Source of the DNA: Candidatus Nitrosopelagicus brevis
GTDB lineage: Archaea; Thermoproteota; Nitrososphaeria; Nitrososphaerales; Nitrosopumilaceae
Length of the DNA stretch: 64,000 nt
Direction: 5' to 3'
Assembly: GCF_000812185.1 (NCBI RefSeq)
Contig: NZ_CP007026.1
Span: 997,107-1,061,106, forward strand
Shown here in pieces: positions 1 to 64,000 of this stretch. The translations under genes and the position numbers were made by a program. The notes under the pieces were generated by a model. The model was not told where the DNA came from. It was given only the letters and a program-made list of their open reading frames with translations, and did no database searches. Each line of letters opens with the position of its first letter. Positions within the stretch are counted from its first letter, which is position 1.

Positions 1-2167
1 CAATTTTATCTATTGCTGCTAATTTCTCAAGAGGCGCTTTTTTGAGTGTGGTTTTGTTTTTGTAGCCATTTTTGTATAAAATTTGAGCACGAACTCGTCC
101 AATTTGTTTAATTTTTACCAATTCAAGATATTTTTCTGGAACACCATGAACTACTTGTAGTCTGAGTAGATCTGATTCGTCAATGAGATTTTGGTATTCA
201 GATACAATCTTTTTTTGTTCATTTTCTTTAGCGTGATCTCTCCAAAATTTAACAATCTCAGTAAAAGTATAGACCAAATCTTTTGCATTTTCTTTAATAT
301 AGAATATATCACCAGGTTCAGCATCAAAGTGTTCTGACATATCTTGGTAAGTCATGGCATCAATCCACTTGTAAAGAATTAACAAACTTTTGAAGCAGTC
401 CTCGTCTGAAAATTTTTGTTGTGTGTATAATTTTTCATTTTTATTAATTAAATCATCCATATCTTCTTGATATTTATCAGGTACTGGAAACTGTGAATAA
501 AATTCTGGGAGATTTGTAATCATATGCAATATTCCAAATGTATGTTTTGTTCCTCTTACATAATCTTCAACATAACCAGTCATATCAAAGGCAGTTTTTG
601 GATCAATTCTTAAATAAAAAACTCTAATACCAAATTTTGTAGGTTCAAAACCATTGTCATCAGTAATCATTCCATATTCTTTTAATTTTTCAAGTTGTTT
701 TGTTATCTTTTTTTCTAACACAGAATCATTTGATAGTTGGTATGCAGCAAAAGTTTGTGAAAAGAATTTAATTATTTTTTCATAAGATGTTGGCTTAAAT
801 TTAGATGCTGTAAAAATAAATCCAAGTAAATTAATTCTTAATGAACTATCTTCATCCAAAGTTTTTGATTCTAATGGTTCAGGTTCACCATCAACATAAT
901 GTTCTAATATTTCATCAGGATATCCTTTTGAAATGATTATTGATTCTCCCATATCATCATATTGGGGTCTACCAGCTCTTCCACACATTTGTTTATATTC
1001 TAAAATACTAATTTTTTCTAAACCATTGTTTGTATATCTCATAACACTTGGAATTACAACTCTTCGCGCAGGCAGATTTACACCAGCAGCTAAAGTAGGA
1101 GTTGCAGTTAAAAATTTTATATGTCTATTTTTATATTCAGTTTCAATTATTGTACGACATCTTTGATCAAGTCCTGCATGATGAAATGCAGTACCATTTT
1201 TCACCATTTGTGCCAATTCAGTAGTTAATTTTGTATTATCATAACTATCCTTTGGAAGAATTTTCTTTGAAATTTTTTCTAATTCTTTTTTTTGGTTTTC
1301 ATTAAGCATTTTTACAACATCTCTTCCAGCCTCCTTTGCCCACGCTACAGCATTTTTTCGTGTCATTGCAAATATCAAACATTGATCTCCATCATCAACA
1401 GTATCCAATCCTAAACCAATCCAATCTTTCTGATGTCTAGATTCCTGACGATCGTTTGAGAGATTTCCTTCAGTTTCTTCTCGGTCTTGGTTCGTTATGA
1501 TATGTCTACTGTATACGGCTTCAGATAATGGAACTCGTCTAAATGTACTCTCAACTAAATCGCAATCTAACCAATCCGCTAATTCATCACTATTCGATAT
1601 GGTTGCACTGAGTCCAATTATTCTAGGTGGATTTTTTCCAATAAATCCAGATCTAAGTCTAGTTAGAACAATTTCTAATGTTGGACCTCTAGTATCATCA
1701 CCAATCAAATGAATTTCATCAGAGACTACCAAACCTATATCATAGATCCAATCTTGTTGAAATGCCATATTTGCATCCATACTTTCATTTGTGAGAAATA
1801 TTACATCTGCATCTTCAAGTTTCTCTTTTTTTTCTTTTGAATCTCCAGTGGATAATGCAACTTTTATTTTTCTACCTAGATTAAATTTCTCTAATTTTTT
1901 AAATTCTTCAAATTTTTCACTGGTTAGGGCACGTAAAGGAGTTAGATAAACAACTTTTGTCTTATGTTTTGAAAGATGAGAAAGAGTTGCTAACATTGCA
2001 ATTAGTGTTTTTCCACTTGCAGTAGGTATTGTTACTAAGATGTTTTTCTTGTCGTCAAATAATCCAGCTTTTACTGCTTCTTCTTGTGGCTCAAATAGTT
2101 TTTCATACCCTTGAGAAGTTAGAAAATCAATTACTTCAGGTTTTAGATCTAATTTACTTATTTTCAT
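1..2167 (-). CDS. hel308: Ski2-type (Hel308-like) superfamily 2 DNA helicase, C-terminus cut by window edge
   Basis: An open frame of about 722 codons runs off position 1, so the C-terminus is missing. It starts at an ATG whose bases overlap the stop of mcm (ATGA overlap), which places it in one transcript with mcm and gins. Visible SF2 motifs are a P-loop IPTASGKT near residue 47-54, the box SDEIHLIG near residue 152 and motif VI QMCGRAGRP near residue 394. These match the Ski2/Hel308 branch, whose archaeal members unwind lagging-strand DNA at stalled forks. Placement next to MCM and GINS supports a replication or repair role. An RNA-directed Ski2 helicase is the main alternative, because the missing C-terminal domains would help decide. 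Confidence 0.85.
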   Translation of the reverse strand, partial: MKISKLDLKPEVIDFLTSQGYEKLFEPQEEAVKAGLFDDKKNILVTIPTASGKTLIAMLATLSHLSKHKTKVVYLTPLRALTSEKFEEFKKLEKFNLGRKIKVALSTGDSKEKKEKLEDADVIFLTNESMDANMAFQQDWIYDIGLVVSDEIHLIGDDTRGPTLEIVLTRLRSGFIGKNPPRIIGLSATISNSDELADWLDCDLVESTFRRVPLSEAVYSRHIITNQDREETEGNLSNDRQESRHQKDWIGLGLDTVDDGDQCLIFAMTRKNAVAWAKEAGRDVVKMLNENQKKELEKISKKILPKDSYDNTKLTTELAQMVKNGTAFHHAGLDQRCRTIIETEYKNRHIKFLTATPTLAAGVNLPARRVVIPSVMRYTNNGLEKISILEYKQMCGRAGRPQYDDMGESIIISKGYPDEILEHYVDGEPEPLESKTLDEDSSLRINLLGFIFTASKFKPTSYEKIIKFFSQTFAAYQLSNDSVLEKKITKQLEKLKEYGMITDDNGFEPTKFGIRVFYLRIDPKTAFDMTGYVEDYVRGTKHTFGILHMITNLPEFYSQFPVPDKYQEDMDDLINKNEKLYTQQKFSDEDCFKSLLILYKWIDAMTYQDMSEHFDAEPGDIFYIKENAKDLVYTFTEIVKFWRDHAKENEQKKIVSEYQNLIDESDLLRLQVVHGVPEKYLELVKIKQIGRVRAQILYKNGYKNKTTLKKAPLEKLAAIDKI

Positions 2168-4242
2168 ACTATGTTATAATGACCAGGTTTTGACTCATAA
2201 ATAGATGAGTCTCTAGCCATTTTTCGAATAAAGTTTTTAGCTTCTTCTTCAGTAAACTTTTCAGTCTTTGCTAATTCTTCTACCAATTGTTTTTCTTCTA
2301 CAGGGGTTTTATGTTCACCTTCAAGTGATTTCATTACATCCATGAATAACTGCATCTTTGATACCTCACTTCTAGGTCTTCCTTGTAATACTCCAAGATC
2401 CACTTTTCCAGTATTAACATCAATTCCTGCATCTTCAAACATACTTTGTAATAGATCAATTGCACGTTGCGCATCATCACCCTCAACTTGAGTTTTCATT
2501 AGTAAACGTGCTCTTGCAGTAGCCAATCTAATCAAACCCTCTAATTGTCTAGGCGTGACTGTAATCATTTCTTCAGCCTCAACATTTCTCATCTTCATAT
2601 AATAATCAAGAATTTTTTCTTCAGCCTCCTTAGTTAAGATTGGATTTATTCTTTTTACATATGATAAATATTTGGTTAATGTTTCAGAATCAATTTGTGA
2701 TTTTTTATCAATTCCACTTGGAGTGTGTAAATTAATTATGTGTTTAGCAATTTGTGTATCTCTTTCTTTTGATGGTTTGTCACGAACTACAAAAATTAAA
2801 TCAAATCTTGTTAGTAATGGAACTGGAAGATTAACATTTTCTGTAATATTTTTGAAAGGATCATATTTTCCAAACATTGGATTTGCTGCTGCAAGAATTG
2901 AAGTTCGAGCATTTAATGTTGCAACAATTCCTCCTTTAGAAATACTTGCTGTTTGTTGTTCCATAACTTCGTGTAATGCACTTCTATCTTCAGCTTTCAT
3001 TTTATCAAATTCGTCAATACAAACTAAACCTTGATCACCAAGCACTGTTGCGCCAGCTTCCAACATGAAAATTCCATTTGTGTCTCTAACAACTGCTGCA
3101 GTTAAACCAGCTGCAGTAGAACCACGTCCAGAAGTATACAAACCACGAGGAGCTACTCTAACACAGAATTTTAACATCTCACTTTTTGCAGTACCTGGAT
3201 CACCAACTAGGAAAACGTTGATGTCACCTCTAATTTTACTACCATCTTCTAATTCCCTTTGTGTAGAACCAGCCATTAGTAACAAAATTGACTCTTTGAT
3301 AATTTCATGCCCTGTAATATGAGGAGCATACGAGTCAATCAATTGTTGATACAAATCAGGACTTTTGGATAATGATTTAATCATTTTTTCTTCTTCAGGT
3401 GAAATTTCCTCTCTTTGAATTCTTCTTGATTTTTTATCTTTTTTACTACCTAAAAATTCAACATTATTTCCATCCAATCTTAATCGGTACAAAGGACTAC
3501 TGTTCTTTGATACACCACTCATTTTCTCTTGTTCGATTCTAACTATTCCCGTAAGAACTACTCTATCACCAGGTCGTGCGTTATCTACCAAATCTTGTTT
3601 TACAGTAACATCAAGATAATGAGGTAACTGTCCAGGTGGAAGATCTTCAGGCAATTCTTGTAAACGTACAAATTGTACATCAATAAAACGGCTTGATTCA
3701 GGCTCTACACCGAGTTCTCTGTGAGTACATTTTGGATTTGAACACTGTACAGGAGATGTTAAAGATAAACCATGTCCAAGTAGAACATCAGTTCTATGTC
3801 CTTCTGGACAGACAAAAACTAATTCTTTTGCAAGAGGTTTTACTTCAGATGCTCTTAACACCATTCCAGAAACACTAGTAATTTTTCCAATAACTTCAGC
3901 GTTAATTTGACGCAAACTTCGCTGAACAGGATAATTTGCAATTCTTGCTCTTATTTCATGTTCAATTTTTTTTGCATATTTTGGAAAACGTTCTTGTAAA
4001 ATTTCCTTTATTGCTCTTGAGAATGCTTCAAGAATTGAATCAGGATTTTCACCAAAAACAGATTCAATGTCAGGATGTAATACAAGATCGTTATAATCAA
4101 TATTGATAAATTTAGATTTTGATGGCATCATATTATCAATATCATCAACATATCGGAAATTTCCTTTTTCATCCTTAAACTCTAGTAAGAATTTTTTTAC
4201 ATAGTCAGATAATGCAGATTCAGTTTGTGTTTCAAGTGTCAT
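2164..4242 (-). CDS. mcm: Replicative helicase MCM
   Basis: The 692-residue protein has the usual archaeal MCM length. The N-terminal half carries an OB-fold region with a cysteine-rich zinc-binding segment around residues 145-175 (CPEGH and CSNPKC). The AAA+ half has Walker A GDPGTAKS near residue 346, Walker B CIDEFDKM near 406 and an arginine finger LTRFD near 477. The C-terminus looks like the usual winged helix. MCM forms the ring-shaped 3'-5' helicase that opens DNA ahead of the fork. The start overlaps the end of the GINS gene by four bases and the end overlaps the downstream helicase start, so the three genes are probably translationally coupled. Confidence 0.98.
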   Translation of the reverse strand: MTLETQTESALSDYVKKFLLEFKDEKGNFRYVDDIDNMMPSKSKFINIDYNDLVLHPDIESVFGENPDSILEAFSRAIKEILQERFPKYAKKIEHEIRARIANYPVQRSLRQINAEVIGKITSVSGMVLRASEVKPLAKELVFVCPEGHRTDVLLGHGLSLTSPVQCSNPKCTHRELGVEPESSRFIDVQFVRLQELPEDLPPGQLPHYLDVTVKQDLVDNARPGDRVVLTGIVRIEQEKMSGVSKNSSPLYRLRLDGNNVEFLGSKKDKKSRRIQREEISPEEEKMIKSLSKSPDLYQQLIDSYAPHITGHEIIKESILLLMAGSTQRELEDGSKIRGDINVFLVGDPGTAKSEMLKFCVRVAPRGLYTSGRGSTAAGLTAAVVRDTNGIFMLEAGATVLGDQGLVCIDEFDKMKAEDRSALHEVMEQQTASISKGGIVATLNARTSILAAANPMFGKYDPFKNITENVNLPVPLLTRFDLIFVVRDKPSKERDTQIAKHIINLHTPSGIDKKSQIDSETLTKYLSYVKRINPILTKEAEEKILDYYMKMRNVEAEEMITVTPRQLEGLIRLATARARLLMKTQVEGDDAQRAIDLLQSMFEDAGIDVNTGKVDLGVLQGRPRSEVSKMQLFMDVMKSLEGEHKTPVEEKQLVEELAKTEKFTEEEAKNFIRKMARDSSIYESKPGHYNIV

Positions 4243-4754
4243 TTCTTTTTACCCAATATTTGTTCTTTAAATGCAAGACTAGCATTATGTATCTGATTAT
4301 AATATACTTCTTCTTCTACACTAAGTTTTGACGAGAGGTCAGATGTAAGTTTGGATGAATCTGCCAATCTGACAATTTTACCCTGACGTATTCTAACTAA
4401 TTGATTTAACATACTCTCAGCTTTATCAAAGTCAACAGTTTCAAGTTTTTTCATGTATGCATGAAGTTTAATGTAAAAATGTTTGTCTAATGTCGCAAGT
4501 GTATCTTCATCTGCAATATCTTCTTTAACTTTTGCTTGTTTTAATTCTTTAATCATATCTTGCTCATGTAAAATTACATGTTTTTCTGATTCTAAAATAT
4601 CAGCAACCCATCTAGGAATATTCATCATTTCATTTTCTTTTCCGTCTATCTGTACACCAGATACATCCATCTTTAGGTCATGTTTGAATTCGACTTTAAC
4701 ATCTTCTAGACCATATCCTATCGAATGAACTTTGATTACATCTTCTAATTCCAA
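4239..4754 (-). CDS. GINS complex subunit (Gins51/Gins15-like)
   Basis: This 171-residue protein has the alpha-helical, charged character of a GINS subunit, with the segment IPRWVADIL near residue 46 that is typical of the A-domain of archaeal Gins51. In archaea GINS joins MCM and a GAN/Cdc45-like nuclease to form the CMG-like helicase. The gene lies directly upstream of mcm with a four-base overlap, the arrangement expected for a helicase accessory subunit. The assignment to the 51 rather than the 23 type rests on domain order by eye and on the neighbour, so it is moderately secure. Confidence 0.85.
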   Translation of the reverse strand: MELEDVIKVHSIGYGLEDVKVEFKHDLKMDVSGVQIDGKENEMMNIPRWVADILESEKHVILHEQDMIKELKQAKVKEDIADEDTLATLDKHFYIKLHAYMKKLETVDFDKAESMLNQLVRIRQGKIVRLADSSKLTSDLSSKLSVEEEVYYNQIHNASLAFKEQILGKKK

Positions 4755-4842
4755 TATTGATCACACACCTTTCAGGGATTTATGGACAGCGATCGATCAA
4801 TTTTCTCAACAATTAGCTTTGATCATTTGATCCTTCTAGGCA

Positions 4843-4851
4843 TTTATTAAT
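4843..4851 (+). promoter_or_regulatory. TATA-like box of rfcS
   Basis: The AT-rich element TTTATTAAT is centred about 25 bases before the rfcS ATG. At the archaeal TATA-to-start spacing the transcript would begin at or very near the start codon, so a leaderless mRNA is likely. The interval between the divergent gins and rfcS genes is only 117 bases and holds both promoters. Confidence 0.5.
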
Positions 4852-4871
4852 AACAAAATGGGTTTGCAACT

Positions 4872-5828
4872 ATGACAATTTCAGATATTATGTGGGTAGA
4901 GAAGTATAGACCAAAGAAAATCTCAGAAATAGTCAATCAGAAAGATATCAAAGGTAGCCTTTCAGCACTACTCAAAAATCAAGAAGAGATGCCACATTTA
5001 CTTTTTTCAGGTTCTGCAGGAGTTGGAAAGACTACGATGGCATTGTGTATTTCTCAAGAGATTTTGGGAGACAAATGGAAAGACTACACACTAGAGCTGA
5101 ATGCATCAGATGAAAGAGGAATCAACATGGTAAGAGAAAGAGTGAAAAAATTCTCACGATTTGCAGGACTAGATACAGAGATTCCATTTAAAATAATTAT
5201 TTTAGATGAGGCAGATGAGATGACGTCAGATGCTCAAACAGCATTGAGAAGAATTATAGAAGACACAGCAAAATTTTGTAGATTTATTTTGATTGCAAAT
5301 AACATTTCAAAAATTATCAATCCAATTCAAAGTAGATGTGCAGTTTTCAAATTTTCACAAATTGATGAAAAAGAGATCACCACACATCTAAAAGCTGTAT
5401 TAAAAAAAGAAAAAGGTAAGGCTGATGAAAAAGGTCTAAAAGAAATCGCAGGATATGCAGGAGGAGATCTTAGACATGCAATCAATCTATTACAAACCGC
5501 TGCAAGTACAGGAGATATCACTCAAGATAGCGTGAAAGCAGCTGCAGGATTAACAAAAACAAATGATGTAGAAGATGTTTTAAAATTAGCAGTTTCTGGA
5601 AAAATTCAAGATTCTAGAAACAAAATGATTGAGCTGGTCAAAGTGTATGGAATGTCAGAATCAGACTTTCTCAAATATATCAATCAAGCATTATTTTCTG
5701 CAAAATATGATAATCTGGAAGAGTTATCACAGATTATAGCAAAATATGATTATCGAATTTTAGTTGGTTCAAATCCAGAAATTCAATTATCAGCAATGCT
5801 AGCAGAATTAGGTAAATTTTCTAAATAA
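4872..5828 (+). CDS. rfcS: Replication factor C small subunit (clamp loader)
   Basis: The 318-residue length equals that of archaeal RFC small subunits. The N-terminus has the RFC box VEKYRPKKI. Walker A SAGVGKTT lies near residue 48, Walker B ILDEADEM near residue 114, and the SRC motif (IQSRC) near residue 152. RFC loads the PCNA sliding clamp onto primed DNA using ATP. The ATG at 4872 is preferred because of the TATA-like box 25 bases upstream; an internal ATG seven codons on (MWVEKYRP) would also keep the whole family core. It is divergent from the gins-mcm-helicase transcript, giving a compact replication locus. Confidence 0.97.
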   Translation: MTISDIMWVEKYRPKKISEIVNQKDIKGSLSALLKNQEEMPHLLFSGSAGVGKTTMALCISQEILGDKWKDYTLELNASDERGINMVRERVKKFSRFAGLDTEIPFKIIILDEADEMTSDAQTALRRIIEDTAKFCRFILIANNISKIINPIQSRCAVFKFSQIDEKEITTHLKAVLKKEKGKADEKGLKEIAGYAGGDLRHAINLLQTAASTGDITQDSVKAAAGLTKTNDVEDVLKLAVSGKIQDSRNKMIELVKVYGMSESDFLKYINQALFSAKYDNLEELSQIIAKYDYRILVGSNPEIQLSAMLAELGKFSK

Positions 5829-6119
5829 TTAAAAACCCTCAGGTGGTTTTTGCACAAATACATTGCATACAAGAGCATCAGTTTTTTCATCTCTATATTG
5901 AACATTACAAGAGACAAATTTTCCCTTTAATGCACGCTCTAAATCTTCAAGAGTTGTTTCCTTGTATTCAGGATTTTCAGGATTATCAATTTTAGATATT
6001 ATGATTTTTTCAATTCTGCCATACTGTTCCTGATTATCTTTTCTATAATGAGTCACATCTAATTCAAATGCATTTCCAGAGATACATCTTACAACTGGTC
6101 CTCCAATTCCATCTCCCAT
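5829..6119 (-). CDS. Conserved small protein of unknown function
   Basis: This is a soluble protein of about 96 residues beginning MGDGIGGPVVRC. I do not recognise a named domain. A longer start at 6140 would add the hydrophobic segment MYYLIFF, which looks like non-coding AT-rich sequence read through, so the inner ATG is preferred. The sequence is acidic and mixed alpha/beta in character with three cysteines and no metal-binding pattern. It lies tail to tail with rfcS, starting on the base after the rfcS stop, and close to a serine tRNA gene on the same strand. The coding frame is clean. Confidence 0.7.
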   Translation of the reverse strand: MGDGIGGPVVRCISGNAFELDVTHYRKDNQEQYGRIEKIIISKIDNPENPEYKETTLEDLERALKGKFVSCNVQYRDEKTDALVCNVFVQKPPEGF

Positions 6120-6161
6120 GAAAAATATGAGATAATACAAGTATAAATTTCAAAATTAAAA

Positions 6162-6245
6162 CGCCGAGAGAGGGATTTGAACCCCCGCGTTCTTGCGAAC
6201 ACAGGCTCTCAAGGCCCGCGCCCTACCAGGCTAGGCGACCTCGGC
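6162..6245 (-). tRNA. tRNA-Ser (anticodon TGA)
   Basis: An 84-base cloverleaf with a long variable arm. The acceptor stem GCCGAGG pairs with TCTCGGC, and the anticodon stem CGGGC/GCCTG encloses loop CTTGAGA, giving TGA, which reads UCA. The T arm contains GGTTCAAATCC. The discriminator base is G, as expected for archaeal serine tRNA. No intron and no encoded CCA. Confidence 0.95.
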
Positions 6246-6314
6246 AAAAATTGGTGGTAAATACTGCTTAAAATTTGTAAGTATCAAACGAGAAAGTGAA
6301 AATTTAGAGTAAAT

Positions 6315-6890
<576 letters not shown>

Positions 6891-6891
6891 T

Positions 6892-6903
6892 TATTATTTA
6901 AAT
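6892..6903 (-). promoter_or_regulatory. TATA-like box of the ferredoxin gene
   Basis: Read on the minus strand the element is ATTTAAATAAT, centred about 25 bases before the ATG at 6872. This spacing predicts transcription starting at or close to the start codon. It is a consensus match only; no start site is known. Confidence 0.45.
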
Positions 6904-6988
6904 CTAAATAAAATTAGTGGGAACTAAACATGATTTACAAATATTTTGAAAATATCTACGTTCATATCTTTTCACGTTAACTGACATC

Positions 6989-7654
6989 ATGGACATTATC
7001 AAATATGACATTTACAGTGGTCCAAATATTGGAATCTATAGTACAGTAAATGATGAGTTTATTTTTCTGCCAAGAGGATTTGCAGATGGGAAATCTGAAA
7101 AATTATCAGAATACCTAGAAGTCAAACCATTAGAGGTTTCAGTTGCAAATGCCAGAGTATTGGGGGTTTTGATGGTAGTAAATAATCATGGCATGCTTTT
7201 GCCTAGCACATGCTCAGAGGGAGAATTTAATCACTTTAAGGAAAATACAGATCTTAATGTAGAAATCTTAGATGTAAAGAATAATGCACTTGGAAATATG
7301 ATGAGTGTGAATAACAAAGGTGGAATTGTGTCACCATTAATTCCAAAAGAGGATTTGCAAAAAATACAGGATGTTTTAGATATAGAAGTATTACAATCCA
7401 AAATTGCAGGATTTCAACAGGTTGGAGCAGTCATGGCTACATCAGAAAAAGGAACTGTGGTTCATCCAGAAACAGATGAGGAAGATATGAAGACCATTAG
7501 TAATTTACTAGGCGGGAATATTGAAGCTGCTACAATTAATGGAGGAATACCATTTGTATCATCCGGAATATTAGCAAATAACAATTCAGTTGTAGTTGGT
7601 TCACTAACTAATGGTCCAGAAATTATGATGCTCACTAGAGCATTTTTACATTAA
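6989..7654 (+). CDS. eif6: Translation initiation factor 6 (ribosome anti-association factor)
   Basis: The 221-residue length and repeated alpha/beta pattern fit aIF6, a pentein-fold protein that binds the large ribosomal subunit and blocks joining to the small subunit. Characteristic segments are GPNIGIYSTVNDEF near the N-terminus, VNNHGMLLPS near residue 69, VNNKGGIVSPL near 109 and NNNSVVVGSLTNGPE near 198, which are the repeating pentein strands. The ATG at 6989 gives the family N-terminus. The 3' end overlaps that of hisS by nine bases, tail to tail. Confidence 0.97.
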   Translation: MDIIKYDIYSGPNIGIYSTVNDEFIFLPRGFADGKSEKLSEYLEVKPLEVSVANARVLGVLMVVNNHGMLLPSTCSEGEFNHFKENTDLNVEILDVKNNALGNMMSVNNKGGIVSPLIPKEDLQKIQDVLDIEVLQSKIAGFQQVGAVMATSEKGTVVHPETDEEDMKTISNLLGGNIEAATINGGIPFVSSGILANNNSVVVGSLTNGPEIMMLTRAFLH

Positions 7655-8917
7655 TAGTTTTTTTACATGTTCTAATAACTCAGAAATTAAAATTTTATTT
7701 TCAGTTCTATCTGACATATTTCTTACAACAACCATATTTTTTGAAAGTTCATCTGGACCTACAATTATAACAAATTTTGAGTTTGTTGATTGTTCCATTT
7801 GTTTTTTTAATGCTCGACCAGATAGATCAATATCAGTGGGGATAGAATTCTCTCTTAAGATAGATGCAATCGTCATGGCATTTGATTTCACATCTTCATT
7901 TACATACAAAACAGAAATACGATTAGTTTTTTGTAAGAATGATGAATTTTGATTTTCCAAAGCAAGTATTATCCTTTCAACACCACCTGCAACACCTGTA
8001 GCGCCAAGATCATCTCTACCAAAAACAGATGGCAAATTATCATATCTTCCACCACCGACTAATGCACCAATATCGAAGTTTTTATCAAAAGCCTCAAAAA
8101 CTATTCCTGAATAATAATCAAGACCACGAACAATTCCAAAATCAATTTGAATATTATTTACATTGCGATTTTTTAACGATTCAAAAAGAGATGTAAGTTC
8201 AGTCCAGTTTTCAAATTGTGTTACATCGAATTTTTTAGATATTTCATCTGGAGATCCTTTCAATTTTGAAAATTCTATTATTTTTTCTAATTTTTCTTTA
8301 GAATATCCCTTTTTTTCATATTCAGATATGATTTCCTGTTCAGATTTTTTCTGAATTTTATCTATAGCACGAAGAATATCTGAAATAACCTCGGAATTTT
8401 CAGATTCAAAAATTGATGAGATGTATGATTGAGTGATTTTTCTGTGCGAGATACTAAGAACTATGTTTTCAAGACCAAGATTTGAGAAAAATTTTGAGGT
8501 AAACTCAATAATTTCTGCATCAGTTTCAGTATTTTGTTTTCCAAATATTTCAATATCCCATTGATGGAAAAATCGATATCTTCCTTTCTGTGGTTCATCA
8601 TATCGCCACACTCCTCCAAACGCAGAGATTTTTGCTGGAAGTTTCATTGATTTTTGTCCAGCAATATATCGTGTTAGACCAATTGTAAAATCAAATCTTA
8701 ATGAAACTTCTCGGTCTCCTTTATCATTGAAAAAATAAACATCATCACGAATTGTAGGTCCACTTTTTGCTTCTATAACTGACATCAATTCAATTGGAGA
8801 TGGTTCCATTAAATCAAATCCAAAAGTATTGGCAGTTTCAATAAAATGTTGTCGGATATATTCAATTTTTTGAATTTCCATATTTTCAAAATCTTTCATT
8901 CCTCTTGGTAGATCCAT
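7646..8917 (-). CDS. hisS: Histidyl-tRNA synthetase
   Basis: The 423-residue class II synthetase charges tRNA-His. The N-terminus LPRGMKDF is the family signature. Motif 2 appears as VWRYDEPQKGRYRFFHQWDIE, and the histidine-binding segment RGLDYYSGIVFE lies near residue 264, followed by GGGRYDNL. The C-terminal anticodon-binding domain begins after about residue 330. The length is typical. It is convergent with eif6 and divergent from the archease gene. No odd residues were seen. Confidence 0.97.
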   Translation of the reverse strand: MDLPRGMKDFENMEIQKIEYIRQHFIETANTFGFDLMEPSPIELMSVIEAKSGPTIRDDVYFFNDKGDREVSLRFDFTIGLTRYIAGQKSMKLPAKISAFGGVWRYDEPQKGRYRFFHQWDIEIFGKQNTETDAEIIEFTSKFFSNLGLENIVLSISHRKITQSYISSIFESENSEVISDILRAIDKIQKKSEQEIISEYEKKGYSKEKLEKIIEFSKLKGSPDEISKKFDVTQFENWTELTSLFESLKNRNVNNIQIDFGIVRGLDYYSGIVFEAFDKNFDIGALVGGGRYDNLPSVFGRDDLGATGVAGGVERIILALENQNSSFLQKTNRISVLYVNEDVKSNAMTIASILRENSIPTDIDLSGRALKKQMEQSTNSKFVIIVGPDELSKNMVVVRNMSDRTENKILISELLEHVKKLLM

Positions 8918-8999
8918 TTACAAAAAAAATTGAAACAACGAATTTAGACTTTGCTGTTGTAGTTGTAACTAATTAATAATAGAATATCATGGATATGAA

Positions 9000-9416
9000 G
9001 TGAGTTACAGAACATTAGAGCACGCAACAGACGCAATAATCGAGGTTACTGCAGATAATTTGAAAGAAGCATTTCAGATAGCAGGGATTTCTGTAATAGA
9101 GACAATTCTAGATAGCACAAAAGTCGACGAGATAGATAGTAGAAAGTTAGTAGTTAAAGGAAAAGATCTCAAATACTTGTTATATAATTGGCTTGAAGAG
9201 ATCATAATTTTAACCATCACAGATGGATTTGCTGGAAAAAGAATTGAAATAGATATTCTAAGAAATGAAAATTACGAAATACATGCAGAAGTTTTTGGTG
9301 AAGCAATAAATTTGAAAAAACATGAATTCAAAGTTGAAATAAAATCACCTACATTCCATGAAATGGAAATTAAAGAAGATGATAAAATCGTGATGAAGTA
9401 TTTACTTGATTTGTAA
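9000..9416 (+). CDS. Archease, activator of the RtcB RNA ligase
   Basis: The 138-residue protein begins with YRTLEHATDA, close to the archease signature with its metal-binding Asp/His environment. It ends with the family-typical aspartates near KYLLDL. Archease promotes guanylylation and turnover of RtcB, the ligase that joins tRNA exon halves. The start is a GTG at 9000; the ATG six bases before is out of frame and hits a stop at once. No rtcB gene is in this window. A thioredoxin-like gene follows after 32 bases on the same strand. Confidence 0.92.
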   Translation: MSYRTLEHATDAIIEVTADNLKEAFQIAGISVIETILDSTKVDEIDSRKLVVKGKDLKYLLYNWLEEIIILTITDGFAGKRIEIDILRNENYEIHAEVFGEAINLKKHEFKVEIKSPTFHEMEIKEDDKIVMKYLLDL

Positions 9417-9448
9417 TACAATAAATATTGTAAATAAAATAATGAATT

Positions 9449-9859
9449 ATGGAAGATGAAGAATTAGAAAATATTAAGAAAAAACAACTAGAAGATTTAC
9501 TAAAACAACAAAATATCAATAATATTCTAAATGAAACACCTGTAATGGAATTGACATCGCAAAATTTTAACCAAGAAATTAGCAATAATGATTTACTTCT
9601 AGTAGACTTTTGGGCTGAGTGGTGTGGACCTTGTAAATCAATGCACCCAATATTTACAAGAATGGCAAAAAAATACAAACAAGTTAGATTTGCAAGAGTG
9701 AATGTAGATAATGCTCAAGATATTGCAATGAAATACGGCGTTCAATCAATTCCAACATTTATCATGTTCAAAAATGGTGAAATTGCAAATCAAATGGTTG
9801 GAGCCGTAGGAGAGCCTGGAATACACATGATTTGTAAGAAGTTTACAGAAAATCAGTAG
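9449..9859 (+). CDS. Thioredoxin-family protein with N-terminal helical extension
   Basis: The 136-residue protein has a charged N-terminal extension of about 35 residues, rich in Glu, Lys and Gln and probably helical, followed by a complete thioredoxin fold. The redox site is WAEWCGPCKSM, the cis-proline segment is VQSIPTFIMF, and the strand LLVDFWA precedes the site. It should reduce disulfides in cytosolic proteins. The extension is absent from the second thioredoxin at 20.5 kb and could serve for partner binding. Its 3' end overlaps that of infB by seven bases, tail to tail. Confidence 0.93.
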   Translation: MEDEELENIKKKQLEDLLKQQNINNILNETPVMELTSQNFNQEISNNDLLLVDFWAEWCGPCKSMHPIFTRMAKKYKQVRFARVNVDNAQDIAMKYGVQSIPTFIMFKNGEIANQMVGAVGEPGIHMICKKFTENQ

Positions 9860-11634
9860 CCATAGACAGGATTAGTTTCTCGTTGAATACTAACAATTTC
9901 ATTTAGTGTTTGTAATTCTTCAGAAGAAAGTTTATGAGCATATTTTTTCAAAAGTTGTTTTGCTTCTGATGGAGTAGGTAAGGTGTAAAATACATCTTCT
10001 TCATTAATTTGTCTTCCAATTGTAACATTTTGTACAGAACATGCAACTTCTTCACCGGTTTTAACTTCTTGAACAGTTTTACCGTCTGCCTCTAGTGAGT
10101 GAATGTTACCAATTTTCTTTCCATTTTTATTTGTAAATGCAATTTTTTGTCTAAGTGTTCCGATATCAACACGTATTCCAAAGACAGCAGGGTTATTGTT
10201 ACGGAAAGTATATCCTTTTAGAAAAGTGAATTTTGATATCGGAGTGAATTCTTTGAAAATAGAATTTTCAAGATCTGATTTGTCATCATCTACCCACTGA
10301 GAATAAGTATCAATTAAACTATAGATTACTTTATCCTCAAATACTCTTATGTGACTTTCATCACATTCGGTTTTTGCATCATCAAATACTTTGACATTAA
10401 ATGCCAAAATGACTCCAAGATGACGGTCCTTATCTTTAATTGCTTTTGCTTGCATTACATCTCTACGTGTTACAGGACCGATGTCAGCTTTTGCTATAGG
10501 TATTTGTTGTCTTCTAAGCATTTCAGTAATAGCTTCTAGTGAACCAATTGTATCACATTTTAAAATTAAACCAGTGGTTTCTGTATCAATAAAAACAGAT
10601 TCCATTTCAGATTCAAGTGTTTTTTTGAACTCTTCTGCAATTTCTTGTTTTGGAGAAGCATAAACGGTTGTTCCTGGAAGAACACCGTCAAGGTCAGGTG
10701 ATGCAATTTTTATTCCTGCTGCGGCTTGTACCTCATCTATTGGTTTGAATTTATCTCTCGGATCACGCATTTCATCTAGAGGTTTAGGTAACAAGAGAGC
10801 CTTAGGTTTTGTAATAATTACAGAATCTCTCTTTGCTAGAACAATATTGTCATCTTTTTGAAGATGACCATCAATTAGAATCATGTTTGCTGTTGGGCCT
10901 AATCCAACCTCATCATTTACTTCCAAAACAATTCCACGTGTTTGTTTTTCTTCTTGTTCCAATTTTTTACTTAAGAATTGTTGTGTCAAACCAACTAGTA
11001 CGGCCAATAATTCAGGTATTCCAACACCAGATCTAGCACTTACAGGTACAATGGATATTTCTTTTTTGAAATCTTGAACTCTATAGAATGCTTCAGATTG
11101 ATAACCCAGTATTGATAATGCCCCCACAACATTGTAAATTTGCTCATCAATGTTTGTCTGTATAGAAGGAGACTGTTTCTTTATTGCTTGAGAAATGTAT
11201 GCATCATCGGTTTGCTGCCAACCAGATATCATATCCACTTTGTTTAGTGCAACTACGAATGGTACTTTACGACTTTCAAGAATTTTTAGACTTTCATTCG
11301 TTTGAGGCTGAAAACCACGATTGATATCAACAACTAATATTGCAATATCAGCAGCAGAACCACCTCTTGCTCGAAGATTTGTGAACACCTCATGTCCGGG
11401 TGTATCAATTACTAAAATTCCAGGTACTTTATTTTCTGCGTTACCTAATTTTTCATAAAGTGAACCACATAATTTTTGAATGATGTCATCAGGTAAGAAA
11501 CTCGCTCCAATATGTTGAGTTATACCACCAGCTTCTCTACCTTGTACTCCGGTTCCTCGAATTTTATCTAAAAGGGATGTTTTCCCTGAATCAACGTGAC
11601 CTAATACAGCCACAATGGGTTGTCTTATACGCAA
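9853..11634 (-). CDS. infB: Translation initiation factor aIF5B/IF2
   Basis: The 593-residue GTPase starts almost directly with the G domain. G1 is GHVDSGKTS (residues 12-20), G3 is DTPGHEVF near residue 77 and G4 is NKVD near residue 131. The remaining 370 residues contain the domain II, III and IV segments of archaeal IF5B, which promotes subunit joining and placement of initiator tRNA. The lack of a long N-terminal extension is normal for archaea. It is the last gene of a minus-strand translation cluster with ndk, rpl24e, rps28e and rpl7ae upstream, separated from ndk by six bases. Confidence 0.98.
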   Translation of the reverse strand: MRIRQPIVAVLGHVDSGKTSLLDKIRGTGVQGREAGGITQHIGASFLPDDIIQKLCGSLYEKLGNAENKVPGILVIDTPGHEVFTNLRARGGSAADIAILVVDINRGFQPQTNESLKILESRKVPFVVALNKVDMISGWQQTDDAYISQAIKKQSPSIQTNIDEQIYNVVGALSILGYQSEAFYRVQDFKKEISIVPVSARSGVGIPELLAVLVGLTQQFLSKKLEQEEKQTRGIVLEVNDEVGLGPTANMILIDGHLQKDDNIVLAKRDSVIITKPKALLLPKPLDEMRDPRDKFKPIDEVQAAAGIKIASPDLDGVLPGTTVYASPKQEIAEEFKKTLESEMESVFIDTETTGLILKCDTIGSLEAITEMLRRQQIPIAKADIGPVTRRDVMQAKAIKDKDRHLGVILAFNVKVFDDAKTECDESHIRVFEDKVIYSLIDTYSQWVDDDKSDLENSIFKEFTPISKFTFLKGYTFRNNNPAVFGIRVDIGTLRQKIAFTNKNGKKIGNIHSLEADGKTVQEVKTGEEVACSVQNVTIGRQINEEDVFYTLPTPSEAKQLLKKYAHKLSSEELQTLNEIVSIQRETNPVYGY

Positions 11635-11640
11635 TGTGAA

Positions 11641-12042
11641 TCACTTGAATACCACACTTACTTCCTTATCAAAGCTTTCTGTTGAATCAGATGCATGTAT
11701 TATGTTTTCAGTGAAACCTAAACCAAAATCACCGCGAATTGAACCAGGTTCAGCTTCAAAAGATTTTGTTGCGCCAACCATCTGTCTTGTTGTAGCAACA
11801 GCATTGTTACCTTCAACAACTGTGACAACAACTGGACCAGATGTCATGTATTCTAGTAATTCACCAAAAAATGGTTTATCTTTATGAACTGAATAAAATT
11901 CAGTTGCTAGTTCTTTAGTAAATGTAAACATCTTTAGTTTTAAAATTGTAAAACCTTTTTTTTCAAATCTTGAAATTATTTCTCCAATTAATTTTCTTTG
12001 TACACCATCAGGTTTTACAATGAATAATGTTTGTTCAGACAA
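11641..12042 (-). CDS. ndk: Nucleoside diphosphate kinase
   Basis: The 133-residue enzyme transfers the gamma phosphate between nucleoside triphosphates and diphosphates through a phosphohistidine. The catalytic region NIIHASDS near residue 114 contains the active His. Upstream are the Kpn-loop-like ATTRQMVGAT and the segment SIRGDFG. The N-terminus EQTLFIVKPDGVQRKLIG is the family start. It sits one base after the eL24 gene and six bases before infB on the same strand, an arrangement common in archaea (eL8, eS28, eL24, Ndk, IF2). Confidence 0.98.
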   Translation of the reverse strand: MSEQTLFIVKPDGVQRKLIGEIISRFEKKGFTILKLKMFTFTKELATEFYSVHKDKPFFGELLEYMTSGPVVVTVVEGNNAVATTRQMVGATKSFEAEPGSIRGDFGLGFTENIIHASDSTESFDKEVSVVFK

Positions 12043-12043
12043 T

Positions 12044-12247
12044 TTACTTCTTCTGTTTAATTCCGCCTTTAACGTATTTGTTTGTCCATTTGAATTTTCT
12101 AGGATCTCTTTTGAGAGTCATGTAATTTTTTTTACATTTTGCAGAGCAGAACCAAAGAACAGTTCCATCATTTTTAACGAACATTGTTCCAGTACCCTTT
12201 GCTACAGGACGGTCACAAAAACTACAAGGTTTTACTAACAGACTCAT
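12044..12247 (-). CDS. rpl24e: Ribosomal protein eL24
   Basis: This is a small basic protein of about 67 residues with the eL24 zinc ribbon, CSFCDRP near the N-terminus and CSAKCKKNY in the middle, and a Lys-rich tail. It belongs to the large subunit near the interface. The ATG at 12247 gives the family N-terminus MSLLVKPC; a GTG nine bases upstream at 12256 overlaps the eS28 stop and would add three residues. It lies between rps28e and ndk in the translation operon. Confidence 0.95.
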
Positions 12248-12255
12248 GATAATCA

Positions 12256-12480
12256 CTAATGTAATTTCTTTGCCTCACGTTCAGTTTCACGTAAAATTAG
12301 TACTTCGCCAACTCTAGGTGAGCCTTTAACATTTCTAGTTAGAACACGACCTTTGTCTTTACCTTCACGAACTTTAACTCTAACTTGGATAACTTCTCCT
12401 GCAATTCCAGTTCTTCCAACGATTTGAATAATATCTGCAGGAGTTAATACGTCAACTTCAGATTCTTTTTGCTGACTCAT
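12256..12480 (-). CDS. rps28e: Ribosomal protein eS28
   Basis: The 74-residue OB-fold protein of the small subunit has the conserved segments [16 protein letters not shown] and the C-terminal [13 protein letters not shown], which is diagnostic of eS28. The length is typical. Its start overlaps the stop of rpl7ae by four bases, so translation is likely coupled. It is the second gene of the minus-strand translation operon. Confidence 0.97.
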
Positions 12481-12863
12481 TGTTCAGTCGAGCCACCTTT
12501 TAGTTTAGCTAGGGATGCAACAACTTCATCGACAATATGTGATGCATCTCCGGATTCTAATATAGCAGCGGCAGCTGATGTGACATCAATTCCAAGAGCT
12601 TTTCCTAGTTCTTGTTTACTTGGAACAAATGCATAAGCTGCTTTTTGTTCTTCACAGATTAGTGGAAGATGTGCTACAACCTCTGGAGGTTCTACATCTT
12701 CTGCAATAATGATTAATTTACTAATTCCACGTTCAATGGCTTTTGTTGCCTCATTTGTACCTCTAACAACTTTACCAGATGTTGCAGATACTCTTAGGGC
12801 TTCAAGGATCGGACTAACAAGTTCTTCCGGTGTTTCAAATTTTACGTAATATGCTTTAGCCAT
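12477..12863 (-). CDS. rpl7ae: Ribosomal protein eL8 (L7Ae), kink-turn RNA-binding protein
   Basis: The protein is about 128 residues long when started at the ATG at 12863 ([10 protein letters not shown]); an ATG nine bases upstream would add MLI. The RNA-binding core [12 protein letters not shown] near residue 38 and the segment [12 protein letters not shown] are the L7Ae hallmarks. L7Ae binds kink-turns in 23S rRNA and is also the shared core protein of C/D and H/ACA guide RNPs and of archaeal RNase P. It is the first gene of the operon with eS28, eL24, Ndk and IF2. Confidence 0.97.
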
Positions 12864-12898
12864 TATGAGCATGCCCCAAAATGGTCTTAAATATGTTA

Positions 12899-14242
12899 TC
12901 AGGCGAGAATTGATTTGGTTTTTTCAACAAAATTAGAGATTAATGAATCTAGATTTTGTTGAGAGTTTGATTCTCCATAAATTCGAATTATAGGTTCAGT
13001 TCCACTTGGTCGAATCATGACCCAGTTGTCTTTATCCACTTGAATTTTTATTCCATCAGATGTGTTTGAATCAGGAAATTCTTTCAAAAGCTCGGAAATT
13101 ACGATTTTTGATTTTTCTAAAGAACATTCTATCTTTGTTTTTGTGGTAAAACTTGGAGGTAAGTTTTTGATATTTTGGCTAAGATCCAATTGAGACTTTG
13201 AGAGTAGATCTAACATTAGCGCTAAAGTCATAGCACCATCTCTAACATGATTATGATTTCCAAACATAAAACCTCCATTTTCTTCATAACCCACTAATGC
13301 ATCATCATTTACCATTCTTCTAGAGACTTCTACACTACCCACTTTAGTTCGTACTACATGGGAATTGGTTTTTTCAACAATATTTTCAATGATATTACCA
13401 GAATTGAGACAGGTCACTACCTGTGAATTAGGATATTGTTGAAGAAGGTAATCACAAAGAAGTAAGGCAGAACTATCACCTGTTAAGATTTTTCCAGTTT
13501 CATCACAAAAAATACTTCTGTCACCATCACCATCAAATGCAATTCCAAAATTTGAATTTGTATCAACAACTAATTTAGATAATTCATCAAGGTTTTGAGG
13601 GGTTGGTTCTGAACCACGACCTGGAAAATCACCATTGATTTCCTCGTTGATAGTATGGACATCACAACCTAAATTTTCACATAATTTTTTTGCCGTAACA
13701 GCTTGTGCACCGTTTCCAAGATCCAAGCACACTTTGAATTTTTTTGCCTTTATAGAATCAATATCAATTAAGGAAATTATTCCATCAATGTATGTTGAAA
13801 TAACATTTGTTTCTTCAAATGATTTACCAAAAGTACTAGCTTTAATCCAATTTTTTTCATCAAAAATTTGCTCAATTTTTCGTTCATCTTCACGAGAGAT
13901 TTCTACACCATCTGATGCTACAGGTTTGATTCCATTGTATTGTGGAGGATTGTGTGATGCAGTAATCATTAATCCACCATCATAACCTAATTTTTTTGTC
14001 GCATATTCTAAACAAGGAGTAGGCACAAGTCCAGCCATATAGCAATCCAAACCTGAATAATTTAACGCTGAAGAAACAACTTTTGCAACAATTGGACTAG
14101 AATGTCTGCCATCATATCCAACCAGAATTTTTCCTTGTTTGAAATGGGCTGCTAGTGACATGACAAGATCATTAACGAATTCTAGTGTAAAGTCCTCAGA
14201 AAAAACACCACGAACACCGTTTGTGCCAAATAATTTTTTCAT
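12899..14242 (-). CDS. glmM: Phosphohexomutase, phosphoglucosamine mutase type
   Basis: The 447-residue alpha-D-phosphohexomutase has four recognisable domains. The active serine loop is ITASHNPPQYNGIK near residue 93, the metal site FDGDGDRS near residue 238, the sugar-specificity loop GYEENGGFMFG near residue 318 and the phosphate-binding RPSGTEPIIRIY near residue 412. The N-terminus KKLFGTNGVRGVF is typical of the archaeal GlmM/ManB group. It converts glucosamine-6-phosphate or another hexose-6-phosphate to the 1-phosphate for nucleotide-sugar synthesis, needed for surface glycans. The exact sugar cannot be fixed from sequence. It follows rpl7ae divided by a short gap. Confidence 0.92.
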   Translation of the reverse strand: MKKLFGTNGVRGVFSEDFTLEFVNDLVMSLAAHFKQGKILVGYDGRHSSPIVAKVVSSALNYSGLDCYMAGLVPTPCLEYATKKLGYDGGLMITASHNPPQYNGIKPVASDGVEISREDERKIEQIFDEKNWIKASTFGKSFEETNVISTYIDGIISLIDIDSIKAKKFKVCLDLGNGAQAVTAKKLCENLGCDVHTINEEINGDFPGRGSEPTPQNLDELSKLVVDTNSNFGIAFDGDGDRSIFCDETGKILTGDSSALLLCDYLLQQYPNSQVVTCLNSGNIIENIVEKTNSHVVRTKVGSVEVSRRMVNDDALVGYEENGGFMFGNHNHVRDGAMTLALMLDLLSKSQLDLSQNIKNLPPSFTTKTKIECSLEKSKIVISELLKEFPDSNTSDGIKIQVDKDNWVMIRPSGTEPIIRIYGESNSQQNLDSLISNFVEKTKSILA

Positions 14243-14289
14243 ATTTTCAATTCAATACCGATAAATTTGTCTGTTGTTGCACAATCCTT

Positions 14290-14374
14290 GCGGGTGTCGC
14301 CCAGCCTGGTCAAAGGCGCAGGGTTTAGGACCCTGTCTCTTAGGAGTTCGTGGGTTCGAATCCCACCACCCGCA
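14290..14374 (+). tRNA. tRNA-Leu (anticodon TAG)
   Basis: An 85-base cloverleaf with a long variable arm. The acceptor stem GCGGGTG pairs with CACCCGC. The anticodon stem CAGGG/CCCTG encloses loop TTTAGGA, giving TAG, which reads CUA and probably other CUN codons. The T arm is GTGGGTTCGAATCCCAC. The discriminator is A, as expected for leucine. No intron and no encoded CCA. Confidence 0.96.
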
Positions 14375-14435
14375 TTATTTGATTTTTTTTACAAAATACC
14401 TTAAGCATATATGAGATTAAACAGAAACGTCGGCA

Positions 14436-15278
14436 TTGAAAAAAACATTAATCGGAATTACAGTAGTAGGAAAAGACAAGGAAGGAATTGTAGCTAATTT
14501 TACAAATTTTGTTTTTGAGCGAAAAGGTAACTTAGAAAGAGTAAATCAAAATGTCATTAAAGGTCTTTTTGGCATGTATTTGGAAGCATCATTTACAAAA
14601 AAGATCGACATAAAGAGATTTGATTCTGATTTAGAAAAATTGGGTAAACAATTGCATATGGAAGTGAATACACATCACGAATCAAATTCACAAAAGAACA
14701 TAGCAGTGTTTGTAACAAAAGAACCACACTGTCTACAGACATTAATTCGCGCACAAACAAGAAAAGAGCTAAAAGGAAAAATTGCAGTGGTAATTGGTAC
14801 AGAAAATACTCTTTCAGGAATGGCAAAAAAAGCAAAATTACCTTTCGTATTAATTAATGAAAAAAATCAAGATAAAGCTGAAGCTAAAATCATTCAAGTG
14901 TGCAAAAAATATGATGTTGACTTAATTGCATTAGCAAGATACATGAGAATATTAACGCCAAATTTTGTTTGGAGATATCCAAATAGAATAATCAACATCC
15001 ATCCATCATTACTTCCTGCATTTCCAGGAGCTATGGCTTATGCACAAGCTTTTGAGAGAGGAACAAAAATTATTGGCGTAACATCACATTACGTTACAGA
15101 GAATCTTGATCAAGGTCCAATAATTTTTCAAGATTCATTTAGCGTAAAACCTGAACATACATTAGAATCAATAAAAAGAGCAGGACAGAAACTTGAAGCA
15201 GAAGTTTTGTTAAAAGCAGTAAGAATGCATCTAGCCGATAAGTTAGAAGTTAGATGGAGAAAAGTACATACAAAGTGA
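14436..15278 (+). CDS. purU: Formyltetrahydrofolate deformylase (PurU)
   Basis: The 280-residue protein has an N-terminal ACT-like domain (about residues 1-85, beginning KKTLIGITVVGKDKEGIV) and a formyltransferase-fold hydrolase domain. Catalytic segments are INIHPSLLPAFPGA near residue 188 with the active His, and HYVTENLDQGPII near residue 217 with the active Asp. PurU splits 10-formyl-THF to THF and formate, balancing one-carbon pools. The start is TTG. It is four bases before the creatininase-family gene and probably co-transcribed. Its presence implies use of tetrahydrofolate, consistent with folP at 51.7 kb. Confidence 0.93.
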   Translation: MKKTLIGITVVGKDKEGIVANFTNFVFERKGNLERVNQNVIKGLFGMYLEASFTKKIDIKRFDSDLEKLGKQLHMEVNTHHESNSQKNIAVFVTKEPHCLQTLIRAQTRKELKGKIAVVIGTENTLSGMAKKAKLPFVLINEKNQDKAEAKIIQVCKKYDVDLIALARYMRILTPNFVWRYPNRIINIHPSLLPAFPGAMAYAQAFERGTKIIGVTSHYVTENLDQGPIIFQDSFSVKPEHTLESIKRAGQKLEAEVLLKAVRMHLADKLEVRWRKVHTK

Positions 15279-15282
15279 TCTG

Positions 15283-15975
15283 ATGATTATTCGAGATCAA
15301 TTTGATCCTGATTTAAGAAAGAGGATTAAACAAAAAAAACAGATTGCAATAATTCCTGTAGGCTCAATTGAACAACATGGTCCACATCTACCAATTTCAA
15401 CAGATTCAGATATTGTTACAGAAATTTCATTGAGATTTTCAAAGAAGATTGATGGTATTCTTCTTCCTACAATCAATTATGGAATTTCAGATGAACATTT
15501 TCCATTTTTTAATCTAAGCGTGAAAAAATCTACATTATCAAAAATGCTAGATGATATTTGTGGGTCATTAATTAAAAATGGAATTTCCAGAATTTTGATA
15601 ATTAACGGTCATTATGGAAATTTAGATTCTTTGAAAGATTTTGAAAGAAAAAAGAAGAAAAGTCGAAAGATCAAGGTTCTTTCCTATTGGAAGTATATGG
15701 ATAGAGAGTTTGATCATGCAGGAAATGTCGAGACATCAATTATGCTGGCGATTTCAAAAAACGTGAAAATGAATAATGCAAAAAAAGGTTTTCAAACAGA
15801 TGGCATGTCAAAACAAGAAATTTCAAAAATCAACAAACTGGCACAAAAATCATTTCCAAAAGTTACAGGAAATGGAGTTTGGGGGGATCCTACCAAATCA
15901 TCAGCAAAATTAGGAAGAAAAATCATCAACGAAGTAGTAAATAATCTTGTAAAAGAGTCAAACTTGACTTACTGA
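15283..15975 (+). CDS. Creatininase-family metal-dependent amidohydrolase
   Basis: The 230-residue protein carries the creatininase-fold signature IPVGSIEQHGPHLPISTDS near residue 24, with Glu, His and Asp metal ligands, and INGHYGN near residue 107. Family members hydrolyse cyclic or formylated amides. Archaeal relatives include ArfB, the formamide deformylase of riboflavin and F420 synthesis. Thaumarchaea make F420, so an ArfB-like role is possible, but the substrate cannot be told from the sequence. The neighbour purU also acts on a formyl group, which is suggestive only. It starts four bases after purU. Confidence 0.85.
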   Translation: MIIRDQFDPDLRKRIKQKKQIAIIPVGSIEQHGPHLPISTDSDIVTEISLRFSKKIDGILLPTINYGISDEHFPFFNLSVKKSTLSKMLDDICGSLIKNGISRILIINGHYGNLDSLKDFERKKKKSRKIKVLSYWKYMDREFDHAGNVETSIMLAISKNVKMNNAKKGFQTDGMSKQEISKINKLAQKSFPKVTGNGVWGDPTKSSAKLGRKIINEVVNNLVKESNLTY

Positions 15976-16002
15976 AACAAAACGAAAAATTCACCAGTGA
16001 AC

Positions 16003-16011
16003 GTTTAATAT
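16003..16011 (+). promoter_or_regulatory. TATA-like box of the LSm gene
   Basis: The element GTTTAATAT lies about 36 bases before the LSm ATG, which predicts a short leader of roughly ten bases. The gap separates this operon from the upstream purU pair. Confidence 0.4.
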
Positions 16012-16044
16012 ACTCCTCATTAATGGAATCAATAAGTGAAATAA

Positions 16045-16275
16045 ATGTCCGTAGATATGGCAGTAAAAGTACTCGATGAAAGTATCAACAAAAAGGTACT
16101 GATAAAGCTCAAAGGTGGCAAAACCATTACAGGTATGCTACAAGGCTTTGATCAACACATGAACCTGCTACTCGACCAATCAGAAGAGATCCCTTCTGAA
16201 GGTGATTCAAAAAGCCTAGGATCCATTGTAGTTCGTGGAGATAATGTTGTTATGATATCTCCTCCAGCAGAATAG
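16045..16275 (+). CDS. Sm-like (LSm) archaeal RNA-binding protein
   Basis: The 76-residue protein shows both Sm motifs: [19 protein letters not shown]-type Sm1 followed by HMNLLLDQ, and Sm2 [13 protein letters not shown] near the C-terminus. Archaeal LSm proteins form heptameric rings that bind U-rich RNA. The gene is ten bases upstream of the eL37 gene, a pairing conserved widely in archaea, and supports an operon running LSm, eL37, a coiled-coil protein and RpiA. Confidence 0.97.
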
Positions 16276-16285
16276 GTGTTCTCTA

Positions 16286-16462
16286 ATGACTAGAGGCACA
16301 CCATCAATGGGTAAGCACAACAAGGCTCACACACATATCAGATGTAGAAAATGTGGAAAAAATTCTTTGCACAGACGTCTACATAGATGTGCAAGTTGTG
16401 GATGGCCTGATGCAAAATGGCGGAAATATAATTGGATAAAACGGAGCGTTCCTGCGTTATAA
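16286..16462 (+). CDS. rpl37e: Ribosomal protein eL37
   Basis: This short frame of 58 residues begins [17 protein letters not shown] and contains the zinc ribbon CRKCGKN and [16 protein letters not shown], which identifies eL37 of the large subunit. It is strongly basic. The ATG is ten bases after the LSm stop, and the next gene begins seven bases after its own stop, so all appear to be one transcript. It is easily missed because of its size. Confidence 0.96.
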
Positions 16463-16468
16463 TTAATT

Positions 16469-17317
16469 TTGAAGCTATTTTCTAAAACAAAAAGTAAATT
16501 CCAAACTCCATCTATTGGTTCAAATTCACAAATTGTAAGTCAATTACACTCATTAGAAATTGAAAAAGATATTCTAACAAAAACAATTGCCAGACTGTAT
16601 CAAAATGAAACAGATTTGACTAAAATTCAGAAAGATAGACTACTACTAAGATATCAACATCAGTTAGGCGTAGTCATTACTAGAATTGAGAAGATAGAGA
16701 AAGCAAGTAAACACCCAGATCTAGGACCACTAGGTGATGGATTAATTACATTAATGGATCAGAAATTATCACAACTTGATCAAAGACTATACGAATTAAC
16801 ATCAAAGATTCAGGTTGCACAAGTAGAAAGTGATGTTCAGAGCAAGAAAAAAAGTAAGAAATCAGAACAAATAGAAGAAAAATCAAAACCAATTTTTGAA
16901 AAACCTATTGAAGAATATGCTAACAAGAGTTCAGAGAAATTCGAGATTACAACTCTTACATCATTGCCAAAATTAGACCCTGTGAAACAAACAAAATACG
17001 ATGAAATGTTGTCTCAGCTAAGTAGTGATGTCATAACACCACCACCAATGAAACCAAAAGTTTCTGAAGAACAGAAAATTGAAACACCTGAGATTAAACA
17101 AACAAGTCTAGTTCCAGTAGTCGAAAATAAACCAGAACCTGTTGTGGAACCAGTTGAGTCGGTAACAAAACCACTTTTCAACAATATGGCAAAACCAATT
17201 GTAGAATTACCAGAAGAAGCAGAAATTGATGATGATGATGATGACGACGATCTTGCTGCAATTAAAGCAAGAATTACAAAAACATTGTCAAACATTGAAC
17301 AAGCAGAGGTCGATTAA
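16469..17317 (+). CDS. Coiled-coil protein with poly-aspartate tail, function unknown
   Basis: The 282-residue protein has three visible parts. Residues about 20-125 are helical and charged with heptad-like leucines, a likely coiled coil. Residues about 125-245 are rich in Lys, Glu, Pro and Val and look disordered. Near residue 252 comes a run of eight aspartates followed by a short helix. There is no signal peptide or membrane segment, and I recognise no named domain. The start is TTG, seven bases after the eL37 stop, and the end overlaps the rpiA start by one base. A scaffold-like cytosolic role is possible but unproven. Confidence 0.8.
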   Translation: MKLFSKTKSKFQTPSIGSNSQIVSQLHSLEIEKDILTKTIARLYQNETDLTKIQKDRLLLRYQHQLGVVITRIEKIEKASKHPDLGPLGDGLITLMDQKLSQLDQRLYELTSKIQVAQVESDVQSKKKSKKSEQIEEKSKPIFEKPIEEYANKSSEKFEITTLTSLPKLDPVKQTKYDEMLSQLSSDVITPPPMKPKVSEEQKIETPEIKQTSLVPVVENKPEPVVEPVESVTKPLFNNMAKPIVELPEEAEIDDDDDDDDLAAIKARITKTLSNIEQAEVD

Positions 17318-17994
17318 TGTCATTTGATGATGCCATCAAGGCATTATCTTTAGATGCTTTGAAAAATGTAAAAGATGGACATGTCATAGGTTTAGGAAGT
17401 GGACGTGCAGCAACTGCATTAGTTAAATCATTATCAAAATATATCAAAACAAAAAAAATTGCAGTAAAATGTGTACCAACCTCAATGCAGATCAAATTAA
17501 TCGCAGAGAAAGGAGGTTTAGAATTAATTGATGCAGATCAAATTGATAAAATAGATTTAGTATTTGATGGTGCAGATCAAATTGATAAAAATAAATTTTT
17601 GATAAAAGGTGGTGGTGGAGCATTACTAAAAGAAAACATACTGATCAGTGCTGCAAAAAAAGTAATCATCATGGCAGATAGTTCAAAATTTGTCAAAGAT
17701 TTTAACAGAACAATTCCAATTGAAGTTCAACCCTCAGCAAGACAGATTGTTTGGAAAAAAATTGAAAGATTAAGCGGTAAGCCAGAATTGAGAACACTAG
17801 ATAGAGGGTATCCATTTTTTACAGAAAATTCAAACATTATACTTGATTGTGGTTTTGGAGTAATCAAAAATCCAAAAATACTACAACAAAAATTACTCAA
17901 CATTCCAGGAGTAATTGAAGTCGGAATTTTTACAAGAAAACCAGATATAATCTACAAAGCAAAAGCAAACGGTAAATTTGAAATTTTAACTTAA
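17317..17994 (+). CDS. rpiA: Ribose-5-phosphate isomerase A
   Basis: The 225-residue enzyme interconverts ribose-5-phosphate and ribulose-5-phosphate. Conserved segments are HVIGLGSGRAATALV near residue 23, DLVFDGADQIDKN near residue 79 and LIKGGGGALLKENI near residue 93, with the catalytic Asp, Lys and Glu. The length is normal. It shares one base with the stop of the upstream coiled-coil gene and overlaps the convergent amidohydrolase by nine bases. It supplies ribose for nucleotide and histidine synthesis; hisG is at the far end of the window. Confidence 0.96.
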   Translation: MSFDDAIKALSLDALKNVKDGHVIGLGSGRAATALVKSLSKYIKTKKIAVKCVPTSMQIKLIAEKGGLELIDADQIDKIDLVFDGADQIDKNKFLIKGGGGALLKENILISAAKKVIIMADSSKFVKDFNRTIPIEVQPSARQIVWKKIERLSGKPELRTLDRGYPFFTENSNIILDCGFGVIKNPKILQQKLLNIPGVIEVGIFTRKPDIIYKAKANGKFEILT

Positions 17995-19374
17995 TTTTCG
18001 TGGTACAAAATTTCCATAACCAGGCTTTCCAATCACTTCAAAATCTTCAGCAACAACTGTACCTCTAACAATTGTTTTTACAGGCCAACCTTTGAGATTC
18101 CATCCATCATAAACAAGATAATCCGAAAATCCACCAAAAAGTTCAGGAGATACTTTTTCCTCTTTCTTTAAATCAATCATCGTAATATCAGCGTCATATC
18201 CTTTTTCCAAACTTCCTTTACCAGATAAACCAAAAATTTTCGCTGAATTTGTACTTGTTAAATTAACTAATTGATTGAGATTAATTCTATTTTTGTTAAT
18301 ACCTTCGCTAAGTAATATTGGCAATGAGGTTCCAATTCCAGGAAATCCTGCCAAAGCCCCCCAAACATCATCGCCACCAAGTTTTAGTTTTAATTGATTG
18401 GCAACATGATCAGTTCCTATTGTATCAATTTCATTATTTTGTAAAGCATTCCATACAGATTGTACATCATTGTTTGTTCTGATTGGAGGCATGACTTTTG
18501 CAAGATAACCAGTTTGAGTTTCATGAGATAATGTTAGATAATGAGGACATGTTTCAACAAAAATTTTAGTTCCTTTTTTCTTCTCTTCTTTTATTTTATC
18601 TAATGCCAACTTTGAACCAATATGTACAAAATAGATTTGACAATCATATTTTCTTCCATATTCACAGATTATCTGAATTGATTTTGCTTCAAAATTTGGA
18701 GAACGACTTTCAGACCATGCGTTTAAGCCATCATGATTTTTTTCTTTTTCTGTTTTCATTCCACATGAACATTCTTGATAATCTTCAGCATGAACTAAAA
18801 CAGGGCACTTTAGAGATGCTGCATTTTTAACTATTTTTTCAACTAATTCATTTGTAACATTTACTTCAGCAGCAATTAATTTTTCTTCTCCAGGATTCAT
18901 TTCCATGTATACATGGCCAACATCACCGCCAAGATTCATGTATATTTTAAATGAAATAATTTTATTTTCTGCACAATACTGCATTTCAGCAATTTGAGAA
19001 TCATCAAAAATTGAGGCATGTAGAGTATAATCAATATAATGAGAATTTTGACTTGCGAGAAGATGTTTGTTAAGAGATTCTTTGTACGAGCCTTTTAATC
19101 TAAACATCCTAATCATTGTAGTGACACCACCTATTGCAGCTGCGTGTGATTCACTAATCGCAGCTTGATCAATTGGCGAATAAACACCATAGTGAACATG
19201 AGGATCAACTAATCCAGGAATACTCACTAAACCAGAACCATTAATTTTTTTATCACAATCAGGGGCATCGTTAGTGATTAACTCTATTTTTCCATTTTCA
19301 ACAACAATATTTTTTTCAATCATACCTTTTGGGGTTATAACATGTGAGTCAGTAATGAGTAAATCGTAAGTCAT
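17986..19374 (-). CDS. Cyclic amidohydrolase (dihydroorotase/hydantoinase group)
   Basis: The 462-residue metal-dependent TIM-barrel hydrolase has the metal motif VDPHVHYG near residue 57, a candidate carboxylated lysine in SFKIYMNLGG near residue 146, VHAEDYQ near residue 195, YFVHIGS near residue 246 and the late IGTDHVA near residue 319. It belongs to the group containing dihydroorotase, allantoinase and hydantoinase. Genuine dihydroorotases usually have Arg two residues after the HxH pair to bind the carboxylate; here the residues after the pair are YGVYSP. Pyrimidine synthesis is therefore plausible but not proved. It is convergent with rpiA. Confidence 0.85.
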   Translation of the reverse strand: MTYDLLITDSHVITPKGMIEKNIVVENGKIELITNDAPDCDKKINGSGLVSIPGLVDPHVHYGVYSPIDQAAISESHAAAIGGVTTMIRMFRLKGSYKESLNKHLLASQNSHYIDYTLHASIFDDSQIAEMQYCAENKIISFKIYMNLGGDVGHVYMEMNPGEEKLIAAEVNVTNELVEKIVKNAASLKCPVLVHAEDYQECSCGMKTEKEKNHDGLNAWSESRSPNFEAKSIQIICEYGRKYDCQIYFVHIGSKLALDKIKEEKKKGTKIFVETCPHYLTLSHETQTGYLAKVMPPIRTNNDVQSVWNALQNNEIDTIGTDHVANQLKLKLGGDDVWGALAGFPGIGTSLPILLSEGINKNRINLNQLVNLTSTNSAKIFGLSGKGSLEKGYDADITMIDLKKEEKVSPELFGGFSDYLVYDGWNLKGWPVKTIVRGTVVAEDFEVIGKPGYGNFVPRKLS

Positions 19375-19444
19375 TATTTTTCTAAATTTTCTAGACTGTA
19401 CTATAGTAAAAATGAATATACATTGTAGAAAAATGCAATTATTA

Positions 19445-19516
19445 GGGCCGATAGTTTAGGGGTAGAGCGCCACGTTCGCAACGTGGAAGTCGAGGGTTCG
19501 ATTCCCTCTCGGTCCA
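19445..19516 (+). tRNA. tRNA-Ala (anticodon CGC)
   Basis: A 72-base cloverleaf. The acceptor stem GGGCCGA pairs with TCGGTCC, including the G3-U70 wobble pair that is the alanine identity element. The anticodon stem CCACG/CGTGG holds loop TTCGCAA, giving CGC, which reads GCG. The T arm is GAGGGTTCGATTCCCTC. No intron and no encoded CCA. Confidence 0.96.
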
Positions 19517-19557
19517 TTTCACGAAAACATTATACAGAGAAAAGATATAATTTTGTT

Positions 19558-19920
19558 ATGAAAGTATTCAATGGAAAAAAGGCAGCAAATGATTACATGT
19601 CTGCACATACATTAGCATTTTCAACACCAGAGCTTACCTTAATGAGATATTCATTTTGGTTAGGAGACATGGTGAAAGACCCAGAAGGAAAAGAAGAGAG
19701 TATACCAAGACTTTACACATACGTAGATGAAGAAGATTATGCACCAGTTCAAATAATCGATGATGATAAATTTGAAGCAACAGGTGCGCTTTTTAAATCA
19801 AATTTGTATGGAAGTGCAAATGATGGTTCTTCTGAAGAAGAACAATTTTGTTCTGAATGTGGTTCAAAAAATTCACCTCAAGCAAAATTTTGTAGAGAAT
19901 GCGGAGCCAATCTTAGTTAA
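19558..19920 (+). CDS. Zinc-ribbon protein of unknown function
   Basis: The protein is about 120 residues from the ATG at 19558, which clears the tRNA-Ala gene; an in-frame upstream start would lie inside the tRNA and is rejected. Residues 1-95 form an unrecognised domain (KVFNGKKAANDYMSAHT at the start, with RLYTYVDEEDYAP in the middle). The tail is a zinc ribbon with CSECGSKN and CRECGANLS. The tail pattern recurs in the next two non-thioredoxin genes of this region. It converges on the neighbouring zinc-ribbon gene with a four-base gap. Confidence 0.8.
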   Translation: MKVFNGKKAANDYMSAHTLAFSTPELTLMRYSFWLGDMVKDPEGKEESIPRLYTYVDEEDYAPVQIIDDDKFEATGALFKSNLYGSANDGSSEEEQFCSECGSKNSPQAKFCRECGANLS

Positions 19921-19924
19921 AGAA

Positions 19925-20473
19925 TTATTGTTTTGAGCCACATTTCGTGCAAAATTTAGCACCCGGTCTTAATTCTGCACCGCATGATGTACAATTTCCA
20001 CCACTTTGTTTTGGTGGAAGTAATCTAGGATCTGGTGTAGGTAAAGTTCCTGGTTCATTAAATGAAGAAGCTGAAGGAGGTGCACCCATAACAGAAGGAG
20101 GACCGCCAACAGGGTTTTGTGCACTTCCACGAGGAGGAGCACTTGGCATCACTCCTGGTTGACCCATTCCTGGTTGACCCATTCCTGGCATTAATCCAGG
20201 AGAATGTGTTGCACCGGTACCACCGCCACCTCTTGAAACTTGATCTAATGCTTTTTTTAATTCCATTAATGAATTAACACCTAAAAATAATAAAGCAGAA
20301 TAAGAAGCGGTGTAATCACCTAATTTTTGAAAAAATTCTTTATCAGACATTTGTCCAGATTTATACAAATTGTTTGCATCTAGAAAAGATTCGTAATATC
20401 CTTGTGTATCAGTAAATAATGCTTGTAACTTATCAAAAGTAAGATTGTATGTATCAATTTCTCCTAGTGACAT
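19925..20473 (-). CDS. Protein with helical N-terminus, Pro/Gly-rich linker and C-terminal zinc ribbon
   Basis: The 182-residue protein has three parts. Residues 1-85 are helical (YNLTFDKLQALFTDTQGYYE). Residues 90-155 are a flexible linker rich in Gly, Pro, Met and Gln containing a duplicated five-residue unit MGQPG. The last 25 residues form a zinc ribbon with CTSCGAE and CTKCGSKQ. No named enzyme domain is seen, and there is no signal peptide or membrane segment. Such tails often bind nucleic acid or protein partners. Function unknown. Confidence 0.8.
   Translation of the reverse strand: MSLGEIDTYNLTFDKLQALFTDTQGYYESFLDANNLYKSGQMSDKEFFQKLGDYTASYSALLFLGVNSLMELKKALDQVSRGGGGTGATHSPGLMPGMGQPGMGQPGVMPSAPPRGSAQNPVGGPPSVMGAPPSASSFNEPGTLPTPDPRLLPPKQSGGNCTSCGAELRPGAKFCTKCGSKQ
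20161..20190. repeat. Tandem 15-base repeat within a coding region
   Basis: Two adjacent 15-base units begin gacccattcctgg and differ only in the last two bases. They encode the duplicated MGQPG unit in the linker of the minus-strand zinc-ribbon protein. Likely a slippage product in a low-complexity linker. Confidence 0.75.
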
Positions 20474-20534
20474 AATTGAATGAGGAGAATCTAATATTAA
20501 TAGTTTAGAATAAAAAGAGAAAAATTAGTAGAGC

Positions 20535-20868
20535 CTAAATTTTATCGAGTGCTCTATCTATCATGTTTTGGTATACTTCTTTAGAGCCTGCGCCTACTTG
20601 TTGAGCTATGATTTCACCTTTGTTCAAGAGTAACAATGTTGGAATACTAAACACATTGTATTTTTGTGCAATTTCTTGTGCATTATCAACATTAACTTTT
20701 ACAAAGTTGACTTTACCATCATAATCTCCAGCAAGTTCTTCTACAACAGGTCCAACCATTCTACATGGTCCACACCATTGTGCCCAAAAGTCCACAAATA
20801 CCGGTTTTTCAGAATTGAGGACATCAGTTTCCCATGATTTTGGATCAGCTATTTCTGTTATTGCCATG
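20535..20868 (-). CDS. trxA: Thioredoxin
   Basis: This is a compact thioredoxin of about 110 residues with active site WAQWCGPCRMVGP, preceded by VFVDFWA, and the cis-proline segment VFSIPTLLLL. The ATG at 20868 (MAITEI) is preferred over a TTG eight bases upstream. It is the shorter of two thioredoxins in the window, with no N-terminal extension. It should act as a general cytosolic disulfide reductant. It lies between two zinc-ribbon genes, which could be redox-sensitive partners, but this is only a contextual guess. Confidence 0.95.
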
Positions 20869-20965
20869 ATTAACAAATTTTATCAAAAGTTCACATCTAA
20901 AAATGTATTTGTGATTATAACACCGTGTTGCCAAATATTTTAAAGAATTTTCAAAATATACTTAA

Positions 20966-21757
20966 ATGACGTACTGGGTGTATGAGAACATGAGTGCAGA
21001 ACTTCGATTGAAAAAACTTAGAGGTTCAGGGGGATTTGTTATGGCAAGAGTAACTGATGAACAACAAAGTAAGGGAAATCTTGGAGGACCAGATCTATTT
21101 TTAGCTCCAATTGGAAGATTAGAATCAGAATTAATTTCTAAATATACATGTAATACATGTGAAAAAGAGTTTGAAGGTAGTCCAAAAATTGAATTTGAGA
21201 ATCCAAATGAGGAGGTTGCAGAGAATTTAGTTTTAGCCGAGAGAGGGAAATATCTATGCAATGGATGTGATGCAACAATTGCAGAATATAGGGAATTTAG
21301 AAAACCAGATGAGACAATGAATGTAGGATTAGCAAATCCAATAGACCAACAACAAGATACAGGTCTTTCAAGCTTTGATACACCAGTTCAAGAAGAAACT
21401 ATGTCATCTGAAATTGTACAAGAGCCTATTCCTACTGGAGGAGAATTTAGATCAATTTTTGGTATGGATGTTTTTGATGAAAGTGCAAAAAAAATTGGAA
21501 AGGCAAAACAAGTAGGTGTTGATGCAAATCAAGAATTGGTATTAGTTATTTCAGATGATGAAGGAAACGATATAACCATTAGTTGGAGTAGAATTGGAAC
21601 TGTAGGCGAGGTCATCTTTTTAGGAAAATCTGAAAAAGCAGATGTGAAAATAGAACAAACTGTCGAAGTAGGAAACGGTTTAAGATGTCCAAGTTGTAAT
21701 TTCGATAACAAACCAGACTCTAAATTTTGTGAGAGTTGTGGCGATAAGTTGGTATAG
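20966..21757 (+). CDS. Protein with PRC-barrel-like domain and two zinc-binding segments
   Basis: The 263-residue protein has an N-terminal part with a cysteine-pair zinc site (CNTCEKEF near residue 60 and CNGCDATI near residue 98). A Gln/Thr-rich linker follows, then a PRC-barrel-like domain about residues 155-230 (FGMDVFDESAKKIGKAKQV), and a C-terminal zinc ribbon with CPSCNFDN and CESCGDKLV. PRC barrels occur in ribosome maturation and archaeal division proteins (CdvA), but this is not CdvA as it lacks the long coiled coil. An inner ATG at residue 9 is a possible start. Function unknown. Confidence 0.78.
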   Translation: MTYWVYENMSAELRLKKLRGSGGFVMARVTDEQQSKGNLGGPDLFLAPIGRLESELISKYTCNTCEKEFEGSPKIEFENPNEEVAENLVLAERGKYLCNGCDATIAEYREFRKPDETMNVGLANPIDQQQDTGLSSFDTPVQEETMSSEIVQEPIPTGGEFRSIFGMDVFDESAKKIGKAKQVGVDANQELVLVISDDEGNDITISWSRIGTVGEVIFLGKSEKADVKIEQTVEVGNGLRCPSCNFDNKPDSKFCESCGDKLV

Positions 21758-21802
21758 ATAATCGATAAGATTTATCTTAGTAAATTTTCGAGCATACATG
21801 AT

Positions 21803-22516
21803 TTGGGAAGTTCAACAAAGAGTCTAATCAAAGATGTAGTGATTATTGTTGTAGCAATTGCTGTAATTTGGTTAGGATTACAAGCAGTTTTTGGAACTTC
21901 AAATCCATTTTACGTGGTTTCAAGTGGAAGTATGATTCCAGCGTTAGAGGTTTATGATGTTATAGTTGTTGAAGGAAACACACCGTTTGAAGATATCGAA
22001 AAAGGAGACATAATTGTATTTTATTCACCAAAATTATACGAGCAAGGAAAAGAGAGAGTGATTGTTCATAGAGTTAGTTTGGACATGTCAACAGATGCTC
22101 AAAAGATAGTAAGAACAAAGGGAGATGCTAATCCATCTTCAATTGCAGGTACAGATTATCCTATAACAGAAAAGGAATATCTAGGTCAAGTAGAGTATGT
22201 GGTACCACAAGTGGGTTACATAACACAAATTTTACAACCACCAATCAATTACATAATAATTGCAGTCATAATTGGGGTCATGGTTGTGAAACATTTTGCA
22301 GGAAAAGAAAAGAAAAAAATTGAATTTCAGTATACAAAAGATAGTTCAGAAGTTAATGAGCCAGATAACAATTCAGAGGAAAATAAAGATGAGTCAACTG
22401 ATAATACGCTTCACAAAGAAATAGCTGATGATTCAGACAAAAGTTTTGAAAATAATAGTGATTCAGAATATACTAAATCTTCAGAGTCAATAGATGACGA
22501 TAAAAAAGAAATTTAA
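21803..22516 (+). CDS. Signal peptidase I, archaeal/ER type, with acidic tail
   Basis: The 237-residue membrane protein has a TM segment at about residues 8-27, the catalytic serine in VVSSGSMIPALEVYDV near residue 40, the general-base region VIVHRVSL near residue 88, and a second TM at about residues 145-165. The last 65 residues are acidic and Ser/Asn-rich, which is unusual and probably disordered in the cytosol. It removes signal peptides from exported proteins such as the S-layer and surface proteins at 40-48 kb. The start is TTG; the nearby ATG is out of frame. Confidence 0.93.
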   Translation: MGSSTKSLIKDVVIIVVAIAVIWLGLQAVFGTSNPFYVVSSGSMIPALEVYDVIVVEGNTPFEDIEKGDIIVFYSPKLYEQGKERVIVHRVSLDMSTDAQKIVRTKGDANPSSIAGTDYPITEKEYLGQVEYVVPQVGYITQILQPPINYIIIAVIIGVMVVKHFAGKEKKKIEFQYTKDSSEVNEPDNNSEENKDESTDNTLHKEIADDSDKSFENNSDSEYTKSSESIDDDKKEI

Positions 22517-22521
22517 TAAAA

Positions 22522-24042
22522 TTACTTTTCAGGTATTTTGAATACACGTTTAAAGTATTCAGAATTTTCTTTCATTTCTTCAGGATCTTCTTTTACTTTA
22601 GCCAAATTTTTTGCAAGTTGTTTCTTGTAACCCAATTGCATTTGACGAGCAATTTGAATTCTTTGGGCCTGTGGTGATCCTGCACCATGCATTGATTCAG
22701 TAAGATAACCAACTGCATTTCGTCCCATTGTCATATTTTCAATTAATCTTAAGATTCTCATTCTATTTTCAACTTCAATTCCAGATTTACCTTTAAGATA
22801 TTTTTCCAAGAGTGGTCCAGTTTCTGCACTTCTAAATTCTGCTTCAGATGGCAATGTAACTAGTATTCCACCTGCAACATCTTGAGCAAGTCTTGCTAAT
22901 TCGTATGGCAATCTAGTAACATTGTGTTTACATACATTTGCAAGCATATCATCATTAAGAAATACACCAGATTTCATCTTGTGACCTTGATATGATGCAG
23001 CAATTCCTGCAGCATAGATTGATTCGTTAAGATGTGTCATTTCAATTATTTTATCCTTAATGTGTGAAACTTTTGGAACTCCATTATATTCAGCAATTGC
23101 TGCGGCTGCACCAATTAGAACATCACCTAAACCAGTTTTACAAACATAACTTCGTCTATGATAACAAGTGAATCGCTCAACTAGCATAGATGCAAATTCG
23201 TATTCACCATCCATAAAGATCATTTCGTTTGGTATGAAAACGCGGTCAAAGATTACCATAGTTTCTTGCCCACCAAATTCAGAGTTTCCAACATCAATGT
23301 CACCTGGCTCCATACTACGAGTATCACAAGATTGTCTTCCATAGATGTAAGTAATTCCAGGTGCATCTACGGGAAGTGCACCAACAATTGCATAATCTTT
23401 GTCATTTTCTAATAATCTCATAGTAGGCATTACAATCATCCAATGTGAGTTAATTGTACCAGTTTGATGTGCTTTAGCGCCTGTAACGTAAACACCTTTG
23501 TCATCTCTATCAACAATATGTAAAAATAAATCAGGATCTTCTTGCTCACTAGGTGCAAGACTTCTGTCACCTTTAACATCAGTCATAGCTCCACCAATTA
23601 CCAAGTTTTCATGTTGAACCATTTTAATAAATTCTAATAGTCTCTGATGATATTTTGTACCATGTTTTTCATCAATTTCAAATGTTGTGGAATGAAGTGA
23701 GTTCATTGCGTCCATACCGACACATCTTTGGAAACATGTACCAGTAAGTTGTCCTAATTTTCTTTGCATTTTATTTTGTAAAACTAAATCTTCTGCACTT
23801 TCGGCAATATGCAGAAAACGGTTTACTCTTTCGCCAGAAATTGAAGATTTAGGAAATGCTAGTTCTTCTTCTTCAACTGCAAGATCGTATGTTTTTGCTA
23901 CTGCATTAATTGAAGGTCTGATCATAGGGTGACTAACTGGTTCTTTTACTAGTTCACCAAACAGGTAAACTTTTAGATCTCTACCTTTGAGACTCTCAAT
24001 ATACTCTTCTCCAGTTCTGATTGGTTTGACTGTTTTTTGCAT
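22522..24042 (-). CDS. abfD: 4-hydroxybutyryl-CoA dehydratase
   Basis: The 506-residue enzyme belongs to the FAD and 4Fe-4S 4-hydroxybutyryl-CoA dehydratases, which turn 4-hydroxybutyryl-CoA into crotonyl-CoA by a radical mechanism. Cluster ligand segments are visible: CFQRCVGMDAM near residue 103 and HRRSYVCKTG near residue 295. It starts with the family segment RTGEEYIESLKGRDL. In thaumarchaea it is the key enzyme of the 3-hydroxypropionate/4-hydroxybutyrate carbon fixation cycle. The upstream gene on the same strand is an ADP-forming acyl-CoA synthetase, likely making its substrate. A TATA-like box in the 60-base gap suggests its own promoter. Confidence 0.97.
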   Translation of the reverse strand: MQKTVKPIRTGEEYIESLKGRDLKVYLFGELVKEPVSHPMIRPSINAVAKTYDLAVEEEELAFPKSSISGERVNRFLHIAESAEDLVLQNKMQRKLGQLTGTCFQRCVGMDAMNSLHSTTFEIDEKHGTKYHQRLLEFIKMVQHENLVIGGAMTDVKGDRSLAPSEQEDPDLFLHIVDRDDKGVYVTGAKAHQTGTINSHWMIVMPTMRLLENDKDYAIVGALPVDAPGITYIYGRQSCDTRSMEPGDIDVGNSEFGGQETMVIFDRVFIPNEMIFMDGEYEFASMLVERFTCYHRRSYVCKTGLGDVLIGAAAAIAEYNGVPKVSHIKDKIIEMTHLNESIYAAGIAASYQGHKMKSGVFLNDDMLANVCKHNVTRLPYELARLAQDVAGGILVTLPSEAEFRSAETGPLLEKYLKGKSGIEVENRMRILRLIENMTMGRNAVGYLTESMHGAGSPQAQRIQIARQMQLGYKKQLAKNLAKVKEDPEEMKENSEYFKRVFKIPEK

Positions 24043-24064
24043 GTCGACACTACACTTAGTGATT

Positions 24065-24079
24065 CAAATAATTAAAAAG
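24065..24079 (-). promoter_or_regulatory. TATA-like box of the 4-hydroxybutyryl-CoA dehydratase gene
   Basis: The minus strand reads TTTTTAATTATTTG, centred about 28-30 bases before the ATG at 24042. This suggests the dehydratase can be transcribed separately from the acyl-CoA synthetase gene upstream. Confidence 0.4.
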
Positions 24080-24102
24080 TTTCCAATTAAAGCTGTGCCT
24101 AA

Positions 24103-26199
24103 CTATAAACCAATACGCACATCTAGAACTTTACAACCCTTATTTTTTTCCATAACCAGAACAGGATTCATATCTAATTCTTTAATTTCATTGAAATCAG
24201 ATACTAGCTGAGATAGTCTCTGAATGCATTCAGAGAGTTTTTTGATATCAGATGGTTTTTCACCTCTAACACCTTCTAGAATTTTTTTAGTTTTAATTGA
24301 TGAAATCATATCATCTGCTTCAATGTTTGTCATCGGTGCAAGTCTGAAAGTAACATCTTTTAAGACTTCAACATAGATTCCTCCCATTCCGAGCATTACA
24401 ACAGGTCCAAACCCTGGCTCTAATTTTGAACCAATAATCATTTCTTTTCCACCTTTTACCATCTCAACAACCAAAACACCTTTGATATCGGCTTTCTTGT
24501 TGTATTTTTTTGCATTTTTTATTATAGTATCAAATGCATTTTCAACATCTTTTGCATTTTGCAAATTAACTTTCACTCCACCAGCATCAGATTTATGGAT
24601 GATTTGAGGTGATGCAATTTTTAATACAACTGGATAACCGATTTTTTTAGAAGCAGCGACTGCTTCTTTTTTTGATTTTGCTAATTTACTTGCAGGTAAT
24701 GGAAAACCATACGCTCTGAGAATTTCTTGGCCTTCTTCTTCTAAAAGAGCACTTCGTTTTTGTTTTTTTGCATTATCTAAAATCTTTTTTACGGTATTTT
24801 TTTTCACATTAAATTTCGTAATTTTTCCAGGAGAATTTTTTACCCAGTCTGTGAATGTAAGCATGGCTTTTAGTGCACGAATTGAACCTTCTGCATAAGT
24901 GTAGTATGGAACATCACCTTTTGCCAAAATTTCACGATTAGTTATTCCTTCATCTAGTCCCATCAAACTGGCTAACATTGTTTTCTTATATTTTTTTGAC
25001 ATAGAAACTATGACTTCTGCAAGCTTATCGTAATTCAAAGTAGCAGATGGTGTACACATAGAAATTACAGATCCAACATTTTTGTGTTTTAACACTTCAT
25101 TCAAAACATTTTCAAATCTTTTGAAATCTGCATCTCCTACAATGTCTACTGGATTACGTGAACTTCCCCATGGAGGAATTACAGCATCAATTTTTTTTCT
25201 AATTTCTTCAATTTTTGCCATTTTAATTCCAAGTTTTGAACATGCATCAGTTGAAATTATAGCAGGACCACCGGCGTTTGAAACGATTACTAAATCGCCG
25301 TTCATTGGAAGTGGTTGTTTTGAAAATGCAGTTGCATAATCAAATAATTCTTCCATTGTATCAACACGTATTGCACCTGATTGTTTTAGTAATGCATCGT
25401 AAATTTCATCAGAACCCATTAAAGCTCCGGTATGTGACATTGCAGCTTTTGCTCCTTCTGGACTTCGTCCTGATTTCAATACCAAAACAGGTTTTTTCTT
25501 TTTTCTTGTAATGTCTTTACACACTTTAAGAAATTCTTGACCGTTGCCCATATCTTCAAGATAGATAACAATAACCTTGGTTTGTTTATGTTCAGCAAGC
25601 ATCTTTAAAATATCAATTTCACTCATGTCGGCTTTATTTCCCATACTAATTACTGCGGAAAATCCAATTCCTTGTGCACTTGCATCTTCAACTAATGCAG
25701 CGCATATTGCACCACTTTGTGAAACAAGAGCAATTTCTCCAGATTTGGGAGTAATTTTGAGAAATGTAGAATTCATCATGGTTTGTGGTTCAAGATTCAT
25801 CACACCAAGACAGTTTGGACCAATAATTTGTAATTTGTATTTTTTTGCAATATCTTTTAATTTTTGTTCTAATTTTGCACCTTCTTCATCTACTTCTTTG
25901 AATCCTGCAGTAATTACAATTGCACCTCTTAGTTTCTTTTTTCCACATTCTTCTAACACTGCTGGAACAATAGTATTTTTTGTGACAACAACTGCCAAGT
26001 CAACTTTTCCGGGAACATCTAAAACTGATTTGTATGCTTTTTTGTCGAAAACAGTTTCACGTGTTGGGCTAATTGGATAAATTGTTCCTTTGTAACCTTT
26101 CATAATGTTATTAGTAATTGCACGACCTACACTACCTTCTTTATCAGAAGCACCAATAATTGCAATAGATTTCGGAGAAAGGAAAACAGAATTTGTCAT
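24103..26199 (-). CDS. ADP-forming acyl-CoA synthetase, probably 4-hydroxybutyrate-CoA ligase
   Basis: The 698-residue protein fuses the alpha and beta parts of NDP-forming acyl-CoA synthetases. A CoA-binding Rossmann domain begins SIAIIGASDKEGSVG, a succinyl-CoA-ligase-like domain contains ALVSQSGAICAALV near residue 157 and the phosphohistidine-type segment MSHTGALMGSDE near residue 254, and an ATP-grasp domain occupies the last 220 residues (GYPVVLKIASPQIIHKSDAGG). In ammonia-oxidising thaumarchaea enzymes of this type activate 4-hydroxybutyrate or 3-hydroxypropionate with ATP to ADP, an energy-saving variant of the cycle. The adjacent dehydratase favours 4-hydroxybutyrate. Sequence alone does not fix the substrate. 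Confidence 0.9.
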   Translation of the reverse strand: MTNSVFLSPKSIAIIGASDKEGSVGRAITNNIMKGYKGTIYPISPTRETVFDKKAYKSVLDVPGKVDLAVVVTKNTIVPAVLEECGKKKLRGAIVITAGFKEVDEEGAKLEQKLKDIAKKYKLQIIGPNCLGVMNLEPQTMMNSTFLKITPKSGEIALVSQSGAICAALVEDASAQGIGFSAVISMGNKADMSEIDILKMLAEHKQTKVIVIYLEDMGNGQEFLKVCKDITRKKKKPVLVLKSGRSPEGAKAAMSHTGALMGSDEIYDALLKQSGAIRVDTMEELFDYATAFSKQPLPMNGDLVIVSNAGGPAIISTDACSKLGIKMAKIEEIRKKIDAVIPPWGSSRNPVDIVGDADFKRFENVLNEVLKHKNVGSVISMCTPSATLNYDKLAEVIVSMSKKYKKTMLASLMGLDEGITNREILAKGDVPYYTYAEGSIRALKAMLTFTDWVKNSPGKITKFNVKKNTVKKILDNAKKQKRSALLEEEGQEILRAYGFPLPASKLAKSKKEAVAASKKIGYPVVLKIASPQIIHKSDAGGVKVNLQNAKDVENAFDTIIKNAKKYNKKADIKGVLVVEMVKGGKEMIIGSKLEPGFGPVVMLGMGGIYVEVLKDVTFRLAPMTNIEADDMISSIKTKKILEGVRGEKPSDIKKLSECIQRLSQLVSDFNEIKELDMNPVLVMEKNKGCKVLDVRIGL

Positions 26200-26247
26200 T
26201 GTATGTTTTTAGATAAAAAATTTTTGTATAATTAAAGCTATTCCAAA

Positions 26248-26604
26248 TTAACTTCCAAGCATCTTTCCTGCCAAATTTTCCTTTCTTGGAATCCAAAGTA
26301 TTTTCAATTCAGGGATTTTTGGTATTAACGACCAAGATTCTTGTGCTAAAATACGTAATTGTTCATTATTTATTGCAAATTCATGATTTAGTTGATTGAC
26401 AGTGTTTTTTGAATCACTAAAAATTGTAATTTTATCTAATGATCCTTGAAATTTTTTTAATACTGCAATTATGGCATGATATTCAGCTTGATTATTTGTC
26501 AGTCCTGATTTATTTTCATAGAAGGATTCACCTGTCTCTTTAACAAAAAATCCATATCCAGATTTTTCACCGCCTGCACCATCAACGTAAATACTAACTT
26601 CCAT
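26248..26604 (-). CDS. RNase HI-like protein lacking the last catalytic aspartate
   Basis: The 118-residue protein has the RNase H fold. The first acidic residue is in YVDGAGGEKSGYG (residue 8), the second in TNNQAEYHAI (Glu near 41) and the third in FSDSKNTV (near 63). The C-terminal segment WIPRKENLAGKMLGS has Gly where the family usually has the fourth metal-binding Asp (an AD pair), and the protein stops right after. RNase HI degrades RNA in RNA-DNA hybrids; activity here may be weak or altered. It overlaps the upstream membrane-protein gene by 11 bases. Confidence 0.85.
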   Translation of the reverse strand: MEVSIYVDGAGGEKSGYGFFVKETGESFYENKSGLTNNQAEYHAIIAVLKKFQGSLDKITIFSDSKNTVNQLNHEFAINNEQLRILAQESWSLIPKIPELKILWIPRKENLAGKMLGS

Positions 26605-27046
26605 CTTTATACAATTTTGTTAGTTTTACAGACAAATTTAATGTAATCATGTAAATAACTAATGAAATTGATTGTGAGACGATTGATGCCATGTATGGTT
26701 CATAGTTAATTTGTAAGAAATAGTACTGTAAAGTCCATCTAACGATTGTATAAACAACCTCACCAATTCCAAGTGAAGAAATTATTTTAATTAAATCTGA
26801 TTTTAAAAGTGTGTTATCTCTTTGACCGTTATCTAAAACATACTTTTTTCTATTATCAAAATAGTATAAACCACCAAAAACTGAAAAGAAAACAGCATAA
26901 TCAATAATCAAAGTGAATGATGAATTGAGATAATCGGCTTGATCTCCAAAGTAATCTGCAGCAACTGCAGAAATGATAACTGAGGCTAAGAAACCTAAGA
27001 AGACGTTTTTATTTAATTTCAGATATTCTTGATACTTTTGTTTCAT
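26594..27046 (-). CDS. Small polytopic membrane protein of unknown function
   Basis: The 150-residue protein has four probable membrane segments at about residues 14-32, 43-62, 85-110 and 118-140. Basic residues between segments two and three (DNRKKYVLDNGQ) suggest a cytosolic loop. I do not recognise a named family; the arrangement is reminiscent of GtrA-like proteins, but no signature is clear. Its 3' end overlaps the RNase HI-like gene by 11 bases, so the two may be co-translated although no functional link is obvious. Confidence 0.7.
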   Translation of the reverse strand: MKQKYQEYLKLNKNVFLGFLASVIISAVAADYFGDQADYLNSSFTLIIDYAVFFSVFGGLYYFDNRKKYVLDNGQRDNTLLKSDLIKIISSLGIGEVVYTIVRWTLQYYFLQINYEPYMASIVSQSISLVIYMITLNLSVKLTKLYKDGS

Positions 27047-27119
27047 ATTTTTTGGTAAAATATGTCATTTTTAGCGTTTCGAGGTAAAGCCATTAATTAT
27101 ATTATTTTTTAATAACAAT

Positions 27120-27443
27120 ATGGATTCAGATGAAAAACGGTTAAAACAAGAGGATTGTAATGAGGATGAGTTGGGAACAGGGGTTCTAACATTAACTAAC
27201 AAACGTATCGCATTTGATAAAAGAACAAGTAGAATAGCTGATTTTTCAACAAAGATGGGAGATACCGTGATTGATGTTCCTTTGGATAAAGTAGACGTTT
27301 GGAAAGAAGGTAGATTTATCAAAAAAATTTGTTTTAAAATAAAAACAGATGAAGATGAAAAATCATACAAATTTGGTGTTATGGGAACAAGTGGATGGTT
27401 AGAAGAAATTCAAGATGCCATAGAAGATTTTAAGAATCAATAA
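27120..27443 (+). CDS. PH/GRAM-like domain protein
   Basis: The 107-residue protein looks like one small pleckstrin-homology-like barrel. The signature stretch is GVLTLTNKRIAFDKR near residue 20, followed by DVPLDKVDVWKEG and an alternating strand CFKIKTDEDEKSYKFGV, ending in an amphipathic helix WLEEIQDAIEDF. This resembles short prokaryotic PH/GRAM-type domains with unknown ligands. There is no signal peptide. It converges on kae1 with a seven-base overlap. Confidence 0.7.
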   Translation: MDSDEKRLKQEDCNEDELGTGVLTLTNKRIAFDKRTSRIADFSTKMGDTVIDVPLDKVDVWKEGRFIKKICFKIKTDEDEKSYKFGVMGTSGWLEEIQDAIEDFKNQ

Positions 27444-28420
27444 AGAACATCAACGCTATCTAATCTCCAAGATTGTTTAACAAAAGTATCTTTCATTTTT
27501 GCACCAGGATATACACTAGATTCTCTTATACCAGTTATTGCAATTTGTGAACCACAATCACCTGCATAGTTTAGTGGAACTACAAAGAATTTTGCTTTTT
27601 GTCTTTTACATACATCTTCTAACATAGAAGATAGTCTTTTGTTTGCAGCTACACCTCCAACTATCATGATTTCATTTTTTCTTGTAAATGCTAATGCACG
27701 TTCAGTAGCTTCTGCAATCATAGCAAATGCAGTTTCTTGTAACGAATAACATGCATCTTGAACTCCTTTTGACGTACTTTGCTTTGCAGCCGAAAGTAAG
27801 CCTGAGAATGATACGTCATTTCCTTTTACCACATATGGTAAATCAACATAGTTTGTGGATTTATTTGCCAATTCTTCAATTTTTCTTCCACATGGAGAAG
27901 CAAATCCCAATGAACGTCCAAATTGATCTAAAAGTTGACCTAAAGTGATATCTAATGTTTCACCAAAAACTCTCCATCTACCAGATGAAAATGCAAGAAT
28001 CATTGTATGTCCTCCTGAAACAAGAAGTACTAGGGGGTTTTTTGCACCGGTCAAAAGTTTACCCAATTCAATATGACCAATAGCATGGTTGACAGGATAA
28101 ATTGGAATATCATAATATGATGAGAGAGAACGTGCAACAACTGCACCAACTCTAAGACATGGTCCTAAACCTGGACCACCTGCATATGCAATCATGTCAA
28201 GATCATTGATTTTGATTTTTGCTTCATCAAGACATTGTTTTAGAACAGATGAACTATTTTCTATATGATGACGTGATGCTTCTCTAGGATGGATTCCTTC
28301 ACCTTCTGGGGGTTTGTAGATTTTCCTAACGTCAGATAAAATTTTTCCATTTTTTTGTTTTTTTTCAATTACTGCACAAGAAAATGTGTGTGCTGTACTT
28401 TCAATTCCTAGGCAATACAT
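27437..28420 (-). CDS. kae1: Kae1/TsaD, tRNA threonylcarbamoyladenosine transferase subunit
   Basis: The 327-residue ASKHA-fold protein transfers the threonylcarbamoyl group to A37 of ANN-decoding tRNAs within the KEOPS complex. Metal-binding histidines are seen in NHAIGHIELG near residue 107 and the nucleotide-binding stretches LVSGGHTMI near residue 131 and VGGVAANKRLS near residue 250. The N-terminus CLGIESTAHTFS is typical of the archaeal Kae1 branch. The Bud32 kinase, sometimes fused to Kae1 in archaea, is not fused here. It lies two bases after the GTPase gene on the same strand. Confidence 0.97.
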   Translation of the reverse strand: MYCLGIESTAHTFSCAVIEKKQKNGKILSDVRKIYKPPEGEGIHPREASRHHIENSSSVLKQCLDEAKIKINDLDMIAYAGGPGLGPCLRVGAVVARSLSSYYDIPIYPVNHAIGHIELGKLLTGAKNPLVLLVSGGHTMILAFSSGRWRVFGETLDITLGQLLDQFGRSLGFASPCGRKIEELANKSTNYVDLPYVVKGNDVSFSGLLSAAKQSTSKGVQDACYSLQETAFAMIAEATERALAFTRKNEIMIVGGVAANKRLSSMLEDVCKRQKAKFFVVPLNYAGDCGSQIAITGIRESSVYPGAKMKDTFVKQSWRLDSVDVLY

Positions 28421-28421
28421 A

Positions 28422-29615
28422 CTATCCTCTACTTAATGTTGATACTATTTTTATTATATCATTGTTTTTGAGTTCATGATCAGCACCAATACGTTGTTTT
28501 GTTTTTGCATCAATAGCATGTAAAAATCCATTTCCAATATCTTGATGAATTGTAAATGCCAATTCTTTTGCAGTAGAACCTTTTTTTAATAATCTTGCAT
28601 CAGGTAAAACTTGTCCTTGTTTATTCATTAATTTGGTTTCATCTTCAACAGGATAAACAACAATCATGTCTAAAACATCAAAGATTATTGAATTAAGAAT
28701 TTGTTGAACACCAGTTGTTTGAATTTTTGTCATAACATTTTTTGCAAGATGTAATGCATTATTTTGTTGTTCAGACAACTGAACATTATCTTTTCCTGAA
28801 AAACTTTCATCTCCAGGAACATAATTGATTAGTTCAGCTTTTGTAGCCTTTCTCAATAAAAGTTCAGTTTCAGCGCTAGAGGGAATAACTTTGAAGTTTG
28901 TCGATATTTTTTCTATAATTTTTAAATCATCACAAAGATCTGCTTTGTTAGCTGCAATAAGCAAAGGTTTTGCAATTTTTCTAAGAGATTTTAGAAAGCC
29001 CATGATATCATCGTCTGACCAATCCTGAGCTTTTTTTGTTTTTAATGACATTGATATTAGAACTTGATCAACTTGGGATTCTAGTATTCCTAATCCTGTA
29101 AAACGACGGGCGATTCCATCAGTAATTTTTGCACGTTTTTGATCTATTTCTTTTACAAGTTTTGGCCATTCTCTGTCAAGTATTTGTTTAAACCATAAAT
29201 CAAATTCTTCTTCAACAAATTTTATGTCTTCTAATGGATCATGAGTTCCAACATTAACCGGTTGTCCTTGGATATCAGTTGAACCAGAAACATCAACCAC
29301 ATGAATCAATGCATCAGCTTTCATAGCGTCAGTTAGAAATTGATTTCCCAACCCCTTACCTTCATGTGCACCTGGAACTAGTCCTGCAACATCAATTAAT
29401 TTTACAGGAACAAATCTAATACCATCATGACACAGATCATTTTCACATCTGTTTTCCAAATTTGTACACTCACAATTAATTTTCAGATAACAAACTCCAA
29501 CATTTGGTTCGATTGTAGTGAATGGAAAATTTCCACTTTGAACTAGCGTTTCTGTTGCAGCAGAGAAAAAAGTCGATTTTCCAACATTTGCTTTCCCAAG
29601 TAATCCAATTTGCAT
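28422..29615 (-). CDS. Obg-family GTPase of the YchF/OLA1-like archaeal type with TGS domain
   Basis: The 397-residue GTPase starts with G1 GLLGKANVGKSTF. A cysteine-bearing insertion (INCECTNLENRCENDLCHDG) follows switch I, then G3 DVAGLVPGAHEGKGLGNQF near residue 75 and G4 AANKADLCDD near residue 220. The C-terminal 80 residues form a TGS-like domain (AKELAFTIHQDIGNGFLHAID). Family members associate with ribosomes or tRNA. The four cysteines in the insertion could bind zinc, which is typical of the archaeal group. It is co-oriented and almost abutting kae1, fitting a translation-related transcript. Confidence 0.92.
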   Translation of the reverse strand: MQIGLLGKANVGKSTFFSAATETLVQSGNFPFTTIEPNVGVCYLKINCECTNLENRCENDLCHDGIRFVPVKLIDVAGLVPGAHEGKGLGNQFLTDAMKADALIHVVDVSGSTDIQGQPVNVGTHDPLEDIKFVEEEFDLWFKQILDREWPKLVKEIDQKRAKITDGIARRFTGLGILESQVDQVLISMSLKTKKAQDWSDDDIMGFLKSLRKIAKPLLIAANKADLCDDLKIIEKISTNFKVIPSSAETELLLRKATKAELINYVPGDESFSGKDNVQLSEQQNNALHLAKNVMTKIQTTGVQQILNSIIFDVLDMIVVYPVEDETKLMNKQGQVLPDARLLKKGSTAKELAFTIHQDIGNGFLHAIDAKTKQRIGADHELKNNDIIKIVSTLSRG

Positions 29616-29666
29616 AAGGAGATAGTTTTCATCTGATCATATTAGTATTACAGAAATTCATTAATC

Positions 29667-30242
29667 ATGGATATAGAAATGAATTATGTGAATTTAGTAA
29701 TTACAGGTAATCCAGGTGTTGGAAAACATACAATTGCAGATTTGTTCACAAAACAAAATTCATCATATCAGATATTTGACATAAATAAATTTGCAATTGA
29801 AAAAGGACTTGGTGAACAGACAGATGACGGAATTGAAGTAGATACTAAAAAATTGAAAAATGAGATTCAAAAGTTGAATTTAGAAAAGTTACTAATTGTA
29901 GGTCATTTAGCACCGTATGTACTGGATGAATCAAATATTGAATATGTTATAATATTGAGAAAAAATCCCTATGAATTAATAAAAATTTATGAAAAAAGAA
30001 AATATCAAAATCAAAAAATAAAAGAAAACGCGGGTAGTGAAGTATTGGGTGTTATTGCAAATGATTCAATTACATCATTTGGAAAGGAAAAATCTTTTGA
30101 AGTTGATGCAACAGATAAGACGCCAGAAGTTATTTTGAAGAGAATTCAGGATATTATGAACAACCAAGAGAGTGGCGATATTGTTGATTGGCTAAAATTA
30201 ATTGAAGAAAAAAATGAAATGAACAAGTTTTTTGATTACTAA
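29667..30242 (+). CDS. Adenylate-kinase-like NTPase of the AK6/Fap7 family
   Basis: The 191-residue protein has a P-loop ITGNPGVGKHT near residue 12 and the segment LLIVGHLAPYVLDES near residue 77, which corresponds to the conserved glycine-histidine stretch of AK6/Fap7 proteins. A lid-like segment with KRKYQNQKIKENAGSEV follows. Fap7 acts in the last steps of small-subunit maturation together with uS11 and also has adenylate kinase activity. The family length is about 180. The ATG at 29667 is used; another ATG four codons on would also serve. It is 32 bases before tgtA. Confidence 0.85.
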   Translation: MDIEMNYVNLVITGNPGVGKHTIADLFTKQNSSYQIFDINKFAIEKGLGEQTDDGIEVDTKKLKNEIQKLNLEKLLIVGHLAPYVLDESNIEYVIILRKNPYELIKIYEKRKYQNQKIKENAGSEVLGVIANDSITSFGKEKSFEVDATDKTPEVILKRIQDIMNNQESGDIVDWLKLIEEKNEMNKFFDY

Positions 30243-30274
30243 TTTAATATAATCCTCAATAATTATACAAAGAA

Positions 30275-31789
30275 TTGTTTGAGATAAAATATAGTGATTT
30301 AGCAGGTAGAATAGGTGTTCTTCATACAAATCATGGTAAAATCGAAACACCATCCTTTGTTCCGGTCATACATCCAGTAAAACAAACTATTCCAGCCAAA
30401 AAAATTAAAGAAATTGGTTTTGATGTTGTAATTACAAATGCATACATCACAATGAAAAGATTGGAAGAGAAAGCAAGAAAAAATGGTATTCATAAAATAA
30501 TAAAATATGATAGTTCTATAATGACAGACTCTGGAGGATATCAGGTTTTAGAATACGGAGAGGTTGATGTCAAACCACCTGCGATGGCAAAATTTGAAAT
30601 GGATATAATGACAGACTTTGCAATCCCATTAGACAAACCTACTGGATTTGGATTATCAAAGAAACAAGCAAAAGAATACGTTGATCATACACTAAAAGTT
30701 TGTAAAACAACAATAAGAAATAAAAAAAATAATGGACAGATCTGGATTGGTCCCATACAAGGAAGTGAACATCCAGAATTAGTCAAAAGATCAACTAACG
30801 AATTAATCAATATGGGTTATCAAATGCTTGCATTAGGAAGCCCAGTTGAATTTATGGAATCATATGAATACAAATTATTAGCAGAGATGATTATTGCTGC
30901 GAAGAAAAACATACCAACTTCAATTCCATTACATTTGTTTGGGGCAGGACATCCATTAACAATTCCATTAGCGGTTGCACTAGGTTGTGATACATTTGAT
31001 TCTGCATCATACATGCTTTATGCAAAACATGATAGAGTGATAACAGAAGATGGTACTAGAAGATTACAAGAGTTGGAGTATTTCCCATTTGATTGTGAGG
31101 TTTCTTCAAGATACAAACCAAAAGAATTACTTGCCATGAAGAAAGAAGAAAGAACAGATCAAATTGCACTTTTCAATTTATACTCAATAAAAGCTGAAGT
31201 TGATAGAGTAAAACAAGCTATTCGAGAAGGTAGATTATGGGAATATACAATGAAAAAGGCAAGAGCACATCCAAAATTATTTGAGACAATTGATGTAATA
31301 CTAAATAATACAAAATTTTTGCAAGATGGAACTCCAAAGTTTAAAGAGAAAGCAATTTTCCTATTTGGGCCAGAGGATCAATACAGACCAGAGATTAGAA
31401 GATATCACGAATATGTAAAAAAATTTAGAACAAAAAAGAAAATTGTAGTTATTACAAAAGATCCAATGATAAAACCAGTATTCACATCATATGATTATAA
31501 AAAATTGCGAAGAAAATTCAAAGATGCAGATTTAGTACAATTTTGTAATTATAATCCATTTTTAGGCATAATACCAATTGAAATTTCAGATGTTTTTCCA
31601 GCATCACACTATGTAATGTCTAGGAAAGAATTTGAGCCTGAAAAATTCCCTACATTTTTGGAAGTTTGGAATGTATTTTTCAGTAAAAACAAGTTTGATT
31701 CAGTATATCTTCCAAAAAATGATTCATTTTTGCAGTACTATAAGAAGTTCATTCCAAAAGGAATAACAAAAAAACAGATTATTGAATAA
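30275..31789 (+). CDS. tgtA: Archaeosine tRNA-guanine transglycosylase
   Basis: The 504-residue protein inserts preQ0 at position 15 of archaeal tRNAs, the first tRNA-level step of archaeosine synthesis. The barrel has the nucleophile region MTDSGGYQVLEYG near residue 82, the substrate-binding GPIQGSEHPELVKRS near residue 158 and a second acidic residue in GCDTFDSASYML near residue 237. Beyond residue 340 lies a C-terminal extension without an obvious complete PUA domain. The start is TTG. The secreted TPR-protein gene begins 29 bases after the stop and may be co-transcribed. Confidence 0.95.
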   Translation: MFEIKYSDLAGRIGVLHTNHGKIETPSFVPVIHPVKQTIPAKKIKEIGFDVVITNAYITMKRLEEKARKNGIHKIIKYDSSIMTDSGGYQVLEYGEVDVKPPAMAKFEMDIMTDFAIPLDKPTGFGLSKKQAKEYVDHTLKVCKTTIRNKKNNGQIWIGPIQGSEHPELVKRSTNELINMGYQMLALGSPVEFMESYEYKLLAEMIIAAKKNIPTSIPLHLFGAGHPLTIPLAVALGCDTFDSASYMLYAKHDRVITEDGTRRLQELEYFPFDCEVSSRYKPKELLAMKKEERTDQIALFNLYSIKAEVDRVKQAIREGRLWEYTMKKARAHPKLFETIDVILNNTKFLQDGTPKFKEKAIFLFGPEDQYRPEIRRYHEYVKKFRTKKKIVVITKDPMIKPVFTSYDYKKLRRKFKDADLVQFCNYNPFLGIIPIEISDVFPASHYVMSRKEFEPEKFPTFLEVWNVFFSKNKFDSVYLPKNDSFLQYYKKFIPKGITKKQIIE

Positions 31790-31818
31790 TTTATCTATCT
31801 CAAATTATTGATGAATGT

Positions 31819-32625
31819 ATGATTAAATCGGTATTAATAGCAATAATTTGTTTAGGAGTTTTGTTTTCAGTCCAAGCAGCAGTTGCAGAAGAGGAATTAC
31901 CTCTTCCAGAGGGGAAAAATATCAAGGAATGGGAATCTATCAGCGCAGCATTAGTTGCAGAAAAAAGATTTAGTGAAGCAATAATCTATCTTGATAAAAT
32001 TTTGGAACAAGAACCAGATAACTTGAAAGCATTAACTAACAAAGCAGGACTTCTTGCACAACTAGGAAATTTTTCAAAAAGTCTTAGTTTATCAAATAAA
32101 GTTTTAGAAATGGATCCAGATAGACTTTCAGCATTAACTAACAAAGCAATTGCACTAAAAATGCTAAATGAGTATGAAAAATCTTTTGAAGTCTTTACAA
32201 AAATATTGATAATTGATCCAGATAATGAAAAAATAAAACAAGCAAGAGCTAGCTTACTAAGTGAATCACCTACAATTTCAACAAATGATTCTATGTATGA
32301 TGTTCATGTCTTAGTTGTAGTTAGAGACAAAGATGAAAATCTCATTGCAGTCACTGAATCAAATAATGCACGGTATTTACCATCAAAATTTACTGAAAAG
32401 TGGTGGAATGACTTATCAGAAAAAAATTATTTGAAATATGAGAATGGTTATGAAATATTTCAAAAAGAAAATACAATGTTATCAAATGACGATCATTTAG
32501 GAATGTTAACATTAGAACGTGAAATGAGCGGGTATAACGTGAATATTTTTGAAGCGTTTATTCCATTGATTCAGATGGAAGAGACAGATACTGCAAAAGT
32601 TCAATGGACGATTATCAAGAATTAG
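31819..32625 (+). CDS. Secreted TPR protein with C-terminal WTII-type domain
   Basis: The 268-residue protein has a signal peptide (KSVLIAIICLGVLFSVQAAVA) and then three TPR-like repeats at about residues 35-140 (ALTNKAGLLAQLGNF, ALTNKAIALKMLNEY). A C-terminal domain of about 110 residues contains VVVRDKDENLIAVTES and ends in VQWTIIKN. This last domain resembles the secreted protein at 57277-57792, which has LRNLDGELISVTKT and ends YWTIIRSD. It lies tail to tail, overlapping by 11 bases, with a GT-C-like membrane protein gene, exactly as the relative does. Function unknown; it should act outside the membrane. Confidence 0.8.
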   Translation: MIKSVLIAIICLGVLFSVQAAVAEEELPLPEGKNIKEWESISAALVAEKRFSEAIIYLDKILEQEPDNLKALTNKAGLLAQLGNFSKSLSLSNKVLEMDPDRLSALTNKAIALKMLNEYEKSFEVFTKILIIDPDNEKIKQARASLLSESPTISTNDSMYDVHVLVVVRDKDENLIAVTESNNARYLPSKFTEKWWNDLSEKNYLKYENGYEIFQKENTMLSNDDHLGMLTLEREMSGYNVNIFEAFIPLIQMEETDTAKVQWTIIKN

Positions 32626-33817
32626 GCTTTTTAGAGAAAAACATTCCAATTCCTATTGAAAAGAATACAATTAGTGGAATATACCTATACGGAAGAATTT
32701 CATAAAAATTTGTGAATACTATAAGAATTGGACCTGCCAACAAGGTACCTAAAATTAAAAACAAGATTGAATCTGTTTCTTTAATCCAATTTTTTGCAAG
32801 TAGTGTTAATCCAACAACAACAGGTAAAATTGTCATTAGTAAAAGGAAATCATATCTCAGTAAAGGTCCAAACGTTGCAAGTCCAATGAAGAATTTTGAC
32901 GCATCAATTTGTATTACATTTGGATATATGGTGTCTCCAGAGAAAATGACTATGGCTGAAATTCCTATGATTCCTACATATGAAATTAAAAGTAGAATTT
33001 TCTTTTTGCTCGAAATCGAGGTTCTTCCAACAAAGAATAGCGTCATGACAAAATAAGGTGCAACAAATGCTTTGGTGAAAAAGGATAGAATATAGAAAAT
33101 TGGAGATAAAATCCACTGTTTTTTTATGACGTAAATTGATAATAGATAGAATAGTACCCAGAAATTTTCGTATACTGCAACTGTATCAAATCTAAGAAAT
33201 GTATGACTCTGAATCAATACAAGAATTGCAATAATTCCGGCAAATCTTTTTTCAGTAATTTGAACTGTTAAAAGATATGTGAATAGTATTACCAGGATTG
33301 AAGCAACAAAAGGTAAAATTTTGATATTTTGGAAAATTGTCTGAGATGCATCTAAGAGGAGCATGCGTACATAACGGTCATTTTGTTCTTCGATGTAGAT
33401 ATTTTCAGATTTTCCGTCTGGCCATATCTTTAATGCATCTTCCAGAATTTCATAATCACCCCACTGTTTAGATTCATCAAGTAATAATTCTGGAGAAGAA
33501 ATACCAATGTATAATGAAAAAATTATTAATAAAATGATCAAAGTAGGTTTTTTTGGAATTTCAAAAATTCGTATTTTGTCTATGGAATTAGAAATTGAAG
33601 AAGGCAATTTTTTCTTATAATAGATAATTCCAAAAAATAATAATCCAAGATTTGATAAGATTACAGGAACGCCCAATGTTCCAACTTCATATGGAATTAG
33701 GTTATCTGAAAATTTTCCAAATACAGATGAAAATAATGATGGAAAAATTATTGAGATAATAGTTAATGAAATAAAAAAGATGGTTGCAATACCAATTAAG
33801 CTGGAAATTTTCGACAT
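32615..33817 (-). CDS. Polytopic membrane protein, possible GT-C glycosyltransferase (copy 1)
   Basis: The 400-residue protein has about ten membrane segments. Just after the third comes an acidic loop LLLDESKQWGDYEILEDAL (near residue 112), in the position where GT-C glycosyltransferases carry their DE or DD motif. Other landmarks are RYVRMLLLDASQ, AVYENFWVLFYLLSIYV near residue 213 and the C-terminal YEILPYRYIPLIVFFS. A clear paralog lies at 56060-57280, with aligned blocks throughout. Glycosyltransfer is inferred from fold-like features and not shown. Each copy converges on a gene for a secreted WTII-type protein. Confidence 0.75.
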   Translation of the reverse strand: MSKISSLIGIATIFFISLTIISIIFPSLFSSVFGKFSDNLIPYEVGTLGVPVILSNLGLLFFGIIYYKKKLPSSISNSIDKIRIFEIPKKPTLIILLIIFSLYIGISSPELLLDESKQWGDYEILEDALKIWPDGKSENIYIEEQNDRYVRMLLLDASQTIFQNIKILPFVASILVILFTYLLTVQITEKRFAGIIAILVLIQSHTFLRFDTVAVYENFWVLFYLLSIYVIKKQWILSPIFYILSFFTKAFVAPYFVMTLFFVGRTSISSKKKILLLISYVGIIGISAIVIFSGDTIYPNVIQIDASKFFIGLATFGPLLRYDFLLLMTILPVVVGLTLLAKNWIKETDSILFLILGTLLAGPILIVFTNFYEILPYRYIPLIVFFSIGIGMFFSKKPNS

Positions 33818-33886
33818 GAAATAATTTTAGAGCTCATATAATTAAATGAAAATAAAATAAGAAAAAGAGGTTTTCTGAAAACGTGC

Positions 33887-34189
33887 CTATAATGCAGCGT
33901 CTTCAGCCCATCCGTTGATGAATACACCGTTTTTGTGAAGTGGAACTGGTTGACCAGCTGTGTAATTCATTGGTCTCATCCAGAAAATGGATTTTGTTGG
34001 ACAAACTCCAATACATGCACCGTCTGTGATGCATCTTTCAGGATAGAAGACAAATGCTTTACCACGTTTCCAACCTTCTACAGGTTTTACACGGAGTACA
34101 TCCGGACCAAGAGAAGTACAGATCTCTACACATAGTGCACAGCCGATACATCTCTGTTCGTCAATGTCTGGAATGATTGCGATTGGCAT
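33887..34189 (-). CDS. Dicluster 4Fe-4S ferredoxin
   Basis: The 100-residue protein has two cluster motifs: CIGCALCVEICTSLGPDVL near residue 15 and CITDGACIGVCPTKSIFWM near residue 53. The second uses the C-x5-C-x3-CP spacing also found in the ferredoxin at 6.3 kb. Codon choice is comparatively C-rich (for example many ATC and GAC codons), which fits high expression. It has its own TATA-like box. It probably carries electrons for cytosolic oxidoreductases, but the partner is not shown by the context. Confidence 0.93.
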   Translation of the reverse strand: MPIAIIPDIDEQRCIGCALCVEICTSLGPDVLRVKPVEGWKRGKAFVFYPERCITDGACIGVCPTKSIFWMRPMNYTAGQPVPLHKNGVFINGWAEDAAL

Positions 34190-34213
34190 TCTAACACTCT
34201 TTGACCATATTTA

Positions 34214-34223
34214 CTATTTAAAC
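34214..34223 (-). promoter_or_regulatory. TATA-like box of the 100-residue ferredoxin gene
   Basis: The minus strand reads GTTTAAATAG, centred about 28-30 bases before the ATG at 34189, the spacing expected for a leaderless or nearly leaderless archaeal transcript. Confidence 0.45.
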
Positions 34224-34297
34224 CATGAACTAGATCGTTAACAGCGTTATGAAATGGATCGATAAATAAAACAAAAGAAAAAACGATAAACAAGAAA

Positions 34298-34510
34298 TTA
34301 CTTTCTCATTGCATCGATTTGGCCAGATGTTACCCAATCCAATAGTTCTGCGGATGATGGATTCATTTCTGGTTTTCCGCCCATAAGATTGGCTACCCAA
34401 ATCCAGTTAATTTGATTTAATAGGACTTTGTTTGCTTCGTCGCCTGCGCGAACTTTAGCAACTAGAGCTTGATCTTGTGTGGCTTCCCATTCTGCATAGG
34501 TTCTTCCCAT
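34298..34510 (-). CDS. Small acidic-to-neutral protein of unknown function
   Basis: The 70-residue protein begins MGRTYAEWEATQDQALV and is probably all helical, with Trp-rich segments INWIWVANLMGG and LLDWVTSGQID. It has no cysteines, signal peptide or membrane segment. Codon choice is richer in C-ending codons than most genes here, as in the neighbouring ferredoxin, which suggests strong expression. It has its own TATA-like box 30 bases upstream. I recognise no family. The proximity to a ferredoxin gene on the same strand (108-base gap) hints at, but does not show, a link. Confidence 0.75.
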   Translation of the reverse strand: MGRTYAEWEATQDQALVAKVRAGDEANKVLLNQINWIWVANLMGGKPEMNPSSAELLDWVTSGQIDAMRK

Positions 34511-34533
34511 AATTGATCAAAAGTCAGCTTCCA

Positions 34534-34543
34534 CTAATTAAAG
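34534..34543 (-). promoter_or_regulatory. TATA-like box of the 70-residue protein gene
   Basis: The minus strand reads CTTTAATTAG about 28-30 bases before the ATG at 34510. The divergent beta-CASP gene begins about 65 bases beyond it, so both promoters share a 95-base interval. Confidence 0.4.
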
Positions 34544-34605
34544 CTATTGTAAATTGTCGACCTAGTACAATTTGAAGAGTCTAAGATATAAGACAGAGTT
34601 GAAAT

Positions 34606-35883
34606 TTGTCTTGCGTGGAGATCAAAGTTTTAGGCGCGGCTGGTGAAGTAGGGCGATCAGCTTTTCAAGTCAACTGTGATGGAACAAATTTTTTGCTAGA
34701 TTATGGAGTAATGTTTGGAAAACCAAGAGGTGCCCCACCCACATACCCCCTTCATGTTAAACCACGAGATATTGATTCAGTAATCATAACTCATGCACAT
34801 TTGGACCATTCAGGATGTGTTCCATCATTATTTGTCAGCGGAAATTGTAATGTCTATGGTACAGCCCCAACATTTGATCTGAGTAAATTATTAATTCAAG
34901 ATATGATAAAAATTGAAAAAAATTCACATTCTTTTGGAGTTCCAGAGATTGATAACATGATGGCAAAATCAAAGATAATTGGATTTAAAGAAAAGATTAC
35001 TAGAGGAAATGCGTCGTTTGAACTTCGTTCATCAGGACATGTGATAGGAGGAAGTACGGTTTTAGTAGAGTCAAAAAATAAAAAATTATTCTATACAGGA
35101 GATATCAATTTGAGAGGTTCAAGATTATTGCCACCTGCAGATTTGGATATTGGTGAGATGGATATGGTGATTACAGAGAGTACTTATTCTCAGGAAAATC
35201 AAATGCCTAGAAAGGAATCTGAAAAAGGATTAATTGATTTTGCAAATGAGGTAATAGATAGGAAAGGTACACTATTCATTCCATCATTTTCTGTTGAACG
35301 CTCACAAGAAGTGGCTAGCGTACTAATCAATTCAGGATTTAACCATAAGATAATCATGGACGGAATGGCTTTGAAGGTAAACGAGGTACTTTTAAAATAT
35401 CCAGAATATCTTAGAAATCCAGAAATTTTCAAAGATGTCATAGAGAAGGTCGTATCGGTGAGAGACCATAATGAAAGAAAGAGAGCATTATCAGAACCTT
35501 GCGTAGTTATTTCACCTGCTGGAATGCTAGTTGGAGGAAATGCAGTTTATTATTTACAAGAATTGTCATTTAATGACAAAAATGGAATTGCATTAGTATC
35601 ATATCAAGGAGAAGGAACTCCTGGAAAGAAATTATTAGATACAGGTAAGGTTCAAACTCGCGGTAAAGATCTTAATGTAAAAGCTGAAGTAAAACAATTC
35701 CAATTTTCAGGTCATGCAGATAGAGATAGTTTATTTGAAATGATTAAAAATCTCAAAGGAAATCCAAAAATTATGACCGTTCATGGAGATGATGAATCAT
35801 GTACAAGATTTGCTGAAGAAATTCATGAAAGATTTGGATTTGAAGCACACGCTGCTAAATTAGATGAAAAAATAACTCTCTAA
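34606..35883 (+). CDS. Beta-CASP metallo-beta-lactamase ribonuclease (aCPSF2-like)
   Basis: The 425-residue enzyme has the metallo-beta-lactamase motif ITHAHLDHSGCVPSLF near residue 60, later ligands in SSGHVIGGSTVLVES and FYTGDINLRGSRLL, and the beta-CASP motifs FIPSFSVERSQEV near residue 224, SPAGMLVGG near 308 and FSGHADRDSLFEM near 370. No N-terminal KH domains are present, which separates it from aCPSF1 and fits the shorter aCPSF2 group of RNA-processing nucleases. The start is TTG; a GTG three codons later is possible. It is one base from the glycosylase gene downstream. Confidence 0.92.
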   Translation: MSCVEIKVLGAAGEVGRSAFQVNCDGTNFLLDYGVMFGKPRGAPPTYPLHVKPRDIDSVIITHAHLDHSGCVPSLFVSGNCNVYGTAPTFDLSKLLIQDMIKIEKNSHSFGVPEIDNMMAKSKIIGFKEKITRGNASFELRSSGHVIGGSTVLVESKNKKLFYTGDINLRGSRLLPPADLDIGEMDMVITESTYSQENQMPRKESEKGLIDFANEVIDRKGTLFIPSFSVERSQEVASVLINSGFNHKIIMDGMALKVNEVLLKYPEYLRNPEIFKDVIEKVVSVRDHNERKRALSEPCVVISPAGMLVGGNAVYYLQELSFNDKNGIALVSYQGEGTPGKKLLDTGKVQTRGKDLNVKAEVKQFQFSGHADRDSLFEMIKNLKGNPKIMTVHGDDESCTRFAEEIHERFGFEAHAAKLDEKITL

Positions 35884-35884
35884 A

Positions 35885-36724
35885 TTGAAAGATAATTTTG
35901 AAGTAAATATCGATGATACAATAAATAGCGGTCAAGTTTTCTTATGGAAAAAATTTGATTCAAAATGGTATGGAATTAACGGAAAAGAGATACTAATTTT
36001 GGAAGACAAATTAGATATAAAATCTAAAAACATTCATAATTTTTTTAGGTTTGATGATGATTTTCAAAAAATCAAGAAACAGTTGTCAAAAGATGATATA
36101 ATGAAAAAAGCCATTAAGAATTTTCCTGGAATGCGAATTTTAAGACAAGACCCATTTCAATGCTATATTTCATTTATCGTTTCATCAAATTCAAATATTC
36201 CAAACATTCAAACCCGACTTCAAAAATTATCTCGCAAATTCGGTGAGAAAAGAACAATAGATGACAAGGAACTTTTTTTATTTCCTAAACCTGAAAAGTT
36301 AGCTAATGCATCAATTACAGATATTACAAAATGTGGATTAGGATATAGAAGTAAGTATGTAAAAAAGGCAGCAATCGCAGTTAGCGAAGGAACGATCGAT
36401 TTTTCATCTCTCAAAAAACAAGATTATCAAGAAGCGAGAGATAGTTTATGCCAGGTGTTTGGAATAGGTAAAAAAGTTGCAGATTGTATATTGTTATTTT
36501 CACTTGATAAATTAGAAGCAGTTCCGTTAGACAGATGGGTGTTACGCATACTACAAAAATATTATTCAAAAGAGTTTCAGATTTCAACCAAGACAATTAC
36601 AGAAAAAACGTATGATGAACTGCATGACAAAATAGTGGAACATTTTGGAAAATATGCAGGATATGGACAGCAATTTTTGTTCAAAAATGAAAGAGAGAGT
36701 TTTGATAAAAAATGGTTAGGATAA
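35885..36724 (+). CDS. ogg: 8-oxoguanine DNA glycosylase/AP lyase, OGG1 type
   Basis: The 279-residue protein has an N-terminal antiparallel domain (INSGQVFLWKKFDSKWYGI) and an HhH-GPD core. The catalytic lysine is in VFGIGKKVADCILLF near residue 192 and the catalytic aspartate in AVPLDRWVLRIL near residue 212. QDPFQCYISFIVSSNSNI near residue 90 matches the OGG1 stretch that precedes the hairpin. This organisation follows eukaryotic OGG1 and the archaeal OGG1 relatives and not the archaeal AGOG or Ogg2 forms. It excises 8-oxoguanine from DNA. The start is TTG directly after the beta-CASP gene. Confidence 0.93.
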   Translation: MKDNFEVNIDDTINSGQVFLWKKFDSKWYGINGKEILILEDKLDIKSKNIHNFFRFDDDFQKIKKQLSKDDIMKKAIKNFPGMRILRQDPFQCYISFIVSSNSNIPNIQTRLQKLSRKFGEKRTIDDKELFLFPKPEKLANASITDITKCGLGYRSKYVKKAAIAVSEGTIDFSSLKKQDYQEARDSLCQVFGIGKKVADCILLFSLDKLEAVPLDRWVLRILQKYYSKEFQISTKTITEKTYDELHDKIVEHFGKYAGYGQQFLFKNERESFDKKWLG

Positions 36725-36756
36725 CGATTAATATTGCAATCTACCGGCAAGTTTTT

Positions 36757-36831
36757 GTGCGGGTAGCTCAGCATGGATAGAGTGTCGGACTTCTAATCCG
36801 ATGGTCGAGGGATCGAAGCCCTCCCCGCGCG
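36757..36831 (+). tRNA. tRNA-Arg (anticodon TCT)
   Basis: A 75-base cloverleaf. The acceptor stem GTGCGGG pairs with CCCGCGC, and the anticodon stem TCGGA/TCCGA holds loop CTTCTAA, giving TCT, which reads AGA. The T arm GAGGG-ATCGAAG-CCCTC has A at position 54 where nearly all tRNAs have T, and G at position 60. The discriminator is G. No intron or encoded CCA. Confidence 0.93.
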
Positions 36832-36870
36832 CTCTAAAGTTTTTATTTTCAATGAATTGTCAAACAATCA

Positions 36871-37221
36871 ATGAAAGATATAGAGATAAAATTAGAAAAC
36901 ATGGATATCAAACCACATCAAGAGATAATTGGACACATCACAGTAAATTATTCAGGACTCTATGATGGTGTAGTGATAAACACACAGATTCTTGGTTCAA
37001 ATGAATTAGTTGTATGGAGAGAGTATAATGGTAAAAAAATTACACAAAATGTTTCAAGATTGTTTGTAAACAAAAATGTAATTCCAGATAACAAAGTTGA
37101 TTTTGTTGCTACAATTGAGTTTGAACCAACTGAAGAACATGATGTTAAATTTCGTGCATCAATAATTCAACAGCATAAAGAAGTAGAAAATGCTCAACTC
37201 TTTGCTAATTATTCAGCCTAG
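36871..37221 (+). CDS. Beta-rich protein of unknown function
   Basis: The 116-residue protein alternates strands along its whole length (IEIKLENMDIKPHQEIIGHI, VDFVATIEFEP, DVKFRASIIQQ), suggesting a single beta-sandwich similar in outline to arrestin- or Spo0M-like domains, though no signature is certain. It has no signal peptide or cysteines. It overlaps the 3' end of the cupredoxin gene by four bases, tail to tail. Function unknown. Confidence 0.65.
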   Translation: MKDIEIKLENMDIKPHQEIIGHITVNYSGLYDGVVINTQILGSNELVVWREYNGKKITQNVSRLFVNKNVIPDNKVDFVATIEFEPTEEHDVKFRASIIQQHKEVENAQLFANYSA

Positions 37222-37715
37222 AATCTGGATTTTGTGACTTCAATAGTACCTGTCATCCAAGGATGTGGGTGACAATGGTATGTGATTACTTTTGCACCGT
37301 TTGGAGGAGCTTTGGTGAATAAGAATTCGTATTCATCACCAGGCATTAAAACACCAATTGAGCCAAACTCTCCACTATATGGATCAGTAATCTCATCAAG
37401 GTCGTAACTATCAGGAGTTACAGTATGAGGAATTTCATCTTGATTTACCCACCTCACTTTGTTATCAATTGTCAGTTGAACTTGAATTTTTTTTGGCATG
37501 TAGTTGTCTTTTTGCTCAGGAGTTGCTGAACCCATAATTATATTCACAACTGTTTCACCATCAGGATTCAGAATGTGTTCATCGACAAACACTTTTTGAT
37601 TTTCTTCAGGAAGCCAATAACTAGTATACCAGGTAATTGTTACACCTAATGCAACAATGACTACTAGAATTCCAACTCCGTATGCATGACTAGATTTAGT
37701 TTGTGTTGCACTCAA
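37218..37715 (-). CDS. Membrane-anchored blue copper protein (cupredoxin) of the bc1-like complex
   Basis: The 165-residue protein has an N-terminal membrane anchor at about residues 12-32 and an extracytoplasmic cupredoxin domain. Type 1 copper ligands are visible as the first His in DEIPHTVTPD and the cluster ITYHCHPHPWMTGTIEV at the C-terminus, with Cys, His and Met. In ammonia-oxidising archaea, blue copper proteins replace cytochrome c as electron carriers. It follows cytochrome b and Rieske genes on the same strand, so it likely serves complex III. The start is TTG. Confidence 0.94.
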   Translation of the reverse strand: MSATQTKSSHAYGVGILVVIVALGVTITWYTSYWLPEENQKVFVDEHILNPDGETVVNIIMGSATPEQKDNYMPKKIQVQLTIDNKVRWVNQDEIPHTVTPDSYDLDEITDPYSGEFGSIGVLMPGDEYEFLFTKAPPNGAKVITYHCHPHPWMTGTIEVTKSRF

Positions 37716-37759
37716 TAGCTAGCTTGATTTCTAGAAGTCTTATAAAGCTTAGTTAGTTT

Positions 37760-39394
37760 TTATGGTTTCTTGAGATCTGACATACCAATATCTGTGTCTT
37801 TTTTCAAATCCAAGTCAGCATTATTTGCTTTTATTTCAGGAGTTTCAGGTGCAAGAGTGCCATCGGGATTTTCTGTAGTTTTGATCTTTTCTTCAATTTT
37901 TCCTAGTAGCTCTTCCTGTGCCTCAACATTTGCAGCTCCAGCGCCAGTTGAGGTGTCGCCATCATCAGATAGCTCCTTGCGAGTTCCAACCATGGATTTA
38001 GTTACTCTTAGCTTTGCACCTGGTGGAGGTGGAGTGGTTTTTGCCTGACCCATAGCGTATCTGTAAACATGGAACAGTCCTGCAAAGACTATCAAAATTA
38101 GTCCCGCAAAGAATAGAGACATGTTATTCATACCACTAAGTGCGGCATTGTATGCTGCCAAGTTCAAGAACACCTGGAATGCTATTAATGCAATTATAAT
38201 CCAGTTAATCCATTTTTCAGAAAATTCAATTTGAGCTACCTTCTTTGGTCCCTTGTCTTTTGCTAACTTTGCTTTTCTTTCAGCCTCTTTAGCCAAGTAG
38301 ATCATCATATAGCTAAATCCAATTCCTAATGGAATTAGCAGTATCATTACCACGTAGAGATTGATTGGATCAATTACGAGTCTCTCTACTAATGGGAGGG
38401 TAGAGTCAATTGGGATATAGAATCCCCAATAGGTTGTAACCAATATTTGAGCTAGTCCGACTATACCAAATGCTGTAACCCAAGGTCTATCCTTCCATGA
38501 GAATTTTTTATATCTATCAAGGAACGGAACCAGCATAATCGCCGCTATGAAGATTCCGGGCCATAATACACCTGTCACGAATTTATCATATTGCGTCCGC
38601 AGGAATGCGTACAATCCTGTAAGATACCATTCTGGAACAGTAATACCGGGCGGTACAGTAGGTTGGAACTTGAATCCTAAATCAACTGGGAATACACCAC
38701 CAGTAATTAGAATTGCACCTGCAACTGCCATAACCATTGGAACATCAAATACTAAGAATCGTGGGAAATGAACTGCCATTAATCCTAGCATGACTATTGG
38801 TAAGACAAACACGTGTTGTGTATAGAATCTCAGTACAAAGTCAGAGAATCCACTTCCAAACGCCGCGTCTCGAATCGTCGGCCCTGCTATCGGTATAGCA
38901 TTTGTAAGTGACGCCGCAATACTGATTGCAAGTTCTGCACGTTCACTGAATATAATATCGTAACCGGTAAATGCTTCAAGAATTGTTACAGTTCCTAAAA
39001 TAACACCAGTAACCCATAAAATTTCATTTCTAATTTTGTAACGTCCACTAAAGTATTGGTAATACATGTGAAGTAATGCAAGCATTACCATTGCGTTTGA
39101 ACCGTGATAGTGTATGTTACGAATATGGAATCCAAATGGAACTTCGTTATTGATAAACTCTACACTATCCCACGCTCTATCAAGAATCGGTTCATAATAG
39201 AACATGAGTAACGCGCCAGAGACACCGAGAATAATGAATGTGATGAACGTAAGCATTCCCAAAAATCCAAATGGACTTACAAATCTTGCAGGGAACGAGA
39301 ATTTTATTGCAGTAAAGATTGTTCTGTCAAGACCATCCCATATCCAATAGATGAAGGCAAGAGTGCCGTTGGGTCTATTTAGGGAAACGGCCAT
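37760..39394 (-). CDS. Cytochrome b/b6 subunit of complex III-like quinol oxidoreductase
   Basis: The 544-residue integral membrane protein has the cytochrome b N-terminal helices with haem-ligating histidines (FHIRNIHYHGSNAMVM near residue 90; FYTQHVFVLPIVMLGLMAVHF near residue 187) and the quinol-site region PEWYLTGLYAFLRTQ near residue 255. About 110 hydrophilic residues at the C-terminus after the last membrane span are additional to the core. It transfers electrons between quinol and the Rieske centre. Its start overlaps the Rieske gene by 20 bases, and the cupredoxin gene follows after 44 bases. Confidence 0.96.
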   Translation of the reverse strand: MAVSLNRPNGTLAFIYWIWDGLDRTIFTAIKFSFPARFVSPFGFLGMLTFITFIILGVSGALLMFYYEPILDRAWDSVEFINNEVPFGFHIRNIHYHGSNAMVMLALLHMYYQYFSGRYKIRNEILWVTGVILGTVTILEAFTGYDIIFSERAELAISIAASLTNAIPIAGPTIRDAAFGSGFSDFVLRFYTQHVFVLPIVMLGLMAVHFPRFLVFDVPMVMAVAGAILITGGVFPVDLGFKFQPTVPPGITVPEWYLTGLYAFLRTQYDKFVTGVLWPGIFIAAIMLVPFLDRYKKFSWKDRPWVTAFGIVGLAQILVTTYWGFYIPIDSTLPLVERLVIDPINLYVVMILLIPLGIGFSYMMIYLAKEAERKAKLAKDKGPKKVAQIEFSEKWINWIIIALIAFQVFLNLAAYNAALSGMNNMSLFFAGLILIVFAGLFHVYRYAMGQAKTTPPPPGAKLRVTKSMVGTRKELSDDGDTSTGAGAANVEAQEELLGKIEEKIKTTENPDGTLAPETPEIKANNADLDLKKDTDIGMSDLKKP

Positions 39395-39977
39395 ATCCTA
39401 CAACTCCATTTTTGTTTGGTCCCCATTGGGGTGGTGTTACAAATAAATTTCCATCAGCATCAGCTTCAAAGTTTAATTCAGGTAATGTATCAGAAGGTGG
39501 TGCTTGTAATGATGCAGGTCCTGCAAATGCAGTTCCAGTAACAGGATCATACATGCTTCCATGACATGGACATTCACCTCTCATACGTCCTTCTTGTGGC
39601 CAGTATTTCCATACACACCAAAGATGAAGACAAATCATACTATAAGCTCTAAATGATGAAACTTCGTTTTTATCACCACCAAATTTTTCTGGGAGTCTGA
39701 TGAATTGCCATTTTCTAAATGCTTCTTCATCAAGTACTGAATCACCAGTTTTTGGATAAGTGATAACTTCTGCATGATTAATTGGAAAAGTGAAAACATT
39801 GGCTGTAGAACCGTCTGGCAAAATAACTGGTACTTTTTCAGCAGCTGCAGAGGATGGATTTGGTAAAAAAGTTCCCCAAGGAACAAATGGTGCAAAAGCA
39901 AGACCAGTACCTGCAGCACCCATTAATTTAAGAAAATCACGTCTGGACAGAGTTTTTTTATCCGATGTTGCCGACAA
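39375..39977 (-). CDS. Rieske iron-sulfur protein with twin-arginine signal
   Basis: The 200-residue protein has a twin-arginine signal (LSRRDFLKLMGAAG) for export of the folded protein. The 2Fe-2S ligands appear as the pairs in ICLHLWC (Cys and His) near residue 112 and GECPCHGSMYDP near residue 135. It is the Rieske subunit of the bc1-like complex; cytochrome b follows with a 20-base overlap. The start is TTG. A TATA-like box about 30 bases upstream suggests that the three-gene unit starts here. Confidence 0.96.
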   Translation of the reverse strand: MSATSDKKTLSRRDFLKLMGAAGTGLAFAPFVPWGTFLPNPSSAAAEKVPVILPDGSTANVFTFPINHAEVITYPKTGDSVLDEEAFRKWQFIRLPEKFGGDKNEVSSFRAYSMICLHLWCVWKYWPQEGRMRGECPCHGSMYDPVTGTAFAGPASLQAPPSDTLPELNFEADADGNLFVTPPQWGPNKNGVVGYGRFPK

Positions 39978-40001
39978 CTTAAGTTCAAATCTTGACGAAT
40001 T

Positions 40002-40011
40002 GGTTATAAAC
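40002..40011 (-). promoter_or_regulatory. TATA-like box of the Rieske-cytochrome b-cupredoxin unit
   Basis: The minus strand reads GTTTATAACC about 28-30 bases upstream of the Rieske start. The gap to the subtilase gene upstream on the same strand is 40 bases, so read-through from that gene is also possible. Confidence 0.45.
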
Positions 40012-40017
40012 CTTATT

Positions 40018-43000
40018 TCAATTTTTTGGAGTAACTTTTGATTTTTGTTTTAAAATAACTAAAACAGAAACGATCACAATAGCAATTACCGCAATAATAA
40101 TTGCCAATAGATAATTTTGATCACTTCCTACCATTTCAGGTGAAATAGTGGAAATTGAAGTTTTTGGAGGATCCACAACAGAATGATCAATTTCAAAGAT
40201 TATTTTTGATAATACACTATTTTTAGCCATATCTTGAGCGGATACCTCGATGAAATATTCTCCTTCATCAAGATCACTGACGTCAAATGAATATGATTTT
40301 TGATCAACTATACGTTCACCAGTAGGTAAAAGAAATGAGAGATAATTTGATTTTGGAAGATTCTGATCAGAAATTGATACCTGGATATCCAAACGTTTTG
40401 AGACTACAGTATTATTTTGTGATTGTAATTCAAGATTTGGTAATTCTGAATCCAAAGTGAAGTCAAATGTTTCTGATGTCGCTAAACCAAATTTATCGAT
40501 TGCATTAATTGTAAGAGAATGTTTACCATCATCTAAATTATTAGAATTAAAACCAGTAGTATTTACTTGTATTAGATTTCCATCTAATGTATAAGTTATA
40601 CTAGCAAGATTATCTTCAATAATTTCTGGAATAATTATATGATCAGATTTTACAAAATCATCTAATTCAAGAATTATTTGTGGAGGAATATTATCTGAAG
40701 TTAACGTGGAAAATTTTGCAACAAGTGTAACAGGTTCTGTAATGTCTTTTCCTTCAAATAGAGTTGAATGTATTAGTAATGAATGTGTACCAGTTTGATT
40801 AATTGGGGCAAAGATCAAAGTTGAAGTGTTATCTTTGTTTTTTACAGGGAAGAATCCTCCACCTTGACTAAATGGAGAACTTCCAAGCCAATCTAGAGAT
40901 GCCCAATTCATGAAATGACCAAATACACCAGTTGGCATGTTTGTAGAAATTATTTTACCTTGAGGATCTAGTACAAATGCAGAGAAATTTGTATTTTCAT
41001 TTTTCCATGAAAGTTCTATAGATGCATTGTTAATTGTATTATCTTGTACGTCAAGATAATACTGTCTCCAATCACCAGCCATGTAACGATTTGTCATATC
41101 AAAAGCACCCTTTACATATTCATTACCAAAATTAACATCATTATTTTGTCCAATCAAGGTAAACGGAATATCCTTCTCAACTTTTTCTACGATAACGTAC
41201 GAAACTGGTACATTTACTGAATGATGTTCACCTTCAAACTTTATGAAGCCATCATAGATGCCGGTTGTTTGATCTTTTTGAGTTTCAATTTTTACGCTAA
41301 CATCCATAGATTGTTTTGGTGGAATTGAAATTATTTCTTTATCTAAAATAATATCGGCCCAAGAATCTTTTTTGAAATAACTTGCAGATAATGAATAATC
41401 AAATGATGTTGCGTTTTCTTTTATTGAGCCGCCCCAGAAAGAGTATCTTTCAGGAACAGGATATACTCCAACTATGGGTTCATTTTCAAAATATTCTGTT
41501 GGTTTTGAAACACGTAATTCCTGCATAGTGCCCCAAGAACCACCTCTGTTTACTAGTGTTAATTCATCGCTAGCTATTTCAGAATCATCATTTTTATCTT
41601 TCCAGTCATACAAATACAGGGATGATATTTTCAGATCATCTGCATAAATTGGATTTGTCTGGTTCATGAAGTTATCAAAAGAGAAATTAGCATTTAGTAC
41701 TAACAATGAAGAATCTTCAGGTATAATTTTAGGAAAATCTGTTTGCAAATTTTCAGAGTTAGTGAGGTTAGTTAAAGGAATATAATTTGGACGATAAACT
41801 TTTGATTTATTGTGATAAGAGTCTTGTAAATGGGGTTCGGTTGTTCCATCATAAATGAATTTTTCAATTAATTTTAGATTTTCAGGGAGTATTTTGATAG
41901 TCAAAGTACTATTTGTTGGATTTTCGATTTTGAATGAAGCAGATGTAGTAGCACCAGGATTTAATCTTCCACCAAACCAGCTTGTTTGAGGTGTATTTTC
42001 TAATGAGATTTCAGGCGATGACATGCCAATCGAAGTGTAGTTTAGATTTTTCAATGGTAATTCAAGAATTTGGTTAAGATTTTTTGAAGAATCAGTAGTA
42101 TGAACCTTAAAAACACCACCTTCGCCATTGATTAAACGAATTGCATCAAGCGAATCAACCATTCCTGAACCTTGTGTAAATACATCATTATGCATGTCAT
42201 TAGCAGTAGACATTAGAATATTTTTTACATCAGCAGGTGAAAATGATTTTGAATTATCTTTTAATTCCTGCATTACCAATGCGGCAGTTCCAGATACAAT
42301 AGGTGCAGACATACTGGTTCCTCCAAACATACCAAATGGATCTTGATCATAATCTTGTGATGGTTTTGTAACAGATGCGGGAGTAAAGCTATAAGCACCA
42401 ATACTCATTAAATCAGGTTTTGGGTCACCAATCAATGTTGGACCTCGACTTGAAAAATCAACTACATGATCAGAATATTTTGTAGAATTTCCAAATCGCG
42501 GTTCATCTTTGAAAGGTCCATAACCAACAAATACATTATTTGTTGTAGCACCAACGCTAATTCCAGTAGGAGATGCATTAGGTAATCCAATTGTACCATA
42601 ACCATGACCGGAATTTCCTGCACTAGACACCATCAACACACCAGGATAGTCTTCAGAAAATGAGTTAGGTAAGCTAAGAGTAGTCATTACTAAAGACAGT
42701 AAATCAAATCCAGGTGCATATTCAAAATTTGGAAATGTTGACACACCCCAACTGTTAGATATTATGTCAGCACGTGTATTTCCAGAAAAATTCCATTCTA
42801 TATCATCATTATCAAATCCTGCAGACCAAAGCCATGCGTATAAAATATCTCCAAACCATAGTGCCTTTACAGGGATTATTTTTGCATCAGGTGCAACCCC
42901 TCTAATGTTGAATTTTTTTGTATCATTATAGATATCATATTCTACAAGGCCTTTTGAGATTATTGTGCCTGCACTTCCAGTTCCATGACCTTGAACATCA

Positions 43001-44268
43001 GTCATCACACCAAAAAATTCACCATTTCGATTTATTGGCGGAAGTAATGTTCCATTTATTGCACCAAAGGTATCATCAATTTCAGATTCATTTTCAATAA
43101 CACCATAGATGTCTAAAACTTGAGCACCAAGTGTTCCTACACTATAATCAAATTCACCATCATTATCATAATCATAAATTAAAAATTCATTTCCATCACC
43201 TATTACATGATGAACATCATCAGTGAAATCAAAATCAAATTCTATTTTTTTATCTGTAGAGTTTTTTGTAAAGTCTTGCCAAGAAGTTGACATGTCAGGA
43301 ATAATTGTATCATAGTATCCAGATTCTTTCGAATCAACAACTAAAACAGGTACAACTTGTGGTTGACTAGGAGAACCCTGATACATTACACCTAAATGAT
43401 AAATTCCACTTTTGGATTCAATGTAATCATGTTTATCAGTTCCAATTCGCATATCATCATTTAATGTTCCATTTAGAAGTGGAGAAGAACCAAACATAGG
43501 AAACATGGAATTATACACCAACAAACTAGTTCCATCTCCATTTTGTTCTATATTCAAAAAGACACCACCTCCTCTAGGTTTCACATAAACATCAGAAGTC
43601 GTGTTATAGAGAGAAGATTTTGTAAAATTTTTGATTGTTCCATACTGATCAATATTTGCTGCAAAAGTAGCATTTGTCAATATCAGACCTTGACCATCAG
43701 GATCTAGCATAATAGGAAAATTTTCACTATCACGTGCTAGTGCATGTTGCATGTCTGGATTGGAAAAATCAACACCAGTATCAATTATAGCAATCGTGAT
43801 ATCATTACCAGTAACATTGTAAAGATTATGTACACGTTCAGAATTTGCAATATTTCCAATTGTAGATATTTGACTAACATTATTTTTTGAGATATATTTT
43901 GAATGAAAATCTAATTGGAAATCTTCAATTATATGAAATCCTTTTGATTGAAAAATAGACAAAGTACTTTCAGGAACTGTTACTATTGAAAAAAACCCAT
44001 TTGATGCAGATATAGAATATGGCGTCTGTACAAAATTACCAATTTCAGATATAGAGCCTTTTCCAAAGATTAGATAACGTTTTACTTGTTGTTCATTAGA
44101 GGGTTCATTGAATTGAATGATTCCTGAGTTTGATTCTTTAAAATTGTAATTTTTATTTTCAAGATTTTGATTAATCATATCTGCATCAAAATATGAAAAT
44201 GATTCAGAGATTAATGGGAGTGTTATGATTAACAGAACTAAAAACAATACTAATTTCATCATGATCAA
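40018..44268 (-). CDS. Giant membrane-anchored subtilisin-like (S8) protease
   Basis: The 1416-residue protein has an N-terminal signal peptide (LVLFLVLLIITLPLISES). The catalytic Asp is in IAIIDTGVDFSNPDMQ near residue 160, the His in VQGHGTGSAGT near residue 430, the oxyanion Asn in VSSAGNSGHGYG near residue 555 and the Ser in FGGTSMSAPIVSG near residue 655. A long insertion of about 250 residues separates Asp and His. Several beta-sandwich-like domains fill the second half, and a C-terminal membrane helix with a basic tail (LLAIIIAVIAIVIVSVLVI) anchors it. It should process or degrade surface proteins, and its neighbours are S-layer related. Confidence 0.93.
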   Translation of the reverse strand: MIMMKLVLFLVLLIITLPLISESFSYFDADMINQNLENKNYNFKESNSGIIQFNEPSNEQQVKRYLIFGKGSISEIGNFVQTPYSISASNGFFSIVTVPESTLSIFQSKGFHIIEDFQLDFHSKYISKNNVSQISTIGNIANSERVHNLYNVTGNDITIAIIDTGVDFSNPDMQHALARDSENFPIMLDPDGQGLILTNATFAANIDQYGTIKNFTKSSLYNTTSDVYVKPRGGGVFLNIEQNGDGTSLLVYNSMFPMFGSSPLLNGTLNDDMRIGTDKHDYIESKSGIYHLGVMYQGSPSQPQVVPVLVVDSKESGYYDTIIPDMSTSWQDFTKNSTDKKIEFDFDFTDDVHHVIGDGNEFLIYDYDNDGEFDYSVGTLGAQVLDIYGVIENESEIDDTFGAINGTLLPPINRNGEFFGVMTDVQGHGTGSAGTIISKGLVEYDIYNDTKKFNIRGVAPDAKIIPVKALWFGDILYAWLWSAGFDNDDIEWNFSGNTRADIISNSWGVSTFPNFEYAPGFDLLSLVMTTLSLPNSFSEDYPGVLMVSSAGNSGHGYGTIGLPNASPTGISVGATTNNVFVGYGPFKDEPRFGNSTKYSDHVVDFSSRGPTLIGDPKPDLMSIGAYSFTPASVTKPSQDYDQDPFGMFGGTSMSAPIVSGTAALVMQELKDNSKSFSPADVKNILMSTANDMHNDVFTQGSGMVDSLDAIRLINGEGGVFKVHTTDSSKNLNQILELPLKNLNYTSIGMSSPEISLENTPQTSWFGGRLNPGATTSASFKIENPTNSTLTIKILPENLKLIEKFIYDGTTEPHLQDSYHNKSKVYRPNYIPLTNLTNSENLQTDFPKIIPEDSSLLVLNANFSFDNFMNQTNPIYADDLKISSLYLYDWKDKNDDSEIASDELTLVNRGGSWGTMQELRVSKPTEYFENEPIVGVYPVPERYSFWGGSIKENATSFDYSLSASYFKKDSWADIILDKEIISIPPKQSMDVSVKIETQKDQTTGIYDGFIKFEGEHHSVNVPVSYVIVEKVEKDIPFTLIGQNNDVNFGNEYVKGAFDMTNRYMAGDWRQYYLDVQDNTINNASIELSWKNENTNFSAFVLDPQGKIISTNMPTGVFGHFMNWASLDWLGSSPFSQGGGFFPVKNKDNTSTLIFAPINQTGTHSLLIHSTLFEGKDITEPVTLVAKFSTLTSDNIPPQIILELDDFVKSDHIIIPEIIEDNLASITYTLDGNLIQVNTTGFNSNNLDDGKHSLTINAIDKFGLATSETFDFTLDSELPNLELQSQNNTVVSKRLDIQVSISDQNLPKSNYLSFLLPTGERIVDQKSYSFDVSDLDEGEYFIEVSAQDMAKNSVLSKIIFEIDHSVVDPPKTSISTISPEMVGSDQNYLLAIIIAVIAIVIVSVLVILKQKSKVTPKN

Positions 44269-44295
44269 AAAATATGTATCATGAATAATTATAGC

Positions 44296-45291
44296 TTATC
44301 TTCGTCTAGCAATAATTACAATTTGTAAAGCAAGTATAATTGCGATTGATGCAACAATCGGAAATAGCAATGCATTAAGTTGAGATGAACCTTCTTCAAT
44401 ATTACCAACAGAGTCAGATATCAACACCACACTATCATCTAGATTTGAACTTGCATCAGATAATGATGAACCAAAAGTAGAAGTTTCTTCTTTTAGATTT
44501 GCTAATTCAGTTTTTGTTTCATCTAAGATTTGATTTAATTCTAAAATTTGAGCAGAAATACCACTAATATCCTGAGTTAAAACATTTGTAGCACCAGAAC
44601 CATGCGAAATATTTCCTTCATCAAAAGTCACCATATGAAATACATAGATTCCTTCTAGTGCAGGTAAATAATCTACATAATACAATCCTTGATGTAATAT
44701 TTTTAGATCATCTTCTAAATTTTCTACTTGGCCGTTAGGAAGATGTACGTGAGAAGTACCGAGTATTTGATTTGGATCATCACCGATTAATAGACCATCA
44801 CTAGATGTTTGTACAAATACACGAAAGTCTCTGCTAACAGCGGCAGTTTCAGGGGCAAAAACAATGGTACTAACATTTCTTTCAATTGGAACTTGAACAA
44901 ATTCAGATGTTGATGAAAATTTTACTTCAATCATTTTTGATATTCCACCTTGCTGGTTAGAGATAACTTCTAGAATGTATGTTCCATATGGAAGGTTTGT
45001 TGTTGGTTTATCCCATTCCATTAAAAAATGATGAAATGATCCATCTTCACTAGTCATTAATTGTTCAAATTCTGCAATTGTATCATCAGGAGTAAATAAT
45101 CGAATTATAATAGGTTCTTTTGGCATAGCCTGGCCATGTACAAATATTGGTTCACCAGGAGCAAATACCAATTGATTGGTATAAACATCCAGAGTGCCTT
45201 CTAATCTTTCTTGGAATACCTCAGCATTTGCAAGTGTCATAGGAGTAAATGAAATCAAGAGAATTGAGAAGAATATTACGTTGTATTTCAA
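44296..45291 (-). CDS. Membrane-anchored surface protein with coiled coil
   Basis: The 331-residue protein has a signal peptide (FFSILLISFTPMTLANA). Two beta-sandwich-like domains follow at about residues 30-130 (LVFAPGEPIFVHGQA, YGTYILEVIS) and 130-235. Residues 240-305 look like a coiled coil (LNQILDETKTELANLKEE), and a C-terminal membrane helix ends in ARRR. This is the shape of a surface stalk protein anchored to the membrane and facing the S-layer. It lies between the subtilase and the S-layer fragment. No named family recognised. Confidence 0.8.
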   Translation of the reverse strand: MKYNVIFFSILLISFTPMTLANAEVFQERLEGTLDVYTNQLVFAPGEPIFVHGQAMPKEPIIIRLFTPDDTIAEFEQLMTSEDGSFHHFLMEWDKPTTNLPYGTYILEVISNQQGGISKMIEVKFSSTSEFVQVPIERNVSTIVFAPETAAVSRDFRVFVQTSSDGLLIGDDPNQILGTSHVHLPNGQVENLEDDLKILHQGLYYVDYLPALEGIYVFHMVTFDEGNISHGSGATNVLTQDISGISAQILELNQILDETKTELANLKEETSTFGSSLSDASSNLDDSVVLISDSVGNIEEGSSQLNALLFPIVASIAIILALQIVIIARRR

Positions 45292-45376
45292 TAATTAAAT
45301 TTCTAAAATCTAATAGATATTACTTGTGAAAATTTTGTTTGAGAATTTTGTCTATAACTTTCGTTAAGAGGTGTTC

Positions 45377-45397
45377 AAAAAAAAGAAAAAAAGGAAA
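45377..45397 (-). terminator. Poly-T terminator after S-layer fragment, left copy
   Basis: Read on the minus strand, two T runs (seven and eight) separated by a C begin about 25 bases after the S-layer stop codon. T-rich tracts like this terminate archaeal transcription. It is the mirror image of the right-hand tract. Confidence 0.6.
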
Positions 45398-45415
45398 GTT
45401 TGATGTCTAATTACC

Positions 45416-46643
45416 TTATACGACTCGGATGCTTACTGATACTGTATCAGATAGAGCAGTTGGATTATCTACGCTCTCCCATACAAAGACAGTTGCTTCG
45501 TATGAACCAGAGGCAGTTGGAATCCATGACAATGCTGGGCTAAATGATTGTCCAGCAGCCAGTTGACCAGTAATCCATGCTAGTGAGACAGTTACTCCAT
45601 TGCCATCCTGAACCTGTACTAAGTATGCGAATGATTGATCTCTATCCTGACCGTTTACCAAGTCTGCTTCAATCTGTACTTGTTGATCTACTGATACCTC
45701 ACTTAGTGAGTTACCGAATGAATCAACTACTCTTGCGTTTGCTGCTGGAGCACGCTCAAGAGGAGGTACAATTGTGCCGACAATGGCTGTGCCAGTGATA
45801 TCGAGGTCATCGCTTCTAGTATATGGATCTGGAAGTGTATTATCCTCATATTCTGCGGTGATTGTGTCACCTTCTGCGACTCTGAGTCTGTGACCAGATG
45901 ATTCGTCGTCTGCTGTAAATGATACAGTTCCTTCGAATATTCCAGTTGCCTCATTTGTCTCAGTGATCATTAAGGAAATACCGCCTGCGTCAGAATCTGA
46001 CCAGACGTCAATTTCAAAGTTGTCCACGTTTTCTGGATCCCAGTTCATATCTGGGTCGACTACTCTTACTACACCATTACCGCCTGCAGGATAGCTTGAT
46101 TCAAGCCATTGAACTTCACCTACGTTCCATCTGATTAATGCAGAGCCTACTACGACCTCATCCTCGTTGTACTCGTATGAGATTGTAACTCCGTCATCAT
46201 CTTCGGCTTTAATTACACCATCGGTTGGTCCTGATCCACTTGCAGATGATACACCTGTAACATCATAACCGCTTGTACCAGTTGATGGGTCACCATCAGC
46301 GTCGTGTGAGAATCCTTTGAGGATAACTTCACCACTGAAGATGCCTGTATCAGTTCCAGTCTCTGCTAACTGATAGCTAGTGAGTTTCTGTGATCTGGTT
46401 TGTACGATTAATGGGTCGTCATCAGTATCACCAATCATGTCAACGAGTCCGCTGTCAAAGTTGTGATCTGGTGCGACGATAGTTACATAGATTTTATCAG
46501 TCCATGTGTATACTTTTTGGTCCATTTCGATAGTTGCACCGAAGTTAGATGTGTAAATGCTTAATCCAATGTCTGTGTATTCATCACCAACATAATTGGC
46601 GCCAGCTGGGGCCCAATCTGTGTATTCAAGATCGATGAGTTCA
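45416..46643 (-). pseudogene. S-layer protein C-terminal fragment, left arm copy
   Basis: The frame is open from the palindrome centre to the stop at 45416, about 409 codons; the first ATG gives 369 residues. It lacks an N-terminus, signal peptide and promoter, because the frame meets a stop within three codons beyond the centre. Two Ig-like units with the recurring stretch ETGTDTGIFSGEV and ETNEATGIFEGTV are visible, and the C-terminus carries FVWESVDNPTALSDTVSV, typical of Nitrosopumilus S-layer and surface proteins. Full-length S-layer proteins of this group are much longer. Codons are C-rich, as in very highly expressed genes. It is identical to the right copy. Confidence 0.85.
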
Positions 46644-47871
46644 TGAACTCATCGATCTTGAATACACAGATTGGGCCCCAGCTGGCGCCAATTATGTTGG
46701 TGATGAATACACAGACATTGGATTAAGCATTTACACATCTAACTTCGGTGCAACTATCGAAATGGACCAAAAAGTATACACATGGACTGATAAAATCTAT
46801 GTAACTATCGTCGCACCAGATCACAACTTTGACAGCGGACTCGTTGACATGATTGGTGATACTGATGACGACCCATTAATCGTACAAACCAGATCACAGA
46901 AACTCACTAGCTATCAGTTAGCAGAGACTGGAACTGATACAGGCATCTTCAGTGGTGAAGTTATCCTCAAAGGATTCTCACACGACGCTGATGGTGACCC
47001 ATCAACTGGTACAAGCGGTTATGATGTTACAGGTGTATCATCTGCAAGTGGATCAGGACCAACCGATGGTGTAATTAAAGCCGAAGATGATGACGGAGTT
47101 ACAATCTCATACGAGTACAACGAGGATGAGGTCGTAGTAGGCTCTGCATTAATCAGATGGAACGTAGGTGAAGTTCAATGGCTTGAATCAAGCTATCCTG
47201 CAGGCGGTAATGGTGTAGTAAGAGTAGTCGACCCAGATATGAACTGGGATCCAGAAAACGTGGACAACTTTGAAATTGACGTCTGGTCAGATTCTGACGC
47301 AGGCGGTATTTCCTTAATGATCACTGAGACAAATGAGGCAACTGGAATATTCGAAGGAACTGTATCATTTACAGCAGACGACGAATCATCTGGTCACAGA
47401 CTCAGAGTCGCAGAAGGTGACACAATCACCGCAGAATATGAGGATAATACACTTCCAGATCCATATACTAGAAGCGATGACCTCGATATCACTGGCACAG
47501 CCATTGTCGGCACAATTGTACCTCCTCTTGAGCGTGCTCCAGCAGCAAACGCAAGAGTAGTTGATTCATTCGGTAACTCACTAAGTGAGGTATCAGTAGA
47601 TCAACAAGTACAGATTGAAGCAGACTTGGTAAACGGTCAGGATAGAGATCAATCATTCGCATACTTAGTACAGGTTCAGGATGGCAATGGAGTAACTGTC
47701 TCACTAGCATGGATTACTGGTCAACTGGCTGCTGGACAATCATTTAGCCCAGCATTGTCATGGATTCCAACTGCCTCTGGTTCATACGAAGCAACTGTCT
47801 TTGTATGGGAGAGCGTAGATAATCCAACTGCTCTATCTGATACAGTATCAGTAAGCATCCGAGTCGTATAA
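46644..47871 (+). pseudogene. S-layer protein C-terminal fragment, right arm copy
   Basis: This is the mirror copy of the left fragment, identical at the protein level. Translation from the centre begins ELIDLEYTDWAPAG and runs to the stop at 47871; an in-frame TGA at 46636-46638 lies just across the centre, so no complete gene exists. Acidic Ig-like repeats and the same C-terminal WESVDNPTALS segment are present. The region upstream of the first ATG (46762) is clearly coding in character, which shows that the fragment is cut from a longer protein and is not a short gene with its own start. Confidence 0.85.
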
Positions 47872-47889
47872 GGTAATTAGACATCAAAC

Positions 47890-47910
47890 TTTCCTTTTTT
47901 TCTTTTTTTT
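47890..47910 (+). terminator. Poly-T terminator after S-layer fragment, right copy
   Basis: Runs of seven and eight T separated by one C start about 20 bases after the S-layer stop, and the ROK kinase gene follows 60 bases later. A strong terminator is expected after a very highly expressed gene. Confidence 0.6.
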
Positions 47911-47969
47911 GAACACCTCTTAACGAAAGTTATAGACAAACTCAAAACATACCAAATCCCTCATTTATC

Positions 47970-48839
47970 ATGAATAGAATTGGTGTTGACTTGGGTGGAA
48001 CAAAAATTGAAGGAATACTTACTGATGAAAATTATAAAACAATTACAAGAAAACGTATTCCAACAAATCAAGATGAGGGTTACAACTCTATCTTAGAATC
48101 AATCAAAAATCTAATTCAAGAACTTGTTAAGGAATCCAACAACAAAGTTTCCATAGGAGTTTGCACTCCTGGTGCATTATCACTTAGCTCAGGTTTGATA
48201 AAAAATAGTAATACACAATGTCTAATTGGTAAAGATCTTCAAAATGACCTGAAAAATATCTTACATTACAATGTGTCTATAGAAAATGATGCCAATTGTT
48301 TTGCGTTGGCAGAAGCAAAATTAGGAGCAGGTAGGAACTCTAATCTTGTGTTTGGCATAATAATGGGAACTGGAGTTGGTGGTGGTATCATAATAGATGG
48401 GAAAATTCATCATGGACGAACAAACATTGCTGGAGAATGGGGGCATCACTGTCTTCATCCTGAAGGAAATACCTGTTATTGTGGGAACAAAGGATGTGTT
48501 GAGACATACATCAGTGGTCCTGCACTAGAAAAAAAATGGTCTGAGCTTACTAGTCAAAATCAACCTTTACCCGAAATCATCAAAAGTTCAGATAATCCAA
48601 ACTTTCCTAACTGGAAGAAATCATTTCTTGATGACTTTGGTTCATCCTTGGCAAATGTTATTGATATTTTGGATCCAGATGTGATAGTTCTTGGCGGCGG
48701 TGTATCAAATATTGATTTTCTCTATAGTGAAGGAAAAAATTCTACTCACGAAAAAGTATTCAGCGACATTGTCGATACACCTATTACAAAAAATGAGCTT
48801 GGTGATTCAGCAGGTGTATTTGGTGCTTGTATGCTATAA
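47970..48839 (+). CDS. ROK-family sugar kinase
   Basis: The 289-residue kinase starts with the phosphate-binding motif IGVDLGGTKIEGIL. The catalytic aspartate lies in SIENDANCFALAEA near residue 108, and the ROK zinc site CYCGNKGCVETY near residue 169 follows HGRTNIAGEWGHH. ROK kinases phosphorylate glucose, fructose or amino sugars. There is no N-terminal helix-turn-helix, so it is an enzyme rather than a repressor. The sugar is uncertain. It is the first gene right of the palindrome and is convergent with guaA, one base apart. Confidence 0.93.
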   Translation: MNRIGVDLGGTKIEGILTDENYKTITRKRIPTNQDEGYNSILESIKNLIQELVKESNNKVSIGVCTPGALSLSSGLIKNSNTQCLIGKDLQNDLKNILHYNVSIENDANCFALAEAKLGAGRNSNLVFGIIMGTGVGGGIIIDGKIHHGRTNIAGEWGHHCLHPEGNTCYCGNKGCVETYISGPALEKKWSELTSQNQPLPEIIKSSDNPNFPNWKKSFLDDFGSSLANVIDILDPDVIVLGGGVSNIDFLYSEGKNSTHEKVFSDIVDTPITKNELGDSAGVFGACML

Positions 48840-48840
48840 T

Positions 48841-50364
48841 TTATTGAGGTTCAATGGTAGCAGGCGGTTTGCTTGAAATTACATAAGAAACCCATGTAAC
48901 TTCATCAATTTCATTAGTAATCCTGTTACTGATTTTTTCTAAAACTCCATTTGGAAGTCTAGTCCAGTCAGCAGTCATTGCATCAATCGAATCTACAACC
49001 CTAACTGTAACAATTCTACCATACTTACGTTCATCTCCGACAACTCCAACTGCCTTATCATCTCCTACAGCTGCATATGCTTGCCATACCTTATCATAAA
49101 CTCCTGCATCCCATAGTTCCTCTTCAACAATTTTACTTGCTTTTCTGCAGATTGCTAACTTTGAAGGAGTAATCTCTCCCATAATTCGTACAGATAATCC
49201 TGGTCCCGGAAATGGGTGTCTCTTCAGTAATTTTTCTGGAACACCCAAAATTCTAGCAACATCTCTTACTTCATCTTTATACAATTCTCTTAACGGTTCT
49301 AAGATTTTGAGGTTCAACCATTCTGGTAATCCTCCTACATTGTGATGAGATTTTATTACAGCTGCAGGACCTTTTGATACGCCACTTTCAATTACATCTG
49401 GATAAAGTGTACCTTGCGCTAACCATTTGAATGGTCCTTTCTGTTTTGCAAATTCCGTAAATACTCGAATAAATTCTTCCCCAACAATTTTTCTTTTCTG
49501 TTCCGGGTCCGTTATTCCTTTTAATTTTGAAAGAAATTGCTCACTTGAATCTACTCTGTGGAAATTTAATGAAAAATTATTTTTGAACATATCTTCAATT
49601 TCTTTGGATTCATCCAATCTCAATAATCCATTATCTACAAAAACTCCTGTTTGCCTATCTCCTATTGCTTTGTGTATTAGTAATGCTGCCACTGTTGAAT
49701 CTATACCTCCACTAACTCCGCATAACACATTTCCTTCAATTTCTGAAATTTCTTTTACCGTTTTTTCCACAAAACCTTCCATTGTCCATTCTTGTTTTGC
49801 CTTACAAACATTCAAAACAAAATTTTTCAAAATATCGGTTCCGCGTTCAGTATGAACTACTTCTGGATGAAATTGTATTCCAAATACGGTTCTATCTATA
49901 TTTGCTATTGCAGCTGCATGTGAATTTTCAGTATGACCTATAACTTCAAAATTAGATGGAATTTCTTCTGCTTCGTCTCCATGACTCATCCATGCACGAA
50001 TTGACTCCCCTATTCCGTCTAGTAATCCTGAATTTTTATCCATCGAAAGAAGAGATGAACCATATTCTTTGTTTGCACGTTTTACTTTACCTCCAAATTT
50101 ATTTACAATTAATTGATGTCCATAACAAATTCCTAACAACGGTAGGTCGAAATTAAATAATTCTTCATCTGGTTTTGGTGCATCTTCATTATAGACACTT
50201 GATGGTCCACCAGAAAAAATTATTCCTTTTGGGTTCATTTTCTGTAATTCTTCAGGTGATATGTCATATGGTACTAATTCGGCATAAACTGAGAATTCTC
50301 TAATCCTTCTACAAATTAAATGACTATACTGAGAGCCAAAATCTAAAACAACTATCTTTTCCAT
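48841..50364 (-). CDS. guaA: GMP synthase (glutamine-hydrolysing), single-chain
   Basis: The 507-residue protein contains the full two-domain enzyme. The glutaminase domain has the nucleophile in GICYGHQLIVNKFGG near residue 80 and the His/Glu pair in GIQFHPEVVHTERG near residue 168. The PP-loop ATPase has GVSGGIDSTVAALL near residue 215, and the dimer domain ends with GVLEKISNRITNEIDEV. It converts XMP to GMP. Many euryarchaea split these domains over two genes; here they are fused as in bacteria. guaB, which supplies XMP, lies 2.3 kb further on. Confidence 0.98.
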   Translation of the reverse strand: MEKIVVLDFGSQYSHLICRRIREFSVYAELVPYDISPEELQKMNPKGIIFSGGPSSVYNEDAPKPDEELFNFDLPLLGICYGHQLIVNKFGGKVKRANKEYGSSLLSMDKNSGLLDGIGESIRAWMSHGDEAEEIPSNFEVIGHTENSHAAAIANIDRTVFGIQFHPEVVHTERGTDILKNFVLNVCKAKQEWTMEGFVEKTVKEISEIEGNVLCGVSGGIDSTVAALLIHKAIGDRQTGVFVDNGLLRLDESKEIEDMFKNNFSLNFHRVDSSEQFLSKLKGITDPEQKRKIVGEEFIRVFTEFAKQKGPFKWLAQGTLYPDVIESGVSKGPAAVIKSHHNVGGLPEWLNLKILEPLRELYKDEVRDVARILGVPEKLLKRHPFPGPGLSVRIMGEITPSKLAICRKASKIVEEELWDAGVYDKVWQAYAAVGDDKAVGVVGDERKYGRIVTVRVVDSIDAMTADWTRLPNGVLEKISNRITNEIDEVTWVSYVISSKPPATIEPQ

Positions 50365-50367
50365 TTT

Positions 50368-50952
50368 CTATTTCACTGAATTTTCTAACATTCTTGTGAG
50401 TGACCATGTTGCGGTATTGATTATCTCATCTAATCTTTCTTTTTGTCTGTAATTTTTAATAATTATTTCTCTGATTGCTGGTCCATTTTTGTTAATTATA
50501 CAATCAATAACTGAATTCTCATCTATCTTTCCATTTTTGACATCAGTACTATCAATTTTTTTCATCTCACCAATTATTCTTTCAATGAAAAATGATCTTA
50601 ATGGTGGTATTTCATCGGTAAGACCAATTCCTTCATTCAATATTATAGAAATTTTTTCAGGAGTTACAAATGCATTGGCAATAACTTCTCCATCCTTATT
50701 TTTTTTAATTTGAATAGATTCTAATTTTTCTTCTTTAACCTCAATTTTATCTTCTTCTGGTTCTTTTGTAATTGATTCAGTTGATCTTGGTAATGATGAG
50801 GCTTTAGTAAAACTGGAACCTTTTAAAACTACATCTAATACATCCAAATTCTTCTGCAGAAAATCTAGCTCATCTTGGTGTTTTGCCATTTTATCTATGA
50901 TTGATTCTTTTAATTCCAACATTTTTTGGATCTGCTCATCAGTATATTGCAT
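50368..50952 (-). CDS. Protein of unknown function with coiled-coil N-terminus
   Basis: The protein has about 194 residues from the ATG at 50952 (MQYTDEQIQKMLELKE); an upstream start adds SFLIV and seems less likely. Residues 1-50 form a helical coiled coil, residues 55-90 a charged disordered linker rich in Glu and Lys, and residues 95-194 a folded domain (AFVTPEKISIILNEGIGL, then FFIERIIGEMKKIDS). No named family recognised. It is three bases upstream of guaA on the same strand and so shares its transcript. Confidence 0.75.
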   Translation of the reverse strand: MQYTDEQIQKMLELKESIIDKMAKHQDELDFLQKNLDVLDVVLKGSSFTKASSLPRSTESITKEPEEDKIEVKEEKLESIQIKKNKDGEVIANAFVTPEKISIILNEGIGLTDEIPPLRSFFIERIIGEMKKIDSTDVKNGKIDENSVIDCIINKNGPAIREIIIKNYRQKERLDEIINTATWSLTRMLENSVK

Positions 50953-50988
50953 AACTATTAGAAAACTCATTCAGTATTAAAACGCATT

Positions 50989-51726
50989 CTAAAAGTTTTC
51001 AATACACTCTAGGTCAACCATTCTAATTGTTTTGTAACCTTTTATTCTGTTTGTTGAAAACAAATCTGCTTTTGATTTAGTTCCTATCCACTCTACAATC
51101 TTTTTGCCAAATTTTAATTTCTTTATCTTTATTCTACGATCAACAATTCTATGTTTCGAATATTTTCCAATTTTCTGACCAAAATCCATCCCAATTAAAA
51201 CAATTTTACTTGCATTGAAATATTCTGCTAAAAACACACATCTGTCTCCATCTGTAAATCCTCCAAAATTTTCACTTTTCCCTATTTTACTTGTTTGTGT
51301 ACTTCCTATCACATTTTTCAATTTTTTCACAATTTCTAATTTTTCATAATTATCTCCGTGTGCATGAACTATGATTGGAATTCTTGTTTTACCAATTTTT
51401 TCAATACTTTTCAAGTCACCATCAAGATCAGTCACTAAAATATCTGGTTTGATGTTTTTTTCTAATAGTGCTCTAACTGCGCCATCAGCTACAATCTTTG
51501 TAACATCTTTCGATTTTTTGATATACTTTAATGATCTAGTCAATGATGGCCCTGCACCTATAATGAATACTGTTTTACCTTGGATCATATTTTGAAATTG
51601 ATTCTTTGAATTTTTTCCTTTTAACAGTGAATTTAATTTCTTCACAGAAATCAAATCATCTTTTTCCAAATACCCAAATTCCTTTCTAATTTCCTTGAAT
51701 TGAGTTTTCCATCCACGTATTGTCAT
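50989..51726 (-). CDS. mptE: 6-hydroxymethylpterin diphosphokinase, MptE type
   Basis: The protein has about 245 residues. The core starts at TVFIIGAGPSLTRSLKYI near residue 55, followed by VADGAVRALLEKNIKPDILVTD, then the metal-binding DLDGD and later IVHAHGDNYEKL and FTDGDRCVFLAEYF. These are the landmarks of the archaeal MptE (DUF115) family, which makes 6-hydroxymethylpterin diphosphate, the substrate of dihydropteroate synthase. The divergent folP gene sits directly next to it. The ATG at 51726 (MTIRGW) is preferred over the one three codons upstream. Confidence 0.9.
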   Translation of the reverse strand: MTIRGWKTQFKEIRKEFGYLEKDDLISVKKLNSLLKGKNSKNQFQNMIQGKTVFIIGAGPSLTRSLKYIKKSKDVTKIVADGAVRALLEKNIKPDILVTDLDGDLKSIEKIGKTRIPIIVHAHGDNYEKLEIVKKLKNVIGSTQTSKIGKSENFGGFTDGDRCVFLAEYFNASKIVLIGMDFGQKIGKYSKHRIVDRRIKIKKLKFGKKIVEWIGTKSKADLFSTNRIKGYKTIRMVDLECIENF

Positions 51727-51759
51727 ATGACTCAAATAGATTACCTTATCATAAATGAT

Positions 51760-52638
51760 ATGACAAAATTAGGCAGTATTGTAGTTGGTAAAAAAAATCA
51801 AATTACTATTATGGGAATCTTAAACATTAGTCCTGAATCATTTTATAAAAAATCTATAAAATCTACAAAATCAGAAATATCAAAGTATTTGTGTGATATG
51901 GAAGAAAATGGAGCTAATATTATTGACATTGGAGGGATGTCTACCGCTCCATATCTAAAAACAATTGTATCTGAAAAAATCGAATCTGAAAGAATAACAA
52001 AAACAATCAAAATTATTCAAAATTTATCTAACATTCCAATTTCTGTTGATACTTGTAGGGCATCAGTTGCAAAAGATGCACTTGAATTGGGTATTGATGT
52101 GATTAACGATATCTCTGGTTTAAAGTATGATAAGAATATGCCAAAAATTGTAGAAAAATATAATCCATCTTTAATTTTATGTTCATACAGTAAAAAACTT
52201 GTAAAAGGAAATCCAATATCTGTAACAAAACAACTTTTGAATCAAAGCATAAAGATTGCCAAAAAAGCTCAAATATCTAAAGATAAAATTGTCGTTGATC
52301 CAGCTATTGGATTTTTTAGACGTTCTTCAGATGTTAAAAATAATCTTCCATACACAAAAATCACATCTGATTGGGCTCAAAGAGATATTGAAATTATTAA
52401 AAAATTAAAACTTCTAAAAAGTACTTTTCCTATTTTGCTTTCTATTTCCAATAAATCCTTTTTAGGTAAATTACTTGGAAAAGAAGATCCATCTGAACGA
52501 AATACTGGGACCGCAATTGCTGAAATGTTATCAATAATTAATGGTGCATCTATAATTAGAACTCATAATCCAAAAATCACCTCAGATGTTATCAAAATGA
52601 CAAAATCTTTCGCACAAAAATCCAGGAAAGGCTTATAA
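51760..52638 (+). CDS. folP: Dihydropteroate synthase
   Basis: The protein has about 293 residues from the ATG at 51760; an ATG at 51727 abutting mptE would add 11 residues. Signature segments are ITIMGILNISPESFY near the N-terminus, ANIIDIGGMSTAPY near residue 50, PISVDTCRASVAKDAL near residue 93 and DVINDISGLKYD near residue 117, and the last strand has IIRTHNPK with the catalytic Arg and His. It condenses 6-hydroxymethylpterin diphosphate with an aminobenzoate-type acceptor. With MptE next door and purU at 14.4 kb this supports a folate-type one-carbon carrier. Confidence 0.93.
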   Translation: MTKLGSIVVGKKNQITIMGILNISPESFYKKSIKSTKSEISKYLCDMEENGANIIDIGGMSTAPYLKTIVSEKIESERITKTIKIIQNLSNIPISVDTCRASVAKDALELGIDVINDISGLKYDKNMPKIVEKYNPSLILCSYSKKLVKGNPISVTKQLLNQSIKIAKKAQISKDKIVVDPAIGFFRRSSDVKNNLPYTKITSDWAQRDIEIIKKLKLLKSTFPILLSISNKSFLGKLLGKEDPSERNTGTAIAEMLSIINGASIIRTHNPKITSDVIKMTKSFAQKSRKGL

Positions 52639-52668
52639 CAGATTTTTTCTCTCTGGTAAAAGGTTCAT

Positions 52669-54105
52669 TTGGTAATAAGAGAAGGATTCACTTTTGATGA
52701 TGTTCTCCTTGTACCCAAATTTTCAGATATAACTAGTCGTTCACAAACCAATTTATCAACAAACCTTTCTCGAAATATTAAACTCAATATTCCTTTAGTT
52801 AGTGCAAACATGGATACCGTCACAGAGTCTACTATGGCAACAACAATGGCTAGACAAGGAGGAATTGGAATAATTCATAGATTTTTAACAATAGAAGAAG
52901 AAGCTGAACAAGTTCTCAAAGTCAAACGTTCTGGAAGTGTAATGATTGATAATCCGTATCAAATATCTTCTGAAAAATCTATTGAAGAAGCTATTGATTT
53001 AATGAATGAAAAAGAAGTATCTGGATTACTAGTAGTCGATCCTGATTCTAAACTTGTTGGTGTCTTAACTGAACGTGATGTACTTTTTGAATCAATCAAT
53101 TCAAAAAAATCTGTATCTGAATTAATGACTAAAGATGTAATCTCTTCAAATGAAAATACAACCTTAGATGAAGCAAAAGATATTCTAAAAAGTCATAGAA
53201 TTGAAAAACTACCTCTTGTAAATGATAAAAATCACATTGTTGGTCTTTACACTACTCAGGATATTCTAAATATCGAAAATTTTCCAAATGCATCAAAGGA
53301 TAAGAAAGGACGACCACTTGTTGGAGCTGCAGTTGGAGTAAAAGGTGACTTTTTAGATAGAACTGAAGCGTTACTTGGTGCTGGTGCAGATGCAATTGTA
53401 GTTGATATTGCACATGGTCACAGTGAAAATGCAATCAGTACAGTAAAAAATATTAAAAAAGCATTTCCTGACTGTGAACTCATTGCTGGAAATGTAGCAA
53501 CTGCTCAAGGTACTGAAGATTTGATTAAAGCTGGGGTTGATGCAGTTAAAGTTGGTGTTGGTTCTGGTTCTATCTGTATTACACGAGTTATTACCGGCTC
53601 TGGTGTGCCTCAATTAACAGCTGTAATGGATTGTGCTGAAATTGGTAAAAAATATGATATACCAATTATTTCTGACGGTGGAACAAGAACATCAGGTGAT
53701 GCAACTAAAGCATTAGCTGCTGGCGCATCATCTGTTATGTTAGGAAGTATGTTAGGCGGAACTGATGAAAGTCCTGGTTCAACAATCACAAAGAATGGAA
53801 AAAGATACAAGTTTTACAGTGGAATGGCATCTCTAGGAGCAGCACGAAGAAGAAAATCAAAGGAAGTTACGCAAGCCGATACTGAGGATGATCTAAATGA
53901 CTATGTTGCTGAAGGAGTAGAGGCGATGGTTCCATACAAAGGAACTGTTATTGATATTCTCGTTCAAATTACTGGTGGAATACGTTCTGGCTTGAGTTAT
54001 TGTGGTGGTCATGATATTAAACAAATGCAAACTAATGCTGAATTTATAAAAATGTCACGTGCTGGATTTGCAGAAAGCCAACCTCATGATGTTGACGTAC
54101 TATAG
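52669..54105 (+). CDS. guaB: IMP dehydrogenase
   Basis: The 478-residue enzyme oxidises IMP to XMP with NAD. The barrel starts at [17 protein letters not shown], two CBS domains occupy about residues 95-205, and the active-site loop [20 protein letters not shown] near residue 297 holds the catalytic Cys. The flap [15 protein letters not shown] and C-terminal [15 protein letters not shown] are present. The start is TTG, 30 bases after folP. Together with guaA it provides the whole IMP to GMP route in this region. Confidence 0.97.
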
Positions 54106-54139
54106 CTAATCTTTTATTGATTTAAAATCCAGTTTTTTC

Positions 54140-54610
54140 ATGTTGAATAAATTCACAATTATTGGAATTATAATTGGAAGTGCAATTTCTATTTTAGGCG
54201 CTTCTTCAATGGTCACTTCATTAAATTCACCAAATGAAATTCAAGAGGATACTGCAACATTTGGAATTGGCGATTTTGATAAAATTAACTTCAATGCTCC
54301 TGCAAACTCATCACAATCATTGATTATAACCGGAGATTCATTTGATGTAAAAATTACAACTCCTGATTCAAGTAATGATGTTAATGCAAGTTTTAAAAAT
54401 AAAGCGAACCTTTCTTGGACTTCGATCACTGCAGGTCAAACAATAATAACAATCCAAAATACTGGAGATTCAGAGTTTACTGAAAGTTATAAATTTGAAC
54501 TAGAACGTGATCCGTTATTCTTCACTTATTCAATTTTAGTAATTATTGCTGGAGTTGTAATAATTGGATTTAGTGCAGGATTTAGTGCCCGAAAACCAAA
54601 AGGATTCTAA
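54140..54610 (+). CDS. Membrane protein with extracytoplasmic beta domain, function unknown
   Basis: The 156-residue protein has a membrane segment at each end (FTIIGIIIGSAISILGASSM near residue 5 and FTYSILVIIAGVVIIGFSAGF near residue 128) with about 95 residues between. The middle is beta-rich and Ser/Thr/Asn-rich (SLIITGDSFDVKITTPDSSN), as expected for an outward-facing domain. No named family. It overlaps pheA by four bases, tail to tail. Confidence 0.75.
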   Translation: MLNKFTIIGIIIGSAISILGASSMVTSLNSPNEIQEDTATFGIGDFDKINFNAPANSSQSLIITGDSFDVKITTPDSSNDVNASFKNKANLSWTSITAGQTIITIQNTGDSEFTESYKFELERDPLFFTYSILVIIAGVVIIGFSAGFSARKPKGF

Positions 54611-55431
54611 TCTAATTCTGCAATTGGATATGAACCAATTATTTTAAGAAATATTGTATTTTTTCTAATATTGTCTAGTACAGATTTTATTTTAGAATTT
54701 GAAGAATGACCTAGAAAATCCACAAAGAAATTGTATTCCCAATTTGTATTCTTATTTGGTCTAGATTCAATTTTTGTTAGATTAATATCATTATCATTAA
54801 ATTCTTTCAATATTTGATATAATGCACCTGGTTCATGTTTTACTGAAAAAATAATTGAAGTCTTATCATTTTTACTTTCATTCGTCTTCTCTTTTGAAAA
54901 TATCAAAAAGCGCGTGAAATTATTTGAATTATTTGCAATTCCTTCTTTGATTATAGGAACATCATACAAATTACTAGCAAGACTACTTGCTATTGCTGCA
55001 CAATTATTTTCAAGGTCTTTAATGATTTCAACACTTCCTGCTGTGTCATATGTTGGAACAGTTTTCAAACCATGATTTTCAATAAAATCACTACATTGTC
55101 CTAATGCTTGTGGGTGTGAATACACTTTTGTTATATCGTCCAATTCACCTCTACCAATTAAACAATGTTCCACTTTAAGATACACTTCACCTATTGCATG
55201 TAGATTTGTTTTAACAATTTCATCAATGCTCTGTCCAACTGTACCTTCAATAGAATTCTCAACAGGTAAAATGGAATAACTTACATCAGATGATGTTTTA
55301 TCGTTTTGAGCAGATTTTAATGCATCTTCAAATGAACTTGTTCCAATTGTATCAATTTCTTCTCCAAAAAATTTTTTTGCTGCACTTTGACTATATGCTC
55401 CTTGTACGCCTTGATATGATACTTTCTTCAT
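54607..55431 (-). CDS. pheA: Prephenate dehydratase
   Basis: The 274-residue enzyme converts prephenate to phenylpyruvate for phenylalanine synthesis. The catalytic half has VSYQGVQGAYSQSAAKKFFG at the N-terminus, LPVENSIEGTVGQS near residue 55, HPQALGQCSDFI near residue 105 and the NNFTRFLIFSKE stretch near residue 168. An ACT domain follows with the ESRPNK motif (LTKIESRPNKNTNWEY) that binds Phe for feedback inhibition. It lacks a chorismate mutase domain. It follows the csl4 gene with a seven-base gap. Confidence 0.96.
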   Translation of the reverse strand: MKKVSYQGVQGAYSQSAAKKFFGEEIDTIGTSSFEDALKSAQNDKTSSDVSYSILPVENSIEGTVGQSIDEIVKTNLHAIGEVYLKVEHCLIGRGELDDITKVYSHPQALGQCSDFIENHGLKTVPTYDTAGSVEIIKDLENNCAAIASSLASNLYDVPIIKEGIANNSNNFTRFLIFSKEKTNESKNDKTSIIFSVKHEPGALYQILKEFNDNDINLTKIESRPNKNTNWEYNFFVDFLGHSSNSKIKSVLDNIRKNTIFLKIIGSYPIAELD

Positions 55432-55438
55432 CTTAATT

Positions 55439-55981
55439 TTAAATTAAAAATTCACTTTTACCAAACTCGGTAGATAATTTTCTATCATCAATCCATCCAC
55501 AATCCTTACACTTTACTGCATCTCTCATTTTTACAACAGTACCAAAACATTTTCTACATTTTGTGAATAATACTCCTAATTCTGGTGAATCTATAGTTGC
55601 ATGTATTGTTCCATTTATGTGACTGATTATCTTTGCTTTTACAACATCTTGTGCTAAAGCGATATTTTTTTTCCTAATATGTCTCGTAACACAAATACAT
55701 TCCAAATCTGAATTCATTTTTTTTCCATTAACAAATTTTATCATTATCGCAATCATTGATGGTAAATTTGCCTCCACAACTCCTATGATTACATCCCCTA
55801 CGTTTGGTACTGTAATCTGTTTTTGTCGATTTATTGATGCTAATCTTTCAGAAGAATCTAGATTAATTTCTCCAATTGTTGTTGCTCTAATAGAATCGTT
55901 ATCCTCAAATGTATTTTCTCCTGGCAAATATTCTTCAATTTGTGCAATTTTTTCGCCTGGAATTTTTTGATTTTCATTCAT
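55439..55981 (-). CDS. csl4: Exosome subunit Csl4
   Basis: The protein has about 180 residues from the ATG at 55981; an ATG four codons upstream is possible. It has an N-terminal domain with IPGEKIAQIEEYLPGENTFE, a central S1 RNA-binding domain (GDVIIGVVEANLPSMIAIM) and a C-terminal zinc ribbon with CRKCFGT and CKDCGWID. Csl4 caps the archaeal RNA exosome and recruits substrates, often with DnaG. The Rrp41/Rrp42 subunits are not in this window. It is divergent from the GT-C-like gene. Confidence 0.95.
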   Translation of the reverse strand: MNENQKIPGEKIAQIEEYLPGENTFEDNDSIRATTIGEINLDSSERLASINRQKQITVPNVGDVIIGVVEANLPSMIAIMIKFVNGKKMNSDLECICVTRHIRKKNIALAQDVVKAKIISHINGTIHATIDSPELGVLFTKCRKCFGTVVKMRDAVKCKDCGWIDDRKLSTEFGKSEFLI

Positions 55982-56059
55982 AGATATACTCAAGAATTTT
56001 AACTATTATTTGTTTTTAGACTCACATAATTGATTAACCAGTTATAATTTACCAGTGAT

Positions 56060-57280
56060 ATGAGTGAGCAAATATCTAGCAAATTGATATCTTATGCAGT
56101 ATTTCTAGTCACGCTCGGAGTTATTGGAGTAAGTATCCTATCTGTGATGTTTCCAGCCTTGATCATTTCAAATACATATGAATTTTCTAACGATTTAGAT
56201 CCATTTGAAAGTAATTCTTGGTTACCATCAATTATCATATCTATTTCATCTTTTTTGATTATAGGCTTTCTTTATCAAAAAAAGAAACTTCCATCTTTTT
56301 TTCAATCTGGAATACATTTTATTTTAAATTTTGAAACCTCAAAACGAGTTTCAATAATAACTGCAATTATAATTTTAGTTATCTACATTGGATTCTCTTC
56401 TGAAGAATTATTTATCGATGAGATGCGTCAGTGGCCAGATTATAAAGTATTACAACAGGCATTAGATATCTGGCCATCTACTGATCATTGGAGTATCTAC
56501 GTTTCAGAACAAAATACTAGATATGTTAGAATTATTCTTCTGGATTTTTCACAGGAATTTCTTCAAAATATAAAATTATTACCTTTTGTTGGAAGTATTC
56601 TTGTTGTAGTATTCACTGCATTAATAACTACACAAATAGCAAAAAAAAGATTTGCTGGCTTGGTGTCAATGATTATTCTATTACAAAGTATCACCTTTAC
56701 TGATTTCGATACTATTGCTGTTTATGAGAATTTTTGGGTATTATTTTATCTCATTTCATTGTATTCAATTCAAAAAAGATGGTGGTCTGCTTCACCAGTA
56801 TCTTTTGTTTTAGCTATTTTCACAAAAGCATTTATCATAACATATTTTTGGATGAATATATTTTTCATTTATCGTGCAGAAATTCCTAGAAAAACAAAAT
56901 ATTTCTTATTTTTAACTTACGGTGCAGTTATTGGAATAGTATATTGGATTTTTGAAAGTGGAAAAAGTATAATCTATGATGATATTGTTAAATTAGATGT
57001 AAATGCATTTTATGATGGATTTACTGGATGGGGAAATAATATGCAACTTGATCCTCTTGCAATTTTGTGTGTAGTTCCTTTAACAGTTGGATTATTCATA
57101 AAATCTCTGAAGGGAGTTAAACAAGCTGATTCTGTCTTAATTTTGATTATGGGCACAATTCTTGCTGCACCATTGATCTCTTTTGTTACCGATTTCTATT
57201 TCATATTGCCTTATCGATACATTCCATTTATTGTAGCAATGGCAATTGGAATTGGAGTTTTTCTTTCAAAAGAAGATTAG
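56060..57280 (+). CDS. Polytopic membrane protein, possible GT-C glycosyltransferase (copy 2)
   Basis: The 406-residue protein has about ten membrane segments and is a paralog of the 400-residue protein at 32.6-33.8 kb. Shared landmarks in the same order are the acidic loop LFIDEMRQWPDYKVLQQAL near residue 117, RYVRIILLDFSQ, AVYENFWVLFYLISLYSIQ near residue 222, an FTKAF stretch and LPYRYIPFIVAMAIGIGVF near the C-terminus. The acidic loop matches the site of GT-C motifs, so glycosyl transfer at the outer face is inferred. It converges, with a four-base overlap, on a gene for a secreted WTII-type protein, as copy 1 does. Confidence 0.75.
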   Translation: MSEQISSKLISYAVFLVTLGVIGVSILSVMFPALIISNTYEFSNDLDPFESNSWLPSIIISISSFLIIGFLYQKKKLPSFFQSGIHFILNFETSKRVSIITAIIILVIYIGFSSEELFIDEMRQWPDYKVLQQALDIWPSTDHWSIYVSEQNTRYVRIILLDFSQEFLQNIKLLPFVGSILVVVFTALITTQIAKKRFAGLVSMIILLQSITFTDFDTIAVYENFWVLFYLISLYSIQKRWWSASPVSFVLAIFTKAFIITYFWMNIFFIYRAEIPRKTKYFLFLTYGAVIGIVYWIFESGKSIIYDDIVKLDVNAFYDGFTGWGNNMQLDPLAILCVVPLTVGLFIKSLKGVKQADSVLILIMGTILAAPLISFVTDFYFILPYRYIPFIVAMAIGIGVFLSKED

Positions 57281-57792
57281 TCGCTACGAATTATTGTCCA
57301 ATAAGTTATAACAGAATCTGATGGTTTTACTATATACGAATGGTGTAAACCTCTAAAAATTTCATATCTCTCTCCAAGATTATCACGTACCCCCAAACTA
57401 GTAATAAATGCCCTATGATACCAAGCACATTCTTCATCATACCCTGGAACTTCAAAAACTTGTGTCAAACATTTCTCATAGTTATACTCGACAGTTATTT
57501 CACGCATTTCAACATTTTTTCCATTCACAATTCCTGTTTTCACAATTGGTAGCGTATCCACAAAATTATGCGTAACATCTTTTTCTAAATAACTTGTTGC
57601 AACAGTTTTTGTGACACTAATTAATTCACCATCCAAATTTCTTAGAATATTATATGCCTGAACTTTGTATTCTGAATCTTTGATTTTAATTAATTCATCC
57701 GTATTCCATGTTAACGGCTCTGCAGCAATATTTACTGAAAAAATTGAAACAAATGATAATCCAATTATTATTAGAAGTATTGTTTTTTTCAT
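57277..57792 (-). CDS. Secreted WTII-type protein of unknown function
   Basis: The 171-residue protein has a signal peptide (KTILLIIIGLSFVSIFSVNIAA) and an extracytoplasmic domain of about 145 residues. It contains ILRNLDGELISVTKTVATSYL and ends YWTIIRSD, matching the C-terminal domain of the secreted TPR protein at 31.8 kb (RDKDENLIAVTES and VQWTIIKN). Two cysteines (KCLTQVF and ECAWYHR) could form a disulfide. It has no TPR repeats. It follows dph2 after three bases on the same strand and faces the GT-C-like gene. Confidence 0.78.
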   Translation of the reverse strand: MKKTILLIIIGLSFVSIFSVNIAAEPLTWNTDELIKIKDSEYKVQAYNILRNLDGELISVTKTVATSYLEKDVTHNFVDTLPIVKTGIVNGKNVEMREITVEYNYEKCLTQVFEVPGYDEECAWYHRAFITSLGVRDNLGERYEIFRGLHHSYIVKPSDSVITYWTIIRSD

Positions 57793-57795
57793 ATA

Positions 57796-58800
57796 TTATA
57801 ACCAGTGTGGTATCTCTAAATAATTATCTAATTTCTCATTATTGAGCATTTTTAATAATGCATTTGCTTGTGGTGTTGATAGCATAGGTTTGTCAAATTC
57901 ATTATCAGTTGAAATTCTTGGGCACGCAACTTGAATAAATGCATCAATTCCTGTGAAATTTTTCAGTCTATCACTAGTAATGTCTGTTAATGCTAACAAT
58001 TGAACTTCTTTTCCACGCTCTTCAAGCTCTTTTTTGAATTTTAATGCTGTAACTTTTGCAAATTGACCTTCTTTTAGACCTACAATTACTCCAAAAACTT
58101 TTGCTTCCATTGCTTTGTAAATCTTCAGCGTAGCCTTTTTTTCTAATTTTTCTGCAAAGTTCGTCACATCTCTTACTTCATTGAAATAAGGATCTAAAAT
58201 GTAGGTTTTCACTTTAGTTGATATTGCAACTCCTGCAGCATGAAAATTACTTTGTCCTAAAAATAAATTTGCATCTACTTCTTCTTTTGTTTCCATTGCA
58301 GGATAAAATTCACATCCAAAAACTTGCCCATCGTTTAATTGACCTTTTCCTTTACCGATTTTTACAAAAACACCTCCGTCTTCTAGTTGTTTTTTAACTG
58401 ATTCAACTTGATGAAGATGTTGACTATCTGTAATTAATGAAATTGTTTTTCCATTCAAAATTTCTAATGCTTTTGGTATTACCGCATCAAAAGGTACGTT
58501 ATCAAAAGCATCAATCATGATGACATTATCTTGTTCTCCTGGAAATGTTTCTAATTTATTTGTGTGACCAATATTGAATAAAATTTCTGCACCTAAAACT
58601 TTGGCACCATTTGAATTAAGATCACATGTACCCCATGTAGTATCTGCTAAAACAAATGCAGGGATATCAAATTTTTTTGTAATATTTACTGCTGTTTCTT
58701 GAACTTGTGGTAACATTCCATCTGGTGCATTTAAAGCAACTGTAACTGGCTTCCTTTGAGAAATTATCTCAAAAATCCTCTTTTCATCAATTACTATCAT
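57796..58800 (-). CDS. dph2: Diphthamide synthesis enzyme Dph2
   Basis: The 334-residue radical enzyme transfers the 3-amino-3-carboxypropyl group of SAM to a histidine of elongation factor 2. The three cluster cysteines are visible in DTTWGTCDLNSNGAK near residue 57, GQVFGCEFYPAM near residue 160 and IQVACPRISTDNEF near residue 289. FNIGHTNKLE follows the first. Length and spacing fit archaeal Dph2 homodimers. The secreted WTII-type gene follows after three bases, although no functional tie is evident. It is divergent from tiaS. Confidence 0.96.
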   Translation of the reverse strand: MIVIDEKRIFEIISQRKPVTVALNAPDGMLPQVQETAVNITKKFDIPAFVLADTTWGTCDLNSNGAKVLGAEILFNIGHTNKLETFPGEQDNVIMIDAFDNVPFDAVIPKALEILNGKTISLITDSQHLHQVESVKKQLEDGGVFVKIGKGKGQLNDGQVFGCEFYPAMETKEEVDANLFLGQSNFHAAGVAISTKVKTYILDPYFNEVRDVTNFAEKLEKKATLKIYKAMEAKVFGVIVGLKEGQFAKVTALKFKKELEERGKEVQLLALTDITSDRLKNFTGIDAFIQVACPRISTDNEFDKPMLSTPQANALLKMLNNEKLDNYLEIPHWL

Positions 58801-58880
58801 TTGTTCTGAAAAGTGTCATTTTGAATTTAAACCAAACTCTTTGGCAAATCACTAAAATTCCTATATTTTGTAGTAAATGT

Positions 58881-60200
58881 ATGTCTAAACAAATACTCCA
58901 TATTGGTATTGATGATACAGATTCTCCTAAAGGCATGTGTACTACATTTTTAGCTTACAAAATTATTAACAGATTGAAAAAAGAAAATGTAGATTTTCTT
59001 GATTTTCCAAATTTAGTCAGATTCAATCCTAATATTCCATGGAAAACTAGAGGTAACGGTGCTGTTGGAATTAAAATTTCTACTTCCAATCCTGAAAAAA
59101 TCAAAAATTTAGTAAAAAAATTTGTTAAACAATATTCCGATGTTAAAAATGGAGCAAATCCTGGTCTGGTTTTTTGTCAAGTTGAAAACATTCCAGATGA
59201 ATTTTTGAAAATTAGTTCAGATGCAATGTGGAAATTAATTCATAGAAATGAAGCAAAAAAAATTCTTTCGAAATACAATTTTGATTTTTTTTATCTTGGT
59301 AATGGTCAAGGATTAGTTGGAGCCACTAGTGTCATAGGCTATAATTTTAAAGATCAAACATACGAATTACTTTCTTATCGTAAATCATCTCAATTTGGAA
59401 AAAAACGTTCAATTGATAAATCCAAAGTCAAAGAAATGCAAGAAAAAACATATCCTAATACGTTTAATAGTTTTGATTCCAAGAAAAATAAAGTATTGTT
59501 AATGCCTCATGGTCCTGATCCTGTTTTTTATGGAGTTCGTGGAGAAGACTCGTCAACATTAATTTCTGCATCAAAAATGATTAAACCAAAAGAGAAACTT
59601 GCTGGTTATCTTATTTTTAAATCAAATCAAGGAACTGGTGATCATTTAAAAAATGAAATCGATGTAAATAATTTTTTACCCTATACATCTGGAACTTTAC
59701 ATGGTATTGTATCTACAAAACCTATTGTAACCAAAGGTGGGCATGTATTTTTTTCAATGATTGTAAACAATGTGAAAATTCATTGCGCAGTCTATAAACC
59801 AACACGAATTACTAATATTGCAAAAGAATTGATCATTGGAGATATGATTAAAGTGGGGGGTGGAATTAGAAAAGCATCAAAAACACATCCTAGAATTTTA
59901 AATATTGAATTTATTCAGGTTCTAAAACTTGAAAAGAAATCAAAATTAACAAATCCATTTTGTAAAAAATGCAAAAAAAGTATGAAATCAAAGGGGAAAA
60001 ATCAAGGATTTCAATGTGTCAAATGTAAAAAGTCATCTCCTCATAAGATTCGCCAATTTTTTACACGTTCTATTAAAGAACAAATCTATGTGCCAGATAC
60101 TTCGGCCCATCGTCATCTCACAAAACCTGTTCAACGCATGAAACAAATATCTAAACATGAAAAATTCGATCCAAATTCATTATGGATCAATAATTTTTAA
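58881..60200 (+). CDS. tiaS: tRNA(Ile2) 2-agmatinylcytidine synthetase TiaS
   Basis: The protein has about 439 residues from the ATG at 58881 (MSKQILHIGIDDTDSPKGMC). An upstream in-frame start would add 20 residues not typical of the family. The N-terminal motif GIDDTDSPKGMCTTF is diagnostic; GNGAVGIKI and HGPDPVFYGVRGEDSSTL follow. An OB-like domain and a zinc ribbon with CKKCKKS and CVKCKKS end the protein. TiaS attaches agmatine to C34 of tRNA-Ile(CAU) so that it reads AUA. An initiator tRNA gene follows on the other strand. Confidence 0.95.
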   Translation: MSKQILHIGIDDTDSPKGMCTTFLAYKIINRLKKENVDFLDFPNLVRFNPNIPWKTRGNGAVGIKISTSNPEKIKNLVKKFVKQYSDVKNGANPGLVFCQVENIPDEFLKISSDAMWKLIHRNEAKKILSKYNFDFFYLGNGQGLVGATSVIGYNFKDQTYELLSYRKSSQFGKKRSIDKSKVKEMQEKTYPNTFNSFDSKKNKVLLMPHGPDPVFYGVRGEDSSTLISASKMIKPKEKLAGYLIFKSNQGTGDHLKNEIDVNNFLPYTSGTLHGIVSTKPIVTKGGHVFFSMIVNNVKIHCAVYKPTRITNIAKELIIGDMIKVGGGIRKASKTHPRILNIEFIQVLKLEKKSKLTNPFCKKCKKSMKSKGKNQGFQCVKCKKSSPHKIRQFFTRSIKEQIYVPDTSAHRHLTKPVQRMKQISKHEKFDPNSLWINNF

Positions 60201-60208
60201 AATCATAA

Positions 60209-60283
60209 TAGCGGGGAGTAGATTTGAACTACTGATTTTCGGGTTATGAGCCCGACGGGATGACCTGACTTCCCCACCCCGCT
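60209..60283 (-). tRNA. Initiator tRNA-Met (anticodon CAT)
   Basis: A 75-base cloverleaf. The acceptor stem AGCGGGG pairs with CCCCGCT, with the A1-U72 pair typical of archaeal initiators. The anticodon stem ends in three G-C pairs (GGGCTCATAACCC), the second initiator hallmark. The T arm is AGTAGTTCAAATCTACT and the discriminator is A. It is therefore assigned to initiation and not to elongator Met or Ile2. Confidence 0.9.
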
Positions 60284-60360
60284 GAACAAAAATCCCTTAT
60301 GAGGTATATACGCGTTTCAAATTCGGAAATGAATAAAAGGATTCTAATTAATTTTTTATT

Positions 60361-61473
60361 ATGCTTCCAAGGTATAGAAAATTCCAAATCGTTGGTATCG
60401 CAGGAGCTCTACTATTCTCTGCTGTAGTTTTGACTGATACATTACCTTCAAATTCACCACCACTTCCTGAACCTATAATTCAAAATGTTTCAACTGAATC
60501 TGTAGAAATTGTGGCAACAAATTTTGATAAACCATGGTCAATTGCGTTTGATGATGATAGGATATTTGTTTCAGAAAAATCTGGGAAAATCCAAATAGTA
60601 ACATCTTCTGGCGTACTTGATTCGCCTCTAATTACATTACGTACTCCTGAAATTTTTGGTGGTGGATTACTTGGAATAACAACACATCCAGATTTTACAA
60701 ATAATCATTTTCTTTATGCATATCATACATATGAAGAAAATGAAAAGTTATGGAATAAAGTAATTAGAATTACAGAAAAAGATAACAAATCTACTGAAAT
60801 TATTACTATTCTAGATAAAATACCTGGTTCTGCATTTAGTAATGGTGGAGTTATAAAATTTGGTCCTGATGGAAAATTATACGTAGGAACTGGTTCTGTT
60901 AGTGATTTTTTAAATGAATCACAAAACCTCAATTCTCTAGCAGGAAAAATTCTTAGATTAAACGATGATGGAACCATACCATCTGATAATCCATATGAAG
61001 AATCTTATGTATTTACACTTGGACATAGGAATCCAACAGGTTTTGCATGGAATAATCTAGGAACAATGTTTGCAACTGAATCTGGTCCAACAAAAAATGA
61101 TGAAATCAATTTGATAACTGCAGGTTCTAACTATGGTTGGCCAGAAGTTCAATGTTTCTCAAACAATGATAATTTTGTAAACCCTTTGGAATGTTTTGAT
61201 CCTGGATTGGAACCTGGTGGAATAATATTCTATTCTGGAGATAAACTTGACATTAATGATGAAATGATTCTAGCTTCACAAAAAGCAACAAATCTATTCA
61301 AAGTTCAAATTAGCGAAAATGATGTAAATCTTGAACGTATATTGAGTGGTTTAGGTAGAATTAGAGATGTAGCACAGGGTCCTGATGGATATGTCTACAT
61401 CATTACCACAAATACCGATGGAAAAGCATTTCCAGCACCAGATGATGACAAATTATTGAGGATATTGAAATAA
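60361..61473 (+). CDS. Exported PQQ-type sugar/aldose dehydrogenase beta-propeller
   Basis: The 370-residue protein begins with a signal or anchor segment (FQIVGIAGALLFSAVVL) and then a six-bladed propeller of the glucose/sorbosone dehydrogenase family. Landmarks are FDKPWSIAFDDDRIFVSEKSG near residue 55, LLGITTHPDFTNNHFLY near residue 101, KFGPDGKLYVGTGS near residue 166, GHRNPTGFAWN near residue 222 and ESGPTKNDEINLITAGSNYG near residue 240. Relatives bind PQQ and calcium and oxidise sugars outside the membrane. Substrate and PQQ use are not provable here. It is one base upstream of the HMG-CoA reductase gene. Confidence 0.88.
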   Translation: MLPRYRKFQIVGIAGALLFSAVVLTDTLPSNSPPLPEPIIQNVSTESVEIVATNFDKPWSIAFDDDRIFVSEKSGKIQIVTSSGVLDSPLITLRTPEIFGGGLLGITTHPDFTNNHFLYAYHTYEENEKLWNKVIRITEKDNKSTEIITILDKIPGSAFSNGGVIKFGPDGKLYVGTGSVSDFLNESQNLNSLAGKILRLNDDGTIPSDNPYEESYVFTLGHRNPTGFAWNNLGTMFATESGPTKNDEINLITAGSNYGWPEVQCFSNNDNFVNPLECFDPGLEPGGIIFYSGDKLDINDEMILASQKATNLFKVQISENDVNLERILSGLGRIRDVAQGPDGYVYIITTNTDGKAFPAPDDDKLLRILK

Positions 61474-61474
61474 A

Positions 61475-62635
61475 ATGGCTGATTCATCGATTCCAAAATT
61501 TTTTGAGAAAACTCATGAGGAGAAATTGGATATTATTTGTAATTTCTCAGATCTTAATGATGATGAATTAAATCATCTCAAAAATGCAACTGGTGGATTG
61601 GATTTTGAATATGCAAACAAAATGATTGAAAATGCAATTGGTACATTTTCGCTTCCTCTTGGGATTGCTACTAATTTTAAAATTAACAATGTGGATTATC
61701 TTGTTCCTATGGTAATTGAAGAACCATCAGTAATTGCTGCTGCATCAAAGGCTGCAAAAATTGCTAAACTTCATGGTGGTTTTACTGCAAAAGTTGATGG
61801 AAATATCAGTATTGGACAAATCCAAGTTTTAGATGTAGATATTCAAGAATCAATTTCTACTATAAATTCAAATTCTGATCAGATAATTGAACTAGCAAAT
61901 TCTTCAAGTAAAACATTACCAAAATTAGGTAAGGGTGCAAAAGAAGTAAAATGTAAAGAAATCAAAACTCCCTCATCATCTATGTTAATTGTAGAATTGA
62001 TGATTGATGTAGGTGATGCTATGGGTGCAAATGTAACTAATACTATGTGTGAAACTGTTGCACCATTAATTGAAAAATTAACAGGTGGAAAAACATTATT
62101 GAGAATACTTTCAAATTATTCTACCAAACGAATGGTAACAGCAACTGCAACATTTGATAAAGATGCAGTTGGTGGAGAACAAGTCGTTAATGACATGATC
62201 TCTGCATTTGATTTTGCTGATAATGATGTTTATCGTGCAGTTACTCATAACAAAGGTGTCATGAACGGTGCAATTTCTGTTGCAAATGCTACAGGACAAG
62301 ACAGTCGTGCAATTGAAGCAGCTGCACATGCATATGCATCTCACACTGGACGATATCGCTCGTTAACGCAATGGTCAAAAGATAATGACGGACATCTTGT
62401 TGGAAAATTTGAAATTCCTCTTTCAGTTGGAATTGTTGGAGGAGTTACTAATAATCACCCAATTGCAAAACTTTGTACTAAAATACTTAATCTAAAAAAT
62501 GTCCAAGAATTATCATGTATTATTGCTTCAACCGGATTGGCACAAAATTTTGCTGCTATGCGTGCCTTAGCAACAGAAGGAATTCAGAAAGGTCACATGA
62601 AATTACACGCTCGAAAAGAGGCAAGTAATTCCTAA
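61475..62635 (+). CDS. mvaA: HMG-CoA reductase, class II type
   Basis: The 386-residue enzyme reduces HMG-CoA to mevalonate for isoprenoid lipid synthesis. The sequence follows the class II (Pseudomonas mevalonii-like) pattern: ENAIGTFSLPLGIATNFKIN near residue 52, MVIEEPSVIAAASKAA near residue 79, DVGDAMGANVTNTMCE near residue 178, AVTHNKGVMNGAI near residue 252, KDNDGHLVGKFEIPLSVGI and the catalytic His in MKLHARKEA near the end. Most archaeal enzymes are class I, with EGCLVAS-like and DAMGMN motifs absent here. It starts one base after the dehydrogenase gene. Confidence 0.95.
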   Translation: MADSSIPKFFEKTHEEKLDIICNFSDLNDDELNHLKNATGGLDFEYANKMIENAIGTFSLPLGIATNFKINNVDYLVPMVIEEPSVIAAASKAAKIAKLHGGFTAKVDGNISIGQIQVLDVDIQESISTINSNSDQIIELANSSSKTLPKLGKGAKEVKCKEIKTPSSSMLIVELMIDVGDAMGANVTNTMCETVAPLIEKLTGGKTLLRILSNYSTKRMVTATATFDKDAVGGEQVVNDMISAFDFADNDVYRAVTHNKGVMNGAISVANATGQDSRAIEAAAHAYASHTGRYRSLTQWSKDNDGHLVGKFEIPLSVGIVGGVTNNHPIAKLCTKILNLKNVQELSCIIASTGLAQNFAAMRALATEGIQKGHMKLHARKEASNS

Positions 62636-62706
62636 CAAAATACCTAAAGAAAATTTTCTACTTGTTTTAACCATCCATTATATTACGTATAGTTGTTCGT
62701 ATAGAA

Positions 62707-63684
62707 ATGTCCAAAGTAAAATTTGCAATCCCAAAAGGCAGTCTAGAAGAGGCTACATTCAAGCTTCTTGAAAGCTCATGGACTAGAGTTAGTAGAAAAA
62801 GTAGAACGTATCGTGTTTTTTTAGATGATCCTGAAATTATGGTAAAAATGTTAAGACCTCAGGAAATTCCTAATCTGGTTTCAGATGGATTGTATGATGT
62901 TGGAATTACAGGAAAAGATTGGATTAATGAAACCAAATCTGATGTTGATCCTTTACTTGATTTAGAATATGGAAAAATAAAATTAGTAATTGCAATTCCT
63001 GACACATTAAAATTCAAAAATTTTGATCAAATGATTGCAGAATATGCTAAAAAGAAAAAGATTCTCCGCCTATCTTCAGAATATCTCACAAATGCTTCAA
63101 AGTTTATCAAAAGTTGTAAATCATACAAAAAAGCATTTGGAAATAAGGATCCAATGATTATTACTCCTTGGATGAGAGTTGGAACAAACAAGAATGTTCA
63201 AATTCACTTATCATTTGGTGCAACTGAAGCAAAGCCTCCAGAAGATGTTGATGCAATAATGGATGTTACAGAAACTGGAACAACTTTAAAACAAAATGGA
63301 CTGAAAATTATAGATACTGTAATGAAATCCAGTGCACATCTAATTGCAAATAAACAATCTCTAAAAGATAAGAACAAACGTGAAAAAATATTTGATATTG
63401 TAACTTTAATGAGTGGTGCAGTTCAAGGAAAAAAATACTTACACTTGTATCTTAACATCAAAGAAAATAATTTGAAAAAGCTTCTCAAAGAACTTCCTTC
63501 ATTAAAGAAACCAACTGTTAGCCCATTAAGTGAAAAAGGTTGGGTAGGTGTAAACACTGTAATCTTAAAAACTGATTTCCACAAACTAATACCTAAACTT
63601 CGAAAGATTGCTCAAGGAATAGTTGTACATGAACCACGACAAATTCTTCAGTTAGAGGAGATAAAGCGTGACGAAGAAAATTGA
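62707..63684 (+). CDS. hisG: ATP phosphoribosyltransferase, long form
   Basis: The 325-residue protein catalyses the first step of histidine synthesis, joining ATP and PRPP. The N-terminus KVKFAIPKGSLEEATFKLLE and LYDVGITGKDWINE near residue 62 are typical, and the PRPP-binding loop MDVTETGTTLKQNGLK lies near residue 182. The C-terminal 75 residues form the regulatory domain of the long form (KYLHLYLNIKENNLKKLLKE), which binds His as feedback inhibitor, so no hisZ is needed. The stop overlaps the TTG start of hisD. Confidence 0.95.
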   Translation: MSKVKFAIPKGSLEEATFKLLESSWTRVSRKSRTYRVFLDDPEIMVKMLRPQEIPNLVSDGLYDVGITGKDWINETKSDVDPLLDLEYGKIKLVIAIPDTLKFKNFDQMIAEYAKKKKILRLSSEYLTNASKFIKSCKSYKKAFGNKDPMIITPWMRVGTNKNVQIHLSFGATEAKPPEDVDAIMDVTETGTTLKQNGLKIIDTVMKSSAHLIANKQSLKDKNKREKIFDIVTLMSGAVQGKKYLHLYLNIKENNLKKLLKELPSLKKPTVSPLSEKGWVGVNTVILKTDFHKLIPKLRKIAQGIVVHEPRQILQLEEIKRDEEN

Positions 63685-64000
63685 TCAAGATATTACAGGT
63701 TAGTAATGTTGACAGTTTTGTAGAAGCCAGACGTCAAAAAACCTCACAAAAAGATAGAAAAATTGTACAATCAATCTTAGATGATGTAAGAAAGAATGGT
63801 GATTCTGCTGTCAAAAAATACGAACAAAAATTCAATGGAAGAAAAACAACTCAATTACGTGTAAGTAAACAAGAAGCAAAAAATGCAAAGATTACTGATG
63901 CAGAATTTACTGCATTACAGTTATCCGCAATACGACTATCTAAATCACAAAGAATTCTAAACAAAAGTTTGATTCAATCTGTCAAGAAAATCTCTGATAT
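63681..64000 (+). CDS. hisD: Histidinol dehydrogenase, N-terminal part, cut by window edge
   Basis: About 106 codons are present before the window ends. The start is a TTG that overlaps the hisG stop (TTGA), implying translational coupling. The N-terminal segment continues with VRKNGDSAVKKYEQKFNGRK, the pattern of the first helix region of HisD (repeated basic helix followed by GDxAV), and later LRVSKQEAKNAKITD. HisD oxidises histidinol to histidine. The catalytic residues lie beyond the edge, so the call rests on the N-terminus and on the position after hisG. Confidence 0.88.
   Translation, partial: MIKILQVSNVDSFVEARRQKTSQKDRKIVQSILDDVRKNGDSAVKKYEQKFNGRKTTQLRVSKQEAKNAKITDAEFTALQLSAIRLSKSQRILNKSLIQSVKKISD

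Follow-up and report, generated by a model that had tools for sequence, protein, structure and literature searches.

The described systems closest to the locus reported here are the protein O-mannosyltransferases (PMTs, family GT39), ArnT (GT83) and the Stt3, AglB and PglB proteins (GT66). Proteins of the PMT type have a DE pair after the first helix, ArnT carries a C-terminal periplasmic domain, and STT3 and AglB carry a C-terminal soluble domain. PIG-U, of the GPI transamidase, has the same GT-C fold and is not known to be an enzyme. Members of the GT-C superfamily are described as crossing the membrane with 7 to 13 helices, the first of which is usually followed by a small extracytoplasmic part, and some of these enzymes carry an extra carbohydrate-binding domain that binds the acceptor (PMC11127046). 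In three-component side-chain systems, made up of a GtrA-type flippase, a lipid-sugar synthase and a GT-C enzyme, and in the GT136 system, it is the GT-C enzyme that adds sugars outside the membrane (PMC11127046).

Here we describe a pair of genes that occurs twice in a stretch of 64,000 nucleotides (the window) from Candidatus Nitrosopelagicus brevis. Our main reading, to which we give a probability of about 0.5, is that the pair is a glycosylation module in which a GT-C enzyme uses a lipid-linked sugar and a separate outer subunit binds or presents the acceptor; we infer the activity, the donor and the acceptor. In the sea, ammonia-oxidising archaea count among the most abundant cells, and little is known about the glycosylation of their surfaces. 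A 2025 study that searched two species for agl-type genes reports one aglB in each (PMC12153357).

Results

Both copies of the membrane protein are open reading frames (Table 1), and 182 of 396 columns (46%) are identical in their pairwise alignment. The genome is a single contig of 1,232,128 bases, 99.5% complete. Among named organisms, Candidatus Nitrosopelagicus and marine group I thaumarchaeotes are its nearest relatives, with ten full-length loci that are 76-93% identical to copy A. A family HMM built without the window rows matched copies A and B only, among the 129 window ORFs of at least 60 aa.

Table 1. Coordinates of the two gene pairs, of selected codons and of a further protein of the same genome (window positions, except where a contig is named)
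Feature	Position	Strand	Remarks
GT-C-fold membrane protein, copy A	32615..33817	minus	ORF, 400 aa; residues 1-84, two extra membrane helices; about 85-400, GT-C part
D114 codon (D of DE), copy A	33476..33478	minus	D in 18/43 of A3
E115 codon, copy A	33473..33475	minus	43/43 in A3
D121 codon, copy A	33455..33457	minus	43/43 in A3, 24/24 in A1; likeliest candidate for the catalytic Asp
Partner of copy A	31819..32625	plus	hydrophobic N-terminus (by eye), tetratricopeptide repeats (TPR), C-terminal partner domain; partner HMM made without the window, E 2.6e-39
Partner domain of the TPR protein	32278..32625	plus	partner profile
GT-C-fold membrane protein, copy B	56060..57280	plus	ORF, 406 aa
E121 codon, copy B (E115 of copy A)	56420..56422	plus	pairwise alignment
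D127 codon, copy B (D121 of copy A)	56438..56440	plus	pairwise alignment
Partner of copy B	57277..57792	minus	171 aa, hydrophobic N-terminus (by eye), one partner domain; partner HMM made without the window, E 1e-30
STT3-family protein of the same genome	C1:1169358-1170440		

Conservation was read from two alignments of the family. A1 (24 rows) excludes the fragments L023, L024, L029 and L030 and repeats of the window; A3 (43 rows) holds 41 of the 62 locus ORFs and the two window copies, without near-duplicates and most fragments. The two are not independent, because both contain the window copies and they share further genomes.

Database profiles give the family no name. Neither copy matched Pfam at E 1, so that PMT and PMT_2 (PF02366, PF13231) also stay under the Pfam cut-off, and NCBIfam returned nothing for copy A and two matches for copy B (E 0.085 and 0.12). 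The suggestion of a first-pass annotation, made from the sequence of the window, that the family may be new thus holds as far as Pfam and NCBIfam go. Among the 43 aligned members, PMT_2 matched weakly in six (best E 5e-4). The lowest Pfam E-value among them belonged to TgpA_N, which is not a GT-C family (5/43, best E 8.5e-5); we read these matches as probably due to chance, because the fold matches are GT-C. NCBIfam matches in the same members, each in one or two of the 43 (best E 0.0034, in two), were also put down to chance. Sequence searches of the PDB with a single protein and with the A1 profile returned nothing relevant, and a scan of viral contigs gave 156 pattern matches and no relative of the family. 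Of 400 genomes of the class, 72 matched a profile of the 43 members, and all but one of these (G089, of f8) belong to the taxonomic family of the window (f1). Within genera the family occurs patchily, and a genome can have as many as four matches, fragments included.

On the evidence of the AlphaFold model of copy A, made from the 43-row alignment (pLDDT 89.8, pTM 0.91), the membrane protein almost certainly has a GT-C fold. When Foldseek's best 1000 chains were aligned to the model with VIA-align, 44 rows had Z of 8 or more; they run from Z 11.2 to 23.2 and are all GT-C enzymes or complexes containing one, led by Pmt4 (23.2), Pmt1 (21.4), ArnT (21.1) and AglB (20.0). Six of the 44 are chains of larger complexes, which we take to be STT3A or PIG-U. 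In Foldseek itself the first five targets were all GT-C, with probabilities of 0.97-1.00 and weak E-values for GT-C targets (0.05-0.23), and hhalign of the family against an STT3 set and three PMT_2 sets from relatives was likewise weak (probability 2-21%). A membrane protein of 12 helices that has no family assignment could be a transporter or channel of unrelated fold, but we give this hardly any credence: the 44 GT-C rows at Z 11-23 are followed by a designed protein at Z 3.6, and transporter or channel targets had a probability of 0.11 or less among the best 50 Foldseek rows. The first-pass annotation had proposed a GT-C fold, and the resemblance of the model to GT-C structures, PMT, ArnT and AglB among them (Z 11-23), bears it out.

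Of the 12 membrane helices assigned from the model, 10 lie in the GT-C part, within the range of 7 to 13 of the superfamily. The fold matches cover about residues 85-400; the GT-C part therefore begins near residue 85, and helices 2-24 and 49-67 are an extra N-terminal piece. At the other end, copy A stops eight residues past the last helix (376-392) and for this reason lacks an ArnT-like C-terminal domain; nor is there a C-terminal soluble domain of the STT3/AglB kind.

The acidic loops pointed out in the first-pass annotation are present in the window copies as quoted (LLLDESKQWGDYE and LFIDEMRQWPDYK), each followed by RYVR. The loop of copy A does come directly after an early membrane helix, as had been claimed: the membrane helix before it in the model, 89-112, is third in the protein and first in the GT-C part, and the loop lies on the outer side by the topology assigned from the model. 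The proposal that DE is a catalytic acidic pair stands for one of its residues, as far as conservation goes. E115 is Glu in 43/43 rows of A3 and 22/24 of A1, whereas D114 is Asp in 18/43 and 2/24, being elsewhere N, E, Q and others, and the DE pair that marks PMTs is thus not kept in the family. The loop acids that are kept family-wide are E115 and D121, the latter Asp in every row of both alignments, and these two supply the conserved acidic residue after the first GT-C helix that is looked for in a GT-C protein. Likewise, the conservation between the two copies that had been taken as the sign of an active site extends to RYVR in both and not to the family, since D114 varies and R148 of RYVR is Arg in 29/43. 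Lack of conservation of the acidic pair among homologs, named in that annotation as grounds for giving up the idea, applies to half of the pair, with D114 not kept and E115 kept. Elsewhere in the protein, K249, Y377 and R378 are each kept in 43/43, and D323 is Asp in 41 rows and Glu in two.

Several features bear on sidedness. The loop of copy A (113-166) has 12 D/E versus 6 K/R, and when segments are assigned by alternating the helices of the model, inner segments have a K+R to D+E ratio of 20:5 and outer ones of 12:21. E44, E110, E115, D121, D211 and D323, all of them conserved acids, are placed outside by this assignment. Polar columns with at least 93% conservation number 29, of which 19 lie outside, 6 inside and 4 mid-membrane, an excess that is modest because 209 of the 400 residues are assigned outside.

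Catalytic sites of solved enzymes were compared by a rough projection, without gaps, through seven fold rows. D121 falls on residue 46 of yeast Stt3, 48 of STT3A and 102 of STT3B, each one residue from the catalytic Asp (47, 49 and 103; PMC7226087). E115 falls 7 residues short of it in the same three rows, and R378 projects 2-3 residues from R404 of Stt3 and R375 of PglB. The D121 projection misses the catalytic Asp of AglB by 5 residues and that of PglB by 12; it is 1 residue off in Pmt1 and 2 in ArnT, at the positions that we take to be their catalytic Asp. In the weak hhalign alignments, D114-E115 align to the DE of a DE-type PMT_2 set, and with the STT3 set, read by eye, E115 corresponds to a Glu two before the presumed catalytic Asp and D121 to a later Asp. 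On the projection, D121 is put forward as the likeliest candidate for the catalytic Asp, with one hhalign alignment favouring the DE position instead.

From the model and these columns, the membrane protein is likely to be an active glycosyltransferase. PIG-U offers a precedent for another possibility, a GT-C-fold protein without enzyme activity that serves as scaffold or receptor for the partner described below; GPI transamidase chains, presumably PIG-U, are among the fold matches (Z 15.5-16.1), and the DE pair is not conserved (D114 18/43). We consider this unlikely, as a scaffold has no obvious need for E115, D121, K249, Y377 and R378 in 43/43 rows and D323 in 41/43, all on the outer side, and sugar-related genes lie beside some copies. 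An active enzyme is the reading we follow: very probably, the gene product is a membrane protein that transfers sugars outside the cell.

Its likeness to known enzymes is closest for Pmt1, Pmt2 and Pmt4, which give the best fold matches (Z 23.2 and 21.4) and share the acidic loop after the first GT-C helix, along with the weak PMT_2 matches in 6/43; identity is nevertheless 8-11%, and the family differs in lacking a conserved DE pair and in having two extra N-terminal helices and a separate partner gene. ArnT resembles copy A in fold (Z 21.1 over 290 residues) but is 9% identical and carries the C-terminal domain that copy A lacks. Stt3, AglB and PglB match at Z 16-20, with D121 and R378 projecting near the catalytic Asp and the phosphate-binding Arg of Stt3. 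In contrast to them, the copies have no C-terminal domain, the WWDYG motif is absent from both window translations, and the same genome has a separate STT3-family protein.

The first-pass annotation made no mention of a linked partner gene. Each copy overlaps, tail to tail, a gene on the opposite strand, by 11 bases for copy A and 4 bases for copy B. A partner profile made without the window picked out exactly these two of the 129 window ORFs (Table 1). Direct BLAST between them is not significant (E 0.19); we regard them as homologous because a profile made from other loci matches both. Across 60 of 61 loci, all 62 family ORFs have a convergent ORF of at least 90 aa near the tail, and in 54 of the 62 it matches one iterated partner profile. 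Fifty of these 54 pairs overlap, by 4 to 41 bases, and the remaining four (L050, L066, L069, L090) are at most 5 bases apart. Among the eight loci without a partner at the tail, a partner-like ORF lies upstream and divergent in L042, L043 and L060, and some 600 bases further along in L083; the sequences of L054 and L070 start within the gene, at the edge of a contig, and no partner is present in L084 and L089. An upstream, divergent partner is a feature of some marine group I loci (L041, L042, L043, L060): L043 has it as two tandem copies, and L041 has partners on both sides. One record (L087, JAJFJL010000089.1) is titled Nitrosomonas sp. yet carries the archaeal gene pair, and is probably a misbinned contig.

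The linkage extends to the 400 genomes of the class, which hold 109 enzyme-family places and 110 partner places. A tail-to-tail partner is found at 88 of the 109 and at 79 of the 90 that are near full length (>1 kb), with match ends -12 to 65 bases apart. Of the other 11 near-full-length places, three have a partner upstream and divergent, two have one further downstream, and six have none within 4 kb; the weakest-scoring enzyme copy, in G089, is one of the six. Both genes occur in 70 of the 400 genomes, the enzyme without the partner in two (G352, G089) and the partner without the enzyme in three (G080, G337, G403), which gives Fisher's p of 8e-72 for joint presence when kinship is ignored. 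In a phylum-wide draw the partner occurs in 23 of 398 genomes, all in f1. It is likely that enzyme and partner work together as a pair.

The pair has also travelled. Upstream of the 54 family genes, the longest ORFs within 600 bases, some of which may not be genes, form 22 clusters; one cluster of six is itself partner-like, which leaves 21 clusters in 48 ORFs. The many upstream clusters lead us to conclude that the pair changed places many times, as a unit. Protein distances of enzyme and partner are correlated (r 0.84 in 50 pairs; 0.72 in 26 non-redundant ones, with 0 of 5000 permutations as high), and trees of 48 of the 54 pairs plus the two window pairs share 30 of 47 splits, against a mean of 0.28 with permuted labels. 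Tree agreement supports a cassette, and joint function only indirectly, because inheritance at one place explains much of it.

Some modules are reduced. In G076 (C9:7746-7956) what is left of enzyme and partner is short and weakly matched (E 4e-11 and 8e-4), yet the two still adjoin, and in G080 (C8:9506-9724) the partner match contains stops. Together with G126 (C1:47742-49903), these modules show remnants of both genes, stops, or some 600 bases between enzyme and partner, and they look decayed, as they would for a cassette being lost.

The two genes might instead share no function and have stayed side by side simply because tails that overlap are not easily separated; 50 of the 54 pairs overlap, and breakage may damage both genes. 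This is improbable, however, given that copies sit at many sites (22 upstream clusters) and the pair moves as a unit, that four pairs (L050, L066, L069, L090) have no overlap and the partners of L042, L043 and L060 are upstream and divergent, that presence matches across genomes (70 with both; 2 and 3 with one), and that the remnants of both genes in G076 still abut.

As for the partner itself, the model of partner B (57277-57711; pLDDT 86.7, pTM 0.79) is beta-rich, with seven strands and one main helix. The domain is about 120-140 aa long and occurs alone or behind TPR repeats, and the hydrophobic N-terminus, recognised by eye in the sequence, suggests that the protein is probably secreted. 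A fold search gave no solved relative and nothing above Z 2.9; the best rows, cyclophilin B, a zinc sensor, SlpA and YceI (Z 2.9 or less), were set aside. Over the Pfam cut-off, the partners scanned matched only TPR and other repeat families, and none for the partner domain. Its best-kept residues in 47 rows are L30 (45), W138 (44) and R24, G28 and D132 (42 each).

The partner could itself be the substrate, a surface protein dedicated to being glycosylated by the GT-C enzyme encoded next door. The same pairing, joint-presence and distance-correlation data fit this, the partner is more variable than the enzyme (mean column identity 30% in A5 versus 46% in A3), and in L020, L021 and L027 the GT-C gene is directly preceded by a gene for a further protein whose N-terminus is hydrophobic. 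Against it, none of the Ser, Thr or Asn columns in the partner comes near to being invariant (the best is T139, 34/47), nor is a Trp or Cys kept three places after W138 in the 47 rows; the TPR forms suggest protein binding. We therefore hold the acceptor reading to be doubtful and slightly favour an acceptor-binding subunit.

The upstream proteins just mentioned belong to a set of about 195 aa with a hydrophobic N-terminus, at L020:2776-3372 (minus), L021:2711-3292 (minus), L027:2735-3313 (minus) and L084:7556-8149 (plus); in the first three, about 50-60 bases separate the gene from the GT-C gene downstream of it, which is on the same strand. They match phrog_5417 (viral, unknown function; E 3e-20 to 3e-6). 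Their first hairpin and last strand resemble the partner domain in a weak hhalign match (probability 38%, 28 columns), which is only suggestive, and we do not claim that they are related to it. Near divergent family members there is also a protein of up to about 250 aa with an FDGKWT.. pattern, at L021:1-678 (minus), L027:3571-4167 (plus) and L084:6413-7171 (minus). The L084 protein, of 252 aa, has no Pfam match over the cut-off and looks CBM9/DOMON-like by eye.

Ten upstream neighbours, chosen by eye from the 54, were scanned. A GT2 with a GtrA/DPMS domain is upstream in L051 and L088, a GT4 in L071 and L079, a nucleotidyltransferase in L080 and a PGI-type sugar isomerase in L076; the other four are non-sugar (a metallophosphoesterase, a Cdc6-type protein, an EF-Tu-domain protein and one without a match). 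The immediate neighbours in the window are not sugar genes, being ferredoxin-like for copy A and exosome-type for copy B. The latter, an ECR1_N-domain gene at 55439-55993 (minus), lies next to the start of module B; a similar ORF of 182 aa precedes nine family copies, and the site of copy B therefore looks stable in Nitrosopelagicus. Elsewhere the genome encodes one STT3-family protein (Table 1), two PMT_2 proteins over the cut-off and one GtrA/DPMS-type protein.

Discussion

We propose a model in which the GT-C enzyme would take one sugar from a polyprenyl-phosphate carrier and put it onto an acceptor outside the cytoplasmic membrane, in line with the outward-facing site of the assigned topology. 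D121, which opens the helix that follows the first membrane helix of the GT-C part, would be the catalytic acid residue, with E115 helping, and R378, at the outer end of the last helix, may hold the lipid phosphate; position and conservation point to these roles. The partner, once secreted, would cooperate with the enzyme, as linkage, joint presence and tree agreement suggest. Most likely it would be a separate extracytoplasmic subunit that binds or presents the acceptor, doing the job of the built-in carbohydrate-binding domains of some larger GT-C enzymes.

The three-component and GT136 systems are also among the closest known, and GT2+GtrA genes lie beside two family copies (L051, L088). 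Here, in contrast, the extra domain would be a separate gene product, of unknown fold class, and a gene resembling a donor synthase adjoins only those two copies among the 10 neighbours scanned. In our searches the GT-C family and the two-gene arrangement look new, while the fold itself is of a known kind; for open-access papers, the titles and abstract openings of the matches listed include no paper on the enzyme-partner pair.

It is tempting to go further and to speculate that the locus is a split GT-C glycosyltransferase, whose acceptor-recognising extracytoplasmic domain is a separate, secreted protein of new fold, encoded tail to tail with the enzyme. The pair would then be gained, duplicated, moved and lost as one cassette, changing the surface sugars of marine ammonia-oxidising archaea. 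We offer this fuller version tentatively, as a possibility that is less likely than not.

Beyond the enzyme itself, the patchy GT-C family and its probably secreted partner provide concrete genes in which variation of the cell surface, for example in relation to viruses, can be tested in these archaea. In a broader context, the pair would be a test of the idea that the acceptor-binding domain of a GT-C enzyme can come from another gene.

Follow-up and report, generated by a model that had tools for sequence, protein, structure and literature searches.

A perfect 2.6-kb palindrome in the Candidatus Nitrosopelagicus brevis genome, very probably an assembly error between two S-layer genes

Misassembly at a gene-length repeat is marked by breaks at the repeat, a reversed unique block, mirror-image joining of the ends and loss of the repeat middle, and the S-layer locus described here is alike in each of these respects. 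It differs in that its joins are blunt, carry no Ns and fall at the identical base of both copies, so that the outcome resembles two perfect palindromes. A second point of comparison is the main S-layer gene of the Nitrosopumilaceae, which adjoins slaB: the protein encoded in the palindrome arms corresponds to its C-terminal 408 residues, and in the present genome the gene is split, with 27.6 kb between its N- and C-terminal pieces. Invertible S-layer systems, such as sap of Campylobacter fetus, contain several S-layer genes with shared ends, as is the case here. In contrast to sap, the copies are directly oriented in relatives, none of which has an inverted version. The parts of the literature consulted hold nothing that bears directly on misassembly into palindromes or on duplicated S-layer genes in these archaea.

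The window, that is, the whole 64,000-nucleotide stretch that was analysed, spans 997107-1061106 in a genome assembled as a single contig (1,232,128 bases). The exact 2.6-kb palindrome reported in the initial annotation was recovered in full, with two arms of 1297 bases, 100% complementary (0 mismatches) and 0 spacer, meeting at 46643/46644. It is the sole inverted repeat of at least 60 bases in the 64-kb window, and base pairs just outside the arms match only at chance level. The features are listed below in window numbering, where gene A denotes the S-layer gene that adjoins slaB in relatives, and gene B the one found in some of them between the thermosome and ROK genes.

40018-44268, minus strand: S8 family protease gene (Pfam PF00082), next in the conserved gene A array
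44296-45291, minus strand: gene for a SlaB-like protein (weak NCBIfam SlaB match; conserved neighbour), the natural downstream neighbour of gene A
45347-46643, minus strand: left arm, holding the last 408 codons of S-layer gene A, its stop and 69 bases of 3' flank; complementary to the right arm at every base, and followed by slaB and the S8 protease gene, as for gene A in relatives
46643-46644, no strand: probable false junction 1, a blunt join, head to head, whose surrounding 28 bases are absent from the 30 other genomes of the genus
46644-47940, plus strand: right arm, the identical 1297 bases in the position of the S-layer gene B C-terminus, followed by ROK and guaA, as for gene B in G005, G006, G015 and G023
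46644-64000, no strand: part inside the window of the 27,551-base block whose orientation is opposite to that in relatives, and which runs on to 74194 (probable false junction 2); colinear with G003 contig 9 once turned, with the same order in G027
47970-48839, plus strand: ROK family kinase gene (Pfam PF00480), the natural downstream neighbour of gene B

Either arm encodes the final 408 residues of an S-layer protein and, past them, includes the stop and a 3' flank of 69 bases; the listed ATG open reading frames of the arms comprise the last 369 of these residues. The arm protein is 95-97% identical to the products of genes in close relatives, where slaB adjoins as well. Both arms thus carry, as initially annotated, an S-layer C-terminal fragment without an N-terminus (408 residues of a protein of about 1790), and the frame does end within three codons past the centre: it is open for 410 codons, and TGA is the third codon beyond 46643/46644. 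Homology between the arms stops at the natural 3' edge of the S-layer gene duplication, 69 bases past the stop codon; a relative shows this edge at the identical base. The 28 bases spanning the palindrome centre were not found in the 30 other genomes of the genus.

Where is the rest of the gene? In relatives of the same genus, the arm C-terminus closes genes of 1749-1791 codons (open reading frames of about 1750-1800 residues). The first 1381 residues of a relative's full-length S-layer gene were used as query for a protein search of the own genome. Only the first 303 residues matched, and they did so twice, at 1070382-1071314 (plus strand) and 1071287-1072219 (minus strand). These N-terminal pieces, of 306 codons each, lie on the same single contig 27.6 kb to the right of the first palindrome, and not between its arms. 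They join tail to tail to form a second spacerless palindrome, centred at 1071300/1071301, outside the window. Its inner 286 bases are perfect, and the coding pieces are alike at 884 of 919 bases. Two further features therefore extend beyond the window.

Genome 1070382-1072219 (73276-75113 in window numbering), both strands: second palindrome, of S-layer N-termini (L051), at probable false junction 2
Genome 1043750-1045046 and 1071301-1072219: pieces of the duplicated S-layer gene B of the thermosome-ROK site, a site also covered by L031, L032, L029 and L059; homology between copies begins roughly 70-80 bases upstream of the start codon and ends 69 bases downstream of the stop

The roughly 3.2 kb between these ends is absent from the own genome at both protein and DNA level: the protein search gave no match beyond residue 303 of the 1381-residue query, and a DNA search with the middle of a relative's gene returned only chance-level matches (best E 0.15). 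The own genome likewise contains no complete S-layer open reading frame of the arm-type family, only N- and C-terminal pieces. These pieces are out of frame even when paired in the correct order, which indicates that sequence is missing and not merely moved. An in-place shortening of the gene, with N fused to C, was considered and rejected, since the frames of the two pieces do not fit and each full-length relative that was examined has the middle.

The flanks of the four pieces can be read against the two S-layer sites of relatives. At the gene A site, thrC and its neighbour lie upstream, and slaB, the S8 protease gene and a cytochrome b-like gene lie downstream; at the gene B site, the thermosome gene lies upstream, and ROK and guaA downstream. 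Gene A is complete in G003 and G027, and gene B in G005 and G015. The two genes run in the same direction, about 25 kb apart. In the own genome, the four gene pieces bear exactly these four flanks, mispaired: slaB-C joins C-ROK and thrC-N joins N-thermosome. Gene order around both S-layer sites is thereby broken at both ends of a 27,551-base block.

The 27,551 bases between the two palindrome centres (genome 1043750-1071300) were turned in silico and aligned to G003 contig 9, in which the order is B remnant, ROK, block, gene A, slaB, protease. Without turning the block, the alignment switches direction at both palindromes. After turning it, the stretch 18514-83394 (window numbering, extended to the right) forms one continuous alignment in a single direction. 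With the block turned, every N-terminal piece meets the C-terminal piece that belongs to it, in agreement with 30 of 30 uninterrupted loci of named relatives. The cut in gene A maps to G003 positions 53618 and 56861 within one gene, placing the missing sequence at 3242 bases. Among 80 S-layer loci of named genomes, uninterrupted genes follow the A order in 28 cases and the B order in 2. The arrangement of the window was found at none of the 80, nor was any spacerless palindrome with arms longer than 10 bases. At 34 of the 80 the contig ends inside the S-layer gene, and the gene thus often interrupts assemblies; G020 has three contigs that end in it.

Taken from these comparisons, the palindrome is very probably an assembly error, in which a block was reversed between two S-layer genes and both middles were lost. 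The real genome would most likely contain two full-length S-layer genes with the same orientation and about 25 kb between them, in the order thermosome, S-layer B, ROK, guaA and onward to the his operon, thrC, S-layer A, slaB and S8 protease. The near-identical ends of the two copies would have halted contigs at identical positions in both genes. The chromosome would then have been closed by gapless joining of contig ends, with the 27.6-kb contig between the genes reversed, which would make the palindrome in the window out of two C-termini and the second palindrome out of two N-termini, and would drop the roughly 3.2-kb middle of both genes. It may be that one collapsed repeat contig was used twice, which would account for the perfect identity of the arms. 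The order of these assembly steps is what we infer; computed results are the mispairing and the fact that reversal repairs it. The artefact reading of the initial annotation is thus upheld by the second palindrome, the mispaired flanks and the colinearity after reversal. Its suggestion that two identical divergent S-layer genes had been collapsed was right as to two S-layer genes and wrong as to their divergence, since in relatives they point the same way. Two divergent genes at the window site were rejected, as the N-termini lie elsewhere and the flanks sort into two direct copies. There are counterpoints to an error: the assembly consists of one contig with a completeness rating of 99.5%, and gene B is not intact everywhere, G003 having only a 184-base tail of it.

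Could the inversion have taken place in the cell? A true rearrangement would have inverted the 27.6-kb block with breakpoints inside both S-layer genes, lost both middles and created two real spacerless palindromes. This is what the single-contig assembly states, and the window alone holds no contradiction to it; it is nonetheless very improbable. Four breakpoints would be required, each pair of them at one and the same base of two paralogues. Such cuts at the same two bases of both genes are unexpected for DNA breakage but expected of contigs that end at shared repeat edges. Recombination between directly repeated genes leads to deletion, not inversion, and long spacerless palindromes are unstable. 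Furthermore, none of the 30 other genomes of the genus has the junction, and no complete S-layer gene of the arm-type family would be left. If the rearrangement were true, the cultured strain would have to live without such a gene, and a perfect palindrome of 2.6 kb would persist stably in it. The 'remarkable inverted duplication' of the cell-surface gene, entertained in the initial annotation, finds no support, as order is restored only by reversing the block.

Less probable again is a fold-back chimera at a single S-layer locus, arising from amplification or a missed-adapter read and seeded at the short palindrome TTCATGAA, as had been proposed. Fold-back chimeras yield perfect spacerless palindromes, and the one in the window is itself perfect. 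However, its arms carry two different natural flanks, slaB and ROK, which belong to two separate S-layer loci in relatives. The parent sequence in relatives has no short inverted seed either: at the arm start they read GACAGAGG followed directly by TGAACTC, or a close variant, and TTCATGAA is created by the join itself. The arms of the second palindrome, in turn, differ slightly, which points to two genes of origin. Finally, four S-layer genes (two of them divergent here, two convergent at the second site, and each pair collapsed by the assembler) would also give both palindromes, and tail-to-tail S-layer pairs do occur in the relative G031, but this is the most remote of the explanations, as the four outer flanks match one for one those of two genes in relatives, two upstream and two downstream, and divergent copies are found in no relative.

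The 2.6-kb palindrome, then, is almost certainly not in the cell, judging from these sequence comparisons. In such cells the S-layer protein usually ranks with the most abundant proteins, and the organism is an abundant ocean ammonia oxidiser. In an apparently finished reference genome, the error would strike the S-layer gene from the protein list and reverse 27.6 kb, and proteomic searches and gene-order studies relying on the genome would be misled. It would also conceal an ordinary real event, a lineage-specific S-layer duplication with conserved ends and a variable middle. The thermosome-ROK site is empty in G027 and holds only the gene B tail in G003. Without an S-layer gene at this site in G027, gene B is a lineage-specific extra copy, hidden by the probable error. 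In G003, 8 of 184 bases distinguish the A tail from the B tail. In the full-length S-layer genes of L030-L033, conservation between close species covers the signal region and the last roughly 400 residues. The middle is highly variable, with identity down to 44% per 100 alignment columns between G003 and G005.

Two minor observations concern S-layer-type genes and the thermosome site. The 2.05-Mb single-contig relative G031 has two tail-to-tail S-layer-type gene pairs, at C1:136939-140159 and 2027708-2031546, with C-terminal ends about 0.8 and 1.4 kb apart. Directly downstream of the thermosome gene lies a conserved element of about 108 bases, at 75395-75501 in window numbering (genome about 1072501-1072607), which is also present in relatives (L059 13077-13184, L032, L055 and L031). 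The element gave no match in Rfam. Its long complementary ends, AAGCGGTTC...GAACCGCTT, and the predicted fold of the G027 copy (-28 kcal/mol, z -3.7) go with a candidate strong terminator or small RNA.
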